This document shows positions 1-59,240 of a stretch of 59,240 nt of DNA, piece by piece. The stretch is taken from the NCBI GenBank assembly GCA_016210495.1, contig JACQUC010000264.1, positions 1 to 59,240 of the forward strand. Direction: 5' to 3'. The translations under genes were made by a program, and so were the position numbers. The first letter of the stretch is position 1, and each line of letters begins with the position of its first letter. Under the pieces are notes generated by a model. The model ran no database searches, had not been told where the DNA came from, and saw nothing but the letters and a program-made list of their open reading frames with translations. The DNA is from Chloroflexota bacterium (GTDB lineage Bacteria; Chloroflexota; FW602-bin22; JACPRP01).

Positions 1-150
1 ATACCGATGTGCTCATCTGGGGCGTGGGCGTCTCGCCCGCGAGGGGGCGCCCTCTAGCGTACCCGCCGCCGCATACCGATGTGCTCATCTGGGGCGTGGG
101 CGTCTCGCCCGCGAGGGGGCGCCCTCTAGCGTACCCGCCGCCGCATACCG
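1..150. repeat. 72-bp tandem repeat with REP-like core
   Basis: The window opens inside a tandem repeat of 72-base period: the sequence at 1 recurs at 73 and starts a third time at 145 before diverging. Each complete unit carries a REP-like half palindrome (core GGCGTCTCGCC, at 26-40 and 98-112) together with bases that encode the last residues of the UbiD-like gene ending at 126. Gene tail and REP were therefore duplicated together. The array may extend left of the window. Confidence 0.9.
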
Positions 151-1727
151 ATGTGCTTTTCGCCCGTCTTATAGTACTCGCCCCTTAGTGCCAGCTCCGC
201 CTCCTCGGCAAACTCCGGCTGCCAGTAGCCCAGTTCGTACCCGTACCAGGGCTTCTTGAGATTGAGCTTGGGCAGCCCCTCGGCCTCCCACAGCTCCAGG
301 GCTCGCTCCATATACTCCTGCTTTGGCAGCGATACCGGCGGGTATGCCCACTTGCGCGTGGCATCGATCAGGATCGCCGACGTGCCGTTGGGCGGCGGAA
401 ACATCAGATCGTCGTGGAAAAGCGTGCCAGGTGGTGCCGACGAGTGATCGAGCATTGACCCTTTGCCCATAGTGATGCGTGTGTCGCGGTGAGGCTGCAT
501 GCGGAAGCTCAGCGCCCAGTTTACCGAATCGGGATCACGCGGGTCGATGTCCTCGTCCACCGCGATCAGGATCTTCCCAATCGTCGGGTCCAGCGCCACC
601 GCCGCGTTGAGCGCCTGCCAGGGCTGGGCGGGATTCGTCTTCTTCATCTGGATGACCATGTACTGCCAGCTCCCGCTGGACTCGTGGAACCCTATGTCCA
701 GCACGGACGGAATGTTGCAGTCGTACTTCAGGAACTTGTAGATCACGGACTCGTAGCCGATCTGTCGGATCTTGCTGGACTCGCTGGGCGGCATCTGGCT
801 GATAATGGCGTGGTAGATGGCATCCCGGCGGTGTGTGACGCAGGTGATGTTCATAAACGGATCCATCACGCGGTCGCCCATGTAGCCGCAGTACTCGCCG
901 AAGGGTGCCTCGGGCTCCAGGAACTCGGTGTCGATCTCGCCCTCGATGACGATCTCGGCCTGAGCCGGCACCTCGATGTCGACGGTCTTGCACCTGACCA
1001 CCTCCATCGGCTCGCCCATCAAGGCTCCCGCCACCGCCAGTTCGTCCATCCCGTACGGCAGCTTGGCGCAGGCGGTGTAGGCGATGCTGGGTGGACCGCC
1101 CATCACCAGGGCAGCCTGCAATGGTTCTCCCCGCTGGCGGGCTTTGTCCCAGTGCATGTACAGGTGCTGCGTGGAGCCGGCGGCAACGGCGATGCGGCGC
1201 TTCCCCTTTAGCTGCGAGCGATAGTTGCCCACGTTGCGAATGCCGGTATCGAGGTCTCGGGTGTGCCAGTGCGTGGCCGTCGTGTAGGGGGCGTTGTCGA
1301 AGCCGGGGGTAGAAATGGGAACGGGAATCTTCTCGATGCCGTTGCCGTCCTGGTCCAGCCCGTCGCCCTGGATCACAACTTCCTGGCATGGACCGCTCGC
1401 CACGGTCTTCGTCGGAAACGGGTTGCGCAGCGCCGCCGTCCATTTCTCGGTGAGCTCCTCGATCTTGCAGCCCAGCCCGATGGAATAGATCTCGCGGGAG
1501 CCGGCCACGATGCACACGGCAACCGGCATATCGTACCTCCGTCCCTTCACGTCGACCACGTTCTCGAATAGAAAGGCCTTGCGCTCCTCTTCAGGCAGCC
1601 CACGGAACTGAAGGCGCACAAAGGGCATCAGCTCCGTGTCCTTGTTGATCTGCCTCTTGATGCGCACCAGCTTGCCTCGCTCTTCAAGCATCTTGAGATG
1701 CTCTCTAAGGTCTGTTAGATAAGCCAA
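126..1727 (-). CDS. UbiD family prenylated-FMN decarboxylase
   Basis: About 533 residues, within the usual UbiD length of 450-550. UbiD enzymes use prenylated FMN to decarboxylate or carboxylate aromatic and unsaturated acids in the cytoplasm. The family is recognised over its whole length: an N-terminal domain (LREHLKMLEERGKLVRI), the central YTTATHWHTRDLDTGIRN-type segment, a GEYCGYMG segment near residue 278 that carries a glutamate of the catalytic E-R-E set, and the C-terminal MLDHSSAPPG and ILIDATRKW segments. I start it at a TTG (1727) behind AAGGAAGGGGG, because the reading frame further upstream to 1796 lies in a repeat. The last codons lie in the tandem repeat at 1-150. No ubiX is visible. 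The DUF1989 gene lies upstream on the same strand, separated by a palindromic repeat. Substrate unknown. Confidence 0.9.
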   Translation of the reverse strand: MAYLTDLREHLKMLEERGKLVRIKRQINKDTELMPFVRLQFRGLPEEERKAFLFENVVDVKGRRYDMPVAVCIVAGSREIYSIGLGCKIEELTEKWTAALRNPFPTKTVASGPCQEVVIQGDGLDQDGNGIEKIPVPISTPGFDNAPYTTATHWHTRDLDTGIRNVGNYRSQLKGKRRIAVAAGSTQHLYMHWDKARQRGEPLQAALVMGGPPSIAYTACAKLPYGMDELAVAGALMGEPMEVVRCKTVDIEVPAQAEIVIEGEIDTEFLEPEAPFGEYCGYMGDRVMDPFMNITCVTHRRDAIYHAIISQMPPSESSKIRQIGYESVIYKFLKYDCNIPSVLDIGFHESSGSWQYMVIQMKKTNPAQPWQALNAAVALDPTIGKILIAVDEDIDPRDPDSVNWALSFRMQPHRDTRITMGKGSMLDHSSAPPGTLFHDDLMFPPPNGTSAILIDATRKWAYPPVSLPKQEYMERALELWEAEGLPKLNLKKPWYGYELGYWQPEFAEEAELALRGEYYKTGEKHIGMRRRVR

Positions 1728-1777
1728 CAGAATTACCCCCTTCCTTTGCTGACAGGGCTCACGCGGCGGGTTACCTT

Positions 1778-1920
1778 TGAACCGCAGACGGCGCAAAGGA
1801 GTCTGAACCGCAGATTTACGCAGATTCTGGGATTACGCAGATTACCGCATCACCGAAAATCAGCATCTGCGAAATCCTCTAATCTGCGTAATCTGCGGTT
1901 CAGACTGTTTGCGGTTGAAC
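1778..1920. repeat. Nested palindromic repeat (CCGCAGATTACGCAGATT type)
   Basis: A ~143-bp near-symmetric element. The outer arms read TTGAACCGCAGAC on the left and GTTTGCGGTTGAAC on the right. The inner arms, 1801-1826 and 1881-1905, are inverted copies that each contain two CGCAGATT units. It sits between the DUF1989 and UbiD genes, in the UbiD 5' flank, and looks like a non-autonomous mobile palindrome rather than a gene. Confidence 0.75.
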
Positions 1921-1965
1921 CGTACCCCTCGCGCGTCACCGTGTAACTCCTGTTACTGAGAAAAT

Positions 1966-2565
1966 CTATTCGCCCGCGAAAATCTGAGCCTGAAGCGGCT
2001 TGGGCTCGAAGGCGTTGCAGGCGTCCTCCTGCGGACAGGCCGAGATGGACACCAGTAGGTCCATCTCCGCGCGAAAGTCGACGTAGTCGCCCTTTACCGC
2101 GATGGGCTCTTTGACCTGGTAATGGCAGTTCCTATCCACGTCGACGACCATAAAGATGTTGAACGTGCCGAGAGGGACTTGGTATTCGGTCAAACCCCAC
2201 GGAGCCAGCGACTCGGTGATGTTATCCTGGCAGTTACGGTGACCCTCCTGGCCCTTGTAGGTCAGGCGCGTGCACCGGCCGTGTACCCAGTGAATCCTGG
2301 TCTTGTCGTCGACGATCGTAAACATCGTGTTGTAGAAGGGCGGCCCCGACAGCAGCCTATTCGCGTAGCGGAACGACTGCTCGTTGCCCTGGCAGGTAAT
2401 GTGCGAGCTGAAAGTCTCCTTGAAATTCCTCAGGTTGAGCATCGTCATGTCCCCCACCTGTGGCCCCTCGACCGCTATCACCCGCAACACCTGGCCGCGC
2501 ATCACCTCGAAAGCCCGCCCGTAACACTTCGGGACGATCAAGTCCTTGATCAAGTTCTTCGCCAT
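1966..2565 (-). CDS. DUF1989 (urea carboxylase-associated family) protein
   Basis: 199 residues. Family hallmarks visible are the central QDNITESLAPWGL segment and the C-terminal DYVDFRAEMDLLVSISACPQ followed by a Cys and a PLQAQIF-like end. DUF1989 proteins are found beside urea or amidine catabolism genes and as stand-alone proteins; their biochemical role is poorly defined. The start at 2565 follows AAGGGGG by about 7 bases; an upstream in-frame ATG at 2628 would overlap the promoter and is rejected. A well-formed promoter lies directly upstream (2600-2628). The UbiD-like gene follows on the same strand after 238 bases that include a palindromic repeat, so co-transcription is possible but not certain. 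Confidence 0.85.
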   Translation of the reverse strand: MAKNLIKDLIVPKCYGRAFEVMRGQVLRVIAVEGPQVGDMTMLNLRNFKETFSSHITCQGNEQSFRYANRLLSGPPFYNTMFTIVDDKTRIHWVHGRCTRLTYKGQEGHRNCQDNITESLAPWGLTEYQVPLGTFNIFMVVDVDRNCHYQVKEPIAVKGDYVDFRAEMDLLVSISACPQEDACNAFEPKPLQAQIFAGE

Positions 2566-2599
2566 GTGGAACCCCCTTCTTTGTCGACTGCTCTGCTGC

Positions 2600-2628
2600 A
2601 ATATAGTTCGCCAGGTTTTGGATGTCAA
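2600..2628 (-). promoter_or_regulatory. Sigma-70-type promoter of the DUF1989 gene
   Basis: On the minus strand, -35 TTGACA (2623-2628) and -10 TATATT (2600-2605) are separated by 17 bases. The -35 box lies in an inverted repeat (TGTCAATAG / CTATTGACA) shared with the -35 box of the rightward promoter at 2642. Confidence 0.8.
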
Positions 2629-2641
2629 TAGTCAAAAGCTA

Positions 2642-2670
2642 TTGACATGGGCTGCCTCCGATGGTAGTAT
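2642..2670 (+). promoter_or_regulatory. Divergent rightward promoter
   Basis: TTGACA (2642-2647), 17-base spacer, TAGTAT (2665-2670). It is back to back with the leftward DUF1989 promoter. The first rightward gene is the 80-residue gene at 2885, about 200 bases downstream. Confidence 0.65.
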
Positions 2671-2678
2671 GGCGAGTA

Positions 2679-2694
2679 TAGAACATATGTTCTA
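2679..2694. promoter_or_regulatory. Operator-like 16-bp perfect palindrome
   Basis: TAGAACATATGTTCTA is a perfect palindrome placed where transcription from the rightward promoter would start. Its core GAAC-N4-GTTC matches the pattern bound by LexA of Gram-positive bacteria and Chloroflexi, but no SOS gene is adjacent, so the actual regulator is unknown. Confidence 0.55.
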
Positions 2695-2754
2695 CCGCTC
2701 AAGGAGCTTGGGGATCTCTGGTGCATGATCGGGCAACATTTGCCGCTTCGTGTC

Positions 2755-2787
2755 GTAGGGGTCCGCCTAAGGCGGACGTGGTTGCCC
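2755..2787. repeat. GTAGGGG-hairpin dispersed repeat
   Basis: GTAGGGGTCCGCC, then AAGGCGGAC and GTGGTTGCCC. It is one of at least nine copies of a small hairpin repeat in the window (others near 4857, 4954, 8912, 9037, 9137, 11714, 11772, 22095 and 23826). The rest of the 2695-2884 gap shows nothing I can identify. Confidence 0.65.
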
Positions 2788-2884
2788 TGTCGTTGCCAGG
2801 CCAACGACGTCATTTCCGACGGCGTTCTCTGCGAGCGTACTAGTGGGGCTAACGCATGACAATTGGCAAGCGAGGATTTGAACA

Positions 2885-3127
2885 ATGAAGGTTGGATTGC
2901 TCTGGTACGACGCAGATACGAAGAAACCGGGTGAGGTCAAGGTAGACGAGGCGGCGGAGCGGTATCGAAATAAGTTTCGGGTGAGCCCGGACACGTGCCA
3001 CGTGCACCCCGGCTATCAGGTCAAGCACCGCTCGATCGCCGTCGTGCCGAACCCACGTATCCGCCCCCACTACTACTGGATCGGCGTGGAGGAAGAGGCG
3101 TCGGATTGCGTGCAACTGCCGGCGTGA
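2885..3127 (+). CDS. Conserved small protein of unknown function
   Basis: 80 residues, beginning MKVGLLWYDADTKKPGEVKV. The composition and the opening (GLLW-D, then AAERYRNKF and a Cys-His-Val-His-Pro segment) resemble a small protein family I have seen in Chloroflexota genomes, but I know no function for it. There is no signal peptide or membrane segment. The start follows a GAGGATTTG sequence, a weak ribosome site. It would be expressed from the rightward promoter at 2642. Confidence 0.65.
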   Translation: MKVGLLWYDADTKKPGEVKVDEAAERYRNKFRVSPDTCHVHPGYQVKHRSIAVVPNPRIRPHYYWIGVEEEASDCVQLPA

Positions 3128-3141
3128 TGCGAACAAACTGC

Positions 3142-3171
3142 TTGACACGCTTCTAATCCCTATGCTAGGAT
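3142..3171 (+). promoter_or_regulatory. Promoter of the TauA-like binding protein operon
   Basis: TTGACA (3142-3147), 18-base spacer, TAGGAT (3166-3171), just after the stop of the 80-residue gene. It leaves a leader of roughly 200 bases before the coding start at 3376; I recognise no riboswitch in that leader. Confidence 0.65.
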
Positions 3172-3375
3172 ACAGGCGAATCCTCGGGCATTTTGCATCC
3201 TCTACGAACGAGACGTGCTCGTCGACTAGACATAACTTTGCGGGCATGCGATCAGTGGCACTCGCGCGCGAGCCGTTGGGGGCAGACGGACTCCCGCGAA
3301 GAGGCGAAGGTACCATAACCCGAGCCAACAAACGCTAGCGCCAGGTCAGATGGAAGCAAGTAAAGCAAGGAGGAA

Positions 3376-4380
3376 ATGAAGCGAATGTTAAGGATCAGAT
3401 TTGCCTCAGTCGCGACCATAGCCCTCGTCGCGGGTATTAGCGTTTTGAGCGCATGTACTAGCGCACCAGCTCCGGCGGCGCCGAAAGCAAGCACGTCTCA
3501 GGCCCCGGAAACCCCAAACCTCATCATCTCGATACTGCCACTGGCCGAGAACGTGCCGGTGTACGCGGCCGAAAAACTCGGCTACTTCAAGGAAGAGGGT
3601 CTTACCGTCGAAACGAAAATCGTGGGCGGTGGCGCCGAGGCCATTCCCGTTCTTCAAGCAGGGAAGCTGCACATGGCTTATTCGAACATCGTCTCGACTG
3701 TGCTGGCTAAATCTCAGGGCATAGATCTGGTGATAACCTATCCGGGCGTCGAGGCCAGAACCAAAGGCCCTGACTTTGCCAGGCTCATGGTCGCCGCCAA
3801 CGGTCCCATCAAGACCGCCAAGGACCTCGAAGGCAAGAGGATCGCGGTAAACAACCTACAAAGTATCAACTGGCTCTTTGCCAGAGAGTCTCTGGAAAAG
3901 CAGGGGGCTGCGACCGACAAGTTACAGTGGCGCGAGATAGGTTTCGCCGAATCGAACGACGCGCTGATAAACAACATGGTCGACGCAATTATGCAGGGCG
4001 AGCCTTTTGCCACCGTGCTGCTCGAGGCCAAGAAGGGCTCCGTGCTATTGTACCCCTACATCGAGGCCCAGCAAGGAATCAACGTTTCTCAGTTCGTGGC
4101 CATCAAGAAATGGACGGACGAGAATCCCATCACCGTCAGGAAGTTCCAGCAGGCCATCGGTAAGGCCGTGAAATTGCTGAACTCCGATGAGAAGCAGGCT
4201 CGCGAGCTCAACGTCGCGTTCAGCAAGCTCCCCCCCGAGCTAAAGGACAAGGTCATACTACCCGTTTGGAGCACCGCTCCCAGCCAGAAGGCCATCCAGG
4301 AGTCGGCCGATCTGATGGTCAAGCACGGCATGCTCAAGCAGAAGTTCGATACCAGTCCGCTGTTGCTAAAGAGCTATTAG
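3376..4380 (+). CDS. TauA/SsuA/NMT1-like ABC transporter substrate-binding lipoprotein
   Basis: 334 residues. It has an N-terminal signal peptide ending in a lipobox (LSAC), a short Ala/Pro linker, then an NMT1/TauA-like periplasmic-binding fold (NVPVYAAEKLGYFKEEGL, AGKLHMAYSN, TAKDLEGKRIAVNN). Such proteins capture small organic ions (sulfonates, nitrate, thiamine precursors and others) outside the membrane and hand them to an ABC permease; the ligand here cannot be read. The AAGGAGG at 3367 is only 2 bases from this ATG, and an in-frame ATG at 3385 has 11-base spacing and may be the true start. No permease or ATPase is next to it; two tiny genes follow in the same direction. Confidence 0.85.
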   Translation: MKRMLRIRFASVATIALVAGISVLSACTSAPAPAAPKASTSQAPETPNLIISILPLAENVPVYAAEKLGYFKEEGLTVETKIVGGGAEAIPVLQAGKLHMAYSNIVSTVLAKSQGIDLVITYPGVEARTKGPDFARLMVAANGPIKTAKDLEGKRIAVNNLQSINWLFARESLEKQGAATDKLQWREIGFAESNDALINNMVDAIMQGEPFATVLLEAKKGSVLLYPYIEAQQGINVSQFVAIKKWTDENPITVRKFQQAIGKAVKLLNSDEKQARELNVAFSKLPPELKDKVILPVWSTAPSQKAIQESADLMVKHGMLKQKFDTSPLLLKSY

Positions 4381-4394
4381 GGGGTCGTATCATC

Positions 4395-4628
4395 GTGGCA
4401 CAGGAAACCGTCGACTTGCGCAAGGTCTACACCACCAACACCAGGGAGATTCTGCAAACCATCAAGAGCAAGCTGGCTACGACAGGCAGCCTGAGGGTCC
4501 TAACCCTGGACCCTCACGTGCCGCTGCTGGTAGAGAGAGAGCTATCGCCCGCCTACAGGGTGCAGGTCGAAGCGGTGCGTCCTGTGAAGACCGTGGACCA
4601 CTACGTGATTCTCATCCAGGGGGCTTGA
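4395..4628 (+). CDS. Small protein, unknown function (possible TusA-like fold)
   Basis: 77 residues from a GTG start, 14 bases after the binding-protein stop. The sequence is regular alpha/beta: VDLR near the start, then REILQTIKSKL, LRVLTLDPHV, and a final YVILIQGA strand. The VDLR-helix-strand order weakly recalls TusA-like sulfur-carrier folds, but the Cys-Pro motif is absent, so this is only a suggestion. It lies in an operon-like run with 3376 and 4633. Confidence 0.55.
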   Translation: MAQETVDLRKVYTTNTREILQTIKSKLATTGSLRVLTLDPHVPLLVERELSPAYRVQVEAVRPVKTVDHYVILIQGA

Positions 4629-4632
4629 GCAT

Positions 4633-4830
4633 ATGCGATGTTTTGTGTGCAAGAAAGAACAGGCGGAAGCCATGTTCTGGGGGATAGGCTGCTGCCTGCG
4701 GGACTACGAGACATTGCACGACGCGGAGCGAAAAGCCGTCCAGCAGGGCATTTCGCTGACCGAGTACATCAAGGCTCACGAGACCGAGTTCACGCCAGAA
4801 ACGATCGCCTTGACCCGGTTTCTCGACTAA
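4633..4830 (+). CDS. Small Cys-rich protein, unknown function
   Basis: 65 residues. It opens MRCFVCKKEQ and has a second cysteine pair (GCCLRDY) about 15 residues later, an arrangement suited to binding a metal; the remainder is helical. It starts 4 bases after the previous stop, behind GGGGGCTTGAG, so it is probably translated with the 77-residue gene. Its stop codon falls inside the left direct repeat of the element at 4828-4931, so that insertion set or replaced the 3' end. Confidence 0.55.
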   Translation: MRCFVCKKEQAEAMFWGIGCCLRDYETLHDAERKAVQQGISLTEYIKAHETEFTPETIALTRFLD

Positions 4831-4931
4831 ATAGTTTTTGGTGCGAAATGCAACAGCGTAGGGGCGAGGTTTCCTCGCCCTGGGGGGCAGGGGCGCGTCG
4901 TCGCAGCCATTTCGCACCGAGAACTAAATAG
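4828..4931. repeat. MITE-like element with 7-bp direct repeats
   Basis: Bounded by direct repeats TAAATAG (4828-4834 and 4925-4931), with inverted ends TTTTTGGTGCGAAATG and CATTTCGCACCGAGAA. The interior holds a GTAGGGGCGAGG/CCTCGCCC hairpin. Related copies are at 5719-5760 and, in tandem, 9010-9216, each with its own flanking direct repeat. A partial copy follows at 4925-4980 (TAGTTCGGTGC, then GTAGGGGCGGG...CCCGCCC). Confidence 0.8.
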
Positions 4932-5038
4932 TTCGGTGCAATATATGTCAATGTAGGGGCGGGTTTCAAACCCGCCCTGCCAGACCAGCCCGTAGCAACT
5001 GCTATGCCGCTTTGTTTAGAAGATTGTTCGTCCGGGAG

Positions 5039-5452
5039 ATGGCAAAGAGACGCAAGCCCTGGGTCCATACTCCGCCCAAACCGGCCAAGCCGACTGTTCC
5101 TGCCGCGCTCCGGAAGGACGTCGAAGCCAGGGCGCGCGAGCTCGTCGAGTCGGTGTTGAAGCCGCTCCACGTCAAGCCCCCGCCGGACGATGAGGGCTTC
5201 AACTACATCGTCGACATCGGCACGAAATGGTACCGCAGCTACTTCTACTTATTTGCCACCTACCGGAGCCCTGGGCCAACCGCGCTCTCGCCGTCATTTG
5301 AGGCGAAGTTCGCACGCATGGAGTACACCGGCGCCAACCGTTTCAATCTCGCATTCATGCGCCACACCGGGCAGTGGGTCGAATTGTACTCCGACCTCAC
5401 GGTGGACCAATGCTTGCAGGCGATCAAGGACCACCCTTCCTTCATCCCCTAG
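5039..5452 (+). CDS. Conserved hypothetical protein
   Basis: 137 residues. The N-terminus is basic and Pro/Lys-rich (MAKRRKPWVHTPPKPAKP), then a helix with ARELVESVLKP, then a compact aromatic domain (NYIVDIGTKWYRSYFYL, FARMEYTGANRFNLAFMRHT, GQWVEL). I have seen close relatives as stand-alone genes in Chloroflexota; no function is known to me. The start at 5039 follows CCGGGAG; the in-frame ATG at 5012 has no ribosome site. It has no clear operon partner, with repeat DNA on both sides. Confidence 0.7.
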   Translation: MAKRRKPWVHTPPKPAKPTVPAALRKDVEARARELVESVLKPLHVKPPPDDEGFNYIVDIGTKWYRSYFYLFATYRSPGPTALSPSFEAKFARMEYTGANRFNLAFMRHTGQWVELYSDLTVDQCLQAIKDHPSFIP

Positions 5453-5718
5453 CCTAGGACGGGACGTGATGAAAGAAAGGATGCCGGACGGGTAACCTTG
5501 TCCAGTTGCTCTTATAAGGCAAATGTGCCGCTGGGGCTACGGAGAGGCCAGCCACTTCGTTGGCGATAGTCGTTGAAACGGCCCAGGAGGCAAGGGGCGA
5601 TGAGTGACAAATATCGAGCAAGAAAAGGTGACACATTTAATATTATCATTCACAACTGGATAACTACAGCAAAAGAAAACGAGCAACGATTACTTCGCCT
5701 CAAGTGTATCGCACGCCC

Positions 5719-5760
5719 TAAGTAGTTTTCTGGTGCCATTTCGCACCAAGAACTAAGTAG
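5719..5760. repeat. Minimal copy of the MITE-like element
   Basis: TAAGTAG direct repeats at 5719-5725 and 5754-5760 enclose only the two inverted ends (TTTTCTGGTGC / TTTCGCACCAAGAAC) with the interior lost. The surrounding stretch 5453-6280 holds no convincing gene; 5620-6020 is distinctly AT-richer than the rest of the window. Confidence 0.7.
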
Positions 5761-6279
5761 CACCTCGGCGTACGTAAATGCTGCGCTTTCACCAGTTTTC
5801 TTCGCCTTAGAGTCAAATTGGATCTGAAGTCGGCAGTCTGTTGGTACTTGACAAATCCCAAACATGGCGCTAATAATAGGATCATGATCCCAAGATTAGT
5901 TAACAAGGGGGCTAGATCATTCAGAGACCAATATCAGACTGCCGTCCAATTAGTCAACCGAAACAACTACCTCCAATTCATCAACAGTGAGTAACCCGCC
6001 AGCCAATTAGCACGGCCTAAGTTAACCATCCTAGCAAAGTAATCTAATAGGGGCCTCGGCCGCGAGTCTCTTCCCTCGACGCGTAAGCGCTGTGCGCTCT
6101 TTGCCGTAGGCAGCGCTGTTCACTATGTCAGAGAATTCATTCCTACAAAGACGAAGAACCTCGGCACACCAACCTCGAGACCCCCTCGTCCGCCTCATGC
6201 GGGCTCAGGTCAGGGTCATTATTCCACGTGTCACCGGCTACTATCTGGCGTGAGCCACCAGTTTGCGAAAACTCGTGGT

Positions 6280-6717
6280 CAACCCGCTCAAAAATGTTGT
6301 TTTTCTCCACCCCAAAATGAATTGTATATAGTAGAGACACTTCTCTTGGCCCGGGGGCGCCCGACGACCAACTGGGAGGCAACCTGAACAATGCCACTGT
6401 TTTCTACCGAACGAACCCAATCATCTGCCACGCGGCCTGACGCGGTGGCTCCAGCCCCGCGACTCCCCGCACCCGACTCTGCCAAACGAACCCAATCACC
6501 TGCCAACCGGCCTGAGGCGGTGGCTTCAGCCCCGCGACTTCCGCCACTCATTTCTGCCGAACGAACCCAATTCTCGGACAACCAACTTGAGGTCCTTCTC
6601 CCAGGGACTTCAGCCCCGCAAGCAATTCTGCCAAACGAACCCAAACGCCGGCCAAAAGCGATAGCGCGATCGCTTCAGGCCGAAACCCATTCCTACACTT
6701 TGCCAAACAAACCCAAT
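6280..6717 (-). repeat. GGGTTYGTTYGG repeat element, copy 1
   Basis: Read on the minus strand, five GGGTTYGTTYGGCAGA-type units (plus-strand positions about 6406, 6481, 6556, 6629 and 6701) recur with a 72-75 base period, with partly similar sequence between them. They are followed by a ~65-base module at 6280-6345 containing CTCTACTATATACAATTCAT and AACAACATTT. The same units and the same module, in opposite orientation, occur at 23690-24405. No protein-coding signal is convincing here; the peptides encoded are simple repeats. Confidence 0.75.
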
Positions 6718-6780
6718 TCTCCGCGTCGCCGCAAGCCGGCGCCTCCACCGACCCCCGACCCCCAATCCCAAACTTTGCTA

Positions 6781-6809
6781 TTGACTTGCATAGTTCCTTG
6801 TGCTACGAT
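6781..6809 (+). promoter_or_regulatory. Promoter of the ornithine-cyclodeaminase-like gene
   Basis: TTGACT (6781-6786), 17-base spacer, TACGAT (6804-6809), immediately after the GGGTTYGTTYGG array and about 200 bases before the start codon at 7019. Confidence 0.65.
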
Positions 6810-7018
6810 TCCGGCAAGTCCTCGACTGCCGACCATCCTCCACGAGATTGATATGCTCGTCAAAGCCTGGAGAAGAGTGTTCATCGCGAAAACTAGGTTT
6901 GGCTGAGCGTCCTTCGGCGCAAGGGTGAGCCCGGCCTGAACATCATCAGGCAGTGCGCTTGTAGCCAGTGACGCTCGAAGTTTCGCTAAGCTATTCCAGC
7001 ACGAAAGGACGGGATACT

Positions 7019-8023
7019 ATGGCAACACGCGAGCCCGACGTCGAAGTTCTTTTCCTCACCAAGTCTCAGATCGAAGAGCTTATCTCCTTCCAGGAGGTCG
7101 TCGAAGCGGTCGAGCTGGCCTTCAGGGCCGTCGGCGAGAAGAACGTGATTATGCCCCAGAAGTTCCAGATGTTCACGGATCCCCCCAAGAACTACAACTT
7201 CCTGATCCCTATGCCCACTTACGTCAAGTCTATCGGTGTGGCCGGCCTCAAGTGGGCCAGCCTGTACTTCGACCAGCAGCCGGGCTTGCCCACTGTGTGG
7301 GCCGTCGTGATCCTCAACGATCCGGTGACCGGCCTTCCCTATGCCATTATGGACGGCACCTCGGTGACCAACATGCGCACAGGCGGCCACGCCGCCGTGG
7401 CCGCCAAGTACCTCTCGAAGTCCGACTCCACGAGCATCGCGGTCATCGGCTGTGGCGCCGAGGGCAGGACACATCTGCGGGCGATGAAGGCGGTGCGCCC
7501 CAGTCTGAAGCGGGCTCAGCTATTTGACATAAATGCAGGCGCGATGGCTGGCTACGCGGAGGAGATGGGCCAGAAGCTCGACCTCGAGTTCGTCCAAACG
7601 GGAAGCCCCCAGGAGGCGGTGAAAGGCGTGGACATCGTCGTCATGACCACGAGCGCGCAGAAACCTATCGTGATGCACGACTGGATCGAGCCCGGATGCT
7701 TCGTTGCGGGCTCCTACGCCTTCTACGATCTGGACCCCATGCTTAGCAAAACGGCCGACAAGTGGGTGCTGGGATGCCGTGAATCCGATTACACGCTGAT
7801 ACTCGCCAATCCAAAGAAACGGCTGGTGATGGAGCTCTCGAAAGAAGACGTGTACGCCGATATGGGCGAGATCGTCGTGGGCGACAAGCCGGGGCGAGAG
7901 AACGAGCAGGAGCGCATCGTCTACACGCACCTGGGCATGGGCGCTCTGGACATCGCCGTGGCCGCCCGCGCCTACGAGAAGGCTCGCGCCCAGGGAATAG
8001 GCCGCGTACTGAGACTAAACTGA
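7019..8023 (+). CDS. Ornithine cyclodeaminase / mu-crystallin family protein (paralogue 1)
   Basis: 334 residues, usual family length. The family comprises NAD(P)-dependent cyclodeaminases, imine reductases and amino-acid dehydrogenases. The Rossmann glycine motif GCGAEG is at residues 144-149 in AVIGCGAEGRTHLRAM, and the conserved Lys-Trp is near residue 78 (GLKWASLYF). The DGTSVTNMRTGGHAAVAAKY segment is characteristic. It starts at ATG 7019; an upstream in-frame ATG (6968) lacks a ribosome site. The amidohydrolase gene begins 15 bases after its stop, so the two form an operon, and a 334-residue paralogue follows at 9240. Substrate unknown; a cyclic imine or N-heterocycle intermediate would fit the neighbouring amidohydrolase (inference). 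Confidence 0.88.
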   Translation: MATREPDVEVLFLTKSQIEELISFQEVVEAVELAFRAVGEKNVIMPQKFQMFTDPPKNYNFLIPMPTYVKSIGVAGLKWASLYFDQQPGLPTVWAVVILNDPVTGLPYAIMDGTSVTNMRTGGHAAVAAKYLSKSDSTSIAVIGCGAEGRTHLRAMKAVRPSLKRAQLFDINAGAMAGYAEEMGQKLDLEFVQTGSPQEAVKGVDIVVMTTSAQKPIVMHDWIEPGCFVAGSYAFYDLDPMLSKTADKWVLGCRESDYTLILANPKKRLVMELSKEDVYADMGEIVVGDKPGRENEQERIVYTHLGMGALDIAVAARAYEKARAQGIGRVLRLN

Positions 8024-8037
8024 CGGGGGTGCACTCG

Positions 8038-8913
8038 ATGATCGTCGACATTCACATTCACTCGGGGCTGATTCCGGACCAGACGCCCGAGGATTGGGCG
8101 CGGGAGCTTTACACACCCTTCAAGCGGCCCTTCGATATGGACTCGAAGAGGCCGGAAAGGATCATCGCCGACCTGGACGCCGCCGGCGTGGACATTGGCT
8201 TGATCCAGGCCTCGGATTTGCGGCGCACGAATTCGAATGAAAAGAGACCTGGGCCTTACGCCACCAACGACTACGTGGCCGAGGTCGTGGCGCAGTACCC
8301 GGACCGCCTCGTCGGCGAGTGCGGGCTCGATCCCATCCGCGATCCCTGGTGGGCCGTGAAAGAGCTCGACCGCTGCGTCAAAGAGCTTGGGTTCAAAGCC
8401 CTCAAACTGCTGCCCACCTACGGTTACTATTCTCCCGACGACGAGCGCATCTACCCGCTCTACGAGAAGGCTATCGAGCTCGACATCCCAGTGCACATAC
8501 ACATGGGCTGGACGCCGACCATCCACGCGCCGATGAAATACCAGCTTCCCTACCTGCTCGACGACGTGGGCATCAGATATCCGGAATTGAAGGTGATCGT
8601 CGCCCACCTCGGCTACCCCTGGGTCGATGAGTGCATCTGCCTGATCTGGAAACACCAGAACTTCTCGTGCGACATTGCCTACTGGGGGGGCTTTCCGGAC
8701 GATTTTATCCTCCAGACCCTGCTGAAATGCGGTGCCACCATCGGCTACGAACGCATCCTTTACGGCTCGGAGAACAACTTCATCGCCATGGGCACCCACA
8801 AGCTCAGGGGCCTGAACAAGTACGCGCGCGAGCACAACCTGCCCGAGATCCCGCACGAGGCGATGAACCTGATCCTGGGGGGCAATGCCCAGCGGATTCT
8901 GAAAATAGGGTAG
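8038..8913 (+). CDS. Amidohydrolase 2 (ACMSD-like) family metal hydrolase/decarboxylase
   Basis: 291 residues. It is a TIM-barrel amidohydrolase: N-terminal metal site His-x-His (residues 6 and 8 in MIVDIHIHSG), metal-binding histidines in PVHIHMGWTP and VIVAHLGYPW, and a C-terminal NAQRILKIG end. The usual acidic metal ligand near the C-terminus (GSD/GTD in most members) reads YGSENNF here, with Glu after the Ser. Members hydrolyse or decarboxylate cyclic and aromatic acids. The ATG at 8038 follows GGGGGTG; a GTG at 8029 is possible. It lies between the two ornithine-cyclodeaminase paralogues, so the three probably act in one pathway. Confidence 0.85.
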   Translation: MIVDIHIHSGLIPDQTPEDWARELYTPFKRPFDMDSKRPERIIADLDAAGVDIGLIQASDLRRTNSNEKRPGPYATNDYVAEVVAQYPDRLVGECGLDPIRDPWWAVKELDRCVKELGFKALKLLPTYGYYSPDDERIYPLYEKAIELDIPVHIHMGWTPTIHAPMKYQLPYLLDDVGIRYPELKVIVAHLGYPWVDECICLIWKHQNFSCDIAYWGGFPDDFILQTLLKCGATIGYERILYGSENNFIAMGTHKLRGLNKYAREHNLPEIPHEAMNLILGGNAQRILKIG

Positions 8914-9216
8914 GGGTCCTTCTGTGGAAGGATGTGGTTGCCCCGGCACGGTGTGGCAATGCCCAAGGGGGAAGGGCAACCACGCCCGCCTATGGCGCAG
9001 ACCTACTTGGATTAGTTTGTGGTGCGAAATGGATCAGCGTAGGGGCGAGGTCTCCTCGCCCTGGGCCGGGTGGGGCGTCCTCGCAGCCATTTTGCATCGA
9101 AAACGAGATTAGTTTGTGGTGCAGAATTGCAGTCCGTAGGGGTCCTTCTGCGGAAGGACGTGGTTGCCCAGGGGCAGGGTGGGGCATCATCGCCATCGCA
9201 CCGAAAAGTAGATTAG
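8912..9216. repeat. Cluster: GTAGGGG hairpin plus two tandem MITE-like copies
   Basis: 8912-8990 holds a GGGGTCCTTC/GAAGGA hairpin followed by GGTTGCCC and its complement GGGCAACC. Then two MITE-like copies lie head to tail: 9010-9112 and 9107-9216, bounded by three GATTAG direct repeats (9010-9015, 9107-9112, 9211-9216). The first interior matches the 4828-4931 copy, while the second carries the TCCTTCTGCGGAAGGA variant hairpin. There is no gene between 8914 and 9239. Confidence 0.75.
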
Positions 9217-9239
9217 AAATAGAGTAAGGAGTGGCAATC

Positions 9240-10244
9240 ATGTCGACACGTGAGCCTGACGTCGAAGTCATCCTCATCACCAAATCGCAGGTCGAAGGGC
9301 TGCTCTCTTTTCCAGAGGTCGTGGAGGCCGTCGAGCTGGCCTTCCGGTCGGTCGGCGAAAAGACCTGCATTATGCCGCAAAAGTTCCCTATGTTCGTCGA
9401 CCCGCCCAAGAACCTCAATTTCCTCATCGCGATGCCGGCATATCTGAGACCGCTGAACATCGCGGGCTGCAAGTGGTGCAACCTGTACTTCGACCAGCAG
9501 CCGGGCATTCCCACCCTGTGGGGCCTGGTGATCCTCAACGATCCCTTGACGGGCCTACCCGTCGCCCTCGTGGACGGCACCTCGGTGACCAACATGCGCA
9601 CGGCCGGCCACGCGGCCGTCGCCGCCAAGTACCTGTCTAAGGCAGACTCGTCGACCGTCGCCATACTCGGCTGCGGCGCCGAGGGGAGGACCCACTTGCA
9701 GGCGATGAAGGCCGTTCGCCCCAGCTTGAAGAGAGTCCAGTTATGTGACATTCGCGACGAGGCGATGGATAGCTTTATCGAGGACGTGCGGCCAAGGGTT
9801 GATGCCGAGTTCGTGAAGACGGCGAGCCCCCGCGAGGCCGTGCGAGGCACAGATATCGTCTGCATGACCACGACCTCGAACACGCCGATCGTAATGCACG
9901 ACTGGATCGAGCCCGGCTGCTTCGTGGCCGGCGCCTACTCGTTCAACGATCTGGACCCCATGTTGAGCAAGACCGCGGACAAGTGGGTTCTAGGCTCCAT
10001 CGAATCGGACGAACACCGGATCATCGACCACCCTGGTCGTCCGCTGTCTATGCCGGTATCCAAATCGGACGTCTACGGCGATATGGGCCAGATAGTCACG
10101 GGACAGAAGCCCGGGCGACAAAACGATGAAGAGAGAATAGTTTACACGCATCTCGGCATGGGTCCTCTAGATGTGGCGGTTGCCGCCCGGGCCTACGAAA
10201 AGGCGAAAGCGCGGGGCATAGGGGAGACGCTGCGGCTGAACTAG
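9240..10244 (+). CDS. Ornithine cyclodeaminase / mu-crystallin family protein (paralogue 2)
   Basis: 334 residues, the same length as the gene at 7019 and colinear with it throughout (STREPDVEVILITKSQ, FDQQPGIPTLWG, AILGCGAEGRTHLQAM, VMHDWIEPGCFVAG). The Rossmann GCGAEG motif and the Lys-Trp residue (CKWCNLYF) are kept. The start at 9240 has AAGGAG with 8-base spacing. Differences cluster around the active-site segment after Lys (WCN versus WAS) and in the region 175-200, which suggests a changed substrate rather than a redundant copy (inference). The amidohydrolase between the two was presumably already in place when the gene was duplicated, or the second copy moved in with the repeats at 9010-9216. 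Confidence 0.88.
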   Translation: MSTREPDVEVILITKSQVEGLLSFPEVVEAVELAFRSVGEKTCIMPQKFPMFVDPPKNLNFLIAMPAYLRPLNIAGCKWCNLYFDQQPGIPTLWGLVILNDPLTGLPVALVDGTSVTNMRTAGHAAVAAKYLSKADSSTVAILGCGAEGRTHLQAMKAVRPSLKRVQLCDIRDEAMDSFIEDVRPRVDAEFVKTASPREAVRGTDIVCMTTTSNTPIVMHDWIEPGCFVAGAYSFNDLDPMLSKTADKWVLGSIESDEHRIIDHPGRPLSMPVSKSDVYGDMGQIVTGQKPGRQNDEERIVYTHLGMGPLDVAVAARAYEKAKARGIGETLRLN

Positions 10245-10299
10245 CGAGGTGGCTCAGCGTCGAGAATATCGCACGTCCCTCTTGCTGGCGGATTCTGTT

Positions 10300-10322
10300 G
10301 AGACGACCCGGCGGGTCGTCTC
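10300..10322. other. Perfect 10-bp stem-loop
   Basis: GAGACGACCC and GGGTCGTCTC are separated by three bases. There is no T-run, so it is a weak terminator candidate for the gene ending at 10244. The half GGGTCGTCT recurs at 10329 without a partner. Confidence 0.5.
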
Positions 10323-10406
10323 TGCCAAGGGTCGTCTTTACCAACGGCGTCTGTGTCAAACCACGTTAGACAGGGGTCTCACACGCAAGAGTAGGGAGGA
10401 AATGAA

Positions 10407-11564
10407 ATGGCAACCAAGGCGCTTCTAGCTTCGATCATCTTGACTCTAGTGACTCTCGCCGCTTGCGCGCCGGCGGCTCCGGCGCCTACGCCGACATCGC
10501 CACCGCCCGCCAAACCAACCGCGGCCCCAGCGGCGCCAGTGGCACCGGCCGCAACCGCCGCTCCGAAAGCGCCAGCGGCTACCCCCGCACCAGCGGCGGC
10601 CAAGCCTGGCGCTTTGGACGCCCTCGTCGAGGGCGCCCGCAAGGAGGGGGTGGTGAGAATGGTCTTCCCCGGCGATATCGGGGAGCGAGGGGCACGTCGC
10701 CTGAACGAGGCCTTCAACAAGAAGTACAACCTCAACATCAGGCTGGAGCCTACATTGTCAACCAGCTTCGCCATCGAGGTTGGCAAGGCAACCACGGAGA
10801 TCAAGACCGGCGCCAGCGTGAGCTGGGATGTGATGAACGGCACCGCGCGCCACTTCGCCGATTGGGTTCCTGCGGGGTACTTGATCACCTACGACTGGCC
10901 GGGAACATTCTCGCACATCGCGCGGGATGGGATGCTGTACAACGGGGCGTTCGTCATCAACGGCGGCGAGTACTACCAGCCGCTCTACAACCCCAACCTG
11001 GTGAAGCCGGCGGATGTGCCGAAGAAGTGGGAGGACCTGCTCGATGCCAGATGGAAGGAGAACATCGTGACCCACAACTCGGCCGCCGGCTGGGTCCGGT
11101 TGACCGAATTCTGGGGCGAAGAGAGGGTGACGGCTTTTGTCGAGGGGTTCGCCAAGCAGAAGCCCCTCTTCGTCTCCGGCCTACAGGTTCCCCAGAGACT
11201 CATCAGCGGCGAGTATCCTCTTGCCGCAACGGCCTTCGTGAGCTCCATCTTCGTCGAGCAGGCGAAAGGCGCGCCGCTGCGGTACGCCGAGGAGGTGAAA
11301 CCCATCATCGCTGAGCAATACGGCCTGGTGATCCTGCAGAAAGCGCAGAACCCCAACGCCGCCAAGCTCTTCGCCGCCTTCAACGTCACTCCCGAGGGCC
11401 TGCAGATCTGGTGGGAGGAAACCAAGAGAGGGATGCCCACAGTACCCGGGCCCCTGGCGGACTGGCTCAAGGGCAAGGAGGTCAGGTACACCTCCGTGGA
11501 TTTCCTGGTCAAGGAAGGCCCACGCCTGGAAGACAAGTACCTCAAGATCCTCGGCCTGAGGTAA
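10407..11564 (+). CDS. Family-1 (iron(III)-type) ABC transporter substrate-binding lipoprotein
   Basis: 385 residues. The signal peptide ends in a lipobox (LAAC, Cys at 20), followed by ~45 residues of Ala/Pro/Thr linker, then a family-1 binding fold resembling ferric-ion and phosphonate/thiamine binding proteins (LVEGARKEGVVRMVFPGD, ADVPKKWEDLLDARWKENIV, YPLAATAF, AKLFAAFNVTPEGLQIWWEE). It would bind its ligand outside the membrane for the double permease that follows at 11933; the ligand cannot be deduced. The start is preceded by AGGGAGGAAATGAA. The gap to the permease (368 bases) is filled with repeats and a hairpin, so they are not a tight operon. Confidence 0.85.
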   Translation: MATKALLASIILTLVTLAACAPAAPAPTPTSPPPAKPTAAPAAPVAPAATAAPKAPAATPAPAAAKPGALDALVEGARKEGVVRMVFPGDIGERGARRLNEAFNKKYNLNIRLEPTLSTSFAIEVGKATTEIKTGASVSWDVMNGTARHFADWVPAGYLITYDWPGTFSHIARDGMLYNGAFVINGGEYYQPLYNPNLVKPADVPKKWEDLLDARWKENIVTHNSAAGWVRLTEFWGEERVTAFVEGFAKQKPLFVSGLQVPQRLISGEYPLAATAFVSSIFVEQAKGAPLRYAEEVKPIIAEQYGLVILQKAQNPNAAKLFAAFNVTPEGLQIWWEETKRGMPTVPGPLADWLKGKEVRYTSVDFLVKEGPRLEDKYLKILGLR

Positions 11565-11616
11565 TCGCTCAGACGAAGCTATCCAGGATCTAGGCCCGGC
11601 TCTAGACGTGATACTG

Positions 11617-11641
11617 GGGGCACGGAGAGGCCGTGCCCCTT
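11617..11641 (+). terminator. Terminator-like hairpin after the binding-protein gene
   Basis: GGGGCACGG (11617-11625), 5-base loop, CCGTGCCCC (11631-11639), then only two T residues. The strong stem fits a terminator; the short T-run makes it uncertain. Confidence 0.5.
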
Positions 11642-11669
11642 GCGCATAAAGCAAAGAACCTATGAGGCG

Positions 11670-11895
11670 AGCGTCCTGTCGCCTCTCCCTGAAAGGGAAA
11701 GGGTTAGCAGGCGTAGGGGCGTGCTCTCCGCGCTCGCGCGCGCTCCCTTCTAGGGAGAGGGCTAGCAGGCGTAGGGGCGCGGTTTCTGCGCCCGCGCGCG
11801 CATCAACTTAAGGCGTAACCGCATTATTAACGGGGGCACAGGCAGAGCTCCGTTGTCCCCTCTCCCTTCTAGGGAGAGGGTTAGGGTGAGGGTCG
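11670..11895. repeat. CTCTCCC/GGGAGAGGG and GTAGGGGCG repeat cluster
   Basis: Three CTCTCCC..AGGGAGAGGG-type hairpins (near 11682, 11745 and 11860) alternate with two GTAGGGGCG hairpins (11714, 11772). The same CTCTCCC hairpin appears at 18427-18449. No gene is seen in 11565-11932. Confidence 0.65.
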
Positions 11896-11932
11896 TTCCC
11901 CAGGTAGCATAATTCGAAACAAAGAGGACCTT

Positions 11933-13660
11933 TTGCAACGCTCTCTCGCGTGGCCAAGGCAAAGAATAGATCTCGACATCGGGAGGCTGGTGCTGCTTGG
12001 GCCCGCGTACCTCACGTGTGCTTTGATCCTCCTGCTTCTCTTCGTGATTCTGTGGATGAGCCTGCATACAGGCCTGCCTGGTGAAGACACCCCCTTGACC
12101 CTGGAGAACTTCCAGAAAGCCTTTGCCGATCCCTTCACCTACAGGCTGCTCCTCGATACACTCACCTTTGCCTTTATGACCCTGGCCACGGTCGTTTTCT
12201 TCGCGCTGCCCATGACCTTGCTCATGGAGCGCACCGATTTGCCATACAAGAGGCTGTTCGAGGTTCTCATTGGCATCAAGATCCTCATCCCGAGTTTCCT
12301 CGTGGCCATCGGCTGGGTGCTTCTCCTTAGCCCCAGGAACGGCCTCATCAACGTGTGGCTGATGGGCCTGTTGGGGTTGGACAAGGCCCCCTTCAGCATC
12401 TATAGCATTGCGATGATGGGCTTTGTCCAGGGCCTCGGCTTCACGCCCATAGCTTATTTCATGGTGGCCGCGGCCTTCCGCTCCGTGGACCCTGCCCTGG
12501 AAGAGGCCTCGCGCATGAGTGGTGCAGGCACACTGCAGACCATTCTGCGCGTGACCCTTCCCACAACTTTGCCGGCGACGGTCGCCGCGTTTATCTACGT
12601 GGGTATGGTGACCTTTGCCGTTTTCGAGATTCCCGGCATCATCGGGGCGCCCCTGCGCATCTACGTCTTCAGCACCGCTATCTACCGGGCCACCAACCCT
12701 GACACAGGCCTTCCTGCCTACGGACTGGCCGGCGCCTACGGGTCCATTGTGCTGATCCTGGGCCTGATTCTCAGTTACTTCTATCTCCGTATCATCAGGG
12801 CCTCCCATAAGTACGCCGTGGTAACCGGCAAGGGCTATCGGCCCCGGCTCCTCGAGCTTGGGAAATGGAAGTGGCCGGCCGTCGGCTTCATGGCCCTCTA
12901 CTTCATCCCTGCGCTCCTTTTGCCCTTCCTGATCCTCGTATGGGTGTCTCTGATCCCGTACCTGCAGGTGCCCTCGATGGAGGCTCTTGCCTCTGTCTCC
13001 CTGGCACGTTACTTCCAAATCGGTGACTTTCTCGCCCTGCGTCCTATCCTGAACACGGCTTTCCTCATCACCGTGGCTCCAACGATTGTCATAGCTCTGA
13101 GCGCCATCATCTCGTGGCTCGTCGTCAAGAGCCAGGTATCGGGGAGACAGGTGCTGGACACGGTGGCTTTCCTGCCGCATACGGTGCCCCAGATCCTCTT
13201 CGCTGTCTCTCTGGCCTACCTGGCCTTGATCTTCCGCGATTACGTTCCCATCTATGGGACGGTGATCATTATCCTGATCGCGCAAGTCGTGGCCAACATC
13301 AGCTTCGGCACCCGCACGATGAACAGCGCGCTCATCCAATTGCACCGCGAGCTGGAGGAGGCGGCGCGGATGGCCGGTGCCTCGCTGGCAAACACTATGT
13401 GGAACATCACCGTGCCACTGGTGAGGCACGCCGTCCTCAACGGCTGGATCTGGCTGGCCTTGTTGTCGTTCCGTGAGGTTACTATGGCCATAACGCTGAT
13501 GACGTCCGAGGCCAACGCCGTCCTGACGACGCAGATCTGGCGCTACTGGAACCTGGGGCGTATGTCCGAGGCAGCTACGCTGGGGGTGGTCATCTTCTTC
13601 ATAATGGCTGCCTTCGTCGCGATCGCGCGTGGCGTGGGCAATCGGATAGCTGAGCGTTGA
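11933..13660 (+). CDS. Iron-type (FbpB-like) ABC transporter permease, two fused membrane domains
   Basis: 575 residues with about 12 membrane segments: two tandem permease domains in one chain. Each domain carries an ABC coupling (EAA) loop: EEASRMSGAGTLQTILRVTL near residue 190 and EEAARMAGASLANTMWNITV near 480. This is the layout of FbpB-type ferric-ion permeases and of other family-1 binding-protein systems. The start is a TTG behind AGAGGACC. The natural partner is the binding protein at 10407. The ATPase gene that normally follows is absent; instead the coding sequence of a TauA-like binding protein resumes 38 bases after the stop. Confidence 0.88.
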   Translation: MQRSLAWPRQRIDLDIGRLVLLGPAYLTCALILLLLFVILWMSLHTGLPGEDTPLTLENFQKAFADPFTYRLLLDTLTFAFMTLATVVFFALPMTLLMERTDLPYKRLFEVLIGIKILIPSFLVAIGWVLLLSPRNGLINVWLMGLLGLDKAPFSIYSIAMMGFVQGLGFTPIAYFMVAAAFRSVDPALEEASRMSGAGTLQTILRVTLPTTLPATVAAFIYVGMVTFAVFEIPGIIGAPLRIYVFSTAIYRATNPDTGLPAYGLAGAYGSIVLILGLILSYFYLRIIRASHKYAVVTGKGYRPRLLELGKWKWPAVGFMALYFIPALLLPFLILVWVSLIPYLQVPSMEALASVSLARYFQIGDFLALRPILNTAFLITVAPTIVIALSAIISWLVVKSQVSGRQVLDTVAFLPHTVPQILFAVSLAYLALIFRDYVPIYGTVIIILIAQVVANISFGTRTMNSALIQLHRELEEAARMAGASLANTMWNITVPLVRHAVLNGWIWLALLSFREVTMAITLMTSEANAVLTTQIWRYWNLGRMSEAATLGVVIFFIMAAFVAIARGVGNRIAER

Positions 13661-13697
13661 CGGAGATCGCGGCCAGCGGCCGCGACGTTTGTGGTGA

Positions 13698-14792
13698 ACG
13701 GCCGGCTGTGCCCAGCCGGCGGCGCCGCCCTCCCCATCGCCCACCCAGGCGCCTAAAGCGGCTCCCACGGAGGCGCCGAAGCCGGTGCCGGCGAAGGAGG
13801 CGACACCCGTGGCCAAAGAGGCCAAGCCCGAGATTAAGGAGGCCAAGCCTGCGGCCAAGGAAGCAAGAGCGCCCGTCAAGATGAAAGTCGCCTACAGCGC
13901 CATCTCGGCGGCGCAGGCGCCGCTGTGGGTGGCCAAGGACAAGGGTCTGTTCGACAAGTATGGCCTGGACGTCGAGCTGGCGTATATTGCGACCGGCACG
14001 ACTGTGGTGCAGGCGATGGTCGCGGGGGACATCAGCGTGGCGCACCTGGGCGGGGGGAACGTCATCAACGCCGTGCTCGGGGGAGCCGACCTCGTCGCCA
14101 TCGCGGGAGCCACCAATGTCTTGATCTACGGCATGTACGGCCAGCCAAACATCGCGCGTGTCGAGGACCTCAAGGGCAAGGCGGTAGCCATAACGCGATT
14201 CGGCTCGGTCACCGACTTCGCCGCCCGCTACACGCTTCAGAAGTACGGCTTGCAGCCGGAGAAGGACGTGACCCTCGTCCAGGTGGGTGGGGCGCCCGAG
14301 ATTCTGGCCGCTATCCAGTCGGGGGCAACCCAGGCAGGGCTGTTCGCGCCGCCCACGACTGCGAGGGCCAAAAAGCTCGGGCTGCGCGAGGTCGTCGACA
14401 TCACTGCGCTGGGCATACCATACTCCCAGACCGCCGTGGCAGTGAGAAAGGAGTACCTGGCCAAAAATCAGGACACCGTGCGGGACTTCCTGAAGGCCTT
14501 CGTCGAAGGCATCTTCGTGATCAAGAAGGAAAAGGACTTCGCCATGAAGGTGATCGGCAAGTACTCCGAGATCAGCGATTCGGAGGTCCTCGAAGACAGC
14601 TACGACATCTTTGCCAACAAGGTTTTCCCGAAAGCTCCCTACGTGACACCGGCTTCGCTTCAGACGATCCTTGACGAGATCTCCCAGGAGAATCCCCGCG
14701 CCAAAACCGCGAAGCCAGAGGACTTCATCGATATGCGTTACGTCAAGGAACTCGAGGACGGAGGGTTTATCAAGAGACTGTACGGCGACTGA
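13698..14792 (+). pseudogene. TauA-like substrate-binding lipoprotein lacking its signal peptide (5' truncated)
   Basis: The open frame starts at 13698 right at a lipobox-like TAGC, followed by a Pro/Ala/Lys-rich linker and a full NMT1/TauA-type binding domain (APLWVAKDKGLFDKYGLDVE, GDISVAHLGGGN, EDLKGKAVAITRFGS). An in-frame TGA sits at 13695, and the permease stop is only 38 bases upstream, so there is no room for the start codon and hydrophobic signal segment. The first usable start is a GTG at 13785 inside the linker, which would give a cytoplasmic protein. I read this as a deletion junction that removed the 5' end and perhaps the missing ABC ATPase gene. An assembly error is the main alternative. 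Confidence 0.65.
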
Positions 14793-14862
14793 TTGGAGTG
14801 CGGCGGCGGCATGCCGCCGCCGTCGAAACCGGGTTTATCAACCGATTGTGCGGCGACTGATC
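14763..14862. repeat. Duplicated gene tail around a GC palindrome
   Basis: The last ~32 bases of the binding-protein gene (from GGGTTTATCA at 14763) recur with a few changes from 14831. Between them is a perfect palindrome (14801-14822, CGGCGGCGGC-AT-GCCGCCGCCG). The region lies between convergent genes, and the palindrome may also stop transcription. Confidence 0.7.
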
Positions 14863-16267
14863 ATTTCAGGTAATCCGGATTGACATACTCCTCGAGGTTG
14901 ATGCGTTCCAGCACCTTCTGAGGCACGTTGATCACCCTCTCGAAGGGCCGGTTCAACGGGACCGTCGCGTCGATAATCATGCCCGAGGTGGCGATCTCGT
15001 GCTCGATGGAGGGATCGAGCACGTTGCCCTTGAGATTCCTCAGGATCGTCACATCCTTTTCGGCCTGCACCCGCATCGCCACCGCCCACATTACCTCGTT
15101 GAGATTCCAGGGGTCGATGTCCTCGTCCACCAAGATCACGTGCTTTACGTGGTCGGCGGCCCCGATGGCGGCTGCGGCGGCCCGCATTGGCTCTCCCTCC
15201 ATCCGTTTCTTCAGCGAGATGACGCAGTTGTAGCCGTGCCCTCTGCCCCCGAGGGCCACGGCTGCCACGCTCGGCACGGAGTTCCGCACGGCCGTGAGCA
15301 CACCCGCTTCGCGTCCGATGTCCACGAAGGGGTCCTCTTCGTACTGGTCGCCGCTGATATGTGACATAAAGATGGGATTCCTTCTGTGAGTGACCGCCTT
15401 CACTTCGATAACCCAGCGCAGGCGCTGCGGCCCGTAGTGATCGGTCCACTCTCCAAAAGGCCCTTCCACAGTGCGCACGTTCGGCAGCATCTCGCCTTCC
15501 ACGATCACCTCGGCGTCGGCCGGCACCAGCAGGTCTTCCCCGTAGGCCTCCGATGGCACCAGCCTGACGGGCTCGCCCATCAACCCGCCGATGACCTCGT
15601 ACTCGTCGGCGCTGAGGGGCGCCATCGTCTGGCAGCCCATGTAGAAGGTGGGGTGGTGGCCAAGGACGATGGCCACGGGCATAGATTGGCCCTGCCTTTC
15701 TCTCTTCTGGAAATACGTCCAGAGGTGTCGTGGTGACATGTGCAGGGCAGTGTGGTTTTCGTCCAGGTACATGCAGCGGTGATAGGACGCGTTGTAGCCA
15801 TACTCGGCGTCTCTGGCGATGACGGCGAGGTCGAAGTAGGGGTTGCCGTCCATCTCGTGCTGGCGCGGGACAGGCATCTCGCTGAGGTCCACGCTGGTGC
15901 CCGTTTTGACCACTTCCTTGACCGGGGCCTCGGCCCTGCCGATGACGATGGGCTTGACGGCACGCTTCTCACGCCGCAGGTACTCGTGGACCAGGTTTGC
16001 GCGAGGCCCAGGCTTGAGGCCGAGGGCGATCTCCGCGCGCCTCTGGCTGGCGAAAAGCCCGATAAGCAACTGGTATTCGCTTCTACGGCCCTGGAGGTCC
16101 TTGGGATTCTCGAAAAGCAAGGCCGGGCTCTTGCCCAGGTCCCTGAGCTTCTTGAAGATGGCCGTGGCCTCGAACAGGTTGGGATCTATCTGTCTGTGAA
16201 TCCTGACGATCTCCCCTGGCTCGTTCTGCTCGACATAACGAAGAAAACTTCTGAGATCCTGGCTCAT
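14861..16267 (-). CDS. UbiD family prenylated-FMN decarboxylase (second copy)
   Basis: 468 residues. Whole-length UbiD family match: N-terminal LRSFLRYVEQNEPGEIVRIH, HEMDGNPYFDLAVI in the first half, EGPFGEWTDHYGP with the conserved Glu near residue 273, and ILVDEDIDPWNLNEVMWA and SGMIIDATVPLNRPFERV at the end. It is only distantly similar to the UbiD-like gene at 126-1727, so it is a separate subfamily and presumably has another substrate. The start at 16267 is preceded by a weak GAG; an upstream in-frame ATG at 16345 overlaps the promoter. It stands alone with its own promoter. Confidence 0.9.
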   Translation of the reverse strand: MSQDLRSFLRYVEQNEPGEIVRIHRQIDPNLFEATAIFKKLRDLGKSPALLFENPKDLQGRRSEYQLLIGLFASQRRAEIALGLKPGPRANLVHEYLRREKRAVKPIVIGRAEAPVKEVVKTGTSVDLSEMPVPRQHEMDGNPYFDLAVIARDAEYGYNASYHRCMYLDENHTALHMSPRHLWTYFQKRERQGQSMPVAIVLGHHPTFYMGCQTMAPLSADEYEVIGGLMGEPVRLVPSEAYGEDLLVPADAEVIVEGEMLPNVRTVEGPFGEWTDHYGPQRLRWVIEVKAVTHRRNPIFMSHISGDQYEEDPFVDIGREAGVLTAVRNSVPSVAAVALGGRGHGYNCVISLKKRMEGEPMRAAAAAIGAADHVKHVILVDEDIDPWNLNEVMWAVAMRVQAEKDVTILRNLKGNVLDPSIEHEIATSGMIIDATVPLNRPFERVINVPQKVLERINLEEYVNPDYLK

Positions 16268-16335
16268 TGACTCGCATCCCGATGTCCGCTTCGCCCTCTG
16301 GACATCGCTCCCTTCGTGTGGAATCGTGTTGCGCC

Positions 16336-16364
16336 ACGATATCACAGGCTGGGTTGGCTGTCAA
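16336..16364 (-). promoter_or_regulatory. Promoter of the second UbiD-like gene
   Basis: Minus strand: TTGACA (16359-16364), 17-base spacer, TATCGT (16336-16341), about 70 bases from the start codon. The rest of 16268-16626 shows nothing recognisable. Confidence 0.7.
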
Positions 16365-16626
16365 CAGAGTCGTAAGTCTGGTAGTCTAAGCGCATCGCGA
16401 AATTGCCCACTGCCCCTTCGCCAAACTGCTGGCACAGTTATTGCACCCAAGAGTCCCAATGCTGAGTGCCGGTCACTGCGTCCGCAGTCGCGCGCCCTTT
16501 TGGGGACCGCGGAGTCGGGCGAAGTGGACTCGAAGGGCGCCGCGGGACCGGCTGCCGTGAAATTGGCACTTGATGAAATTGGGTCCTTGCACAGCGTGCC
16601 AAACAGGGACCTTCAAGGAGGATTCG

Positions 16627-17148
16627 ATGATCAAGCTTCTCATACGCGCAAGCGTACTATTGCTCACCGCTATGGTCGTGTTCACAGGCAGTGTTGCCGC
16701 CCACGACGGTCGCCACTTTGTCGCCCGTCTATCGGGCGGCGAGGAGGTTCCAGCGCGAGAGACCCCGGCGGAAGGCAAAGCCAGGTTCCAGCTCAGAGAG
16801 GACGGTACGGCGCTGAGGTTCAAACTCATCGTTGATGATATCGAGAACGTCGTTGCCTCACACATTCATTGCGCGCCCGCGGGAGTAAACGGCCCTGTTG
16901 GAGTCACGCTCTTTGGGCCCGCTGCGCCGGGTGGAGGTCCAGTGGATGGGCGAATCGCTCGGGCGACCGTGACGGCTCCCGACGCGGGCAACGGCTGCAA
17001 CTGGGCGAACCTGGCGGCAGTTATCGCCGCGATGGAAAGTGGTAACGCCTACGTCAACGTCCACACCAATGACGGCGTCGCACCGCCCAACACCGGCCCC
17101 GGCGACTTCCCCGGCGGCGAGATTCGGGGTCAGATCGAGGAGAAGTAG
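16627..17148 (+). CDS. Secreted CHRD-domain protein
   Basis: 173 residues. A signal peptide (hydrophobic residues ~6-22, ending near VAAHD) is followed by a single CHRD domain: FVARLSGGEEVPARETPAEG, the HIHCAPAGVNGPVGVTLF histidine/cysteine segment, and a C-terminal YVNVHTNDGV...GEIRGQI end. CHRD domains occur in exported bacterial proteins and in chordin; their bacterial role is not established. The start at ATG 16627 follows AAGGAGGATTCG, an excellent ribosome site. It appears monocistronic. Confidence 0.88.
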   Translation: MIKLLIRASVLLLTAMVVFTGSVAAHDGRHFVARLSGGEEVPARETPAEGKARFQLREDGTALRFKLIVDDIENVVASHIHCAPAGVNGPVGVTLFGPAAPGGGPVDGRIARATVTAPDAGNGCNWANLAAVIAAMESGNAYVNVHTNDGVAPPNTGPGDFPGGEIRGQIEEK

Positions 17149-17425
17149 CGCCTGATCAGGCAATCCTGCCTGACAACTTGCCGAGTCGCTCCAGGGCCAG
17201 CATACGAATTGCTGTCGAGGGCCCGATACCTCTCGACTTGATTTCGCGCCTTCAGGATTGTTGCCTGATCGATGGGAGGTCGACATGCTGACCCGGCTGC
17301 GGCAATGAGACAGGAAGCGTCAAAGAACAGAAGGGTCGCGCCATCAATCGTCATGCGGACTAATTAGTTACGCCCGGCCGCCTTGCGGAGCGGCGAGTCG
17401 TCCGGCGCTCGGTGACCTTACACTA

Positions 17426-17454
17426 TTGACTTGTCCAGCGTCGCTTGCTATAGT
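17426..17454 (+). promoter_or_regulatory. Promoter of the flavoprotein gene
   Basis: TTGACT (17426-17431), 17-base spacer, TATAGT (17449-17454), 46 bases before the start codon. In the remaining gap from 17149 the only structure I see is the 12-bp palindrome GCCTGATCAGGC at 17150-17161. Confidence 0.75.
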
Positions 17455-17500
17455 CAGAATGCTAAATGCTTCGCACCACCCAAATGGCACGTGAGGCACT

Positions 17501-18316
17501 ATGTTGATTAAGGTCCTGGGCATTTGTGGGAGCCCGCGCCGTCGCGGGAACTCCGAGTTCTTGCTCCAAGAGGCGCTGGCCGGTGCCAAAGAAGCGAGCG
17601 CTGGCGAGGTCGAGGTCGAGCTCTACAGGATCTCCGGCAAGAAGTACGTGCCTTGTGACGCCTGCTTCTCTTGCAAGAAGCTGGGCGGGGAATGCCGCTG
17701 GAAAGACGACTTCCAGGAACTCCGCGACAAATGGCTGGCGGCGGATGCCATCATCTACTCTGTCCCCGTGTACCATATGTCCGTGCCCGGCCAGTTGAAG
17801 TGCTTTATCGACCGGCTGGGCAACAGCCTCTATGCCCACCACAAGACCGCGCTGCCGTTCCAGTTCAAGACCGTCGCCGCCATCGCGCAGGGTGGCCAGT
17901 TCTTCTGCGGCCAGGAGCACGCTATGACCGACCTCATCAACCACGCCATGACTATGGGCTGCATTCCTGTGTCCGGCGACAAGGAGTACGGCTACATCGG
18001 CGCCGCGGGCTGCGCCTTCGGCGGGAGGGGAAAAGAGTCGCTGCGCAAGAACTTCGAAGAAGGAGAAGAATCGGCCAGAGTGGCGGTGCAATCGGCGCGG
18101 ACTATCGGGCGGCACTGCGTGGAGATCGCCCTGTTTCTGCTATCAGGGGCGAAGCAGCACCGGGACGTCGTCGGCGCGCACTACGAGTACGGCACGCTGG
18201 CAAAGCGCCTGGGGATTCCATCCGACCCCATCGCCGCCTTGCAGGGCATCGGCAAGGGTGAGCGATTGGTGGAAAAGCTGCTGGCAGAGCGTCGGCGTGA
18301 TCAGGCAAGAGAGTGA
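17501..18316 (+). CDS. NADPH-dependent FMN reductase / flavodoxin-like protein
   Basis: 271 residues. It has a flavodoxin-like fold: the FMN phosphate loop GICGSPRRRGNSE at residues 7-19, a Cys-x-x-Cys pair (PCDACFSCKK, residues ~51-58) as in iron-sulfur flavoprotein relatives, and a second flavin loop YSVPVYHMSVPGQLKCFIDR. It probably transfers electrons from NAD(P)H to FMN or to a small substrate in the cytoplasm. About 70 C-terminal residues extend beyond the minimal domain. It is expressed from its own promoter. A link to the flavin-dependent UbiD enzymes is possible but unproven; it is not UbiX. Confidence 0.82.
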   Translation: MLIKVLGICGSPRRRGNSEFLLQEALAGAKEASAGEVEVELYRISGKKYVPCDACFSCKKLGGECRWKDDFQELRDKWLAADAIIYSVPVYHMSVPGQLKCFIDRLGNSLYAHHKTALPFQFKTVAAIAQGGQFFCGQEHAMTDLINHAMTMGCIPVSGDKEYGYIGAAGCAFGGRGKESLRKNFEEGEESARVAVQSARTIGRHCVEIALFLLSGAKQHRDVVGAHYEYGTLAKRLGIPSDPIAALQGIGKGERLVEKLLAERRRDQARE

Positions 18317-18459
18317 TCGGGTACGACGCCCTGGCCGATGTGTGCCAGGAGCGCCAGCAGGTCGACCGGCATTGTTTATCCCCACGTTTGCAATAATAGC
18401 TGCCTGGAGGCCGGCCCTCGGCCTAACCCTCTCCCAGAGGGAGAGGGGTGTGGCGACGG

Positions 18460-20652
18460 TTAGTTTCGCTTGGCGCCTGTTACGTATTCGGCCTCGTCGT
18501 CGGCGGTGCGGTGGCCGCTGTCGTAGTGGTTCAGAACCACCTGCACCTGGGCGAGGGTCAGGGCGGGCGTCTTGTCGGCGTCGGAGTTCTCGATGGCCCG
18601 GAGCTTGGCCTCGTCACACAGCGCCTTCACCTTCGCCGCCGAGAAGCCGACGGTACTGCGCACGACGGCTTGTACGATGTCCTCGATCTCATCCTGCCTG
18701 GCCAGGTTCACGCCGGCCATCTGAATGCGGGCGATCGCCGCGCGGGCCGCCTCGTCGGGCATGGGCACGTACAGGTGCGTGCCGAAGCGTCCGGGGCGCA
18801 GCATCGACTCGTCGACGAGCTCCACGCGGTTGGTGGCCGCGATGACGACCACATCGCCCAGTGCCTCGATGCCATCCAGCTCGGCGAGCAGTTGGTTGAC
18901 CACGCGCTCGGTGGTCTTGGTGCCCAGATCGCCGCCGCGCCTGGGGGCGATGGCGTCTAACTGGTCGAAGAAGATGATGGTGGGCGAAAGCTGCCGGGCC
19001 ACGCGGAAGATGCGACGGATCATCTCCTCCGACTCACCCAGCCACTTGGTGAAGATCTCGGGGCCTTCGACGGCGATAAAGTTGACACCGCACTCGTGGG
19101 CGACCGCCTTGGCCAACAGCGTCTTGCCGCAGCCGGAGGGGCCGTAGATCAGTATGCCCGATGAAGGCGACATTTTCATCGACTTGAACTGGTGGCGGCG
19201 CATCAGCGGCAGGGAGACCAGGCGTTGGAGCTCGGCCTTGACCTCCTCCAGACCGCCGATGTCTTTCCAGCCTACGTCAGGAACGGTAACCAGTACCTCG
19301 CGGATGGCCGAAGGCTGAATCTTGGTCAGCGCCACCTCGAAGTCGGTCCTGGTGACCCAGAGGTTCTCCGGCGCCACGCTCAGGCCCTTCCACTTGTGGC
19401 CCAACTTGCCGCCGGAATAGCGGCGGAGCGAGGCCAGGCCGGCCTCGCGGCAGATTTCCATCAGGTCCGCGCCGACGAAGCCGGGCGTGAGACGGGCCAC
19501 CTCCGGGATGAAGTCGATGGCTTCGTCCGCCAGCGGCATCTCGCGGCTGTGGATCTCCAGGATCTCCTGGCGCCCGTCGGCATCCGGTGGACCGACGAAG
19601 ATCTCGCGGTCGAACCGGCCGGGACGGCGGGCAGCCACGTCGATGGCCTCCAGGCGGTTGGTCGTGCCGAGGACGATAATGCCGTCGACGCGGTTCAGGC
19701 CGTCCATCAGCGAGAGCAACTGGGTAACCATACGGGTATCGGACTGGGCGCCGCTCTCGCCGCGTCGCGGCGCGATGGAATCCAGCTCGTCGATGAGAAT
19801 GACGGAGGGCGCGTGATGGGTGGCTTCGTTGAAGACGCGGCGGAGGTTGCTCTCCGTCTCGCCGTACATGGTGCCCACCACCTCGGGCCCGTTGATGTAG
19901 TAGAAGCGGGCCTGCACCTCGTTGGCGAGGGCGCGCGCCAGGTGGGTCTTGCCCACACCCGGCGGGCCGTGGAGGATCACCCCCCGGGGCGAGTTGATGC
20001 CCAGTTGCCGGTAGACCTCGGGCATCTGCAAGGGCAGTTGCAGCAGCTCGCGCACGGCGTCGAGCTGGCGCTGCATCCCGCCCACATCGTCGAAGGTCAC
20101 GTCGGTGACGGCGTCGGTGTGCAGGTTTTCGTTGTACTCGAGATGCACGTCGGTCTCCGCCGTGATCACGCCGGGACCGTCTTTTAAGTCGACGACCTTG
20201 TACGTGGTGCCGGCCACGGAGTCGTGGAACCGGATGTAGAGCACCGAGCCCATCGTCACCGGGGTGCGGCTTTCGACCAGCGTTTCCAGGAGGTGTGTGT
20301 CGAGATGGTGCGCGGTAAAAACGTCGATAGAGGGCAGAAGATTGATCTTCTTGACCTGCTTCTCGGGGATCTTCGTAAGGCGCACTTCCTCACCCAGTCG
20401 CACCTTTATGGCCTGGCGCAGGAAGCGGTCCAGGTGGATCAAGCCGGGCTGCCTGTCCTCGGGTCGTGGCTGCGCCACACGGGCCACCGTGCTGCGTCCG
20501 CCATCGGTTTCTATCGAGATGAGGTCGTCGACCTCGATCTGGCGTGCCCTCAGGTCGTCGGCGTGCAGGTAGCAGAGGCACTTGCAACTGCTGGCGTACT
20601 CGACGGACGATCGAGCGACACGCAGTATATTTCCAGTGTCCCGCTCAGTCAT
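18460..20652 (-). CDS. CDC48-type AAA+ ATPase (N domain, D1, D2)
   Basis: 730 residues. It has a Cdc48_N-like barrel (residues ~8-95), then D1 with Walker A GPPGVGKT (229-236) and Walker B LIDELD (286-291), then D2 with Walker A GPSGCGKT (504-511). Both arginine-finger segments are present. The D2 Walker B reads FFDQLD (561-566): the catalytic Glu is Gln. Such ATPases form hexamers that unfold proteins. If Q564 acts like laboratory Glu-to-Gln mutants, D2 would bind but hardly hydrolyse ATP, and D1 would do the work (inference). The start ATG overlaps the stop of the upstream cupin gene by 8 bases, behind GGAAGGG, so translation is coupled. Confidence 0.9.
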   Translation of the reverse strand: MTERDTGNILRVARSSVEYASSCKCLCYLHADDLRARQIEVDDLISIETDGGRSTVARVAQPRPEDRQPGLIHLDRFLRQAIKVRLGEEVRLTKIPEKQVKKINLLPSIDVFTAHHLDTHLLETLVESRTPVTMGSVLYIRFHDSVAGTTYKVVDLKDGPGVITAETDVHLEYNENLHTDAVTDVTFDDVGGMQRQLDAVRELLQLPLQMPEVYRQLGINSPRGVILHGPPGVGKTHLARALANEVQARFYYINGPEVVGTMYGETESNLRRVFNEATHHAPSVILIDELDSIAPRRGESGAQSDTRMVTQLLSLMDGLNRVDGIIVLGTTNRLEAIDVAARRPGRFDREIFVGPPDADGRQEILEIHSREMPLADEAIDFIPEVARLTPGFVGADLMEICREAGLASLRRYSGGKLGHKWKGLSVAPENLWVTRTDFEVALTKIQPSAIREVLVTVPDVGWKDIGGLEEVKAELQRLVSLPLMRRHQFKSMKMSPSSGILIYGPSGCGKTLLAKAVAHECGVNFIAVEGPEIFTKWLGESEEMIRRIFRVARQLSPTIIFFDQLDAIAPRRGGDLGTKTTERVVNQLLAELDGIEALGDVVVIAATNRVELVDESMLRPGRFGTHLYVPMPDEAARAAIARIQMAGVNLARQDEIEDIVQAVVRSTVGFSAAKVKALCDEAKLRAIENSDADKTPALTLAQVQVVLNHYDSGHRTADDEAEYVTGAKRN

Positions 20653-21250
20653 TCCCTTCCTGCTCCTGAAGCTTGCGGTATTCCGGAGAGTCCTCCAGCT
20701 CCTCGAAGCCCGACCCCTTGTCCACGCCGAGCACGTCGATAAGGTTCGGCTCGCAGGCCACCATGACGACCGGCTTCTCGGGGTCGGTGTTGAAATGCTG
20801 GTAGACGCAGCCTTCCTCGCGCAGGGGAAGGTTGAGCACGTCGCCGGCGTTCCACGGATGCTTGATGCCATCCAGAATGGTGAAGCCCTTGCCCTCGAGA
20901 ATATGGAAGATCACGCCACCCTGGCACTTCTGGCGGCCGCTCTTCGAGCCGGCGGGAATCTCCTGCTTGTAGAACATCAAGGTGCGCAGCGAGACGTCCT
21001 CGATCGATGGGTGGAGGTACCACTGCATCTTCCCGTGGTGATTGATCTCCCAGGGCAGCTCCTTGCCCTTGATCAGCCAGATAGCCTGCTCTTTCTTTTT
21101 GCGCTGCTCGTCGCGGATGCGTAAGAGCTCGTCAAAGAAGTTCTTCTCCTTCAGGCGCTCGGTGCGTCCGTAGACGCGCTCTGCGGACGGCCCTTGCCCG
21201 GCACCCTCCGCCAACTCCTCGGGTTGTTGCGCAACAGGTTCGTCAGCCAT
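20645..21250 (-). CDS. Cupin-domain protein (second gene of the AAA operon)
   Basis: 201 residues. A charged helical N-terminus (~residues 30-65, rich in Arg/Lys/Glu) precedes a single cupin barrel: SGRQKCQGGVIFHILEGKGF as motif 1 and GDVLNLPLREEGCVYQHFN as motif 2. The usual first-motif histidines are not all present, so metal binding is uncertain. It ends inside the start of the CDC48-type gene and begins 20 bases after the upstream cupin gene, making a three-gene operon. A role as substrate, regulator or enzyme partner of the AAA ATPase cannot be told from sequence. Confidence 0.82.
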   Translation of the reverse strand: MADEPVAQQPEELAEGAGQGPSAERVYGRTERLKEKNFFDELLRIRDEQRKKKEQAIWLIKGKELPWEINHHGKMQWYLHPSIEDVSLRTLMFYKQEIPAGSKSGRQKCQGGVIFHILEGKGFTILDGIKHPWNAGDVLNLPLREEGCVYQHFNTDPEKPVVMVACEPNLIDVLGVDKGSGFEELEDSPEYRKLQEQEGND

Positions 21251-21270
21251 GTATCGGCACCTCCAATAAT

Positions 21271-21780
21271 TTACTTGAAGTCTGGGGCGTTAGAGCGCTG
21301 CTCCAAAAAGAAGCCGATCTCATCGCCGTAAGGTCGGTAGATAAAGGCCATCCACTGGCAGTTTTCGCCAGGGCGCTTGTTGTAATGCTTGTGGATGACG
21401 CCGTTCTCTTTGATGGGCAAAAGCAGCAGGTCGCCTGCCGCCCACTCGAACTTTTCGCCGTCTACCTCGGTGTAGCCCTCGCCTTCGAGGACATAGATAA
21501 CCAGGCCACCCTGATGGCGGTGCTCGCCGGAGTGGGTGCGGATGTCGTGGATAAAGACGTTCCAATCGTTTATGGCGCTGTTGGTAGCCGCCTCGCGGCA
21601 GATGAAGTACTTGAGGCGACCCTGGCGGGACTGCTCCCAGGGCTGGTCCTCGTACTTGAGCACGATGTTGCCCTTGAAGGCCCTATCCCGCAACTCCATC
21701 AGGAATTTGACGCTGCGTTCGTAGGAGTCCCGGATGGAGGGCTCGCGCTCGCGCATGCGCACGCGTTCTATGTCCGGCAT
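21271..21780 (-). CDS. Cupin-domain protein (first gene of the AAA operon)
   Basis: 169 residues. The helical N-terminus resembles that of the next gene (RSVKFLMELRDRAFKGNIV). The cupin core is SGEHRHQGGLVIYVLEGEGY with the HxH-type histidines, followed by GDLLLLPIKENGVIHKHYN. It looks like a divergent duplicate of the gene at 20645. ATG 21780 follows AGGAGGCGAT, ideal spacing; a longer in-frame start at 21957 has no ribosome site. A strong promoter lies about 235 bases upstream. Confidence 0.85.
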   Translation of the reverse strand: MPDIERVRMREREPSIRDSYERSVKFLMELRDRAFKGNIVLKYEDQPWEQSRQGRLKYFICREAATNSAINDWNVFIHDIRTHSGEHRHQGGLVIYVLEGEGYTEVDGEKFEWAAGDLLLLPIKENGVIHKHYNKRPGENCQWMAFIYRPYGDEIGFFLEQRSNAPDFK

Positions 21781-22013
21781 ATCGCCTCCTCGGTTGAATA
21801 TTTTGGCGAACCGTGTTGCTGGCGCTGTCTTCGGAACGGCGCCCGCTGCACCATCTCTTTTACCTTGTAGTTTTGACGTGGGCAGGTTATTACCGCGGAG
21901 CATCGGGTGTCGATGTGCAGTGCTCCCTGTCGGCGGTTGGTACGCTAGCGCGGACACCGCCGGCGTGCGGGCGATACCAAGGTGAAGGTAGGCGCCACTG
22001 GTCTAGCGGCGCT

Positions 22014-22042
22014 ATCATAGCACAGCAACAAGCCCGTGTCAA
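22014..22042 (-). promoter_or_regulatory. Promoter of the cupin-cupin-CDC48 operon
   Basis: Minus strand: TTGACA (22037-22042), 17-base spacer, TATGAT (22014-22019). The ~230-base leader to 21780 shows no recognised riboswitch. On the other side, 22045-22135 is a GTAGGGGCGGAC-type hairpin repeat next to the binding-protein stop. Confidence 0.75.
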
Positions 22043-22140
22043 TCAGTCGGTTGGCGGGGCATTGCACGCCTGGTTGCCAAGACGCCCCGCCACCCCGCCC
22101 TGGGCGGACGGCTCTGTCCGCCCCTACGTTTGTGCAAAGT

Positions 22141-23316
22141 CTACTGGAAGCCGAGCTTCTTGAGGTAGGTGAGGTCGTACATCTTGCTGAAGACCGCGTC
22201 ACGCTCGGCGGCGGTGATGGTGCCGGCTTCTACCTCTTCATCCAGGACCAGCTTGTAGCCAACGAGATTAAGTTGCGCTTTGCGGGCGAAGATCTGCTCC
22301 TTAAGTGTAAGATCGACGGTTTTCTCGGAGAACTCCTGCGGCGTATTTGTCTCCGCGATAAGGATCTTGACCAACTCCGCTCTGTTGGCCGGGTTGTAGT
22401 AATACTCCATCGTCGCGTCCATCGCCTTGAGGTAGCGCAGCAGGATATCCTCGTTCTGCTGCGCCCAGTCCTTGCGAATGACGTGGGTATCGTACTGAAA
22501 GTCCTGGTAATACTGGGTGGACAGGCCGAGGCTCTTATGCCCCTCCGCTAACACCTGGAAGTTCTGGGGTGGCCCTATCAAGCCGGCGGCGACCCCGCCG
22601 CTCTTGATCGCGGCCATGCGGGCGCCGGTGCCGCCCGATAGCACGAGGTCGTAATCGCCTTTCTTCAGGCCATTGGATGTCAGCATTTTGTGCAGGATGT
22701 TCGTGCTGCCGCCGGTCATGCCGGAGACACCCACCGATTTGCCTTTGATATCGGCGTAGCTGTTGATGCCCTTGGCGACGACGAGGTCATAGAGCGGAAC
22801 CTTGGTGATGAAGCCGCCCACCGAGGCGATGTTCGCGCCCTGCTTGACTGCCAGAGCGATGTCCAACGGGGATGCGGACGTGATCTGGAGCGAGCCGCCG
22901 ACGAGGGCCTGGATTTCCTTAGCCGCGTCGTTGGTGTAGACGTACTCGACCTCGAGCCCCTGATTCTTGAACATTCCAGCGCGCTGTGCGACCCACATGG
23001 GCAGGTAGAAGCCCATCTTCGAGAAGAGGCCGACGCTGAGCTTCACGGTCTTGGCGGGCGCGGCAGCCGCCGGCTTGGTGGGCGCGGGCGCCGGCTTAGT
23101 CGGCGCCGCCGCGGGCGTGGGGGCCGCGGGCTTTGGTGCTGGCGTGGCGGCCGGCGCGGCGGGCTTGGTCTCCGCCGGCTTAGGTGCAGCCGGTGGAGCG
23201 GCGGTCGGCTTGGGTGGTGGTGGCGTCGGCGTGGGCGTGGGCGCCGGGGCGCAGGCGGCGACCAACAGGGCCGCCACCATCAGGACAACGGTGAAGCCAA
23301 ACAAAACGGATTTCAC
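22141..23316 (-). CDS. TauA/NMT1-like ABC substrate-binding lipoprotein
   Basis: 391 residues. The signal peptide ends in a lipobox (VAAC), followed by an extreme Pro/Ala/Thr linker of ~65 residues, then a TauA-type binding domain (GFYLPMWVAQRAGMFKNQGL, GSLQITSASPLDIALAVKQG, YADIKGKSVGVSG). The GTG start at 23316 is preceded by AAGGAGGGTTAA. It probably binds a small organic solute outside the membrane; no permease or ATPase is next to it. It is distinct from the two TauA-like proteins at 3376 and 13698. Confidence 0.87.
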   Translation of the reverse strand: MKSVLFGFTVVLMVAALLVAACAPAPTPTPTPPPPKPTAAPPAAPKPAETKPAAPAATPAPKPAAPTPAAAPTKPAPAPTKPAAAAPAKTVKLSVGLFSKMGFYLPMWVAQRAGMFKNQGLEVEYVYTNDAAKEIQALVGGSLQITSASPLDIALAVKQGANIASVGGFITKVPLYDLVVAKGINSYADIKGKSVGVSGMTGGSTNILHKMLTSNGLKKGDYDLVLSGGTGARMAAIKSGGVAAGLIGPPQNFQVLAEGHKSLGLSTQYYQDFQYDTHVIRKDWAQQNEDILLRYLKAMDATMEYYYNPANRAELVKILIAETNTPQEFSEKTVDLTLKEQIFARKAQLNLVGYKLVLDEEVEAGTITAAERDAVFSKMYDLTYLKKLGFQ

Positions 23317-23441
23317 TTAACCCTCCTTTTATTGGTTATGCCTAACGGGGCGTATGGCCCGCGCTGAGACACTCCTGACCGATGGCTCCCACTGTTGCCG
23401 CTTCGCCCTTGAAGTCGGCGGTCACTGCTCTGGTAGGCGTC

Positions 23442-23470
23442 ACGATACCATATGGGGCGGCGCAAGTCAA
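23442..23470 (-). promoter_or_regulatory. Promoter of the TauA-like gene
   Basis: Minus strand: TTGACT (23465-23470), 17-base spacer, TATCGT (23442-23447), about 120 bases upstream of the GTG start. Confidence 0.7.
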
Positions 23471-23487
23471 GATGGGGGGGCCGGATT

Positions 23488-23760
23488 GAACCACGGAGGC
23501 ACGGAGACACGGAGGGGCGCGAAGGGGACGTAACCACGGAATACACGGAAGGCACGGAAAGATGCGAGGGGGACGCAACCACGGAATACACGGAGATACG
23601 GAGGGGTGCGGAGAGCAGGGCCGGGAATCGCGGTTAGGGGCCGGGAGTCGCAAGGCTGAAATGGCCGTGTCAACGCGGTTGGCGGGTATTTGGGTTCGTT
23701 TGGTGAGAACGGGGTGCGGTGAACCGCAAAAAACGCAGAGCGCGCAAAGGGCGTGGGGTT
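23488..23760. repeat. CACGGAG-type simple dispersed repeats
   Basis: Degenerate runs of (A)CCACGGAGGCACGGA and CCACGGAATACACGGA between about 23488 and 23605, then GTGAACCGCAAAAAACGCAGAG near 23717. The latter has a relative at 39430 (GTGAACCGCAAAGGACGCAA). No coding signal is convincing. Confidence 0.65.
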
Positions 23761-24405
23761 GGAGGATGAAGACGCAGGATTGGGTTTGTTTGGCAAGAAG
23801 TGCCTCGCTTGCGAGTCGTAGCTGTAGGGGCAACCCTGTGTGGTTGCCCCGGTGACCGTCTGCCGTAGGACGGTCAGTGCCAGCAACAAAGACCCATTGT
23901 TCGTCTCGGGGAGCGGGCGTTTGGGTTCGTTCGGAAATTATCAGTCGCCGCGCTAAGGTACTTCTCAGCAAGAGATCGGGCCGCTGGGCTATTATTTGGG
24001 TTCGTTCGGCAAGTCCCCACCGCGCCACCGGAGTACGCGTGTAAACCAGGTTGGCTGATATTTGGGTTCGTTTGGCCGAAATGGCTCTCGGGGCTATGGC
24101 CCTTGGGATAAGGACGAATTGGGTTCGTTCGGCAGAAATCGGTGCCATTGTTCGGCCGCCTCTTGGCTGGCGTGGCCCGGTGGGGGCGGGGAGTCGTGGG
24201 GCTGAAGTCCGTCCGAATAGGACATCAGTCCGGCTGGCAGGCGATTGGGTTTGTTTGGCAAAAATGGTTGGCATTGATGGGTTCCTCCTGTCTGGAGTTG
24301 CCGGGCGCTCGCGGTGCCCAAAAAAGTGCCTCTACTATATATATTCATTATGGGGGCGAAAAAACAACATTTATGACGGGTGGGACCATGAGTTTTCAGA
24401 AATTC
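23690..24405 (+). repeat. GGGTTYGTTYGG repeat element, copy 2
   Basis: Seven TTGGGTTYGTTYGGC-type units lie at about 23690, 23778, 23920, 23995, 24060, 24119 and 24245, followed at 24325-24405 by the conserved module (GTGCCTCTACTATATATATT, AACAACATTTATGA). It is a second, inverted copy of the 6280-6717 element; the unit spacing is less regular here. A GTAGGGGCAACC hairpin repeat is embedded at 23826-23870. Confidence 0.75.
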
Positions 24406-24419
24406 GTGGCCGGTGTGAG

Positions 24420-24479
24420 CTAGGCAGATTCTACTTTCGGGCGGAACACCTGGTGGATCGTGGAGCCGCTGCTGCCGCC
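24420..24479 (-). pseudogene. 3'-terminal fragment of a kelch-repeat gene
   Basis: On the minus strand these 19 codons plus stop read GGSSGSTIHQVFRPKVESA. They match the last residues of the intact kelch protein at 38355-39347 (GGSSGSTLHQVFRPEAECR). An in-frame TGA precedes it. It is the remnant of a second kelch gene lying against the outer edge of defence module A. Confidence 0.75.
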
Positions 24480-24524
24480 TCACAATGCGGCCGCTGGCTG
24501 TGCAAAAGGAGTAAATGCGTGCTC

Positions 24525-24553
24525 TTCCATTAAGCCTTGCTGCCTGTTATAAT
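24525..24553 (+). promoter_or_regulatory. Probable promoter of defence module A
   Basis: A perfect -10 TATAAT (24548-24553) with a weak -35 TTCCAT (24525-24530) at 17-base spacing, about 50 bases before the helicase start. Confidence 0.5.
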
Positions 24554-24606
24554 AGCGTCCGTCAACCGGCGGGGAACTAAGCCCAACTAGCTGAGGGGAG
24601 TCGCCC

Positions 24607-27600
24607 GTGAAGGCCGAGTTACTGCGTCCCGGTGCCATTATTACTGGCCCGCTCCTACCGGAACCTGTAGAAATCATCGCTGTGATCCCCTTGGGCAGTT
24701 CCACAAAGATCATCGGCAAAGGATTGACGACCAAACAAGTCCGAGAGCCCGTGCTCAACAATGCTCAGATTGGCCAGCTCACCATCTCGCCAGTTGTGCA
24801 GCCGTTCGACGGCGACCCGGCCCGTTTTCGCCTGGGCATCGAGGCGATACGACTGAGCCTTGCGTACGAGTACGACCCCTTCTTCTCGTTGTCCATCGCC
24901 AGGGTTGACCCGCTGCCCCACCAGCTTGAGGCAGTCTATGATTATTTCCTGAAGCTCCCGCGCATTCGCTTTCTTCTCGCTGACGACCCGGGCGCCGGCA
25001 AGACCATTATGGCGGGTTTACTGCTCAAGGAGCTGAAAGCTCGGGGACTAGTCAAGCGCACTCTCATCGTTACACCGGCGAACCTCACGTTCCAATGGCA
25101 GCGCGAGCTCAAAGACAAGTTCCGCGAGAACTTCGAGATAATTCGCGGCGACGTGTTGCGCGCAAACTATGGCCAGAACCCCTGGCAAGAGCGAGACCAA
25201 CTTATCACCTCGATCTCGTGGGTATCGGTGATTGAGGATGCGAAGGAGTCACTGCTGCGCTCAAGGTGGGATCTGATTGTCGTGGACGAAGCTCATAAGA
25301 TGGCCGCTTACTCCGAGGACCACAAGACGCTTGCTTACCGTCTGGGCGAGAACCTTTCGGAGATGACCGACCACTACTTACTCACGACCGCAACTCCCCA
25401 CAAGGGCGACCCCAGGAACTTCTGTTTGTTCCTCTCGCTGCTTGATCGTGACGTTTACGGCGATGTTAAGAGCCTCGAAGAGGCCATGCGCCGCAACAGT
25501 GCGCCTTTCTATCTGCGCCGGACAAAAGAAGCTCTGGTATCGTTCCCTCATCCCGATACAGGAGAGGTCAAGAAGCTGTTCACAAAGCGGGAAGTGAACA
25601 CGGCAGCCTTCCATCTCGATGGTGAAGAGTTCGAGTTCTACGAGGAACTCACCCACTATGTGGAGGACCAATCCATTCAAGCCGCTACCGACCAGTCTCC
25701 ACAAAGCCGCGCAGTCGGATTCACGATGGCGATGCTTCAGCGGCGGATGGCCTCCAGCATATATGCCGTCCGCAGAAGCCTGGAAAGGATGAAGGAGCGG
25801 CGTGAAAAGATCCTCGCTGATCCCGAGGCTTACCGGAGAGAACAGGTCGAGCGTCGCATGCCGGATGACTTCGATGAGCTCACTGACGAAGAGCAACAGG
25901 AAATTCTGGAGAGGGCGGAGGCCGCTGTCCTTTCGATTGACCCCGCAACCTTGCGCCTGGAGATCGCTCGGTTGTCAGCGTTGATCAGGCAGGCCCAGGC
26001 ATTAGAGGCACGGGACGTGGAGTCGAAGCTAACGGAGCTGAGGGCGCTGCTTACCAAGGAGGGCATTTTCGGCGATCCCTCGATGAAGTTGCTCCTGTTC
26101 ACCGAGCACAAGGACACGCTCGACTATTTGGCCGGCGATGGCCAGAATGGGCGCCCGGTTGGCAAGCTGCGCGAGTGGGGGCTTTCGGTCACCCAGATCC
26201 ACGGCGGGATGAAGATCGGCGATAGGGATGCTCCTGGAACCCGTCTGTGTGCCGAACGGGAATTCCGTGAGAGCGCACAGGTACTCGCGGCTACTGAAGC
26301 GGCTGGGGAGGGCATCAACCTACAGTTTTGCTGGTTCATGATCAACTACGATATCCCCTGGAACCCAGTGCGGCTGGAGCAGCGGATGGGACGGATCCAC
26401 CGCTATCTTCAGGAGCACGATTGCCTCATCTTTAACTTCGTCGCCATCAACACTCGCGAAGGCCAGGTACTGCACAAGCTGCTGGACCGGCTCAAGGAGA
26501 TTCGCAAGGAGCTTGGCACGGATCAGGTCTTCGATGTGGTGGGTGAGGTGTTCCCTTCCAACGCGCTGGAGAGGCTTTTTCGGGACCTCTATGCACGGCG
26601 GACCGATATGTCTAGCATAGAGGATCGCATAGTGAGAGATATCAGCCCCGAAAGATTCCGAGCGATCACAGAATCAGCCCTCGAGGGTCTCGCGAAGCGG
26701 GAGTTGAACCTGGCGGCGATAGTGGGCAAGTCGGTGGAGGCCCGAGAGCGGAGACTGGTACCCGAAGCAGTGGAGAACTTCTTCAAGGAGGCTGCTCCAG
26801 TCACGGGGCTGTACCCGAAAGAGACAGCCAGGGGCGCCCACGTCTACCGCATCGGCAGGTTGCCAAAGACCCTCGTGGCTTTGGGGGATGAGCTGGAATC
26901 GCGTTTCGGCAGGCTCGGCCGAGAGTACCAGAAGGTTGCCTTCGACAAGGCGATTCTAGCCACCGATGCCACGCTCGAATGGGTCACCCCAGGTCATCCG
27001 TTGTTCGAGGCGGTTCGAACTGATTTGTCCAACAGCGTTGCCGACGACCTGGCGAAAGGAGCAGTGTTCCTCGACCTTAAACGAAGCGAGGCGGCGCGGC
27101 TGGACGTGTTCGTCGCTTCGGTCAAAGATGGGCGCGCTCGCACCCTGCACTCACGCATCTTTGTCATTGAGACCGGGATGCAAGGCGAGATGTCTGTCCG
27201 CCAGCCGACTATCTTCCACGAGATTGTGCCGGCAGAAAAAGGCACGCAACATCCCATCGGCGGAGCGCTGCCGGACCGCAATGCCGTAGAATGTTACCTC
27301 CTGGAAAACGTGCTCACGGGTTTTGTTCAGGAGGTTGGGACAGAGCGCGAGCGTGAGATTGCGACGGTCACCAAGCACGTTGAGATCTCGCTTAATGCTC
27401 TGATTGACCGCCAACAGAGGCAACTTGCTGACTACCTCAACCGCCAGATTGAGGGCGCCAAGGTGCAGGGGCTCGATGGGTTGATTTCCCAAGCAGAATC
27501 GCACCTGGACGATCTCAATATTCGGCTGGAGAATCGCCGGCGCGAGTTGGACCGGGAGCGGCATTGCATGATAGACGATGTCACTCACATCGGCCGAGCA

Positions 27601-28047
27601 TGGGTGCTCCCGCATCCGGAACGGCAGGCCCCTCACATCGCCTCAATGGTGAGCGATCCAGAGGTGGAGCGAATAGCGGTGGAGTTCGCAATTGCCCACG
27701 AGAAGGCACGCGGGTGGGAGGCAGAGAGTGTTGAATCGGAGAATCGCGGCTTCGATCTGATCTCACGCCGTCCACACCCCGAGGACCCCAAGACCTTCGT
27801 CGAGGTGCGATTCATCGAGGTGAAGGGGCGTGCTAGGGTCGGCGACGTCGCGCTGAGCGAAAACGAGTACCGGGCGGCTGAGCGTTTGAAGCGAGACTAC
27901 TGGCTTTACGCGGTTTTCAACTGTATTGGCTCGCCGGAGCTCCATACCATCAACGATCCGGCGCGCCTGGGGTGGCAGCCGGTGGTGAAGATAGAGCACT
28001 ATCGTCTTGATGCGCAACAGTTAGTGCAGGCCGCTAGAAGTGAATAA
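24607..28047 (+). CDS. SNF2/HepA-type helicase with C-terminal DUF3883 (defence module A)
   Basis: 1146 residues. Superfamily 2 helicase core: Q-like LPHQLEAVYDYFL, Walker A DDPGAGKT (~126-133), DEAH box VVDEAHKM (~227-230), TTATPHKGDP motif III, and the second RecA domain with LLLFTEHKDTLDYL and motif VI RLEQRMGRIHR. The last ~110 residues are a DUF3883 domain with a nuclease-like Asp...Glu-Val-Lys pattern (GFDLIS, then FIEVKGRA). Such helicases accompany DUF1156 methylases and DUF499 ATPases in defence islands and probably move along DNA. The GTG start follows GAGGGGAG. The HD gene follows after 11 bases. Its paralogue in module B is at 40448. Confidence 0.92.
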   Translation: MKAELLRPGAIITGPLLPEPVEIIAVIPLGSSTKIIGKGLTTKQVREPVLNNAQIGQLTISPVVQPFDGDPARFRLGIEAIRLSLAYEYDPFFSLSIARVDPLPHQLEAVYDYFLKLPRIRFLLADDPGAGKTIMAGLLLKELKARGLVKRTLIVTPANLTFQWQRELKDKFRENFEIIRGDVLRANYGQNPWQERDQLITSISWVSVIEDAKESLLRSRWDLIVVDEAHKMAAYSEDHKTLAYRLGENLSEMTDHYLLTTATPHKGDPRNFCLFLSLLDRDVYGDVKSLEEAMRRNSAPFYLRRTKEALVSFPHPDTGEVKKLFTKREVNTAAFHLDGEEFEFYEELTHYVEDQSIQAATDQSPQSRAVGFTMAMLQRRMASSIYAVRRSLERMKERREKILADPEAYRREQVERRMPDDFDELTDEEQQEILERAEAAVLSIDPATLRLEIARLSALIRQAQALEARDVESKLTELRALLTKEGIFGDPSMKLLLFTEHKDTLDYLAGDGQNGRPVGKLREWGLSVTQIHGGMKIGDRDAPGTRLCAEREFRESAQVLAATEAAGEGINLQFCWFMINYDIPWNPVRLEQRMGRIHRYLQEHDCLIFNFVAINTREGQVLHKLLDRLKEIRKELGTDQVFDVVGEVFPSNALERLFRDLYARRTDMSSIEDRIVRDISPERFRAITESALEGLAKRELNLAAIVGKSVEARERRLVPEAVENFFKEAAPVTGLYPKETARGAHVYRIGRLPKTLVALGDELESRFGRLGREYQKVAFDKAILATDATLEWVTPGHPLFEAVRTDLSNSVADDLAKGAVFLDLKRSEAARLDVFVASVKDGRARTLHSRIFVIETGMQGEMSVRQPTIFHEIVPAEKGTQHPIGGALPDRNAVECYLLENVLTGFVQEVGTEREREIATVTKHVEISLNALIDRQQRQLADYLNRQIEGAKVQGLDGLISQAESHLDDLNIRLENRRRELDRERHCMIDDVTHIGRAWVLPHPERQAPHIASMVSDPEVERIAVEFAIAHEKARGWEAESVESENRGFDLISRRPHPEDPKTFVEVRFIEVKGRARVGDVALSENEYRAAERLKRDYWLYAVFNCIGSPELHTINDPARLGWQPVVKIEHYRLDAQQLVQAARSE

Positions 28048-28058
28048 AGAGGGTGGGA

Positions 28059-29372
28059 GTGATTCCAAAGCTGGTACACGAGATACGTGATCCTATTCAC
28101 GTATTCATTCGTCTCGACTCTGACGAGCGGAAGGTGTTAGACTCTCGCCCATTTCAGAGGCTAAGGTATATACACCAACTTGCTCTTACCTACCTGGTCT
28201 ATCCGGGGGCGACACATCGGCGGTTCGAGCATTCCTTGGGGGTAATGGAGCTTGCCAGCCGAGTCTACGATATCGTGACAGACCCCAAAAACATCTCACA
28301 TGATACGGTGAGGAAAGTTGTTCCTGTGTGGGGAGAGCGCAGCCATCAATATTGGAAGTGTGCTCTGCGCATGGCTGCTTTATGTCACGATCTCGGTCAT
28401 CTGCCTTTTTCTCACGCTGCGGAGCAAGAGCTGTTGCCACCAGGCTGGAGCCATGAGAGTCTGACCGTGGAGCTGATAAAGTCTCCCGAGATGGCGTCTT
28501 TGTGGGGCGAACTGAACCTTAATCCGAACCACGTGGCTATGCTGGCCGTGGGGCCGAAGCACTATGCTGACGACGTATCCGCGCCAGAGTTCAGCGACTG
28601 GCAGGCCATTCTCGCCGAGATCATTTCAGGAGATGTCTTTGGCGTGGACCGGATCGATTACCTGCTCAGGGACTCCCTGCACGCGGGCGTGGGCTACGGC
28701 AAGTTTGACCACTATCGATTAATAGACACCCTGAGGATCCTGCCAAAGGGAGAGGACGGATCGGAAGAGCCGGCTCTCGGAGTGGAGATTGGTGGCCTGC
28801 ACTCAGCCGAATCGCTGCTCATGGCCAGGTACTTTATGTTCCAGCAGCTTTACCTGCACCCGGTACGCCGGATCTACGACATTCACCTGAAGGACTTCCT
28901 GGGGAAATGGCTGGACGGAGGGCGATTCTCGGTTCAAATTGACGATCACCTCAAGATGACGGATAATGAAGTTACCGCGGCCCTTGCGCGGGCTGCCAGC
29001 GACCCCACGCACCCGGGGCATGTACACGCGGACAGAATCGTGGGGCGCAAGCACTTCAAGCTGCTGTACGAGCGGAACTCAAGGGATCAGTCCATCAACC
29101 CAGAAGCAGCTCGCAGGGTCTTCGACGCGGCCTGTGGCGAGTTCGGCGAGGCGCACATCAGGTACGACCCGTATGCGAAGGAGGATAGCCGCTCGGACTT
29201 CCCCGTCCTGATGAGAGACCAAACGGTGGGCTCCGCGTTGCGCGAGTCACGCGTGCTTCTGGGAGTGCCTCCCGCAGCGGTTGAATATGTTTTCGTGTCT
29301 CGCGAATGCTTCGACCGAGCCCAAGAATGGTTAAGGACGAAGCGTGACGCAATGATGAAGATCGATTTATAG
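28059..29372 (+). CDS. HD-domain phosphohydrolase (SAMHD1/YwfO-like)
   Basis: 437 residues. The metal-binding HD set is visible: His in RRFEHSLGV (~58), His-Asp in LCHDLGHLPFSH (~110-111) and the later Asp in GDVFGVDRIDYLLRDS (~197). This is the HD family related to dNTP triphosphohydrolases. It may hydrolyse nucleotides in the cytoplasm; dNTP depletion is a known antiviral tactic of HD enzymes, but that role here is inference. Starts at GTG 28053 or 28059 are both in frame, and the latter is better spaced from AAGAGG. It lies between the helicase and the YwgA-like gene, with the next ribosome site overlapping its stop. Confidence 0.85.
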   Translation: MIPKLVHEIRDPIHVFIRLDSDERKVLDSRPFQRLRYIHQLALTYLVYPGATHRRFEHSLGVMELASRVYDIVTDPKNISHDTVRKVVPVWGERSHQYWKCALRMAALCHDLGHLPFSHAAEQELLPPGWSHESLTVELIKSPEMASLWGELNLNPNHVAMLAVGPKHYADDVSAPEFSDWQAILAEIISGDVFGVDRIDYLLRDSLHAGVGYGKFDHYRLIDTLRILPKGEDGSEEPALGVEIGGLHSAESLLMARYFMFQQLYLHPVRRIYDIHLKDFLGKWLDGGRFSVQIDDHLKMTDNEVTAALARAASDPTHPGHVHADRIVGRKHFKLLYERNSRDQSINPEAARRVFDAACGEFGEAHIRYDPYAKEDSRSDFPVLMRDQTVGSALRESRVLLGVPPAAVEYVFVSRECFDRAQEWLRTKRDAMMKIDL

Positions 29373-29383
29373 GAGATGTGGCG

Positions 29384-29944
29384 ATGGATAGACTGCAACG
29401 TGCCGCGGTCATACTGTCCTTAATTGAGTCCCTTAGAAACAAAGGCAGTTGGTGTGGGGAAACGCACGTTCAGAAAGCGGTGTTCTTCTTGCAGTTCATG
29501 CTGGGCGTGCCACTTGAATACAGGTTCATCTTGTACAAGCACGGGCCTTTCTCGTTCGATCTGCGCGACGAGATCACCGAGATGCGGGTGGATGGGTTTC
29601 TCAAGTTGGAGCCACAGCCGTATCCGTATGGCCCCAGTCTGGTCCCCGACAAGGGCAGTGATTTGCTCAAACAGATTGTCGGCCGCTTCAGTGAACAGTA
29701 CGCCGAGCAACTGGGATTCGTGGCTCGCGAGCTAGGCGAGAAAGGAGTCACCGAATTGGAGCGACTGGGGACCGCGCTTTACCTTGCCGAAGTTAAGAAG
29801 GTCACCGGCAGTGTGGAGGGGCGAGCGCAGGTAATGATCGAGCTAAAGCCTCACATTACTTTGGACTTTGCGCTATCTGCCGTCGCCGAGGTGGATCGGA
29901 TGAAGCGGAGCGCCGCGGGATTGACCGTGGAAGGGGCAGCTTGA
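29384..29944 (+). CDS. YwgA/Panacea-like protein
   Basis: 186 residues. N-terminal domain of the YwgA/SocA (Panacea) kind: [20 protein letters not shown], then [19 protein letters not shown] and an EMRVDGFLK turn. Panacea domains act as antitoxin-like partners in several toxin-antitoxin systems. In Bacillus, ywgA lies beside the HD-domain gene ywfO, so this HD-YwgA pair is a recurring association (established for Bacillus, applied here by analogy). AGGAG overlaps the HD stop. Its stop TGA overlaps the TTG start of a truncated methylase (29941). Confidence 0.75.
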
Positions 29945-30069
29945 ATCGTTTTCCCAAACGTCTCATCGAAGTAGACCTACCCATCAAGCGCATCTCGGCG
30001 CACGCCCGCCGGGAGAAGTCCATTCGCCACGGCCACATCTCGACGCTGCACATCTGGTGGGCGCTTTGA
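29941..30069 (+). pseudogene. DUF1156 methylase, N-terminal fragment only
   Basis: The TTG start overlaps the YwgA-like stop and follows AAGGGG. The 42 codons read [20 protein letters not shown], then [15 protein letters not shown], identical in pattern to the start of the full methylases at 31678 and 46164, and then hit a stop at 30067. All catalytic parts are missing. It shows that the YwgA-like gene was once followed directly by a methylase gene. Confidence 0.88.
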
Positions 30070-30224
30070 GCTGCAGCGGAATCCCCTCGCTGCATTCCAT
30101 CAACAACGCTGCTCAGTTGGAGTGGCAGCCTGTGGTAAACATTGAACATTGTCGTTTAGATGCGAACGCAATTTTTGAAGCCGCAAAGGATCAAGTAATA
30201 GCCAACTCTAGTATGACTGGTTGA
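30066..30224 (+). pseudogene. Helicase C-terminal fragment (DUF3883 tail)
   Basis: Reading from 30066, SGIPSLHSINNAAQLEWQPV and NIEHCRLDANAIFEAAKDQ align with the end of the helicase at 24607-28047 (GSPELHTINDPARLGWQPV, KIEHYRLDAQQLVQAARSE), followed by a stop at 30222. It is the tail of a second helicase gene fused at about 30062-30066 to the truncated methylase. No gene is seen in 30225-30379. Confidence 0.85.
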
Positions 30225-30379
30225 ATCGGATCTACTAGTGAATCTACTCTCGTGCCGACAAGAGAAGATCCAAGGGGTTGTCAGGGCTTCTTCATTGAAC
30301 AAACCGAACACGCCCGAGTCTTTGGAAGTGCGTATGGGACGATAGATTAAACTCCCTTTAGGAGGTCACCGAAATAGGA

Positions 30380-31543
30380 GTGCCAAGGAATGCTATTGGA
30401 CTCTACGTACCTGCAAGGAGTCATCTACGGTTCATCGTGGAGAAACTGTTAGCAGCGGGCTGGGAAATTCAGAAGGTGCCAGACTCTGGGCAACTCGTGC
30501 GCAACGGGCAACGGTTCATCTTCCGTGCGAGCAATCGGGAAGTTAGACTTTGTATCTTTGCATATAAGGTCACAGAATCTAGCCGTGGACGGCCACAGGA
30601 GCGCAGGATTGAGATTACGACAACTTATCAAAAGGGCCTCGTGAGGTTGCACGACTTCGAAGATGTGGTACTTGGGGTTGATTACGATCACGATATTCTC
30701 GTTGGGGTAGATCCCGAACGGATTGAGTTTGGCGGACCTACTGGAAACGCTTCAAGCTTCTTCGATAGCGAGGGGCTCGCTTGGTCAAACGAGAATCAAA
30801 TACTGGTTCTGCCGTGGCCCGCAAATGTCTTCGCGAGTGGTATCGAGCATCATGCTTTTGTCAAGCCCGCACGACTATCAGAGTACCTCTTCAACTTAGA
30901 AGAGATTCATAATGGTGCATATGCTGGGCGCGGCCTCTTTTCGGGGCCATTTGCCCTCAAGTCAGTGAAATCACAAGGCTTTGTGGTGCAGCTGAGTGAT
31001 TCGGGTGGTGAAGACCTTATCCTATCGTGGGGTACAACTCCTCCAAAGCGAAAGAGTTCAAAAGAAGAGTTAGTGGAAGCGTTCGAGGAGGGAGAGCTGT
31101 CACAACTCAGTAAGGCAAAGTTGACGCCTGAGGAGTTGGAGCATATCAAGAGACGTGCGGAAGAGAATGGATTGCTCGGCGAGGAATTCGTTCTCAATCG
31201 TGAGCGAGAAGCACTTCGTAGTGCTGGCAGGCCAGATCTGGCCGACAAGGTGAAATGGATTAGTCAAGAGTCCACAACCGCTGGCTATGATGTTCTGTCT
31301 TTCGAGGCCAGTGGCGAGCCCAAATTCATTGAGGTAAAATCAACTTCAGGCACGGGCCGTTCCTTCGACATGTCAGAGAACGAATGGGAAGCCGCGAAGG
31401 TTTATGGATCCAGTTACTACGTTTACCGTGTAACTAGCGTGGTCTCAACTCCTGACGTGAGTGAATTTCCTGACCCTTGGGCACTTTTGGAGGAAGGAAA
31501 GCTGAAGCGTACACCTTTGACGTGGCGAGTAATGACTTCGTGA
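30380..31543 (+). CDS. DUF3883-domain protein, putative nuclease (module A)
   Basis: 387 residues. I do not recognise the N-terminal ~230 residues (beta-rich, opening MPRNAIGLYVPARSHLRFIV). A charged linker (~230-265) leads to a DUF3883 domain at ~275-365: NREREALRSAGRPDLADKVK, then GYDVLSF and FIEVKSTSG, a PD-(D/E)XK-like Asp...Glu-Val-Lys arrangement. It may be a DNA-cutting or DNA-recognition partner of the methylase that follows. The start is GTG 30380. Codon use is more AT-rich than in the flanking helicase, in line with a separate origin. The upstream neighbour is a degenerate scar. Confidence 0.75.
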   Translation: MPRNAIGLYVPARSHLRFIVEKLLAAGWEIQKVPDSGQLVRNGQRFIFRASNREVRLCIFAYKVTESSRGRPQERRIEITTTYQKGLVRLHDFEDVVLGVDYDHDILVGVDPERIEFGGPTGNASSFFDSEGLAWSNENQILVLPWPANVFASGIEHHAFVKPARLSEYLFNLEEIHNGAYAGRGLFSGPFALKSVKSQGFVVQLSDSGGEDLILSWGTTPPKRKSSKEELVEAFEEGELSQLSKAKLTPEELEHIKRRAEENGLLGEEFVLNREREALRSAGRPDLADKVKWISQESTTAGYDVLSFEASGEPKFIEVKSTSGTGRSFDMSENEWEAAKVYGSSYYVYRVTSVVSTPDVSEFPDPWALLEEGKLKRTPLTWRVMTS

Positions 31544-31677
31544 TGTTGCCTGCAGGCCGCTCACTCAAATCGTATGGAGACTGAAGAATAGCCAACAGTA
31601 TCATAATGTCGAAGCTTGTCAATTGACACACTTGTAGTTGTTATACGTAACATAAAGGTCTAGGCTGGGAGTGAATA

Positions 31678-34600
31678 ATGGGAAATACGCCCGCCCGATG
31701 GCCAAGGCGTTTGATCGAAGTTGACCTGCCCATCAAGCGCATCTCTAGCCATGCCAGCCGGGAGAAGTCAATACGCCACGGACATATCTCAACTCTGCAC
31801 ATTTGGTGGGCTCGACGGCCGCTGGCGGCTTGCCGCGCAGTGATCTGCGCGGCGTTGTGGCTTGATCCGGTAGATCGGAATTGCCCGCAATCTTTTCGAG
31901 AAGCGGCTACAGGCATCTTGTGTGAGTTTGCTGAGCAGGTACGGTCGGATCCTGTCCTAGCCGAGTTGTGCTTCTCGACATGGTCCCGTTGGATGCGCAC
32001 CAATACAGCCAGTCTTAAGTCAGGTGAGCCATCTTGCTGGCCGGATTTGCGATATGCCTTACTTGATTTTATCGCTGACTTCGCCAATTGGAAGGCATCT
32101 TGTGTGCCAGCTTTCACACATACTGCACAAGCTTTGACCGAAGCCGCTAATGTGGCGCTGGGTGGCGAACCAGGGACTAGGCCATTGGTGATTGATCCAT
32201 TCGCAGGGGGCGGCGCAATCCCACTTGAGGCGCTCAGAGTTGGCGCTGATGCCTTCGCGAGTGACCTAAACCCGGTGGCAGTATTGCTGAACAAGATCGC
32301 CCTGGAATACCTCCCGAAATATGGTCCGCAGCTCGCTACCGACGTTCGGTATTGGGGGGCCTGGATCAAGGAAAGGATTAAGGGGGAGTTGGATGAATTC
32401 TATCCACCGAATCAAGACGGCGAAACTCCCGTTGCCTACCTATGGGCGCGAACCATTCAATGCGAAGGACCAGCTTGCGGTGTAGAAGTACCGTTGATTC
32501 GCTCGCAATTGCTCGCACGAAGGGGCGCAAATTCAATCGTCTTAACACTGAACCCTGACGCGGAAAAGCAAAGAGTGAACATTGATTTGGCGTCTGGACG
32601 AACTGCGGGCTCGGATCAAGGAACTGTTCGTCGAGGTGCTGTGACTTGCCCGGTATGTGGCTACACAACTCCTGTGGAGAGGGTTCGCGCACAACTCAAA
32701 CAGTTACGAGGAGGGGTTGATGCAAGTCGTCTCTTAGCAGTAGTTGATCGGAATGCAGATGGCAAGAACTACCGCCTGCCCACCTTGATGGATGTTGAAG
32801 CAGTAGAAAGGGCGAGAAGGTTTGCGGACAGAGGAAGCATACTTCCGTCAACTGAGTTACCGTTGATGAGTGGCGTATTCAACGTGCCCATCTATGGGAT
32901 GGATCGATGGGATCTACTTTTCTCGTCACGCCAACTCGTCTCTGCCGATGCCATCGGTAGGGGGATCGACGCTGCGGTTCGCGAGATACAGGCGACGCGG
33001 GACAATGCCGACCTGGCACTTGCACTGAAGGTATTACTCGTGCTTGCACTCGATAAGTACCTGGACTTCCGAAGCTCACTGTGCGCTTGGATAAATGTTG
33101 GAGAGAAGATTGGACATACGTTTGGACGGCAGGCGCTTGGTATGATCTTCGATTGGGCTGAAGGAGTGCCGTTCGGCGACATCAGTGGTAGCTGGGAACG
33201 TTCCATTGAGTTCATCGCGGAGTTCCTTGCGACCGAGGGCAAATGTGGCCTAAACTGTGGCACGGTTGAGCAGGCACTTGCCCAGAATCATCCTTTACCG
33301 GATAGTTCGGCCCAGGCTTTTGTCACCGACCCTCCTTACTACAATGCGGTACCATACGCGGATCTTTCTGACTTCTTCTATCTGTGGCTGAAGAGACGAC
33401 TCGATCAAGATTTCCCAGATCTATTTGGCAGTAGCGTCGCTCCTAAGGCCGCAGAATTGTGCGAGATGCGTGGATGGGACCCTATAAGGTACCCAGAAAA
33501 AGGTGCGGCTTTCTACGAGGCAGGAATGAGGAGTGCTCTCTCTGAAGGGCGACGGTTGTGCGACGCATCAGGCATAGGAGTGGTCATATTTGCTCATAAG
33601 ACGACAGCAGGCTGGGAAAGTCTGCTGTCAGCACTAATTGACTCGGGATGGGTTATAACGGCATCGTGGCCTATTGACACAGAGCGGGGTGGTCGGCTTC
33701 GTGCCATGAACTCAGCAGCCTTGGCGTCATCTATCCATCTTGTGTGTCGGCCAAGAGTGACCGAGGACCCTTCATCCGTCGCAGAGAATGTAGGAGATTG
33801 GCGCGATGTCCTAGTGGAGTTGCCGAAGCGAATCCACGAGTGGTTGCCGATGCTTATTCAAGAGAGTGTCGTCGGAGCGGATGCTATCTTTGCCTGTATC
33901 GGACCTGCCTTAGAAATCTACTCAAAGTATTCTCGAGTCGAGAAGGCATCAGGCGCTGAAGTAAGACTTGCTGAATACCTAGAGTACGTATGGGCAGCAG
34001 TCGCAAAGGAAGCGCTAAATACGATCTTCAGGGAGGCGGACGCCACTGGCTTCGAGGAGGATGCCCGTCTGACGGCGATGTGGCTGTGGACGATATCAAC
34101 GGGCAACGGCAGCGCTGGAGTGAAAGAAACGAGTGGCTACGCGGCAGATGAAGAGGCTGGTGACGACAGTGAAAGCGGCGGCAAGAAGGCGGCGCCGGGG
34201 GGCTATACGCTGGAATACGACGCGGCCCGCAAGATCGGGCAGGGGTTGGGGGCGCACCTGGAAAAGCTGGGATATGTGGTCGAGGTAAAAGGCGGGTATG
34301 CGCGGCTGCTATCGGTGGCCGAGCGCACCCGCTATCTCTTCGGCAAAGAAGCGGGCCAGACGCCGGTCTCCAGAAAGCAGAAGCAGCCGCTCCAGTTGAG
34401 CCTGTTCGCCGAGCTTGTCGAGGCGGAAGAGGCGGCAGCGCACAGTGTGACCGGGGCGCCGCCAGCGGGTGCCACGGTGCTGGACCGCGTGCACCAGGCG
34501 ATGATACTGTTTGGGGCGGGTCGCTCGGAGGCATTGAAGCGTTTCTTGGTGGAAGATGGCGCCGGCAAGGAACAATCTTTCTGGCGTCTGGCGCAGGCTC

Positions 34601-34683
34601 TCTCGGCGCTCTACCCGGCCGGGAGTGATGAGAAGCGCTGGGTGGATGGGGTGCTGGCACGCAAGAAGAGCCTCGGGTTCTGA
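31678..34683 (+). CDS. DUF1156 Zn-ribbon adenine-specific DNA methylase (module A)
   Basis: 1001 residues. The N-terminal DUF1156 domain has the [10 protein letters not shown] and [20 protein letters not shown] signatures. SAM-binding motif I is DPFAGGGAIPLEA (~172-184), with [12 protein letters not shown] after it. A zinc ribbon has CEGPAC (~262) and CPVCGY (~324), and the catalytic DPPYYN is at ~551-555. It would methylate adenine in DNA, marking the host. The C-terminal ~300 residues are G/C-richer and better conserved with the flanking DUF499 gene than the middle part. The DUF499 gene starts 15 bases after its stop. Paralogue: 46164. Confidence 0.92.
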   Translation: MGNTPARWPRRLIEVDLPIKRISSHASREKSIRHGHISTLHIWWARRPLAACRAVICAALWLDPVDRNCPQSFREAATGILCEFAEQVRSDPVLAELCFSTWSRWMRTNTASLKSGEPSCWPDLRYALLDFIADFANWKASCVPAFTHTAQALTEAANVALGGEPGTRPLVIDPFAGGGAIPLEALRVGADAFASDLNPVAVLLNKIALEYLPKYGPQLATDVRYWGAWIKERIKGELDEFYPPNQDGETPVAYLWARTIQCEGPACGVEVPLIRSQLLARRGANSIVLTLNPDAEKQRVNIDLASGRTAGSDQGTVRRGAVTCPVCGYTTPVERVRAQLKQLRGGVDASRLLAVVDRNADGKNYRLPTLMDVEAVERARRFADRGSILPSTELPLMSGVFNVPIYGMDRWDLLFSSRQLVSADAIGRGIDAAVREIQATRDNADLALALKVLLVLALDKYLDFRSSLCAWINVGEKIGHTFGRQALGMIFDWAEGVPFGDISGSWERSIEFIAEFLATEGKCGLNCGTVEQALAQNHPLPDSSAQAFVTDPPYYNAVPYADLSDFFYLWLKRRLDQDFPDLFGSSVAPKAAELCEMRGWDPIRYPEKGAAFYEAGMRSALSEGRRLCDASGIGVVIFAHKTTAGWESLLSALIDSGWVITASWPIDTERGGRLRAMNSAALASSIHLVCRPRVTEDPSSVAENVGDWRDVLVELPKRIHEWLPMLIQESVVGADAIFACIGPALEIYSKYSRVEKASGAEVRLAEYLEYVWAAVAKEALNTIFREADATGFEEDARLTAMWLWTISTGNGSAGVKETSGYAADEEAGDDSESGGKKAAPGGYTLEYDAARKIGQGLGAHLEKLGYVVEVKGGYARLLSVAERTRYLFGKEAGQTPVSRKQKQPLQLSLFAELVEAEEAAAHSVTGAPPAGATVLDRVHQAMILFGAGRSEALKRFLVEDGAGKEQSFWRLAQALSALYPAGSDEKRWVDGVLARKKSLGF

Positions 34684-34698
34684 CGCAGGAGGCGTAAG

Positions 34699-37638
34699 AT
34701 GACCAAGCTCAAGCCGTGGTTCGACGTCGTCAAGCCCCGGGAGGACCTGCGGACCGGCAAACCCCTCGATGCCTCGGAGTTTGCCGTGCACCTCGAGCAC
34801 GTGCGCGAAAGGCGTGCGCCCGATGACTACCAGATTCCGGAGCGATTCTTCGAGCGCACCTACATAACCAGGACGCTGCGCGATCTGGCCGCCGAGGTCG
34901 TGCGCCGGCTGTCCGGCGAGAGGGTTGCCACGTCCGCCGTCTTCAACATGGCTACCCAGTTCGGCGGTGGCAAGACCCACGCCCTCACGCTGCTGTACCA
35001 CCTGGCCGCGGGCGGCCGCAACGCCGACTCGTGGCGCGGCGTGCGGGGAATCCTCAGCCAGGCCGGCGTGCCGGGCATCCCTGCGGCAGCGACCGCCGTT
35101 TTCGTGGGCACGGAGTTCGATTCACTATCCGGCAGGGGTGGCGATGACGGCAGCCCGCGCCGCCTGACCCCCTGGGGCGAGATTGGCTGGCAACTTGGCG
35201 GAGAAAACGGGTTCGAGCGGGTGGCCAGGCACGACGCGCAAGGGATCGCCCCGGCCGGGGATGTGATCCGTTCCTTCCTGCCCAGTGGGCCAACGCTGGT
35301 CCTGATGGACGAGCTGATGAACTACATCAGCCGCAATCGCAAGACGGGGCTGTCGGCGCAGCTCTACAATTTCCTGCACAACCTCGCGGAAGAAGCACGC
35401 GCTCGCGACAATCTGGCGCTGGTCGTTTCCATTCCAGCATCGGAGCTGGAGATGAACTCCGACGACCAACGGGACTACGAGTCCGTGAAGAAGCTGCTGG
35501 ATCGTGTCGGCAAGGCCGTCATAATGTCGGTGGAGACCGAAACGGCTGAGATCATCCGGCGCCGGCTGTTCGAGTGGGGTGGATTGCCCGAGGAGGGCGC
35601 GCGCACCTGCGCCGAGTACGCCGATTGGGCGATGGAGCATCACGAGATACTCGGGGATGCCGACATCGACACGATCAGAGAGAGATTCGCCGGCAGCTAT
35701 CCGTTTCATCCGGCGGTGCTGTCGGTGTTCGAGCGCAAGTGGCAAAGCCTGCCACGATTCCAGCGCACGCGGGGTGTCCTCAGGCTGCTGGCGCTGTGGG
35801 TATCGCGTGCCTACGAGTCGGGCTACAAGGGAGCGGAGCGTTGCCCATTGATCACGCTGGGATCGGCACCGCTGGAGGACTCTTACCTCCGGGCAGCCAT
35901 GTTCGAGCAGTTGGGCAGCGATGCCCTGGAAGGACCGGTCACAACCGACATCGCCAGCACCAAGGAGTGTAACGCGCAACGGCTGGACCGCGAAGCCAGT
36001 GAGGCGGTGAAGAAGGCTCGGCTGCATCAGAAGATCGCCACGGCGATCTTCTTCGAATCGAACGGTGGAATGACGAAGGCAGAAGCGACGTTGCCGGAGA
36101 TCCGCTTCGCCGTGGGCGAGCCCGATCTCGACATCGCCAATGTGGAGACGGCCCTCGATGCCCTGGTAGACTCCTGCTACTACCTCTCGGCGGAGCGGAA
36201 CCGGTACAGGTATAGCCTTACGCCCAATCTCAATAAGCTACTGACGGACCGCCGCGCTTCGGTGCAAGCGAAGTCTATCGAGGACCGGGTGCTGGAAGAA
36301 GTGCAATCTGTTTTCAGAGCCGGGCCCACGATCCCCGCTCGCGTCTACTTCCCGGAGAAGAGTGGCCAGATAGCGGATGTTGCCGTATTGACCCTGGTCG
36401 TGCTTGGGCCGGGCCGTCCGCTATCGGAGCCGGGAACGCCCAGGCTGATCGAGTCTCTGATTCGCGAGCACGGGCTGGCCGGCCGCACCTTCAAGAGCGC
36501 GCTCCTCTTCGCCGTGCCCGAAGGGACCAGCGCACTTCAGAACGAGGCACGGAACGGGCTGGCCTGGGAGGACATCGCCGGCGACGACGAGACGCTGAAG
36601 CGGCTCGACGATACGCAGTTGCGGCAGTTGAAGACAGGGCGCGAAAAGGCTGCACGGGACTTGAGGGAAGCGGTCTGGCGCACGTACAGGTACATCGCAC
36701 TGCTCGACAAAGACAACGCCCTGAAGGAGATCGACCTGGGCCTGGTCCACTCGAGCATGGCGGGCTCGCTGACCGAGGTTATCATCAATCGCCTGCGCCA
36801 GGACGACGAGATCACGGAAGCAGTGGGGCCGCATAAGCTGGTGCGCTACTGGCCGGCGGTAGCTGAGTGGAGCACCAGGGCTGCGCGCGATGCCTTCTTC
36901 TCGTCGCCGCTGCTGCCTCGCCTCATTGACCCGATGGCGATTCGCCGGACCATCGCCGATGGCGTGTCACAGAAGATCCTCGCCTACGTGGGCAAGGGCG
37001 CCGATGGCAAGCTCGAGCCATTCCACTTCGGAACAGCTCTTTCGGAGGCGGACATCGAAATCTCCAACGACATGTTTGTCCTCACTGCCGCGGAGGCCGC
37101 CAAGCACGTCGAACCGCCGCGGTTGGCGCGAGTGGAGCTGAAGCCCTCCTCGGCACAACTGCGTCCAGGCCAGGAGATGCAGTTCTCGGTGACGGCGTAC
37201 GACCAGCACGGTCGCCCTTTTCCGATAGACGCGCCGATGTGGTCGGCAAGTGGCGGTACGGTAGACCAGTCCGGGAGCTACGTTGCGGCTTCCACCCCCG
37301 GCTTCTACACCATCGCCGTCACATCGGGGGAGATCGGTGCGAGAGCGAACGTGCAGGTAGTGTCCGAGGACGCGCGGCCGAAGACGGGGCGTGGTGGAGA
37401 AGCAATCAAGCCTCCACCCAGAGCGGCGTCAGGGCTACGCTGGCAGGGTAACGTGCCCCACCAGAAGTGGATGAACTTCTATACGAAAGTGCTGTCACGC
37501 TTCGTCGGTATTCCGGGGCTGAGGCTGACGGTCGAGTTCGAGATACCACCAACGGACGCCGTTACCCAGTCCAAGGTAGAAGAAACCAGGACGGCCCTAC
37601 GTGAGCTTGGGCTCAATGAGGAGCTGGAAGTCACCTGA
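34699..37638 (+). CDS. DUF499 AAA-type ATPase with Ig-like domain (module A)
   Basis: 979 residues. The DUF499 ATPase core has Walker A QFGGGKTHAL (~86-95) and Walker B LVLMDELMNYI (~200). A middle helical part has the [19 protein letters not shown] signature. Residues ~810-887 form a bacterial Ig-like beta sandwich (VELKPSSAQLRPGQEMQFSV, then YTIAVTSGEI), unusual in a cytoplasmic ATPase. A terminal ~70-residue domain ends ALRELGLNEELEVT. DUF499 proteins recur with DUF1156 methylases in defence islands; their activity is not established. AGGAGG lies before the ATG. Confidence 0.9.
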   Translation: MTKLKPWFDVVKPREDLRTGKPLDASEFAVHLEHVRERRAPDDYQIPERFFERTYITRTLRDLAAEVVRRLSGERVATSAVFNMATQFGGGKTHALTLLYHLAAGGRNADSWRGVRGILSQAGVPGIPAAATAVFVGTEFDSLSGRGGDDGSPRRLTPWGEIGWQLGGENGFERVARHDAQGIAPAGDVIRSFLPSGPTLVLMDELMNYISRNRKTGLSAQLYNFLHNLAEEARARDNLALVVSIPASELEMNSDDQRDYESVKKLLDRVGKAVIMSVETETAEIIRRRLFEWGGLPEEGARTCAEYADWAMEHHEILGDADIDTIRERFAGSYPFHPAVLSVFERKWQSLPRFQRTRGVLRLLALWVSRAYESGYKGAERCPLITLGSAPLEDSYLRAAMFEQLGSDALEGPVTTDIASTKECNAQRLDREASEAVKKARLHQKIATAIFFESNGGMTKAEATLPEIRFAVGEPDLDIANVETALDALVDSCYYLSAERNRYRYSLTPNLNKLLTDRRASVQAKSIEDRVLEEVQSVFRAGPTIPARVYFPEKSGQIADVAVLTLVVLGPGRPLSEPGTPRLIESLIREHGLAGRTFKSALLFAVPEGTSALQNEARNGLAWEDIAGDDETLKRLDDTQLRQLKTGREKAARDLREAVWRTYRYIALLDKDNALKEIDLGLVHSSMAGSLTEVIINRLRQDDEITEAVGPHKLVRYWPAVAEWSTRAARDAFFSSPLLPRLIDPMAIRRTIADGVSQKILAYVGKGADGKLEPFHFGTALSEADIEISNDMFVLTAAEAAKHVEPPRLARVELKPSSAQLRPGQEMQFSVTAYDQHGRPFPIDAPMWSASGGTVDQSGSYVAASTPGFYTIAVTSGEIGARANVQVVSEDARPKTGRGGEAIKPPPRAASGLRWQGNVPHQKWMNFYTKVLSRFVGIPGLRLTVEFEIPPTDAVTQSKVEETRTALRELGLNEELEVT

Positions 37639-37745
37639 TACTTGGCCGCCTCACCGAGATGGCGATCGGTACACCGGAGGAGCGGCTTCCTTGCGGGGTC
37701 CATGACTGAGGAGTAGAATGAAATTAGAAAGCTAACATGCTAGAT

Positions 37746-37774
37746 TTGACGTCTGGGCAGAGGGTGCTTATCTG
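37746..37774 (+). promoter_or_regulatory. Promoter of the small cupin gene
   Basis: TTGACG (37746-37751), 17-base spacer, TATCTG (37769-37774), about 80 bases before the cupin start at 37857. Confidence 0.6.
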
Positions 37775-37856
37775 GCATCAAAAAATACTATGTAGCTCGC
37801 CTTTTTGGCAGGAGGGCGCTTTCGAAGCCGACGTCAGGTTTGGCTCGAAAGGAAGC

Positions 37857-38234
37857 ATGATAGTGGCAAAATACGAGTACAAGACATTCAAAACACCCGA
37901 TGAGGTGAGGAAGTTCGAAAAGGGAAAACTGGAACTGGCAAACCTAGACAAGGGGGCGATCGGACGGTTTACACTCGAGCCCGGGTGGCGGTGGTCCAAG
38001 CACGTCAAGCCGATTGCCGGTACCGAATGGTGTGAGGTCGCTCACTTCAACTATATGATATCAGGGCGCATGCACGTCAAGATGGTGGATGGCGCCGAGT
38101 TCGAAGTCGGCCCGGGCGATGTTGTGACACTCGAGCCGGGGCACGACGCATGGGTCGTCGGCGACGACCCGGTCGTCGCCCTGGACTGGATCGGCGCAGC
38201 CAACTACGCCAAGAGAACGTCGCGGCCTATCTAA
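37857..38234 (+). CDS. Small cupin-domain protein
   Basis: 125 residues, a single cupin barrel. Motif 1 is around EWCEVAHFNYMISGRMHVKM and motif 2 is EVGPGDVVTLEPGHDAWVVG; LEPGWRWSKHVKPI precedes motif 1 and carries a possible metal histidine. The start at ATG 37857 follows GAAAGGAAGC; a longer frame from 37737 would run through the promoter. It lies between the two defence modules and is probably ordinary chromosomal content, since its own promoter separates it from the DUF499 gene. Confidence 0.8.
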   Translation: MIVAKYEYKTFKTPDEVRKFEKGKLELANLDKGAIGRFTLEPGWRWSKHVKPIAGTEWCEVAHFNYMISGRMHVKMVDGAEFEVGPGDVVTLEPGHDAWVVGDDPVVALDWIGAANYAKRTSRPI

Positions 38235-38277
38235 CACGCGGCCGACGCATCGGCCTGTTTCAGAACGATATCCGCTC

Positions 38278-38347
38278 CGCGATGGTTGGGCCAGGTGGGC
38301 CTCTACGCCAGCCAGCGTAACCGTGAACTCCTGGCCCACCATCGCGG
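38278..38347. terminator. Long hairpin between convergent genes
   Basis: CCGCGATGGTTGGGCCAGG (38278-38296) pairs with CCTGGCCCACCATCGCGG (38330-38347) apart from one bulged T, with a ~33-base loop. It sits between the cupin (plus) and kelch (minus) genes and could stop transcription from both sides; there is no T-run, so it may equally be a palindromic repeat. Confidence 0.5.
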
Positions 38348-38354
38348 ATGTGAG

Positions 38355-39347
38355 CTAGCGACACTCCGCCTCGGGGCGGAACACCTGGTGGAGCGTAGAG
38401 CCACTGCTCCCGCCGACGGCGGTGCCCCCGCCTGGGATATGAACCCAGCCGTCGACGAACGCTGCGCCGGTGACGCCGTGCACCGGAACCGGCATGGGGT
38501 CCAGGCGCTGCCAGGCATCGTTCACAGGGTTGTACACCTCGACCTCGGCGAAGACGCCCATGGGATGGGTGTCGGTTTGGCCCTCGCCACCCCAGACGTA
38601 GAAGCAGCCGTTAGCGGCGATGCCGTTGATGCCACCCCGCACCGTGGGCATAGGTGACCTGGTGGTCCACTCGCCGGTCGCCGGGTCGTACACCTCCAGG
38701 ACGTCGGTCATCTCGCTCTGGAACCCGCCGCCGAAGCGTCCCCCTACAACGTAGAGCACGCCGTCGATGGCCGCGGCGGCGATATGGTTGCGGGCCGTGG
38801 GCAGGTCCGGCAGCGTGGTCCACGTGTCCTGGCGCGGGTCGTAAACGGCGAAGTCGTTGCCGCGCGGCGGGCGCCCGCCCGCGACGTAAATGCGGCCGTC
38901 GATGACCGCCGCCACGCCGGCGCTGCGCTCGGTAGGCATTGGCGCGCGAGGCGTCCAGATGGCGGTCGCCGGGTCGTACTCGAGCACCGTATCGAGGTAC
39001 TCTCCCTGCGCAGTGGTCTGCCCGCCGATGTGGTACACTTTCCCGTCGAAGGCTGCCGCCATGCCGTGGTTTATCGGCTGGGGCAGCGGCGTGGTGAGCT
39101 CCCACTCGTCCTTTGCGGAATCGTACACCTGGACGGTGGTCACGGTTAGGCGTGTGGCCGGATAACCCCCGATGATGTAGACCTTCCCGTCCAGCTCGGC
39201 GACGGCGAACTCCGAGTTAGGCTCCAGCAAGGGCGCGCGGGTGCTCCATACAGGTGCGGGATCGTCCGCGCGGGCGGGCGGCGTCAGGCACGCTCCCGCT
39301 ACCAGGGCAAGCGCGGCGAGCGAAAGAGCGAATCTCCACCAGGCCAT
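38355..39347 (-). CDS. Secreted kelch-repeat protein
   Basis: 330 residues. The signal peptide (hydrophobic ~6-22) has a possible lipobox (VAGAC). Then come about six kelch repeats of ~48 residues, each with the Gly-Gly pair and spaced aromatic residues (DGKVYIIGGYP, DGKVYHIGGQT, DGRIYVAGGRP, DGVLYVVGGRF, NGCFYVWGGEG, DGWVHIPGGGT). They form a beta-propeller outside the membrane; ligand or activity unknown. ATG 39347 follows GGAGGTGAGAACC. A 20-codon fragment of a second copy lies at 24420. Confidence 0.88.
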   Translation of the reverse strand: MAWWRFALSLAALALVAGACLTPPARADDPAPVWSTRAPLLEPNSEFAVAELDGKVYIIGGYPATRLTVTTVQVYDSAKDEWELTTPLPQPINHGMAAAFDGKVYHIGGQTTAQGEYLDTVLEYDPATAIWTPRAPMPTERSAGVAAVIDGRIYVAGGRPPRGNDFAVYDPRQDTWTTLPDLPTARNHIAAAAIDGVLYVVGGRFGGGFQSEMTDVLEVYDPATGEWTTRSPMPTVRGGINGIAANGCFYVWGGEGQTDTHPMGVFAEVEVYNPVNDAWQRLDPMPVPVHGVTGAAFVDGWVHIPGGGTAVGGSSGSTLHQVFRPEAECR

Positions 39348-39469
39348 GGTTCTCACCTCCGGCATCTTATTGTGCAGTCCCAAACGTGCTCGCTGGCACG
39401 GCGTTCGCAAGTCACTCTACACGAGGATAAGTGAACCGCAAAGGACGCAAAGGAAGACGATCGCCTTCG

Positions 39470-39676
39470 TCAGACATTGCCTTTCGTTTTGGGGCAGATA
39501 ATGTCAACCATTACTCCCTTGTAGAACACGATGATATGTTCTTCGCTCGCCGAGTCGCCGAGGCGAATCCTCTTCTTGAGGCTCATCGCCTTGAGATCTC
39601 GAACGGTGTTCTCGAAGAAGTGGGATTGGTGACCGCAGTCACATTCGTAGGACGAAGGAATGATTTCTTTTGGCAT
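39470..39676 (-). CDS. Small zinc-site protein, unknown function
   Basis: 68 residues, opening MPKEIIPSSYECDCGHQSHF: the Cys-x-Cys-Gly-His set plus a later Cys (IICP) could bind one zinc. The middle is basic (MSLKKRIRLGDS), followed by a beta strand EHIIVFYKG. I recall similar stand-alone proteins in environmental bacterial genomes but no function. The start follows GGGGGGTGATC with good spacing. It is downstream of and co-directional with the 98-residue gene. Confidence 0.65.
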   Translation of the reverse strand: MPKEIIPSSYECDCGHQSHFFENTVRDLKAMSLKKRIRLGDSASEEHIIVFYKGVMVDIICPKTKGNV

Positions 39677-39760
39677 AGAACGATCACCCCCCAGTCAAGA
39701 TCGTCGCCCCATCTATTTGGGCGAATACGGGCGTTTGGGCAGCGGGCGCAGGTGTTTTCG

Positions 39761-40057
39761 TTATTCGGCGAAGAGCTCGTTTGCTGTTTTGCCACCCCGA
39801 TCAGGCTGGGGCGTGGCGTTCCAGATGGCGGTGGCCAGGGCCATCCAACGGTTGAGCTCCGCGACGTCGTCGACCGGGCCAACGCGCTTGAATACTTGTC
39901 TGGCGAAGGCGAGGTTATCGTTGCGTTGCATGCAGCGCACGACCAGGTTGGCCCACTCCTGTTCGGAGAGAACGAGCTTTAAGCGCCCGGCCTGCAGGGC
40001 CTCGCTGCTCATCCGGGCCACGGCCTCGGAGAGGGTTTGAAGCGATGGGGTATTCAT
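39761..40057 (-). CDS. Small helical protein, probably leaderless mRNA
   Basis: 98 residues, all-helical, without signal or membrane segment (LSEAVARMSSEALQAGRLKL, VLSEQEWANLVVRCMQR). Not recognised. No ribosome site precedes the ATG, but a good promoter at 40064-40092 puts the expected transcription start at about the A of the ATG, which would make a leaderless message. The 68-residue gene follows after 84 bases. Confidence 0.6.
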   Translation of the reverse strand: MNTPSLQTLSEAVARMSSEALQAGRLKLVLSEQEWANLVVRCMQRNDNLAFARQVFKRVGPVDDVAELNRWMALATAIWNATPQPDRGGKTANELFAE

Positions 40058-40063
40058 AGTGGT

Positions 40064-40092
40064 TGTATAGCATATGGCAGGCGTAAAGGCAA
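40064..40092 (-). promoter_or_regulatory. Promoter abutting the start codon
   Basis: Minus strand: TTGCCT (40087-40092), 17-base spacer, TATACA (40064-40069). The expected +1 coincides with the start codon at 40057. Confidence 0.65.
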
Positions 40093-40210
40093 GAGTGATA
40101 GAGGCCCGTATTGAGTTCTCCGTATGTTGGAGTTCGGCGAAGCTGTTTCCGGCTGAGAACTTGATGTACCGATTAGTTGAGGCTTGGTCATGATTGGCTG
40201 GTAGGAATCT

Positions 40211-40266
40211 GGGAGCGCTGGCGTCTCGCCTGCCGGCCCACTAGCAGGCGAGACGCCTGCGCTCCC
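40211..40266. repeat. REP/BIME palindrome
   Basis: Two 23-base copies of the REP unit (core GGCGTCTCGCC) face each other at 40211-40233 and 40244-40266 with a 10-base loop, just upstream of defence module B. Confidence 0.85.
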
Positions 40267-40375
40267 GGCTCAACGTTCCCGGATCAACGTTCCCGGTCCG
40301 CCTTGCGCGCCTTGTTGGATTTATGACCATACCTCGATTGGTTGTTCAACTCTACCCCCAACCTCGCTCCAGTGA

Positions 40376-40404
40376 TTGCTTAGTAGGCAGCCTTGGTGTA
40401 AAAT
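40376..40404 (+). promoter_or_regulatory. Promoter of defence module B
   Basis: TTGCTT (40376-40381), 17-base spacer, TAAAAT (40399-40404), 44 bases before the GTG start of the helicase. Confidence 0.65.
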
Positions 40405-40447
40405 ACTTGCGCGTCGGTGTCCTGGAATCGTTTGAAAGGAGCCTCGC

Positions 40448-43400
40448 GTGCGCCTTGAAGACCTGATGCCGGGGATTTCGCTGATCGGCCTCGAACCTTC
40501 GGCGGTTGTGACGGTTGTCGCCGTCGTGTCCATCGCCGAGGGTGCTGTGCAGGTGATCTACAAGACGCCCGATGGTGCCCTCAAAGAGCGCCTGCTTGGA
40601 CGGGCCGACGAGGCGAATGTCGGCATCGCCACGCAGGAACGACCGTGGGCCTTCGACGGTGACGGAGAAGCCTTTCAGCTTGCGGTCGAGGCCAAGCGCA
40701 TCGACCTCGCCTTCCTTTTTGACCCCATGATGGCGGTGCACACCTCGAACGTGGAGCCGCTGCCACACCAGATCACGGCCGTTTACGAATCCATGCTGCC
40801 GCGCCAGCCCTTGCGCTTCGTCCTCGCCGACGACCCCGGGGCGGGCAAGACCATTATGGCAGGCCTCTACATCCGCGAGCTGATCATGCGCGCCGATGCC
40901 CGCCGTGTACTCATAGCCGCACCCGGCAGCCTCGTGGAGCAGTGGCGCGAGGAGATGTACGAGAAGTTCGGCCTGGAGTTCCGCATCTTTTCCAGTGAGC
41001 TCGAGGCCGCGTCGCCCAGCGGCAATCCCTTCGAGGACAACGACCACCTTATCGTCCGACTGGATCAGATGGCGCGCAACGAGGAGACACAGGAGAAGCT
41101 GTGCCACGCGGGATGGGACCTGGTCGTGTTCGATGAAGCCCATAAGCTCGCCGCCCATTACTTCGGCAGGGAGTTGAAGCGTACGAAGCGCTTCAACCTG
41201 GCCGAGAGAGTCGGCCAGCAGACGCGGCACCTCCTGTTGTTGACGGCAACGCCGCACAACGGCAAGGAGGAAGACTTCCAGCTTTTCCTTTCGCTGCTAG
41301 ATTCGGACCGTTTCTACGGCAAGTTCCGTGATGGCGTTCATAAGGTGGATACCTCCGACCTGATGCGCCGCATGGTGAAAGAGGAGCTGGTAAAGTTCGA
41401 CGGCACGCCACTCTTCCCAGAACGCAAGGCTTACACGGTGAACTACACGCTCTCCGATATCGAGGCGGCCCTGTACGAATCCGTTACACATTACGTGCAA
41501 ACGGAGATGGGCAAGGCCGATGCCCTGGATGGCAAGCGCAAAGGCTCCGTCGGCTGGGCACTGACCGCGCTCCAACGCCGGTTGGCATCGAGCCCCGAGG
41601 CGATCTTCCAGTCGCTCAAGCGTCGCAAGGAACGCCTTGAGGGCCGCCTGCGCGAGGAAAAGCTTGGCCAACGCGGACAGCAGATACTGGCCGAGACACT
41701 GGCCGATGTCCCCGAGGACGACGACGAACTGAATGCCGAGGAGCGGGAGAGCCTGGAGGAAACGCTGGTCGATCAGGCAACCGCCGCCCGTACTATCGCC
41801 GAGCTGGAGCAGGAAATCGTGGTTCTCCAGAGACTCGAACGCCAGGCGAAAGCCGTCGTCGTCTCTGGGCAGGACCGCAAGTGGGACGAGCTTTCCCGGA
41901 TCTTACAGAACGACCCCGCTATGCGCGATGCTGGCGGCCGCCAGCGCAAGCTCATCATCTTTTCCGAGCACCGCGACACTTTAAACTATCTCCAGCAGAA
42001 GATCGCGGGCGTGCTGGGGAACGCCGAGGCCATCGTCGGCATCCACGGCGGCACCCGCCGCGACGAGCGCCGCCGCTTGCAAGCGCTGTTTCGCTCTGAC
42101 CCGGACGTCCGCGTCCTGGTCGCTACCGACGCGGCCGGCGAAGGCGTGAACCTCCAGAACGCGAATCTGATGGTCAACTACGACCTGCCGTGGAATCCGA
42201 ATCGCCTGGAACAGCGCTTTGGGCGCATCCACCGCATCGGTCAACAGGAGGTCTGTCATCTCTGGAACCTCGTCGCCAGGGAAACCCGCGAGGGCGAGGT
42301 CTATCACCGGCTGCTGAAGAAGATCGAAGTCGAGTGCGAGGCTCTGAAAGGCCGCGTCTTCGACATCCTGGGCGAGGTCTTCGAGGATACGAGCCTCAAA
42401 GAGCTGCTCCTCCAGGCCATCCGTTACGGCGACCAGCCGGAGGTCCGTGCTCGTCTTGGCCAGCGCATCGAGAGCGCACTGGATCACGATCACCTGAAGG
42501 CCATTCTCGACCGCAACGCCCTGGCGCAGGAAACGATGAGTGCCGAGCGCCTCTTCGCCGTGAAGGAAGAGCTGGACAAGGCCGAGGCCCGCCGCCTCCA
42601 GCCGTATTTCGTCCGCTCCTACTTCATGAAAGCCTTCGCGGCTCTGGGTGGCTCCATGTACCCACGCGAGGCCGGGCGCTTCGAGATCACCCACGTCCCG
42701 GCCACCATCCGCGAGCGCGACCGCCTCATCACCGGCCGGAACCGCCGCGATCTTGCCCCCGTGCTAAAGCGCTACGAGCGAGTTTGTTTCACCAAGGAAG
42801 CCGTCCGCCCGCTGGACAAGCCGGGCGTCCCGTTCGCCGTCATGCTCCATCCTGGCCACCCGCTCATGCTCGCCATTAGCGATTTGCTGCTGGAGCAGCA
42901 CGCCAATCTGCTGCGGCAGGGCACAGTGCTGCTGGACCCGGCCGACGATGGCGAGGAGCCGCATCTGCTGTTCCTTTTGACGCACGAAGTCAAATCGGGC
43001 GATGGTCAGTTGCTTTCGAAGCGGCTGCAGTTTGTGCGAGTGGCACCCGATGGCTCGTCCGCGTTCGCCGGTTGGGCGCCGCACCTTGACCTCGAGCCGG
43101 TAGGCGCCGCCGACCGTGCGCTCCTCAGGGACGTGCTGAGCGCGTCTTGGATTAGCGTCGACCAGGAACAGCGCGCCCTCGCCCTTGCCGCCGCCACGCT
43201 GGTGCCGGAACATTACCAGGAGGTCGCCGCCCGTCGCATCGCCCACGTAGACAAGACCCTGGCTGCCGTTCACGAGCGGCTCACCAAGGAGATCGACTTC
43301 TGGTCTGACCGCTGGCTCAGGCTCAGGGAAGACCAGGAAGCCGGCCGGGACGTCCGCCTCAACCTCGAAAACGCCCGCCGCATCGTCGCCGACCTCGAAG

Positions 43401-43957
43401 GGCGTCTTGAAAACCGCAAGCGGGAGTTGATGGCGATGCGCCACGTCACCTCGGCCACGCCGGTTGCGCTGGGCGGCGTGCTGGTAGTGCCGGCCGGCTT
43501 GCTCCGCCGCCTGCGCGGCGAAGCGCCCGCCGCGGATGGCGCCGTCTTCGCCGCCGACGCCGTTGCTCGCGCGCGCGTCGAGCGCCTGGCGATGGACGCG
43601 GTGCGCCGGGTCGAGGAAGCCCGCGGCTGCCGTGTCGTGGACGTCTCGGCCCAGAAGTGCGGCTGGGACATCACATCCTATCCTCCCACCCTGGACGGCA
43701 GGCAACTCCAGGCGCGACACATCGAGGTCAAGGGCCGCGTGAAGGGCGCCAGCACCGTCACGATCAGTCGCAACGAAATGCTCTACGCGTTGAACCAGTC
43801 GGACAAATTCATCCTCGCCATTGTGCTCGTGGACGAGGGTGACAAAACAGATGGCCCGTGGTATATTCATAATCCATTTGACCAAGAACCCGGCTGGGGA
43901 GTCTCCTCCATCAACTTTGACATTCAGGAATTTCTGAAAAGAGGAGAACATCGATGA
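40448..43957 (+). CDS. SNF2/HepA-type helicase with C-terminal DUF3883 (defence module B)
   Basis: 1169 residues. Same architecture as 24607: [13 protein letters not shown], Walker A DDPGAGKT (~128-135), [23 protein letters not shown], then [14 protein letters not shown] and the [14 protein letters not shown] motif VI of the second RecA domain. A coiled, Glu/Arg-rich insert follows the first domain (~400-470). The DUF3883 tail is GWDITSY ... [10 protein letters not shown], again with an Asp...Glu-Val-Lys pattern. The two helicases are clearly homologous but diverged, so they are not a recent duplication. The GTG start follows AAAGGAGCCTCGC. The AlbA_2 gene follows after 30 bases. Confidence 0.92.
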
Positions 43958-43987
43958 CGAGCGAATCACGCGAGGGTCGGAGACGAG

Positions 43988-45172
43988 ATGTTAACCGAGG
44001 ACGAACTGAGAGAACTGTTATCAAATCTGGAAGCTGATAATGTTGAGCGCACCGAGTCCGTGAGTGATAGGGACAAATTTGGTGAGGCAATCTGCGCTTT
44101 TGCCAACGACCTTCCTAATCATCGCCGTCCAGGCTATCTACTAATTGGGGTTAGGAATAACGGAACGCTTTCCGGACTGGTGGTATCTGATGATCTCTTG
44201 ACCAACCTCGGAGGAATTCGTTCTGAGGGAAATATTCTGCCTCAACCGCTCATAAATGTAGCCAGATTCTCTCTCAGTGGCGGGGATGTGGCCGTTGTGG
44301 AGGTGCATCCATCCGATCTTCCCCCTGTACGATACAAAGGCCGTGTTTGTATTCGAGTGGGACCCCGCAAGGCAATCGCCAACGAACAAGAAGAACGAGT
44401 ACTCACGGAACGGCGCGTCGCCCGGGCACGCTCCTTTGACGCACGCCCCTGTCTCGAAGCGACGATTGATGACCTGGCGCTCGGGCAATTTGACGCTTAC
44501 CGGCGCGAGGCGGTTGATCGGGAAACCGTTTTGACCAACGAACGACCAGTCGAACAACAGATGGCATCCTTAAGACTCTATGACCCGGAACGCGCCTGCC
44601 CAACGTACGCGGGTATCTTGCTGTTCGGGAAAAACCCCTGTTTCTTTCTGCCGGGCGCCTATGTCCAATACCTCAAGTTGCCCGGCACCGACCTGACTGA
44701 CGTGCCTGAAGACCAAGCGGAAATATCCGGTGACCTCCATTCTGTGTTGCGCGAACTGGAGGGTCGGGTTAAGGGCCTGATACAAACGGAGATGCGTGCT
44801 GTCAGCCCGCTTGAAGAAAAGTTGCTCCCGGATTATCCTGAGTGGGCGTTGCGCGAGCTATTGATGAATGCGGTCATGCACCGGAACTACGACAGCAACA
44901 CCCCCATCAGGTTTTATGTCTTTAGTGATCACGTCGAGATTCAGAGTCCAGGGGGATTGTATGGAGAGGCCACCCCTGAGAACTTTCCTTTTCGTGACAG
45001 CTACCGCAATCCCATCATAGCTGAAGCGATGAAATCCCTCGGCTTTGTGAATCGGTTTGGCTACGGCGTTCAGCGGGCACAGGCGCTGCTGGCAAAAAAC
45101 GGAAGCCCTCCTGCCCAATTCGAATTCGATGAGCACACAGTGTTGGTCAAGGTGTACCGGAGGACCGTATGA
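43988..45172 (+). CDS. AlbA_2 (Schlafen-like) and HATPase domain protein
   Basis: 394 residues. The N-terminal AlbA_2/Schlafen-type domain (~10-125: ESVSDRDKFGEAICAFAND, GYLLIGVRNNGTLSGL, VRYKGRVCIRVGPRK) is followed by a C-terminal RecG-like HATPase_c_4 domain with the Asn box ALRELLMNAVMHRNYD and a Gly loop ending NRFGYGVQRAQ. Such proteins are usually annotated as ATP-binding transcriptional regulators and are frequent in defence islands. It may sense or regulate the module (inference). The stop overlaps the start of the ParA-like gene (ATGA), so the two are translationally coupled. Confidence 0.85.
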   Translation: MLTEDELRELLSNLEADNVERTESVSDRDKFGEAICAFANDLPNHRRPGYLLIGVRNNGTLSGLVVSDDLLTNLGGIRSEGNILPQPLINVARFSLSGGDVAVVEVHPSDLPPVRYKGRVCIRVGPRKAIANEQEERVLTERRVARARSFDARPCLEATIDDLALGQFDAYRREAVDRETVLTNERPVEQQMASLRLYDPERACPTYAGILLFGKNPCFFLPGAYVQYLKLPGTDLTDVPEDQAEISGDLHSVLRELEGRVKGLIQTEMRAVSPLEEKLLPDYPEWALRELLMNAVMHRNYDSNTPIRFYVFSDHVEIQSPGGLYGEATPENFPFRDSYRNPIIAEAMKSLGFVNRFGYGVQRAQALLAKNGSPPAQFEFDEHTVLVKVYRRTV

Positions 45173-46152
45173 AGACGATCGCATTCTTTAACCACAAGGG
45201 CGGAGTGGGTAAGACTTCACTTGTGTACCATCTAGCGTGGATGTTCGCACACCGCGGGTTAAAGACGCTGGCCGTCGATCTAGACCCGCAAGCCAACCTG
45301 ACTGCCGTGTTCTTGGATGAAGATTGCATCGAGAGCTTGTGGCCTGATGATGAGCACGCAGACACGGTCTTCGGCGCCATCCTCCCGATTCTCCGTGGGA
45401 CCGGCGACATCGCTGAACCCCACGTGGAAAAGATCACCGAGAATCTCGGCCTCATTCCCGGCGACCTGGGACTATCACGGTTTGAAGACAAGCTATCGGA
45501 CGCGTGGCCCCGTTGCCACAATCGCGACGAATCCGCTTTTCGCACGATGACGGCGTTTCATCGCCTTATCCAGCGCGGCGCGAACTGGGGCGCAGAACTC
45601 GTGTTGATTGACGTAGGACCCAACCTAGGCGCCATCAACCGCTCGGCTCTCATATCTTCCGATAAGGTTTGCTTGCCGCTCGCGCCGGACCTCTTCTCTC
45701 TGCAAGGCCTCAAGAACCTGGGGCCAACATTGCGCGAATGGCGCACTATTTGGTCCGATCTTTTCACCAAAGCGCCACGTGATCTGCCGATGCCCAGAGG
45801 CAGTATGCAGCCTATCGGCTACGTTGTCATGCAGCATGGAATATTCGGCACTAGGCCGGTTAAGGCATACAAGAGATGGATGGATCGTATTCCGAGTGTT
45901 TATCGAGAAGCTGTGCTTGACGAAGATATTAGGTTCGCGCCCGCTGTGGGAGATGATCCGTACTGCCTTTCCTTGCTCAAGCATTATCGAAGTCTGATGT
46001 CGATGGCAATGGAGGTGCGCAAGCCGATTTTTTTTCTAAAATCTGCTGACGGCGCAATCGGCGCTCACATCGAAGCGGTCAAAAGCTCTTACGTCGATTT
46101 TCAAAAGCTTGCTGCAAAGATAGCAGCGAAAGCTGGCATCGCGTTTGTTTGA
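45169..46152 (+). CDS. ParA-like ATPase
   Basis: 327 residues. ParA/MinD-type deviant Walker A KGGVGKTS at residues 10-17, in [20 protein letters not shown], then [15 protein letters not shown] (switch I region) and [20 protein letters not shown] (Walker B). No ParB partner or partition site is seen, so plasmid segregation is unlikely. Coupled to the AlbA_2 gene upstream and overlapping the frame of the methylase downstream, it belongs to the defence module. It may use ATP-dependent dimerisation as a switch; function unknown. Confidence 0.88.
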
Positions 46153-46163
46153 TTTTGAGGCGA

Positions 46164-49100
46164 ATGATGCTGTACCCGGTCAAGTCTCCCCGCAAGCTCA
46201 TCGAGGTGGCACTGCCGCTCGACGCCATCAATGCCGCTGCATCGCGGGAGAAGTCCATCCGGCACGGGCATCCCAGCACGCTGCATCTCTGGTGGGCGCG
46301 GCGCCCGCTGGCGGCAGCGCGGGCCGTCATCTTCTCTCAGTTGGTGAATGATCCTTCCTGGAAGTGGGAGATGGAAAACCCTGGCCAGGTCCCTCCGGGG
46401 AACCTCAAGGCTTCCTGGGCGGCCAGCCGCAAGCGTCTCTTCAAGATCATCGAGGACCTCGTGCTGTGGGAGAACACCACTAACGAGGAAGTCCTGGAGC
46501 GCGCCCGCGCCGAGATTCGCCGCTCGTGGCGCGAGGTGTGCGAGCTGAACAAAGACCACCCGGATGCTGCCGATCTGTTCGACCCGGAGAAGCTGCCCGC
46601 GCTGCACGACCCCTTTGCCGGCGGCGGGTCGATTCCGCTGGAGGCACAGCGGCTGGGGCTGGAGGCCTACGCCTCGGACCTCAATCCCGTGGCCGTGCTG
46701 ATCAACAAGGCGATGATCGAGATTCCGCCGAGGTTTGCGGGGAGGACGCCGGTTTGTTTGGGCCTACGCGAACGCGCCAAGGATGGTGTAGAGCAAGGGG
46801 ATTTTCTTCGTGACTTGACGGCTTCGCGTGACTCGTGGCCTGGGGCAACCGGGCTGGCGGAGGACGTGCGCTACTACGGGGCGTGGATGCGGGAGGAGGC
46901 ACAGAAGCGAATCGGGCACCTGTACCCCAGGGTGGAGGTTGTGCAGGAGAGCGATGGGTCTTACCGGCACGCTACGGAGGAGGATAGGCGGGCGGGACGC
47001 CCGCGCTCCCGGCTTACGGTCATCGCGTGGCTGTGGGCGCGCACGGTGAAGAGTCCCAACCCGGCGTTCTCGCACGTGGACGTGCCGCTAGCCGCCACGT
47101 TCATCCTCTCCAGCAAGCCGGGCAAAGAGGCCTACGTGCAGCCAATCGTGAACGGCGACCGCTACCATTTCACCGTGAAGATGGGCACGCCGCCGCCGGA
47201 GGCCGAGGATGGCACGAAAGCGAAGGGTCGTGGGGCTAACTTCCGCTGTATCATCTCTGATGTGCCTATCAGCGGTGACTATATCAAAGCCGAAGGGCAG
47301 GCCGGGAGGATGGGTGCAAAGCTCATGGCCGTAGTTGCAGAGGGCTCAAGGGGGCGCATTTATTTGGCACCGACGGCCGACATGGAGGCCATCGCCCGGA
47401 AAGCTGAGCCGGTCTGGAAACCGAGCGGCGAAGTTCCTGCCCGACTTACGGGCGGCACCTGTGTGCCTTACGGCCTCCGTGAATGGGGCGATCTCTTCAC
47501 CCCCCGCCAGTTGGTCGCGCTGACGACGTTCAGCGATCTGGTGACGGAGGCGCGGGAGAAGATCCGGGAGGACTACCTGGGAGCGCGGGCGTCTCGCCCG
47601 CAAAAAACACGCCCGCAAGAAACCTGGCACTCCCGCGGCTACCTCCCCCATTACGAAGCCGGCGAAGTCCCCCAGCACATCGTCTTTCGTCTGCACGACA
47701 GCCTACCGGCTGCCCTACGGGAGCGTTGGGAGACGGAGCTCGCACAAGTACCCGAAAAAGAGCGCGACTTGCAGCGCCGTAAGCGCATCGAGCAAGCCCT
47801 GGATGAGGGACGGGGCGCGTGCTGGCTCAGGAATCCGGAGATCGCCGACACGGTAGAAGGCGCCTTGCTGCACTTCCACGGCGAGCGTTACCACCTGCAC
47901 GCGTGGGTGATTATGCCCAACCACGTGCACGCGCTTGTTACGCCGCTGCACGGCAATAGCCTTTCCTCGATCCTCCACTCCTGGAAATCCTATACGGCAA
48001 AAGAAGCCAATCGCCTTTTGCAGCGTGAGGGTGTATTCTGGCAGGAGGAGTACTTCGACCGGGCGATTCGGAACGAGGATCATTTCAACCAGGCAGTTGA
48101 GTACATTGAAAGCAACCCGGTGATGGTAGGATTGGTGAAAGCGCCGGAGGAGTGGGGGTGGGGGAGCGCGTGTTGGGGAGAGGAAAAGCGGGCGGGACGC
48201 CCGCGCTCCCGGGACGACGTCCCTCTCGACGCCAGCGGCACGGGGGCGCGGGCGTATGCCGAGGCGGTGAGTGTGTATCTTGGCATGGCGCTTAGCCGAC
48301 TAACCGACATCTGTAATTCGCTCTGCCGGTGGGAAACCTCCAAAACGCAGGTCCGTAACCTGTTTAGTCGCCAGGCGATCCCAATGCTTTGGGATTTTGC
48401 CGAGAACAATGTTTTCGCAGAGGCTGCTGGTGATTACGGAGTAAGCCTTGGAAACCTGATCAAGGCGCTTGAGCGCGTGCCCAACAAAGGAACAGGGGTA
48501 GTTGTACAAGCCGATGCGCAGGCTCAGGAGATTTCCTCTGGCAAGTTCATTTCGACAGATCCGCCGTATTACGACAACATCGGTTACGCCGACCTCTCGG
48601 ACTTCTTTTATGTGTGGTTGAGGAGAACGGTTCGATCATACCTGCCTTCCGTTTTTGCAACGATGGCGGTCCCCAAGGCCGAGGAGTTGATTGCCAATCC
48701 CTACCGACATGGAAGCAAGGACAGGGCAGAAGAGTTTTTCTTGAATGGCATGACGCGTGCTCTACACCGTCTAGCGCTCCAGGGGCATCCATCTGCCCCG
48801 ATCACGATATACTATGCTTTCAAGCAGTCAGAGACGGAGTCGGATTTAGCGACCACTTCAACCGGGTGGGAAACATTCTTGGAGGCGCTAAACCGAGCCG
48901 GATTGCAGCTTTCGGGAACTTGGCCGATGAGAACCGAACTGGAAAATAGGCCCATTTCGAGCGGCACTAACGCCCTCGCCTCCAGCATCGTCCTCGTCTG
49001 CCGCAAGCGTCCTGACGATGCGCCGACCGTTTCTCGCCGGGAGTTTTTGCGGGAGTTGAATGCCGTGCTGCCGGAGGCGCTGGACGAGATGACGAGGGGC

Positions 49101-49754
49101 TCGGGCGATGATCGTTCGCCGGTGGCGCCGGTGGATTTGTCGCAGGCGATCATCGGGCCGGGGATGGCGGTGTTCTCCAAGTACGCGGCTGTGCTGGAGG
49201 CGGACGGTACGCCGATGAGCGTGCGGACGGCGCTGCAGCTCATCAATCGGTTCCTGGCCGAGGACGATTTCGACGCGGACACGCAGTTCTGTCTGCACTG
49301 GTTCGAGCAGCACGGCTGGAGCGGGGGCCGCTACGGCGATGCCGACACCCTCTCGCGCGCGAAGGGCACCAGCGTGGATGGCATGCGGGACGCGGGGGTC
49401 GTCGAATCGGGCGGTGGCGTCGTGCGCCTGCGGAGGTGGTCGGAGTACGCCGCTGGCTGGGACCCGAAGACGGACACGCGAAACCCGGTTTGGGAGACGC
49501 TGCACCATCTTGTACGCGCGTTGAAGCAGGAGGGCGATGCCGGCGCGGGAAGGCTTCTTGCCAGCGTGCAAGCCCAGGCAGAAGCGACCCGCCAGCTCGC
49601 GTATCGGCTTTATACGCTCTGTGAGCGGCAGGGGTGGGCCGAGGACGCGCGGGGATACAACGAGCTGATCACGAGTTGGGCGGGGATCGAGGCGGCCGCG
49701 GGCTCTGACGAAACCTCGCAACTGCATTTGTTTGAGCAGACTGGAGACCATTGA
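46164..49754 (+). CDS. DUF1156 adenine methylase interrupted in frame by a RAYT transposase (module B)
   Basis: About 1197 residues. DUF1156 start: [20 protein letters not shown] and [20 protein letters not shown]. Motif I is [13 protein letters not shown] (~149-161), and the catalytic [20 protein letters not shown] begins at ~799. Between them, residues ~472-683 are foreign: a whole REP-associated tyrosine transposase, entered by the REP-encoded GARASRP and left by AGRPRSR. A further REP copy (46988-47010) encodes RRAGRPRSR at ~275-283. The frame stays open throughout, so either a chimeric protein is made or the insertion is recent. Whether the methylase still works is unknown. ATG 46164 or 46167 lies behind GAGG; the end abuts the ATPase gene (TGATG). 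Confidence 0.9.
46988..47010. repeat. REP unit inside the methylase gene
   Basis: A single reverse-oriented REP unit (core GGCGGGACGCC, then CGCGCTCCC) inserted in frame. It encodes AGRPRSR in a stretch where the module A methylase has no counterpart. Confidence 0.8.
47579..48210 (+). mobile_element. RAYT (TnpA_REP, HUH transposase) flanked by inverted REP units
   Basis: It is bounded by a forward REP unit (47579-47601) and a reverse REP unit (48188-48210). The enclosed ~190 codons form a complete [24 protein letters not shown] at the start, the HUH motif MPNHVHAL (His residues at 47922 and 47928), and the catalytic Tyr in [16 protein letters not shown] (48051). RAYTs are single-strand transposases related to IS200/IS605 that move REP palindromes. 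The element lies in frame with the host methylase and has no clear start codon of its own. Confidence 0.88.
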
Positions 49755-50839
49755 TGCTAAAATCGCTGCACCTGGAAAACTTCACTGTCTTTCCCGACGC
49801 CAGGTTTGAGTTTGGCAGGCATCTCAACGTCGTGGTCGGTGAAAACGGCCTCGGCAAGACGCACGCGCTCAAGGCGGCGTATTGCGTGCTTGCAGTAAGC
49901 GCCAGTGGGGCGAAAGATTCTGGTAGCGATAGTCCTACAAAAGCATATCTTCAAACGGCGATCGCGAATAAGCTGCGCAATGTGTTCAAACCCGATACAA
50001 TTGGTCGGCTTGCCCGACGCCAAGCCGGCCGCAATCGATGCGAGGTCGAATGCAGTTTTGATGACAAGAAGTTCGATCTTGCGTTTTCGTTTAACACGGC
50101 GAGCAAAAGCGAGGTTACCATCGACAAGATGCCTTCGGCGTGGATTGGAGAGGTGCCGGTCTACCTGCCCACTCGGGAGCTGCTCACGATCTATCCCGGC
50201 TTCGTTTCCATCTATGAGACAACGCATCTGCCGTTTCCAGAGACGTGGAGGGACACGGCAATATTGCTCGGGGTGCCAACGGCCAGGGGCCCACGTGAAA
50301 AGAAGATCCGGGAGCTTCTAGCGCCTCTGGAGAAGGCGATGGACGGCAGTGTGGAACTGGATGAATCGGGCCGATTCTCCCTATACACAAGGACGGGGCG
50401 GTTCGAGATGCATCTGGTGGCGGAAGGGCTCAGGAAACTCGCTATGATCGCACGCCTGATTGCAAGTGGCTCGCTCCTCGACAAAGGATACCTTTTTTGG
50501 GACGAACCGGATGCCAATCTGAATCCGAAGCTGGTAAGACTGGTCGCTCGCACCATCGTCGACATCGCCCAGAGCGGCATCCAGGTGTTCATCGCCACCC
50601 ACAGTCTGTTCCTGTTGCGTGAGCTGCACATCCTACAGCAGTCCATCGAAAAGAACGAGCGCAGACCACTTTTCGAAGGACTGGACAACCGTTTCTTTGG
50701 ATTGCACTTGAAGGCGGGTGGCGTCGAGGTAACTCAGGGCAAGACGATGGACGATATCGGCAATATCAGCGCGCTGGACGAGGAGCTCGCGCAGTCTGAG
50801 CGCTATCTCGAGATGGAGAGCAAGCTTACAACGGCTTAG
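49754..50839 (+). CDS. RecF/OLD-like AAA ATPase (module B)
   Basis: 361 residues. ABC-type ATPase fold of the SMC/RecF/OLD kind without a long coiled coil: Walker A GENGLGKT (29-36) in FGRHLNVVVGENGLGKTHAL, a signature-like LVAEGLRKLAMIARL, Walker B LFWDEPDANLNP (Asp ~250, Glu 251), and the switch His in FIATHSLFLLRE (~281). There is no Toprim domain, so it is not a full OLD nuclease. The small nuclease-like gene follows after 18 bases, suggesting a two-subunit ATPase-nuclease. The start overlaps the methylase stop by one base (TGATG). Confidence 0.85.
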   Translation: MLKSLHLENFTVFPDARFEFGRHLNVVVGENGLGKTHALKAAYCVLAVSASGAKDSGSDSPTKAYLQTAIANKLRNVFKPDTIGRLARRQAGRNRCEVECSFDDKKFDLAFSFNTASKSEVTIDKMPSAWIGEVPVYLPTRELLTIYPGFVSIYETTHLPFPETWRDTAILLGVPTARGPREKKIRELLAPLEKAMDGSVELDESGRFSLYTRTGRFEMHLVAEGLRKLAMIARLIASGSLLDKGYLFWDEPDANLNPKLVRLVARTIVDIAQSGIQVFIATHSLFLLRELHILQQSIEKNERRPLFEGLDNRFFGLHLKAGGVEVTQGKTMDDIGNISALDEELAQSERYLEMESKLTTA

Positions 50840-50857
50840 CTGGGGATGGGAGCTGCA

Positions 50858-51370
50858 ATGCCAACACTTAGGGAAGGAAGCCTCGTTTGTACATTCCCCG
50901 ACGACTGGGAAGTCACAAAGTACGACGATTGGGCATTCTACAGGAATCAATTTGCCAACTGTTGTTGCGGCAACAAGGCTGTGGATTTCCTTGCTCACGA
51001 CCCGATTGACCGAACTCTGTGGTTGATCGAGCTGAAGGATTACCGACAGTTTCGCCGCACCAAGGATGTGAAGGTTTCGCTCTGGGAGGAGATTGCGCTC
51101 AAGGCCAGGGACACGCTAGCCGGCCTCTTCGCGGCCAAGGTAGATAATACGCACGCCGAACAACTCTACGCGGCCCGGGCGTTGGGCGTGACAAGGCTCC
51201 GGGTAGTTCTTCACCTGGAGCAGCCGCGCACCCACAGTCGACTGTTCCCGCGGGCTTACGACCCAGCCGACGTACAGCAGAAGCTCAAGCAGATGCTGAA
51301 ACCCATCGATGCCCATCCTATGGTTATAGAACTTAGCGAAATGGGCACTGTGCCGTGGAGCGCGACGTGA
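50858..51370 (+). CDS. Small putative PD-(D/E)XK nuclease
   Basis: 170 residues. The core is NKAVDFLAHDPIDRTLWLIE followed by LKDYR: Asp43 on one strand and Glu58-Leu-Lys60 on the next, the D...ExK spacing of PD-(D/E)XK nucleases, preceded by a CCCG segment that might hold metal. The C-terminal half is helical. I assign no family name. It sits directly after the AAA ATPase, so the pair may act together as in two-component ATPase-nuclease defence systems (inference). The start at 50858 follows GGGAG; an in-frame ATG at 50846 is an alternative. A REP cluster separates it from the DUF499 gene. Confidence 0.65.
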   Translation: MPTLREGSLVCTFPDDWEVTKYDDWAFYRNQFANCCCGNKAVDFLAHDPIDRTLWLIELKDYRQFRRTKDVKVSLWEEIALKARDTLAGLFAAKVDNTHAEQLYAARALGVTRLRVVLHLEQPRTHSRLFPRAYDPADVQQKLKQMLKPIDAHPMVIELSEMGTVPWSAT

Positions 51371-51440
51371 CTTGTCATAACGCATAATGCCCAGAGAGTA
51401 CCTGAGAGAGGGGAATGTTGCTGCCTCGAAATGGGGGGCC

Positions 51441-51548
51441 GGGAGCGCAGGCGTCTCGCCTGCCGGCCCCCTTGCAGGCGAGACGCCTGCGCTCCCGGGG
51501 CCCCCTTGCAGGCGAGACGCCTGCGCTCCCGGGGACGCCTGCGCTCCC
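51441..51548. repeat. REP cluster (one forward, two and a half reverse units)
   Basis: Forward unit 51441-51463; reverse units 51474-51496 and 51508-51530; partial reverse unit 51535-51548. It fills the gap between the nuclease-like and DUF499 genes of module B. Confidence 0.88.
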
Positions 51549-51597
51549 GGCACAACGCGGCCGTGTCTCGAATGGGTCGCGTTAGAAAGGATTCGCA

Positions 51598-54414
51598 ATG
51601 ACTCTCAAGCCCTGGCGTGAAGTTGCTGTTCCTCACCCCGACGTGCTGGAAGGCACGTTTCAGCAGGCGGAGTTTGCCGCGGACATCACGGCCGTGCGCA
51701 CAGGCCGGGCGACGCGGGAGTACCAGGATGCCGTCGCGTTCTTTGACCGCACGTTTATCACCGACGGCATGGGCATACTGCTGACGCAGGTGGCACAGCG
51801 GCTGAACGGCAGGGGTGGCGAGCCGGTGGTCCAGCTCCAGACAGCCTTTGGCGGCGGCAAGACGCATACCTTGCTGGCGGTCTATCACCTCGCGGTACGG
51901 CAGTGCGCGCTCGACGACCTGGCGGGCATCCCGGCTTTGATCGACCGGGCCGGGCTGATGGACGTGCCACGGGCGCGCGTCGCCGTGCTGGACGGCAACG
52001 CGCATGCCCCTGGTCAGCCGTGGAGGAACGGCGACAAGGGCGTGCGTACGCTCTGGGGTGAGCTGGCGTGGCAACTGGGTGGAGAAGAGGCTTTTGCGCT
52101 CGTCAAGGAGGCCGATGCCACCGGTACCTCGCCCGGTAAAGAGGTGCTCAAAACGCTCCTCGAGACCTATGCCCCGTGCGTGGTGCTAATTGATGAGCTG
52201 GTGGCCTACATCCGGCAGTTTCCGGACGGTCAGCACCTGAGCGGTGGTAGCTTCGACAGCAATCTATCGTTCGTACAGGCCCTCACCGAGGCGTGCAAGC
52301 TCGTGCCCAACTCCATTCTCTTGGCTTCGCTGCCCGAATCGGCGGCGGAAGCCGGGAGCCAGCGCGGTGTGGCCGCGCTCCGGTCTTTGGAGACATACTT
52401 CGCGCGGATTCAGGCGCTCTGGAAGCCCGTGGCGACCGAGGAGGCCTTCGAGATCGTGCGGCGCCGTCTGTTTGAGCCGGTGCGCGACGAGAGAGCGCGC
52501 GAGGTGGTCTGTCGTGCCTTTGCAGAGGCTTACGTGGACGAGGGGGCGAAGATGCCCAGCGAAACGCAGGAGGCGCGGTATTTCGACCGGCTCGTGCAGG
52601 CCTACCCGATCCACCCGGAAGTGTTCGACCGGCTTTACGAAGACTGGTCGACCATTGATGGCTTCCAGCGCACGCGCGGCGTGCTCAAGCTGATGGCTAA
52701 GGTGATCTACCGCCTATGGAAGGATGACAATAAGGACCTGATGATCATGCCAGGCAGCCTGCCACTTTACGACGGCAGCTCGCGCAATGAATTGAGCTAC
52801 TATTTGCCCGCGGGCTGGGATGCAGTGTTGGAGGGGGACATCGATGGCGACCGGGCGGAGACGACCGAGCTGGAAATCAAGGAGCCGCGCTTCGGCGCCG
52901 TCAACGCCGCCCGGCGCGTGGCGCGCACGATCTTTCTGGGCAGTGTGCCCTCTTCGGTGGCGACCAGGCCCGGCATCCGCGGCGTCGACCGAGCCCGCGT
53001 GCTGCTCGGCTGCCTTCAGCCCGGCCAGCCCTCTTCCACGTACTCCGATGCACTAAACCGCCTTGCCGACCGACTGCACTACCTCAACAGCTCCGGTGAG
53101 AAAGCGCAGGACACAACGCGGTTCTGGTTCGACACCCGCGCCAACCTGCGCCGCGAGATGGAGGAGAGGAAGAGGCGCTTTGACGACAAGACCGAAGTGC
53201 GCAGCAAGCTGGCCGGAGTGCTGAAGAAGCTGGCTACTGGGGCGACGTTCTTCGACGGCGTCCACATCTTTACGCCTCACGCGGACGTGCCGGACGACAG
53301 CGCGCTCCACCTCGTTCTGCTGGCGCCCGAGCAGTTCTACGCTCGCGAAGAGACCCGCCTGGCCTGCGATGCCGTGCTGGATTACGTGCGCAACAACGGC
53401 GCCAAGCCTCGCTACCGGGGCAACCGGCTGGTCTTCCTTGCTGCCGACCACGGGTCGCTGGCGCGCCTGCGGGACTGCATTCGGGTGGCGCTGGCCTGGG
53501 ATTCCATCGTCGAGGACGTCAAAGAGGGTCGCCTGAACATCGACCAGCTCCAGAAGAGACAGGCCGAGAAAGAGCTCGATGGCGCTGAGCAGGTGCTGCC
53601 ACGGGCGGCCCGCGAGTGCTACCGGTGGCTCCTGTGCCCGATGCAGCATGCGCCGACCGACCCCAGGCCGGCGGTCGAGGCGTTCCCGCTGAACACCGGG
53701 GGCTCGTCGCTCGGCAGCGAGATGGAGCGCGTCTGTGTGGAGAACGAGCTGGTGATCTCCACCTGGTCGCCCATCCACCTGCGCAGCAAGCTGAAGGAGC
53801 TTTACTGGAAGCCCGATAAGCCGGCCATCGGAGCGCTGGCGTTCTGGGAGGACACACTCCGCTATCTCTACATGCCGCGCCTGAAGACCCGCGACGTGCT
53901 GCAGCGAGCCATCGCCACGGGCGCGGCCAGCCGCGATTTCTTCGGCACGGCCTACGGCCAGCACGAAGGTAGGTTCGACGGCTTCAAGCTGGGTGTTGCC
54001 AACGTCCAGCTCGACGACACGCTGCTGCTGATAGAGCCGGAAGCGGCACAGCGATACGAGGCCGCACAGGTTCCGCCTCCTGCTCCCGGGGGTGGCTACA
54101 CGTCAGACGGGTCAGGTGAGCCGCCAGGCACAGTTAACGAAACCCCGGCGGGCACGGCGCCCACAGAGGGGGGTGGGGCACCAAGGGCGCGCACGTTCAT
54201 CGGGACGGCCGACGTGAATGCGGCAACGGCCAAGATGCGCCTGGTGCAAATCGCCGACGAGGTCATCAGCCTCCTTACCGGCGACGCCCAAGCCACGGTG
54301 AAAGTCAGCGTGGAAATCACAGCCGATTTCCCCGAAGGGGTGTCCGATCAGGTTAAGAGAGCCGTTTCCGAAAACGCGACGAGTCTAGGGTTCAAGAATA
54401 AGACGTGGGAGTAG
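51598..54414 (+). CDS. DUF499 AAA-type ATPase (module B)
   Basis: 938 residues. Walker [11 protein letters not shown] (~83-92) and Walker [13 protein letters not shown] (~195-206), followed by the same middle signature as module A ([19 protein letters not shown]). The C-terminal region differs: instead of an Ig-like domain there is a Pro/Gly-rich linker (~825-860), then a terminal domain with [20 protein letters not shown] that matches the end of the module A protein. AAAGGA precedes the ATG. It is probably the third core component of the module; biochemical role unknown. Confidence 0.9.
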
Positions 54415-54490
54415 GCATCACGTTTCCGGTATCGATGTGGCACCAGGCGTCCCTTGGCTCTGCGAGGATGCATAGCGACCCGTGGAGCCC

Positions 54491-54545
54491 GGGAGCGCAG
54501 GCGTCTCGCCTGCCCGTCTCCTCGCGGGCGAGACGCCCGCGCCCC
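54491..54545. repeat. REP/BIME palindrome at the end of module B
   Basis: Forward unit 54491-54513 and reverse unit 54524-54545 with a 10-base loop, 75 bases after the DUF499 stop. Together with the copy at 40211 it brackets module B. Confidence 0.85.
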
Positions 54546-54593
54546 GATGCCCACGCCCCAGACGCCCCTCAGCCGATTGTGACCAGGCCCCAA

Positions 54594-54923
54594 CTACTTA
54601 GAGCGACGATCGCGCCACGTGGGTAGTGGTAATCGGTTGCCTAATGTGTAGATCCCCCGGTAGGCATCCATCGAAATCTTGCACCCCTCCCCTGGGTCGC
54701 AGTCCGGAGGAATGCCATAGTTCCGGTCTCGGTGCGCGAAGGCCCAGGCCGCCTGGATGGCGCACAGCAGGGCATCCAATACGTCGCCCGTGGCGTCGGC
54801 CTCGGCCTGGGATGCGATGCTACCGGGCAGCTCGACGCGGATGCCGTAGAGGGTGCATTCTGCACAGGTGATGGGCTTGCGTGGCCCGGGCGCGCTGGTG
54901 AAATCGATGCCAAAGACTGTCAT
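54594..54923 (-). pseudogene. DUF429 (RNase H-like) gene with internal deletion
   Basis: The start (MTVFGIDFTSAPGPRKPITC) is the typical DUF429 opening and the later part (TGDVLDALLCAIQAAWAFAH) its typical end, but the ~150 residues normally between them are missing. The remaining frame encodes only 109 residues. A further scrap resembling the family opening (KPITCA) lies at about 55991-56020 on the same strand. The gene is probably dead; a short functional variant is the alternative. Confidence 0.65.
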
Positions 54924-54958
54924 CTTGCTTTGCTTCTTACCAAGAGAATTCGGTTCAA

Positions 54959-55336
54959 TCAAGTGTGATTGTAGAACTCGACCCGCCATCTCCACTCGCT
55001 GCCGTCAGGCGCGTTCCACCAGTCGAGGAGGATGCCGATTTCGCCACCGGGCAGGAGCACCGGTCGGCCGATGTCTTCTTGGATGGGCCAGCCGTCTTCG
55101 CGCCGAATGCGCGAGCCGTCCTTGCGCAGCCGCGTCATCGGGTAGTATGGCCCATCCCGCCGCAACTGGTCGCCGAAGGCCAGTAGCTGGCCATCGTCGC
55201 GACGAACCTCGACGCGCAAGGAGTCGGGGGCCGCGTGCACGAGTACTGCATCCGAGCTGTTCATCCGCCCTCGACAGAACGAGAGCCCCTGCGCTGCCGC
55301 GTTAGGATACCAAAGGTCCCATATCTCAGTATCCAT
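54959..55336 (-). CDS. Small conserved protein, unknown function
   Basis: 125 residues, beta-rich, opening MDTEIWDLWYPNAAAQGLSF, with VHAAPDSLRVEVRRDDGQ in the middle and a Trp-rich end (GILLDWWNAPDGSEWRWRVE). I recall relatives in Chloroflexota but no known role. Its ATG overlaps the stop of the peroxiredoxin gene by 11 bases, so the two are co-translated, which may tie it to peroxide or thiol chemistry (inference). Confidence 0.68.
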   Translation of the reverse strand: MDTEIWDLWYPNAAAQGLSFCRGRMNSSDAVLVHAAPDSLRVEVRRDDGQLLAFGDQLRRDGPYYPMTRLRKDGSRIRREDGWPIQEDIGRPVLLPGGEIGILLDWWNAPDGSEWRWRVEFYNHT

Positions 55337-55814
55337 GCAATTCCACCAATTTCCTTTTCACCTCATCGACGTGCCCTTGAACGCTCACTTTGGGCCAGGC
55401 GTAAGCGATCTTGCCTGTCGGGTCAATCAGGAACGTGCTTCTGACAACGCCCAGGAATTCCCTTCCGTACAGGTTCTTACGCTGCCAGACGCCGTAGTGC
55501 TCCAGGACCTTGTGCTCGACGTCGCTCAAGAGCAGCACTTGTAGGGAATGCTTTTCCGAGAACTTCGCGTGGCTTGCCTGTGAGTCCGGACTGACTCCGA
55601 CGACAGTGGCATTAAGCTTCGCCAGCTCGTCCAGCGCCCGGCTGAGATCAACTGCTTCCACGGTTCAGCCACTCGTATTGTCTTTCGAATAGAAGTACAA
55701 CACGACCCAACAGCCCTTGAAGCTCTCAAGACAGACCTCACGGCCTTCCTTATCTGGCAGACAGAACTGTGGGGCCAAGCCTCCGACCATCGGTTTAGTG
55801 TCGCTTTGAGCCAT
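55326..55814 (-). CDS. Peroxiredoxin (BCP/PrxQ-like) with in-frame UGA at the peroxidatic position; probable selenoprotein
   Basis: The frame from ATG 55814 to 55326 encodes 162 residues, the normal size for bacterioferritin comigratory protein/PrxQ. The only interruption is TGA at 55665-55667 (codon 50), in YFYSKDNTSG-x-TVEAVDLS. In relatives this position is the peroxidatic Cys of the DNTPGCT motif. Upstream (GGLAPQFCLPDKEGREVCLE) and downstream (NATVVGVSPDSQASHAKFSE, VRSTFLIDPTGKIAYAWPKV) are intact, so selenocysteine is the simplest reading; the sequence after the UGA can fold a small stem with a CGGGC loop. A Cys-to-stop mutation is the alternative. A second start after the TGA (GTG 55661) would lack the active site. 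The gene has its own promoter. Confidence 0.8.
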
Positions 55815-55848
55815 CCTGACTATCCCTTTCTTCCCATCTACTTAAACC

Positions 55849-55876
55849 AGTATACTCTCGTGGGTGCCGGTGTCAA
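55849..55876 (-). promoter_or_regulatory. Promoter of the peroxiredoxin gene
   Basis: Minus strand: TTGACA (55871-55876), 16-base spacer, TATACT (55849-55854), about 35 bases upstream of the start codon. Confidence 0.7.
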
Positions 55877-56026
55877 GACAACGGCGTGCTCTCGCGCGAC
55901 GACGTGTGGCAGGTCGAGTGAGCCGTGCAGGTTCAACTGGGTCTTGCTACTTGCGAAAGGAAGGAATAGCGGGCTATTCAGCCCGGCCGCGCAGGTGATG
56001 GGTTTCTGAGGTCTGGGTGGCGAATA

Positions 56027-56061
56027 GAGGGGGCTGCTCACGCGCGCAGCCCCCTCTTTTT
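56027..56061 (+). terminator. Intrinsic-terminator-like hairpin
   Basis: An 11-bp perfect stem GAGGGGGCTGC / GCAGCCCCCTC (56027-56037 and 56046-56056), 8-base loop, then TTTTT on the plus strand. No plus-strand gene ends just before it; the nearest gene end is the minus-strand HYR gene at 56102, for which the T-run is on the wrong side. Confidence 0.6.
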
Positions 56062-56101
56062 GAGTCCGATTGCGGCCCGGACCTACGGGCATGTCGTGCG
56101 G

Positions 56102-58609
56102 CTACTTGGGCTTGGCCGAAACCGTTGCCGTACCTCCGTCGTCGCCGATGATCACGTTTACCGTCACCGGATTGGCTGTCCCGGCCAGATTCGCGCTCTG
56201 CGCCTCGACGTGAATTGAGTACCTACCACCGGAAAGGGCTTTGATTTGCCCAACCACTCTTGCGCCGTTGATTGTGCCCTGGAAGTTGAAGTGGCCGTTC
56301 CCGACGGCCCTGAACGAGCCGGCTGGTATCGTGGCGGCAAATGTCCCAACATTGAGCGCTAGAGCTTCGGACGCGGGGCTCAGCCCATTGCTTCCGGAAC
56401 CGGGAGTGAATGTAGCCTGGAGATTGAAACGGTTACCATTCAGCTCGAGCGTCGCAACGAGACCACCGAGTGTGAGAGTCTGACCAGTAGTCAAAGGCCT
56501 CCCGTTTAGAGTGACATTCCCGGTTGGAGTCACCTGTACACCGACCAGATTCCCGTTCGAGTCCGTGATCTCCGTGATCGTAGCTTTTCCGCCGACTCCA
56601 ATCACAATTACAACAGGCTGCCCGTTAAGTGTGAGATCGACCTCCGCGGGTTCACCCGCGATCACTTCAACCGTGATGATTTGATCCGGATCGGTCAAGA
56701 TATAGGTGCCCCGTCCGAGCTTCACAACCGACGCCTTCGAGTCGAGCTGGATCCGGACCTTCCCCGTGCCACTGCCACTAACCACGACTTGCACGCCGTC
56801 GGGATTTGGTGCATCGGTGATAGCCACTGCGTAGCCGCTGCGCGAGATTATCGTTCCGCAGGTCATCCCGCCGAGGAGCTTGTCCGAGAAAGTGTTGTTG
56901 CTGGCGTTGGCGTAGGCAGGGGCTCCCAGGCAGTCTCCGTCAACGTTGTTCGCGATACCGTCTCCGTCCAGGTCGGAGTTGAAGGTGGTAGAAACCGAGG
57001 CGCTAGAGACGTTGCCGGCTAGATCGGTTGCCGCGACGTTTAGCGTATTTGCTCCCGGCAAGAGGGAAACGTTTGCAATGCTCCACGCGCTGGGCATGTA
57101 AGTTGCCGGAAGCCCGTTCACCTTTACGGATGCCATGCCCACAACGTCGGTCGCCGTTCCGTTTAGAGTAACTGGCTGAGATCCCACAGTGGCTGGAAAC
57201 GCGTTGAACGTCTGAGTGGGGTAATAGCCATCGGCTGGAGCCGTGACGCTGGCAACGGCGAGACTCGGCGCCGTGGTGTCCGCGACGGTCACGCTGAAGC
57301 TACCACTGCTCACGTTGCCCCGAGTATCGCTGGCGGAGCAGTTGACGGTAGTCGTACCAATGGCAAAGCTTGAGCCCGAGGCTGGCGTGCAGGTCACCGG
57401 GCGCACGCCGTCCACCAGGTCGGTGGCCGATACGGTGAAGCTGACGGCGGCGCCAGAGGGACCTGTAGCCTCGGCTGTGATGTTGGATGGCAGGGTCAGC
57501 GCTGGCGGCGTGGTGTCCACCACGGTGACGCTGAAGCTCGCACTGCTCGTGTTGCCCCGAGTATCGCTGGCCGAGCAGTTGACAGTGGTCGTGCCGAGCG
57601 CGAAGGTGCTGCCGGAGGCCGGCGAACAGGTCACGGTACGATTGCCGTCGACAACGTCGCTGGCCGTGGGAGCCGGCCAATTAGCGATGGCGCCGGATGC
57701 ACCTGTGGCTTCGACGGTTATGTTGGCGGGTATGCCGCTGATCACCGGCGGCGCAGTGTCCTGGACGGTGACGGTGAATGAGCTAGAGGATGTGTTCCCG
57801 GCTAAGTCACTTGCTGAGCAGCTCACCGTGGTCGTGCCGAGAGGGAACGTGCTGCCCGAGGCTGGTGAACATGTTACCGGTCGATTGCCATCGACGAGAT
57901 CTACGGCGCTAACCGAGAATGTCACAGAGGCACCGGCAGGGCCTGTGGCCTCAGCGGTAATCGGGCCAGGAACCGTGATCGCCGGCGGCGTCGTGTCCCC
58001 CACCTCCATGAAATAGGTCCGGAAGGATATGTCTACATTGCCATCCTCGGGCCCATACCACCTCACAGCGCCGCCTCCGGTGTAGCGGTAGTTAGGGTCG
58101 TGGTAAGAAGCCCGAAAGCAAGTATTCCCACCGCCCGTCAACATAATGGCGTACTTCTGGCCCGGGTTCAAAGAAAGGGGGGCTGGTAGGTCGAAATGGA
58201 CGAGGCCGTTAGGCGCGGTGGATGGGGGGGCCGTTGCCAGGACGTTACCAGTGTTCGGGAAGTCGGTGATACTGAAAATCTTTCCAAGAGCGGTTGCACC
58301 GCCGAAGGTAAGGAAGTAGACGTCAAAACCAACTATGTTGTCTCTCGAAGGCGTGAAGGTTTGGCCATTCCAACCGCCCACGCCGGAACAGATCTGAGCA
58401 TACGAGACCGGGTTGGTGAAAAACGATTGGTCCACCGTGCCGTGCCCGTAGGCAACTGGCACGGTGGAGGAGAGCCCCGCCGACAAGAGCAACAAGACAA
58501 CAATCGCCGCAAGAGCTGCACGCCGCACGATTGCCAGAATCGCCCCGATGTCACCCTTGTGTCTACCGCCGAGGGATGAATCTCCGCCAGTACCCAGTTT
58601 GCTAGCCAT
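56102..58609 (-). CDS. Secreted HYR-repeat protein
   Basis: 835 residues. A long basic N-terminus precedes a signal/anchor segment (AALAAIVVLLLLSAGLSSTV, ~31-50). An N-terminal domain of ~150 residues (HGTVDQSF, GGWNGQTFTPSRDNIVGFDV) looks like a beta-sandwich lectin/carbohydrate type. Then come three near-identical HYR domains of ~82 residues, each DTTPPAITVP...TAEATGP...VTCSPASGS...TTVSCSASD...FTVTV, a fourth Ig-like domain with paired LNGTATD/LNVAATD strands, a Ca-binding-like DLDGDGIANNVDGD segment, and a C-terminal ~260-residue domain of short beta repeats. It is probably a surface adhesion or stalk protein. AGGAGAGCGTG precedes ATG 58609. Confidence 0.85.
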   Translation of the reverse strand: MASKLGTGGDSSLGGRHKGDIGAILAIVRRAALAAIVVLLLLSAGLSSTVPVAYGHGTVDQSFFTNPVSYAQICSGVGGWNGQTFTPSRDNIVGFDVYFLTFGGATALGKIFSITDFPNTGNVLATAPPSTAPNGLVHFDLPAPLSLNPGQKYAIMLTGGGNTCFRASYHDPNYRYTGGGAVRWYGPEDGNVDISFRTYFMEVGDTTPPAITVPGPITAEATGPAGASVTFSVSAVDLVDGNRPVTCSPASGSTFPLGTTTVSCSASDLAGNTSSSSFTVTVQDTAPPVISGIPANITVEATGASGAIANWPAPTASDVVDGNRTVTCSPASGSTFALGTTTVNCSASDTRGNTSSASFSVTVVDTTPPALTLPSNITAEATGPSGAAVSFTVSATDLVDGVRPVTCTPASGSSFAIGTTTVNCSASDTRGNVSSGSFSVTVADTTAPSLAVASVTAPADGYYPTQTFNAFPATVGSQPVTLNGTATDVVGMASVKVNGLPATYMPSAWSIANVSLLPGANTLNVAATDLAGNVSSASVSTTFNSDLDGDGIANNVDGDCLGAPAYANASNNTFSDKLLGGMTCGTIISRSGYAVAITDAPNPDGVQVVVSGSGTGKVRIQLDSKASVVKLGRGTYILTDPDQIITVEVIAGEPAEVDLTLNGQPVVIVIGVGGKATITEITDSNGNLVGVQVTPTGNVTLNGRPLTTGQTLTLGGLVATLELNGNRFNLQATFTPGSGSNGLSPASEALALNVGTFAATIPAGSFRAVGNGHFNFQGTINGARVVGQIKALSGGRYSIHVEAQSANLAGTANPVTVNVIIGDDGGTATVSAKPK

Positions 58610-58754
58610 CACGCTCTCCTTTCGGTGGTCACGAACTGCGATTGTCACACGATACCCTGGCCGGCGCCGAAGCCGTTCGTACTCTTGCTCGAGTTCGGCC
58701 AAGCCGGTCCCGCTCCCAATCGGCAACACAGACAGACACGAGGTCCAAAACAAT

Positions 58755-58782
58755 AACCGGCCATCGTCAATGATGGCCGGTT
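58755..58782. other. Perfect 11-bp hairpin in the HYR gene leader
   Basis: AACCGGCCATC / GATGGCCGGTT with a 6-base loop. A possible minus-strand promoter (TTGGTC 58810-58815, 18 bases, TAGTAT 58786-58791) lies just upstream, so the hairpin would be at the very 5' end of the mRNA and could protect or attenuate it. Nothing else is recognised in 58610-59205. Confidence 0.45.
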
Positions 58783-59223
58783 TCAATACTAGCTCCCCGA
58801 GGGTAAAGCGACCAATTCTAAGGATGCCCAGTCACCTAGGACACCCCCCTCCCTCAGATCACAGCATCCATCGCTGGGAATATTCAGTTTGTGCAGTCGG
58901 TCAACTCGAAGACCGAGCGGATTACGACAGCTAACCAGCTAGCAAACGACCCCGAAGAAAGCTGTGATGGATCTGTCTGGTCCGGACAAACCGACATCAC
59001 TCGATCAAACGCCAAAAGGTGCCCGCAATCCGGGCGCCTCTCTACGGCTTCCACACCTCTATCCACCCTGTGTGCCAAGCCGAGGGAGGCTGTCGCCAAC
59101 CGGTAGTTCGAGGCCATGTTACTAATGAAGCTTCGCCTCAAACCGCCCAGTGAGCGGTGGTACTACACAATGGTTTTCAAGAAAGGGTAAAATAGCTGGT
59201 GGAGAAGGAGGTTGATTCTGAGT

Positions 59224-59240
59224 ATGTGCAACATCAACGA
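59224..59240 (+). CDS. Possible gene start, cut by the window edge
   Basis: ATG at 59224 is preceded by AAGGAGG (59205-59211) and a TAAAAT -10-like box at 59188-59193. Only five codons (MCNIN) are visible, so identity cannot be judged. Confidence 0.35.

Follow-up and report, generated by a model that had tools for sequence, protein, structure and literature searches.

The DNA analysed here, called the window throughout, is a stretch of 59,240 nucleotides from a Chloroflexota bacterium (contig JACQUC010000264.1). Judged by its genes, it contains a complete Hma / Type-1 BREX-related locus, a predicted defence system, because one of its products scores as HmaB and is flanked by HmaA and by the HmaC/DUF499 ATPase (Table 1). 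All three core genes of such systems (helicase, DUF1156 methylase and DUF499 ATPase) are present in the window, and a second Hma-type locus at 24607-37638 comprises an HmaA-like helicase, a DUF1156 methylase and a DUF499 ATPase. The methylase of the second locus is free of the insert that is the subject of this study, a REP-associated tyrosine transposase (RAYT) lying inside the HmaB gene of the first. Hma-type DUF1156 methylases and their TRD insert have been described, in a paper whose main text makes no mention of RAYT, Y1_Tnp, transposase or HUH; the embedded RAYT sets the enzyme of the window apart from the Hma methylases as described there (PMC12839542).

Table 1. Genes and features predicted in and around the chimeric methylase gene (positions in nucleotides of the window).
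Feature	Position	Strand	Evidence or remark
Inverted REP pair, related variant, REPIN-like, upstream of HmaA	40212..40265		
HmaA SNF2-family helicase, C-terminal NOV_C domain	40448..43957	+	PADLOC HmaA 2035.5 bits; Pfam
Schlafen/AlbA_2 protein with HATPase_c_4 domain, inside the locus	43988..45172	+	Pfam
ParA-like ATPase, inside the locus	45169..46152	+	Pfam AAA_31
DUF1156/HmaB N6-adenine methylase ORF with embedded RAYT	46149..49754	+	1201 aa; ORF list, Pfam, NCBIfam, PADLOC
N-terminal methylase part: DUF1156, SAM motif I (DPFAGGG), start of TRD-type insert	46149..47576	+	Pfam; 74.9% identity to intact P0122, 471 aa
Lone REP unit, in-frame RRAGRPRSR	46980..47012		94% identity over 33 nt to right-end REP; direct repeat with 48180-48212
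Left REP of element	47577..47601		translated LGARASRP; inverted repeat
RAYT core (WHSRGYLPH ... PNHVH ... VEYIESNP ... WGSA)	47625..48170	+	NCBIfam; model; fold match 4ER8 TnpAREP
Right REP of element	48188..48212		translated RAGRPRSR; inverted repeat
C-terminal methylase part: remaining TRD-type insert, DPPYY motif, C-terminal region	48213..49754	+	77.8% identity to intact P0122, 496 aa
AAA_21 ATPase, PADLOC HEC-02B	49751..50839	+	481.9 bits
REP cluster, related variant, upstream of HmaC	51442..51550		
HmaC / DUF499 ATPase	51598..54414	+	PADLOC HmaC 1429.7 bits; Pfam DUF499
Inverted REP pair directly downstream of HmaC	54492..54545		

The methylase ORF (46149-49754, plus strand) is a single frame without a stop from end to end, and an element composed of a REP unit, the RAYT and a second REP unit occupies 47577-48212, in frame. 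The original prediction had placed a complete RAYT with HUH motif and catalytic tyrosine at 47579..48210 inside a defence methylase. Its coordinates prove correct to a few bases, and the ORF, Pfam and NCBIfam agree on its content: the RAYT carries PNHVH and the tyrosine of VEYIESNP, and DPFAGGG and DPPYY lie on opposite sides of the insert, which separates SAM motif I from the DPPY region as had been proposed. In the chimera, Pfam places DUF1156 at residues 21-100 and Y1_Tnp at residues 581-656 (34.1 bits, cut-off 23), with a MethyltransfD12-like match at residues 148-191 that falls slightly under its cut-off (21.5 bits against 22). The NCBIfam model of REP-associated tyrosine transposases (NF047646, cut-off 80) gives 91.4 bits for the whole ORF and 94.8 bits for the insert alone. 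PADLOC HmaB matches the chimera with 1646.6 bits, split into two stretches, and an intact relative, P0122, with 1715.5 bits in one stretch; the NCBIfam antiphage DUF1156 model gives the chimera 125.7 bits, far under its cut-off of 1000.

There is no stop codon between the RAYT and the methylase. The in-frame start-like codons nearest to the beginning of the RAYT are GTG at 47541, in methylase sequence, and TTG at 47769, well within the RAYT; 47544-47768 holds none in frame, and no ATG lies near the RAYT start. The RAYT of the window has no evident start or stop of its own, so co-translation of RAYT and methylase as one protein should be the simplest reading.

The ends of the element form an inverted repeat of 36 nt (47566-47601 against 48188-48223) that is 83% complementary, and across 22 nt the two REPs differ by one base. 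Entry through a forward REP read as GARASRP and exit through a reverse REP read as AGRPRSR, as first suggested, are borne out by this repeat and by its translations. Two flanking REPs in inverted orientation are given as a feature of RAYTs, and a GT(A/G)G head is described for Stenotrophomonas and other REPs, in the same source (PMC2817692). The former is found in the window; the ends read CTGGGAGCGCGGGC, with neither GTAG nor GTGG beside either of them. The third REP in the methylase frame, at 46980-47012, had been overlooked. Two further copies of the same family, at 19-40 and 91-112 of the window, adjoin an ORF on the minus strand (126-1796). The 22-nt REP pattern was built from the window's own two ends, without a shuffle control; a 13-nt pattern with three mismatches allowed was dropped, as its 71 matches were no excess over a shuffle mean of 62.

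REP-type peptides stand to the left of 105 and to the right of 80 of 124 embedded RAYTs. At 5,000 random places in intact methylases, the left pattern occurs in 0.3% and the right pattern in 0.2%, both patterns having been composed after the junctions had been inspected. The presence of REP-type peptides at RAYT junctions is not chance. It had also been proposed that REP ends readable in frame help such elements to live in coding DNA. This idea gains some support: the 27-nt REP stretches are free of stops in all six frames, as short GC-rich stretches often are anyway, and the ends of some chimeras read the REP in other frames.

A model of the RAYT alone (pLDDT 89.7, pTM 0.83) is least sure at the REP-encoded ends and has the TnpAREP fold, its best fold match being TnpAREP 4ER8 (E 3.6e-9; TM 0.62 by target and 0.50 by query), which is also the only PDB sequence match to the RAYT at E 1e-3. 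The AlphaFold model of the whole chimera is poor (pLDDT 63.5, pTM 0.40), too low to judge whether the RAYT loops out.

The orthologous methylase without the insert exists. The second DUF1156 gene of the window, considered first as a close empty-site copy, has just about 30% identity, and P0122 was taken instead. This intact protein is 75% identical to the chimera on the left of the insert (up to P0122 residue 454) and 78% identical on the right (from residue 474), and intact orthologues align right up to both edges. Their loop typically reads DALAAGLPDDG...GGTGAxAYAEAV, and that of chimeras typically has a stretch of 27 residues followed by GGxGAxAYA; by this comparison, some five or six residues are replaced or displaced by the element. 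The domain might have been native methylase sequence, found in relatives without REP units, and what was found instead are intact relatives without the domain. Many close methylases have no RAYT.

The same arrangement recurs widely. A protein search scored on the RAYT region alone, among proteins 0.55-1.75 times as long as the chimera, gave 717 matches. The best 120 of these include the window's own; DUF1156 sequence flanks the RAYT, on one side or both, in 118 of them, and the remaining two hosts are an Eco57I/MmeI-type methylase (P0055) and a class I tRNA synthetase (P0119). We mapped 130 RAYT places in 126 proteins, among 223 proteins listed. One loop, site A, holds 107 of the 130 (101 placed by both flanks, six by one flank only), site B (reference 190-215) holds seven, other positions in DUF1156 proteins 14 and other proteins two; four of the 126 proteins carry two RAYTs. 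Among the best 80 loci of a genome scan, the RAYT lies inside a long ORF in 17, of which 14 are DUF1156 genes and three are other DNA methylases (L021 and L025, N6_N4_Mtase; L027, MmeI-type); the others are a truncated DUF1156 chimera (L049) and 62 loci without an ORF longer than 470 aa around the RAYT. P0122-like methylase sequence stands beside the RAYT in 15 of these 80 loci, on the same strand each time, and on both sides with both junctions in frame in 13. Broken copies occur as well, L049 being without the C-terminal methylase part and L056 having a frame change near the C-terminus. In 13 of 18 genomes chosen for their chimeras, there is no further match to the window RAYT at E 1e-10.

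Several peculiarities of these methylases were noted in passing. P0143 and P0175 have a different insert at site A, a DUF559 nuclease-like domain (by domain scan in P0143) that follows a NPSPQRGEVGRGE peptide; the loop may be open to passengers of different kinds. P0163 is a DUF1156 methylase with a PP2C phosphatase domain fused to its N-terminus. To the right of site A, after ...VYL, the sequences seem to be assembled from a few exchangeable modules, as though parts of the TRD were swapped between alleles.

Phylogenies point away from a single origin. In a tree of 192 methylases, the window's methylase is nested among intact ones (a group of 66, of which 62 are intact and four chimeric; support 97), and the label intact or chimeric changes at least eight times; in a 53-row tree under a mixture model it changes seven times, four of them forced. 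These counts fit gain or precise loss alike, and the sampling, drawn from best matches, is biased to relatives of the window. The AU test rejected a single ancestral fusion at site A: a tree that forces the 18 site-A chimeras together is 310 lnL units worse (p=1.02e-5). In a RAYT tree of 321 rows, embedded and free-standing copies are interleaved, with at least 27 changes, nine forced by well-supported branches. The trees thus indicate that the site-A pattern is one of repeated gains or clean losses, and recurrence at the same site could stem from exchange between methylase genes rather than from new insertion.

Close siblings bear on the same question. Between G907 and G949 (Acidobacteriota), the RAYT DNA is 96-100% identical in 100-column windows, and the adjoining DNA 64-78% (left side) and 41-64% (right side), rising again farther out. 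The siblings L119/L120 have a RAYT dS of 0 against host values of 0.15 and 0.63; a Chloracidobacterium thermophilum protein gives a 100% match to the host part of L119. Recent spread of the RAYT would leave a pattern like that of G907/G949, and so would recombination in the surrounding TRD region. A RAYT that is nearly identical between diverged flanks, together with chimeras that do not form one clade, may fit homing or recombination alike.

Embedded RAYTs appear to be under selection as proteins. Among 321 RAYTs, 148 of 150 embedded copies and all 171 free ones retain HxH and the tyrosine, proportions inflated by searches that favour conserved words; a catalytic residue is missing in the other two embedded copies. 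By a regular-expression motif test, 58 of 68 long-ORF copies pass and ten fail. The NG86 method was usable for seven of 15 RAYT pairs, eight giving no value. Three pairs yield dN/dS of 0.084 (L001/L002), 0.092 (L020/L031) and 0.088 (L021/L025), in each case below that of the host parts, which is low too; the four others yield 0.037, 0.169, 0.211 and 0.292, at dS above 1.5. An in-frame ATG within 25 codons upstream is found for four of the 17 embedded copies among the best 80 loci, 12 of the 68 long-ORF copies and 36 of 63 free-standing RAYTs; when GTG and TTG are also allowed, the numbers are eight, 34 and 43, and internal starts may be possible for some copies. Selection at the amino-acid level implies that the RAYT is translated and, where no start codon is close, this would most simply happen through translation of the host.

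RAYTs also reside in genes of quite other kinds. A census with the window RAYT covered 1,279 genomes of four phyla, identified from named loci in them, a copy being counted as embedded when it lies in a stop-free ORF of at least 600 aa. It found 49 matches, five of them embedded, in 400 genomes of Chloroflexota (E 1e-15) and, at E 1e-30, 61 matches (12 embedded) in 297 genomes of Acidobacteriota, 77 (13) in 294 of Planctomycetota and 108 (32) in 288 of the phylum of the Kiritimatiellae genome G014. In total, 62 of 295 matches are embedded, five of these 62 in the four centre genomes that had been picked for holding a chimera, without which the proportion is 57 of 290. A scan of 369 genomes from the class to which G001 belongs gave four matches at E 1e-35, the sole embedded one being that of G001 itself, the centre genome of that set. 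Methylase or restriction genes, identified from Pfam domains or from resemblance to a member so scanned, harbour 26 of the 62 embedded copies (eight in DUF1156 genes); the other 36 lie in other genes, mostly housekeeping, one of them without host identity. Confinement of the RAYT to methylases was thereby rejected. Hosts recognisable on both sides include ValRS, LeuRS, AlaRS, carbamoyl-phosphate synthase, HypF, exonuclease VII, PurH, poly(A) polymerase, an AMP-binding (Acs-like) enzyme, MetH, PriA and HsdR; L215, L234 and L240 are terminal fusions, not insertions.

Within a host family, the site is often the same across genomes to within about 25 residues (AlaRS three of three, LeuRS four of four, PriA two of two, MetH two of two, Acs-like four of five, radical-SAM three of four), a pattern for which vertical descent is also possible. 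The sites differ in MmeI (three of three) and HsdR (two of two), and six of eight Eco57I-type hosts agree within 40 residues. G1650, G1616 and G1613 each yield one LeuRS (E 1e-20), free of stops and holding the RAYT, further matches to the LeuRS query spanning only the RAYT stretch, and G1148 and G1127 likewise each yield one such AlaRS; these interrupted synthetases are apparently the sole copies. The LeuRS match of G1610 has one stop, and the AlaRS of G1200 is split across two frames. In the LeuRS of L221, the RAYT lies between the counterparts of residues 374 and 379 in Thermus LeuRS 1H3N. Further REP-like peptides (EGFQPS...RRQDAF) seem to sit in other loops of the same protein, at ORF residues ~321-336 and ~1045-1065.

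We consider it probable that the REP-RAYT-REP element is an in-frame, co-translated passenger of a working defence methylase, comparable to an intein that does not splice. The element would sit in the TRD-type insert, in a loop filled by a few residues in intact enzymes (DAL-AAGLP-DDG), and its REP ends would be translated as short linkers. We expect the methylase to fold around a looped-out RAYT and keep its activity, so that selection for defence would also maintain the element and transfer of defence genes would spread it. Entry into the site might occur by single-strand transposition or by recombination between methylase genes, and the relation would have arisen repeatedly, in the site-A loop, in other DUF1156 loops, in other restriction-modification genes and in housekeeping genes. 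The sequences show the in-frame structure, the use of one site in many methylases that do not form one clade, the retention of catalytic residues and the low dN/dS in three pairs. From these we infer that the fusion protein would be made and left uncut and the methylase be active, and that the RAYT may still process REPs and the element still be mobile.

The RAYT of the window resembles those of known RAYT / TnpAREP REPtrons in its HUH motif and tyrosine, its score above the family cut-off, its two inverted REPs and its closest structure, 4ER8; it differs in lying inside another gene without a stop, with relatives in many genes. It shares the Y1 HUH transposase fold with IS200/IS605 transposons, but the NCBIfam IS200 model gives 19.4 and 23 bits, far under the cut-off of 55. 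Inteins lie in frame in conserved genes, recur at the same sites and are patchily distributed. Embedded RAYTs are like them in all these respects and unlike them in having no splicing domain and an HUH nuclease as catalytic module, so that the host must work while the insert is present. In-frame intragenic REPs and Rickettsia palindromic elements (RPE) were reported in 2013 in real genes such as uvrA, recB and tRNA synthetases; that report puts these palindromes within genes at no more than 82 encoded residues, with no transposase mentioned in the section that treats them (PMC3733652), whereas here a whole RAYT is present, with REP linkers at both ends. In the literature searched (subscription papers and preprints lay outside its scope) no account was found of whole RAYTs as in-frame residents of other genes.

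Of the other explanations, domestication ranks first, though it is unlikely. The RAYT would have been captured by DUF1156 methylases and now have a job, such as binding or nicking single-stranded DNA near the TRD or helping TRD exchange, with the REPs as relics. Its kept catalytic residues, dN/dS near 0.09 in three pairs and position within the TRD-type region would suit such a role, as would the concentration of the closest RAYTs in DNA methylases (all 17 long-ORF copies among the best 80 loci) and the sibling pair in which the adjacent TRD sequence differs and the RAYT is nearly identical. Yet many close methylases do without it, the chimeras are not one clade, free-standing RAYTs interleave with embedded ones and most tested junctions have REP-type peptides; and hosts such as AlaRS, LeuRS, PriA and MetH are hard to square with a methylase function.

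Removal of the insert at the RNA or protein level, by splicing or by ribosomes bypassing the paired REP ends, would leave an intact mature methylase and would at once explain the apparently sole essential host genes; inverted-repeat REP ends would be able to draw both ends of the insert close to each other. We nevertheless find it highly doubtful. Pfam scans of the window protein and of the scanned hosts report no self-splicing domain, we know of no splicing by HUH enzymes, and the low dN/dS indicates that embedded RAYTs are translated, the window RAYT being without a close start codon.

That the insertion is fresh or decaying and the methylase inactive, with a frame that is open by accident and for a short time, is highly improbable too. 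The REP ends do differ at just one base in 22 nt, as in a young element, and some relatives are broken (L049), but the methylase halves remain 75-78% identical to intact P0122 with their motifs kept, the HmaB score of the chimera almost equals that of P0122, one loop holds in-frame copies at 107 of the 130 mapped places, and dN/dS is low in RAYT and hosts. The original alternative of a tolerated chimera or a fresh insertion is better recast: tolerance stands, and the passenger is best described as recurrent and co-translated, being widespread, at the same site, not one clade and of low dN/dS in three pairs. An assembly chimera of a RAYT contig and a methylase contig, conceivable as repeats such as REPs can misguide assemblers, is so very unlikely as to be negligible, because junctions of the same type occur in many independent records, including multi-megabase contigs (G907, G949, G226).

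The reading as a co-translated passenger can be widened, tentatively and with somewhat less than an even chance of being right, to a clade of RAYTs that forms a selfish, non-splicing, intein-like class. Its members would have ends that are free of stops in any frame, would have lost start and stop codons, and would home as single strands into fixed loops of conserved proteins, DNA methylases first and also LeuRS, AlaRS and PriA, whose folded products would carry an active HUH nuclease.

RAYTs are regarded as companions of palindromes that lie between genes. One account characterises them as domesticated transposase genes, present in one copy and inherited vertically (PMC8049555), and a few long RAYT proteins were set aside as 'gene fusions or annotation errors' in a family survey (PMC6006769). 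Against this view, the present findings would place RAYTs repeatedly and in frame within host proteins, some of them enzymes indispensable to the cell. The findings also have a bearing on annotation: many RAYT-sized proteins bear the source name 'putative DNA methylase', which has probably spread to them from methylase-RAYT chimeras. Embedded RAYTs would mark out, as a natural record, the loops of conserved enzymes that tolerate insertion, and would offer a possible reason for the spread of such elements by defence genes and a directly testable case of a transposase that survives through fusion to host proteins.
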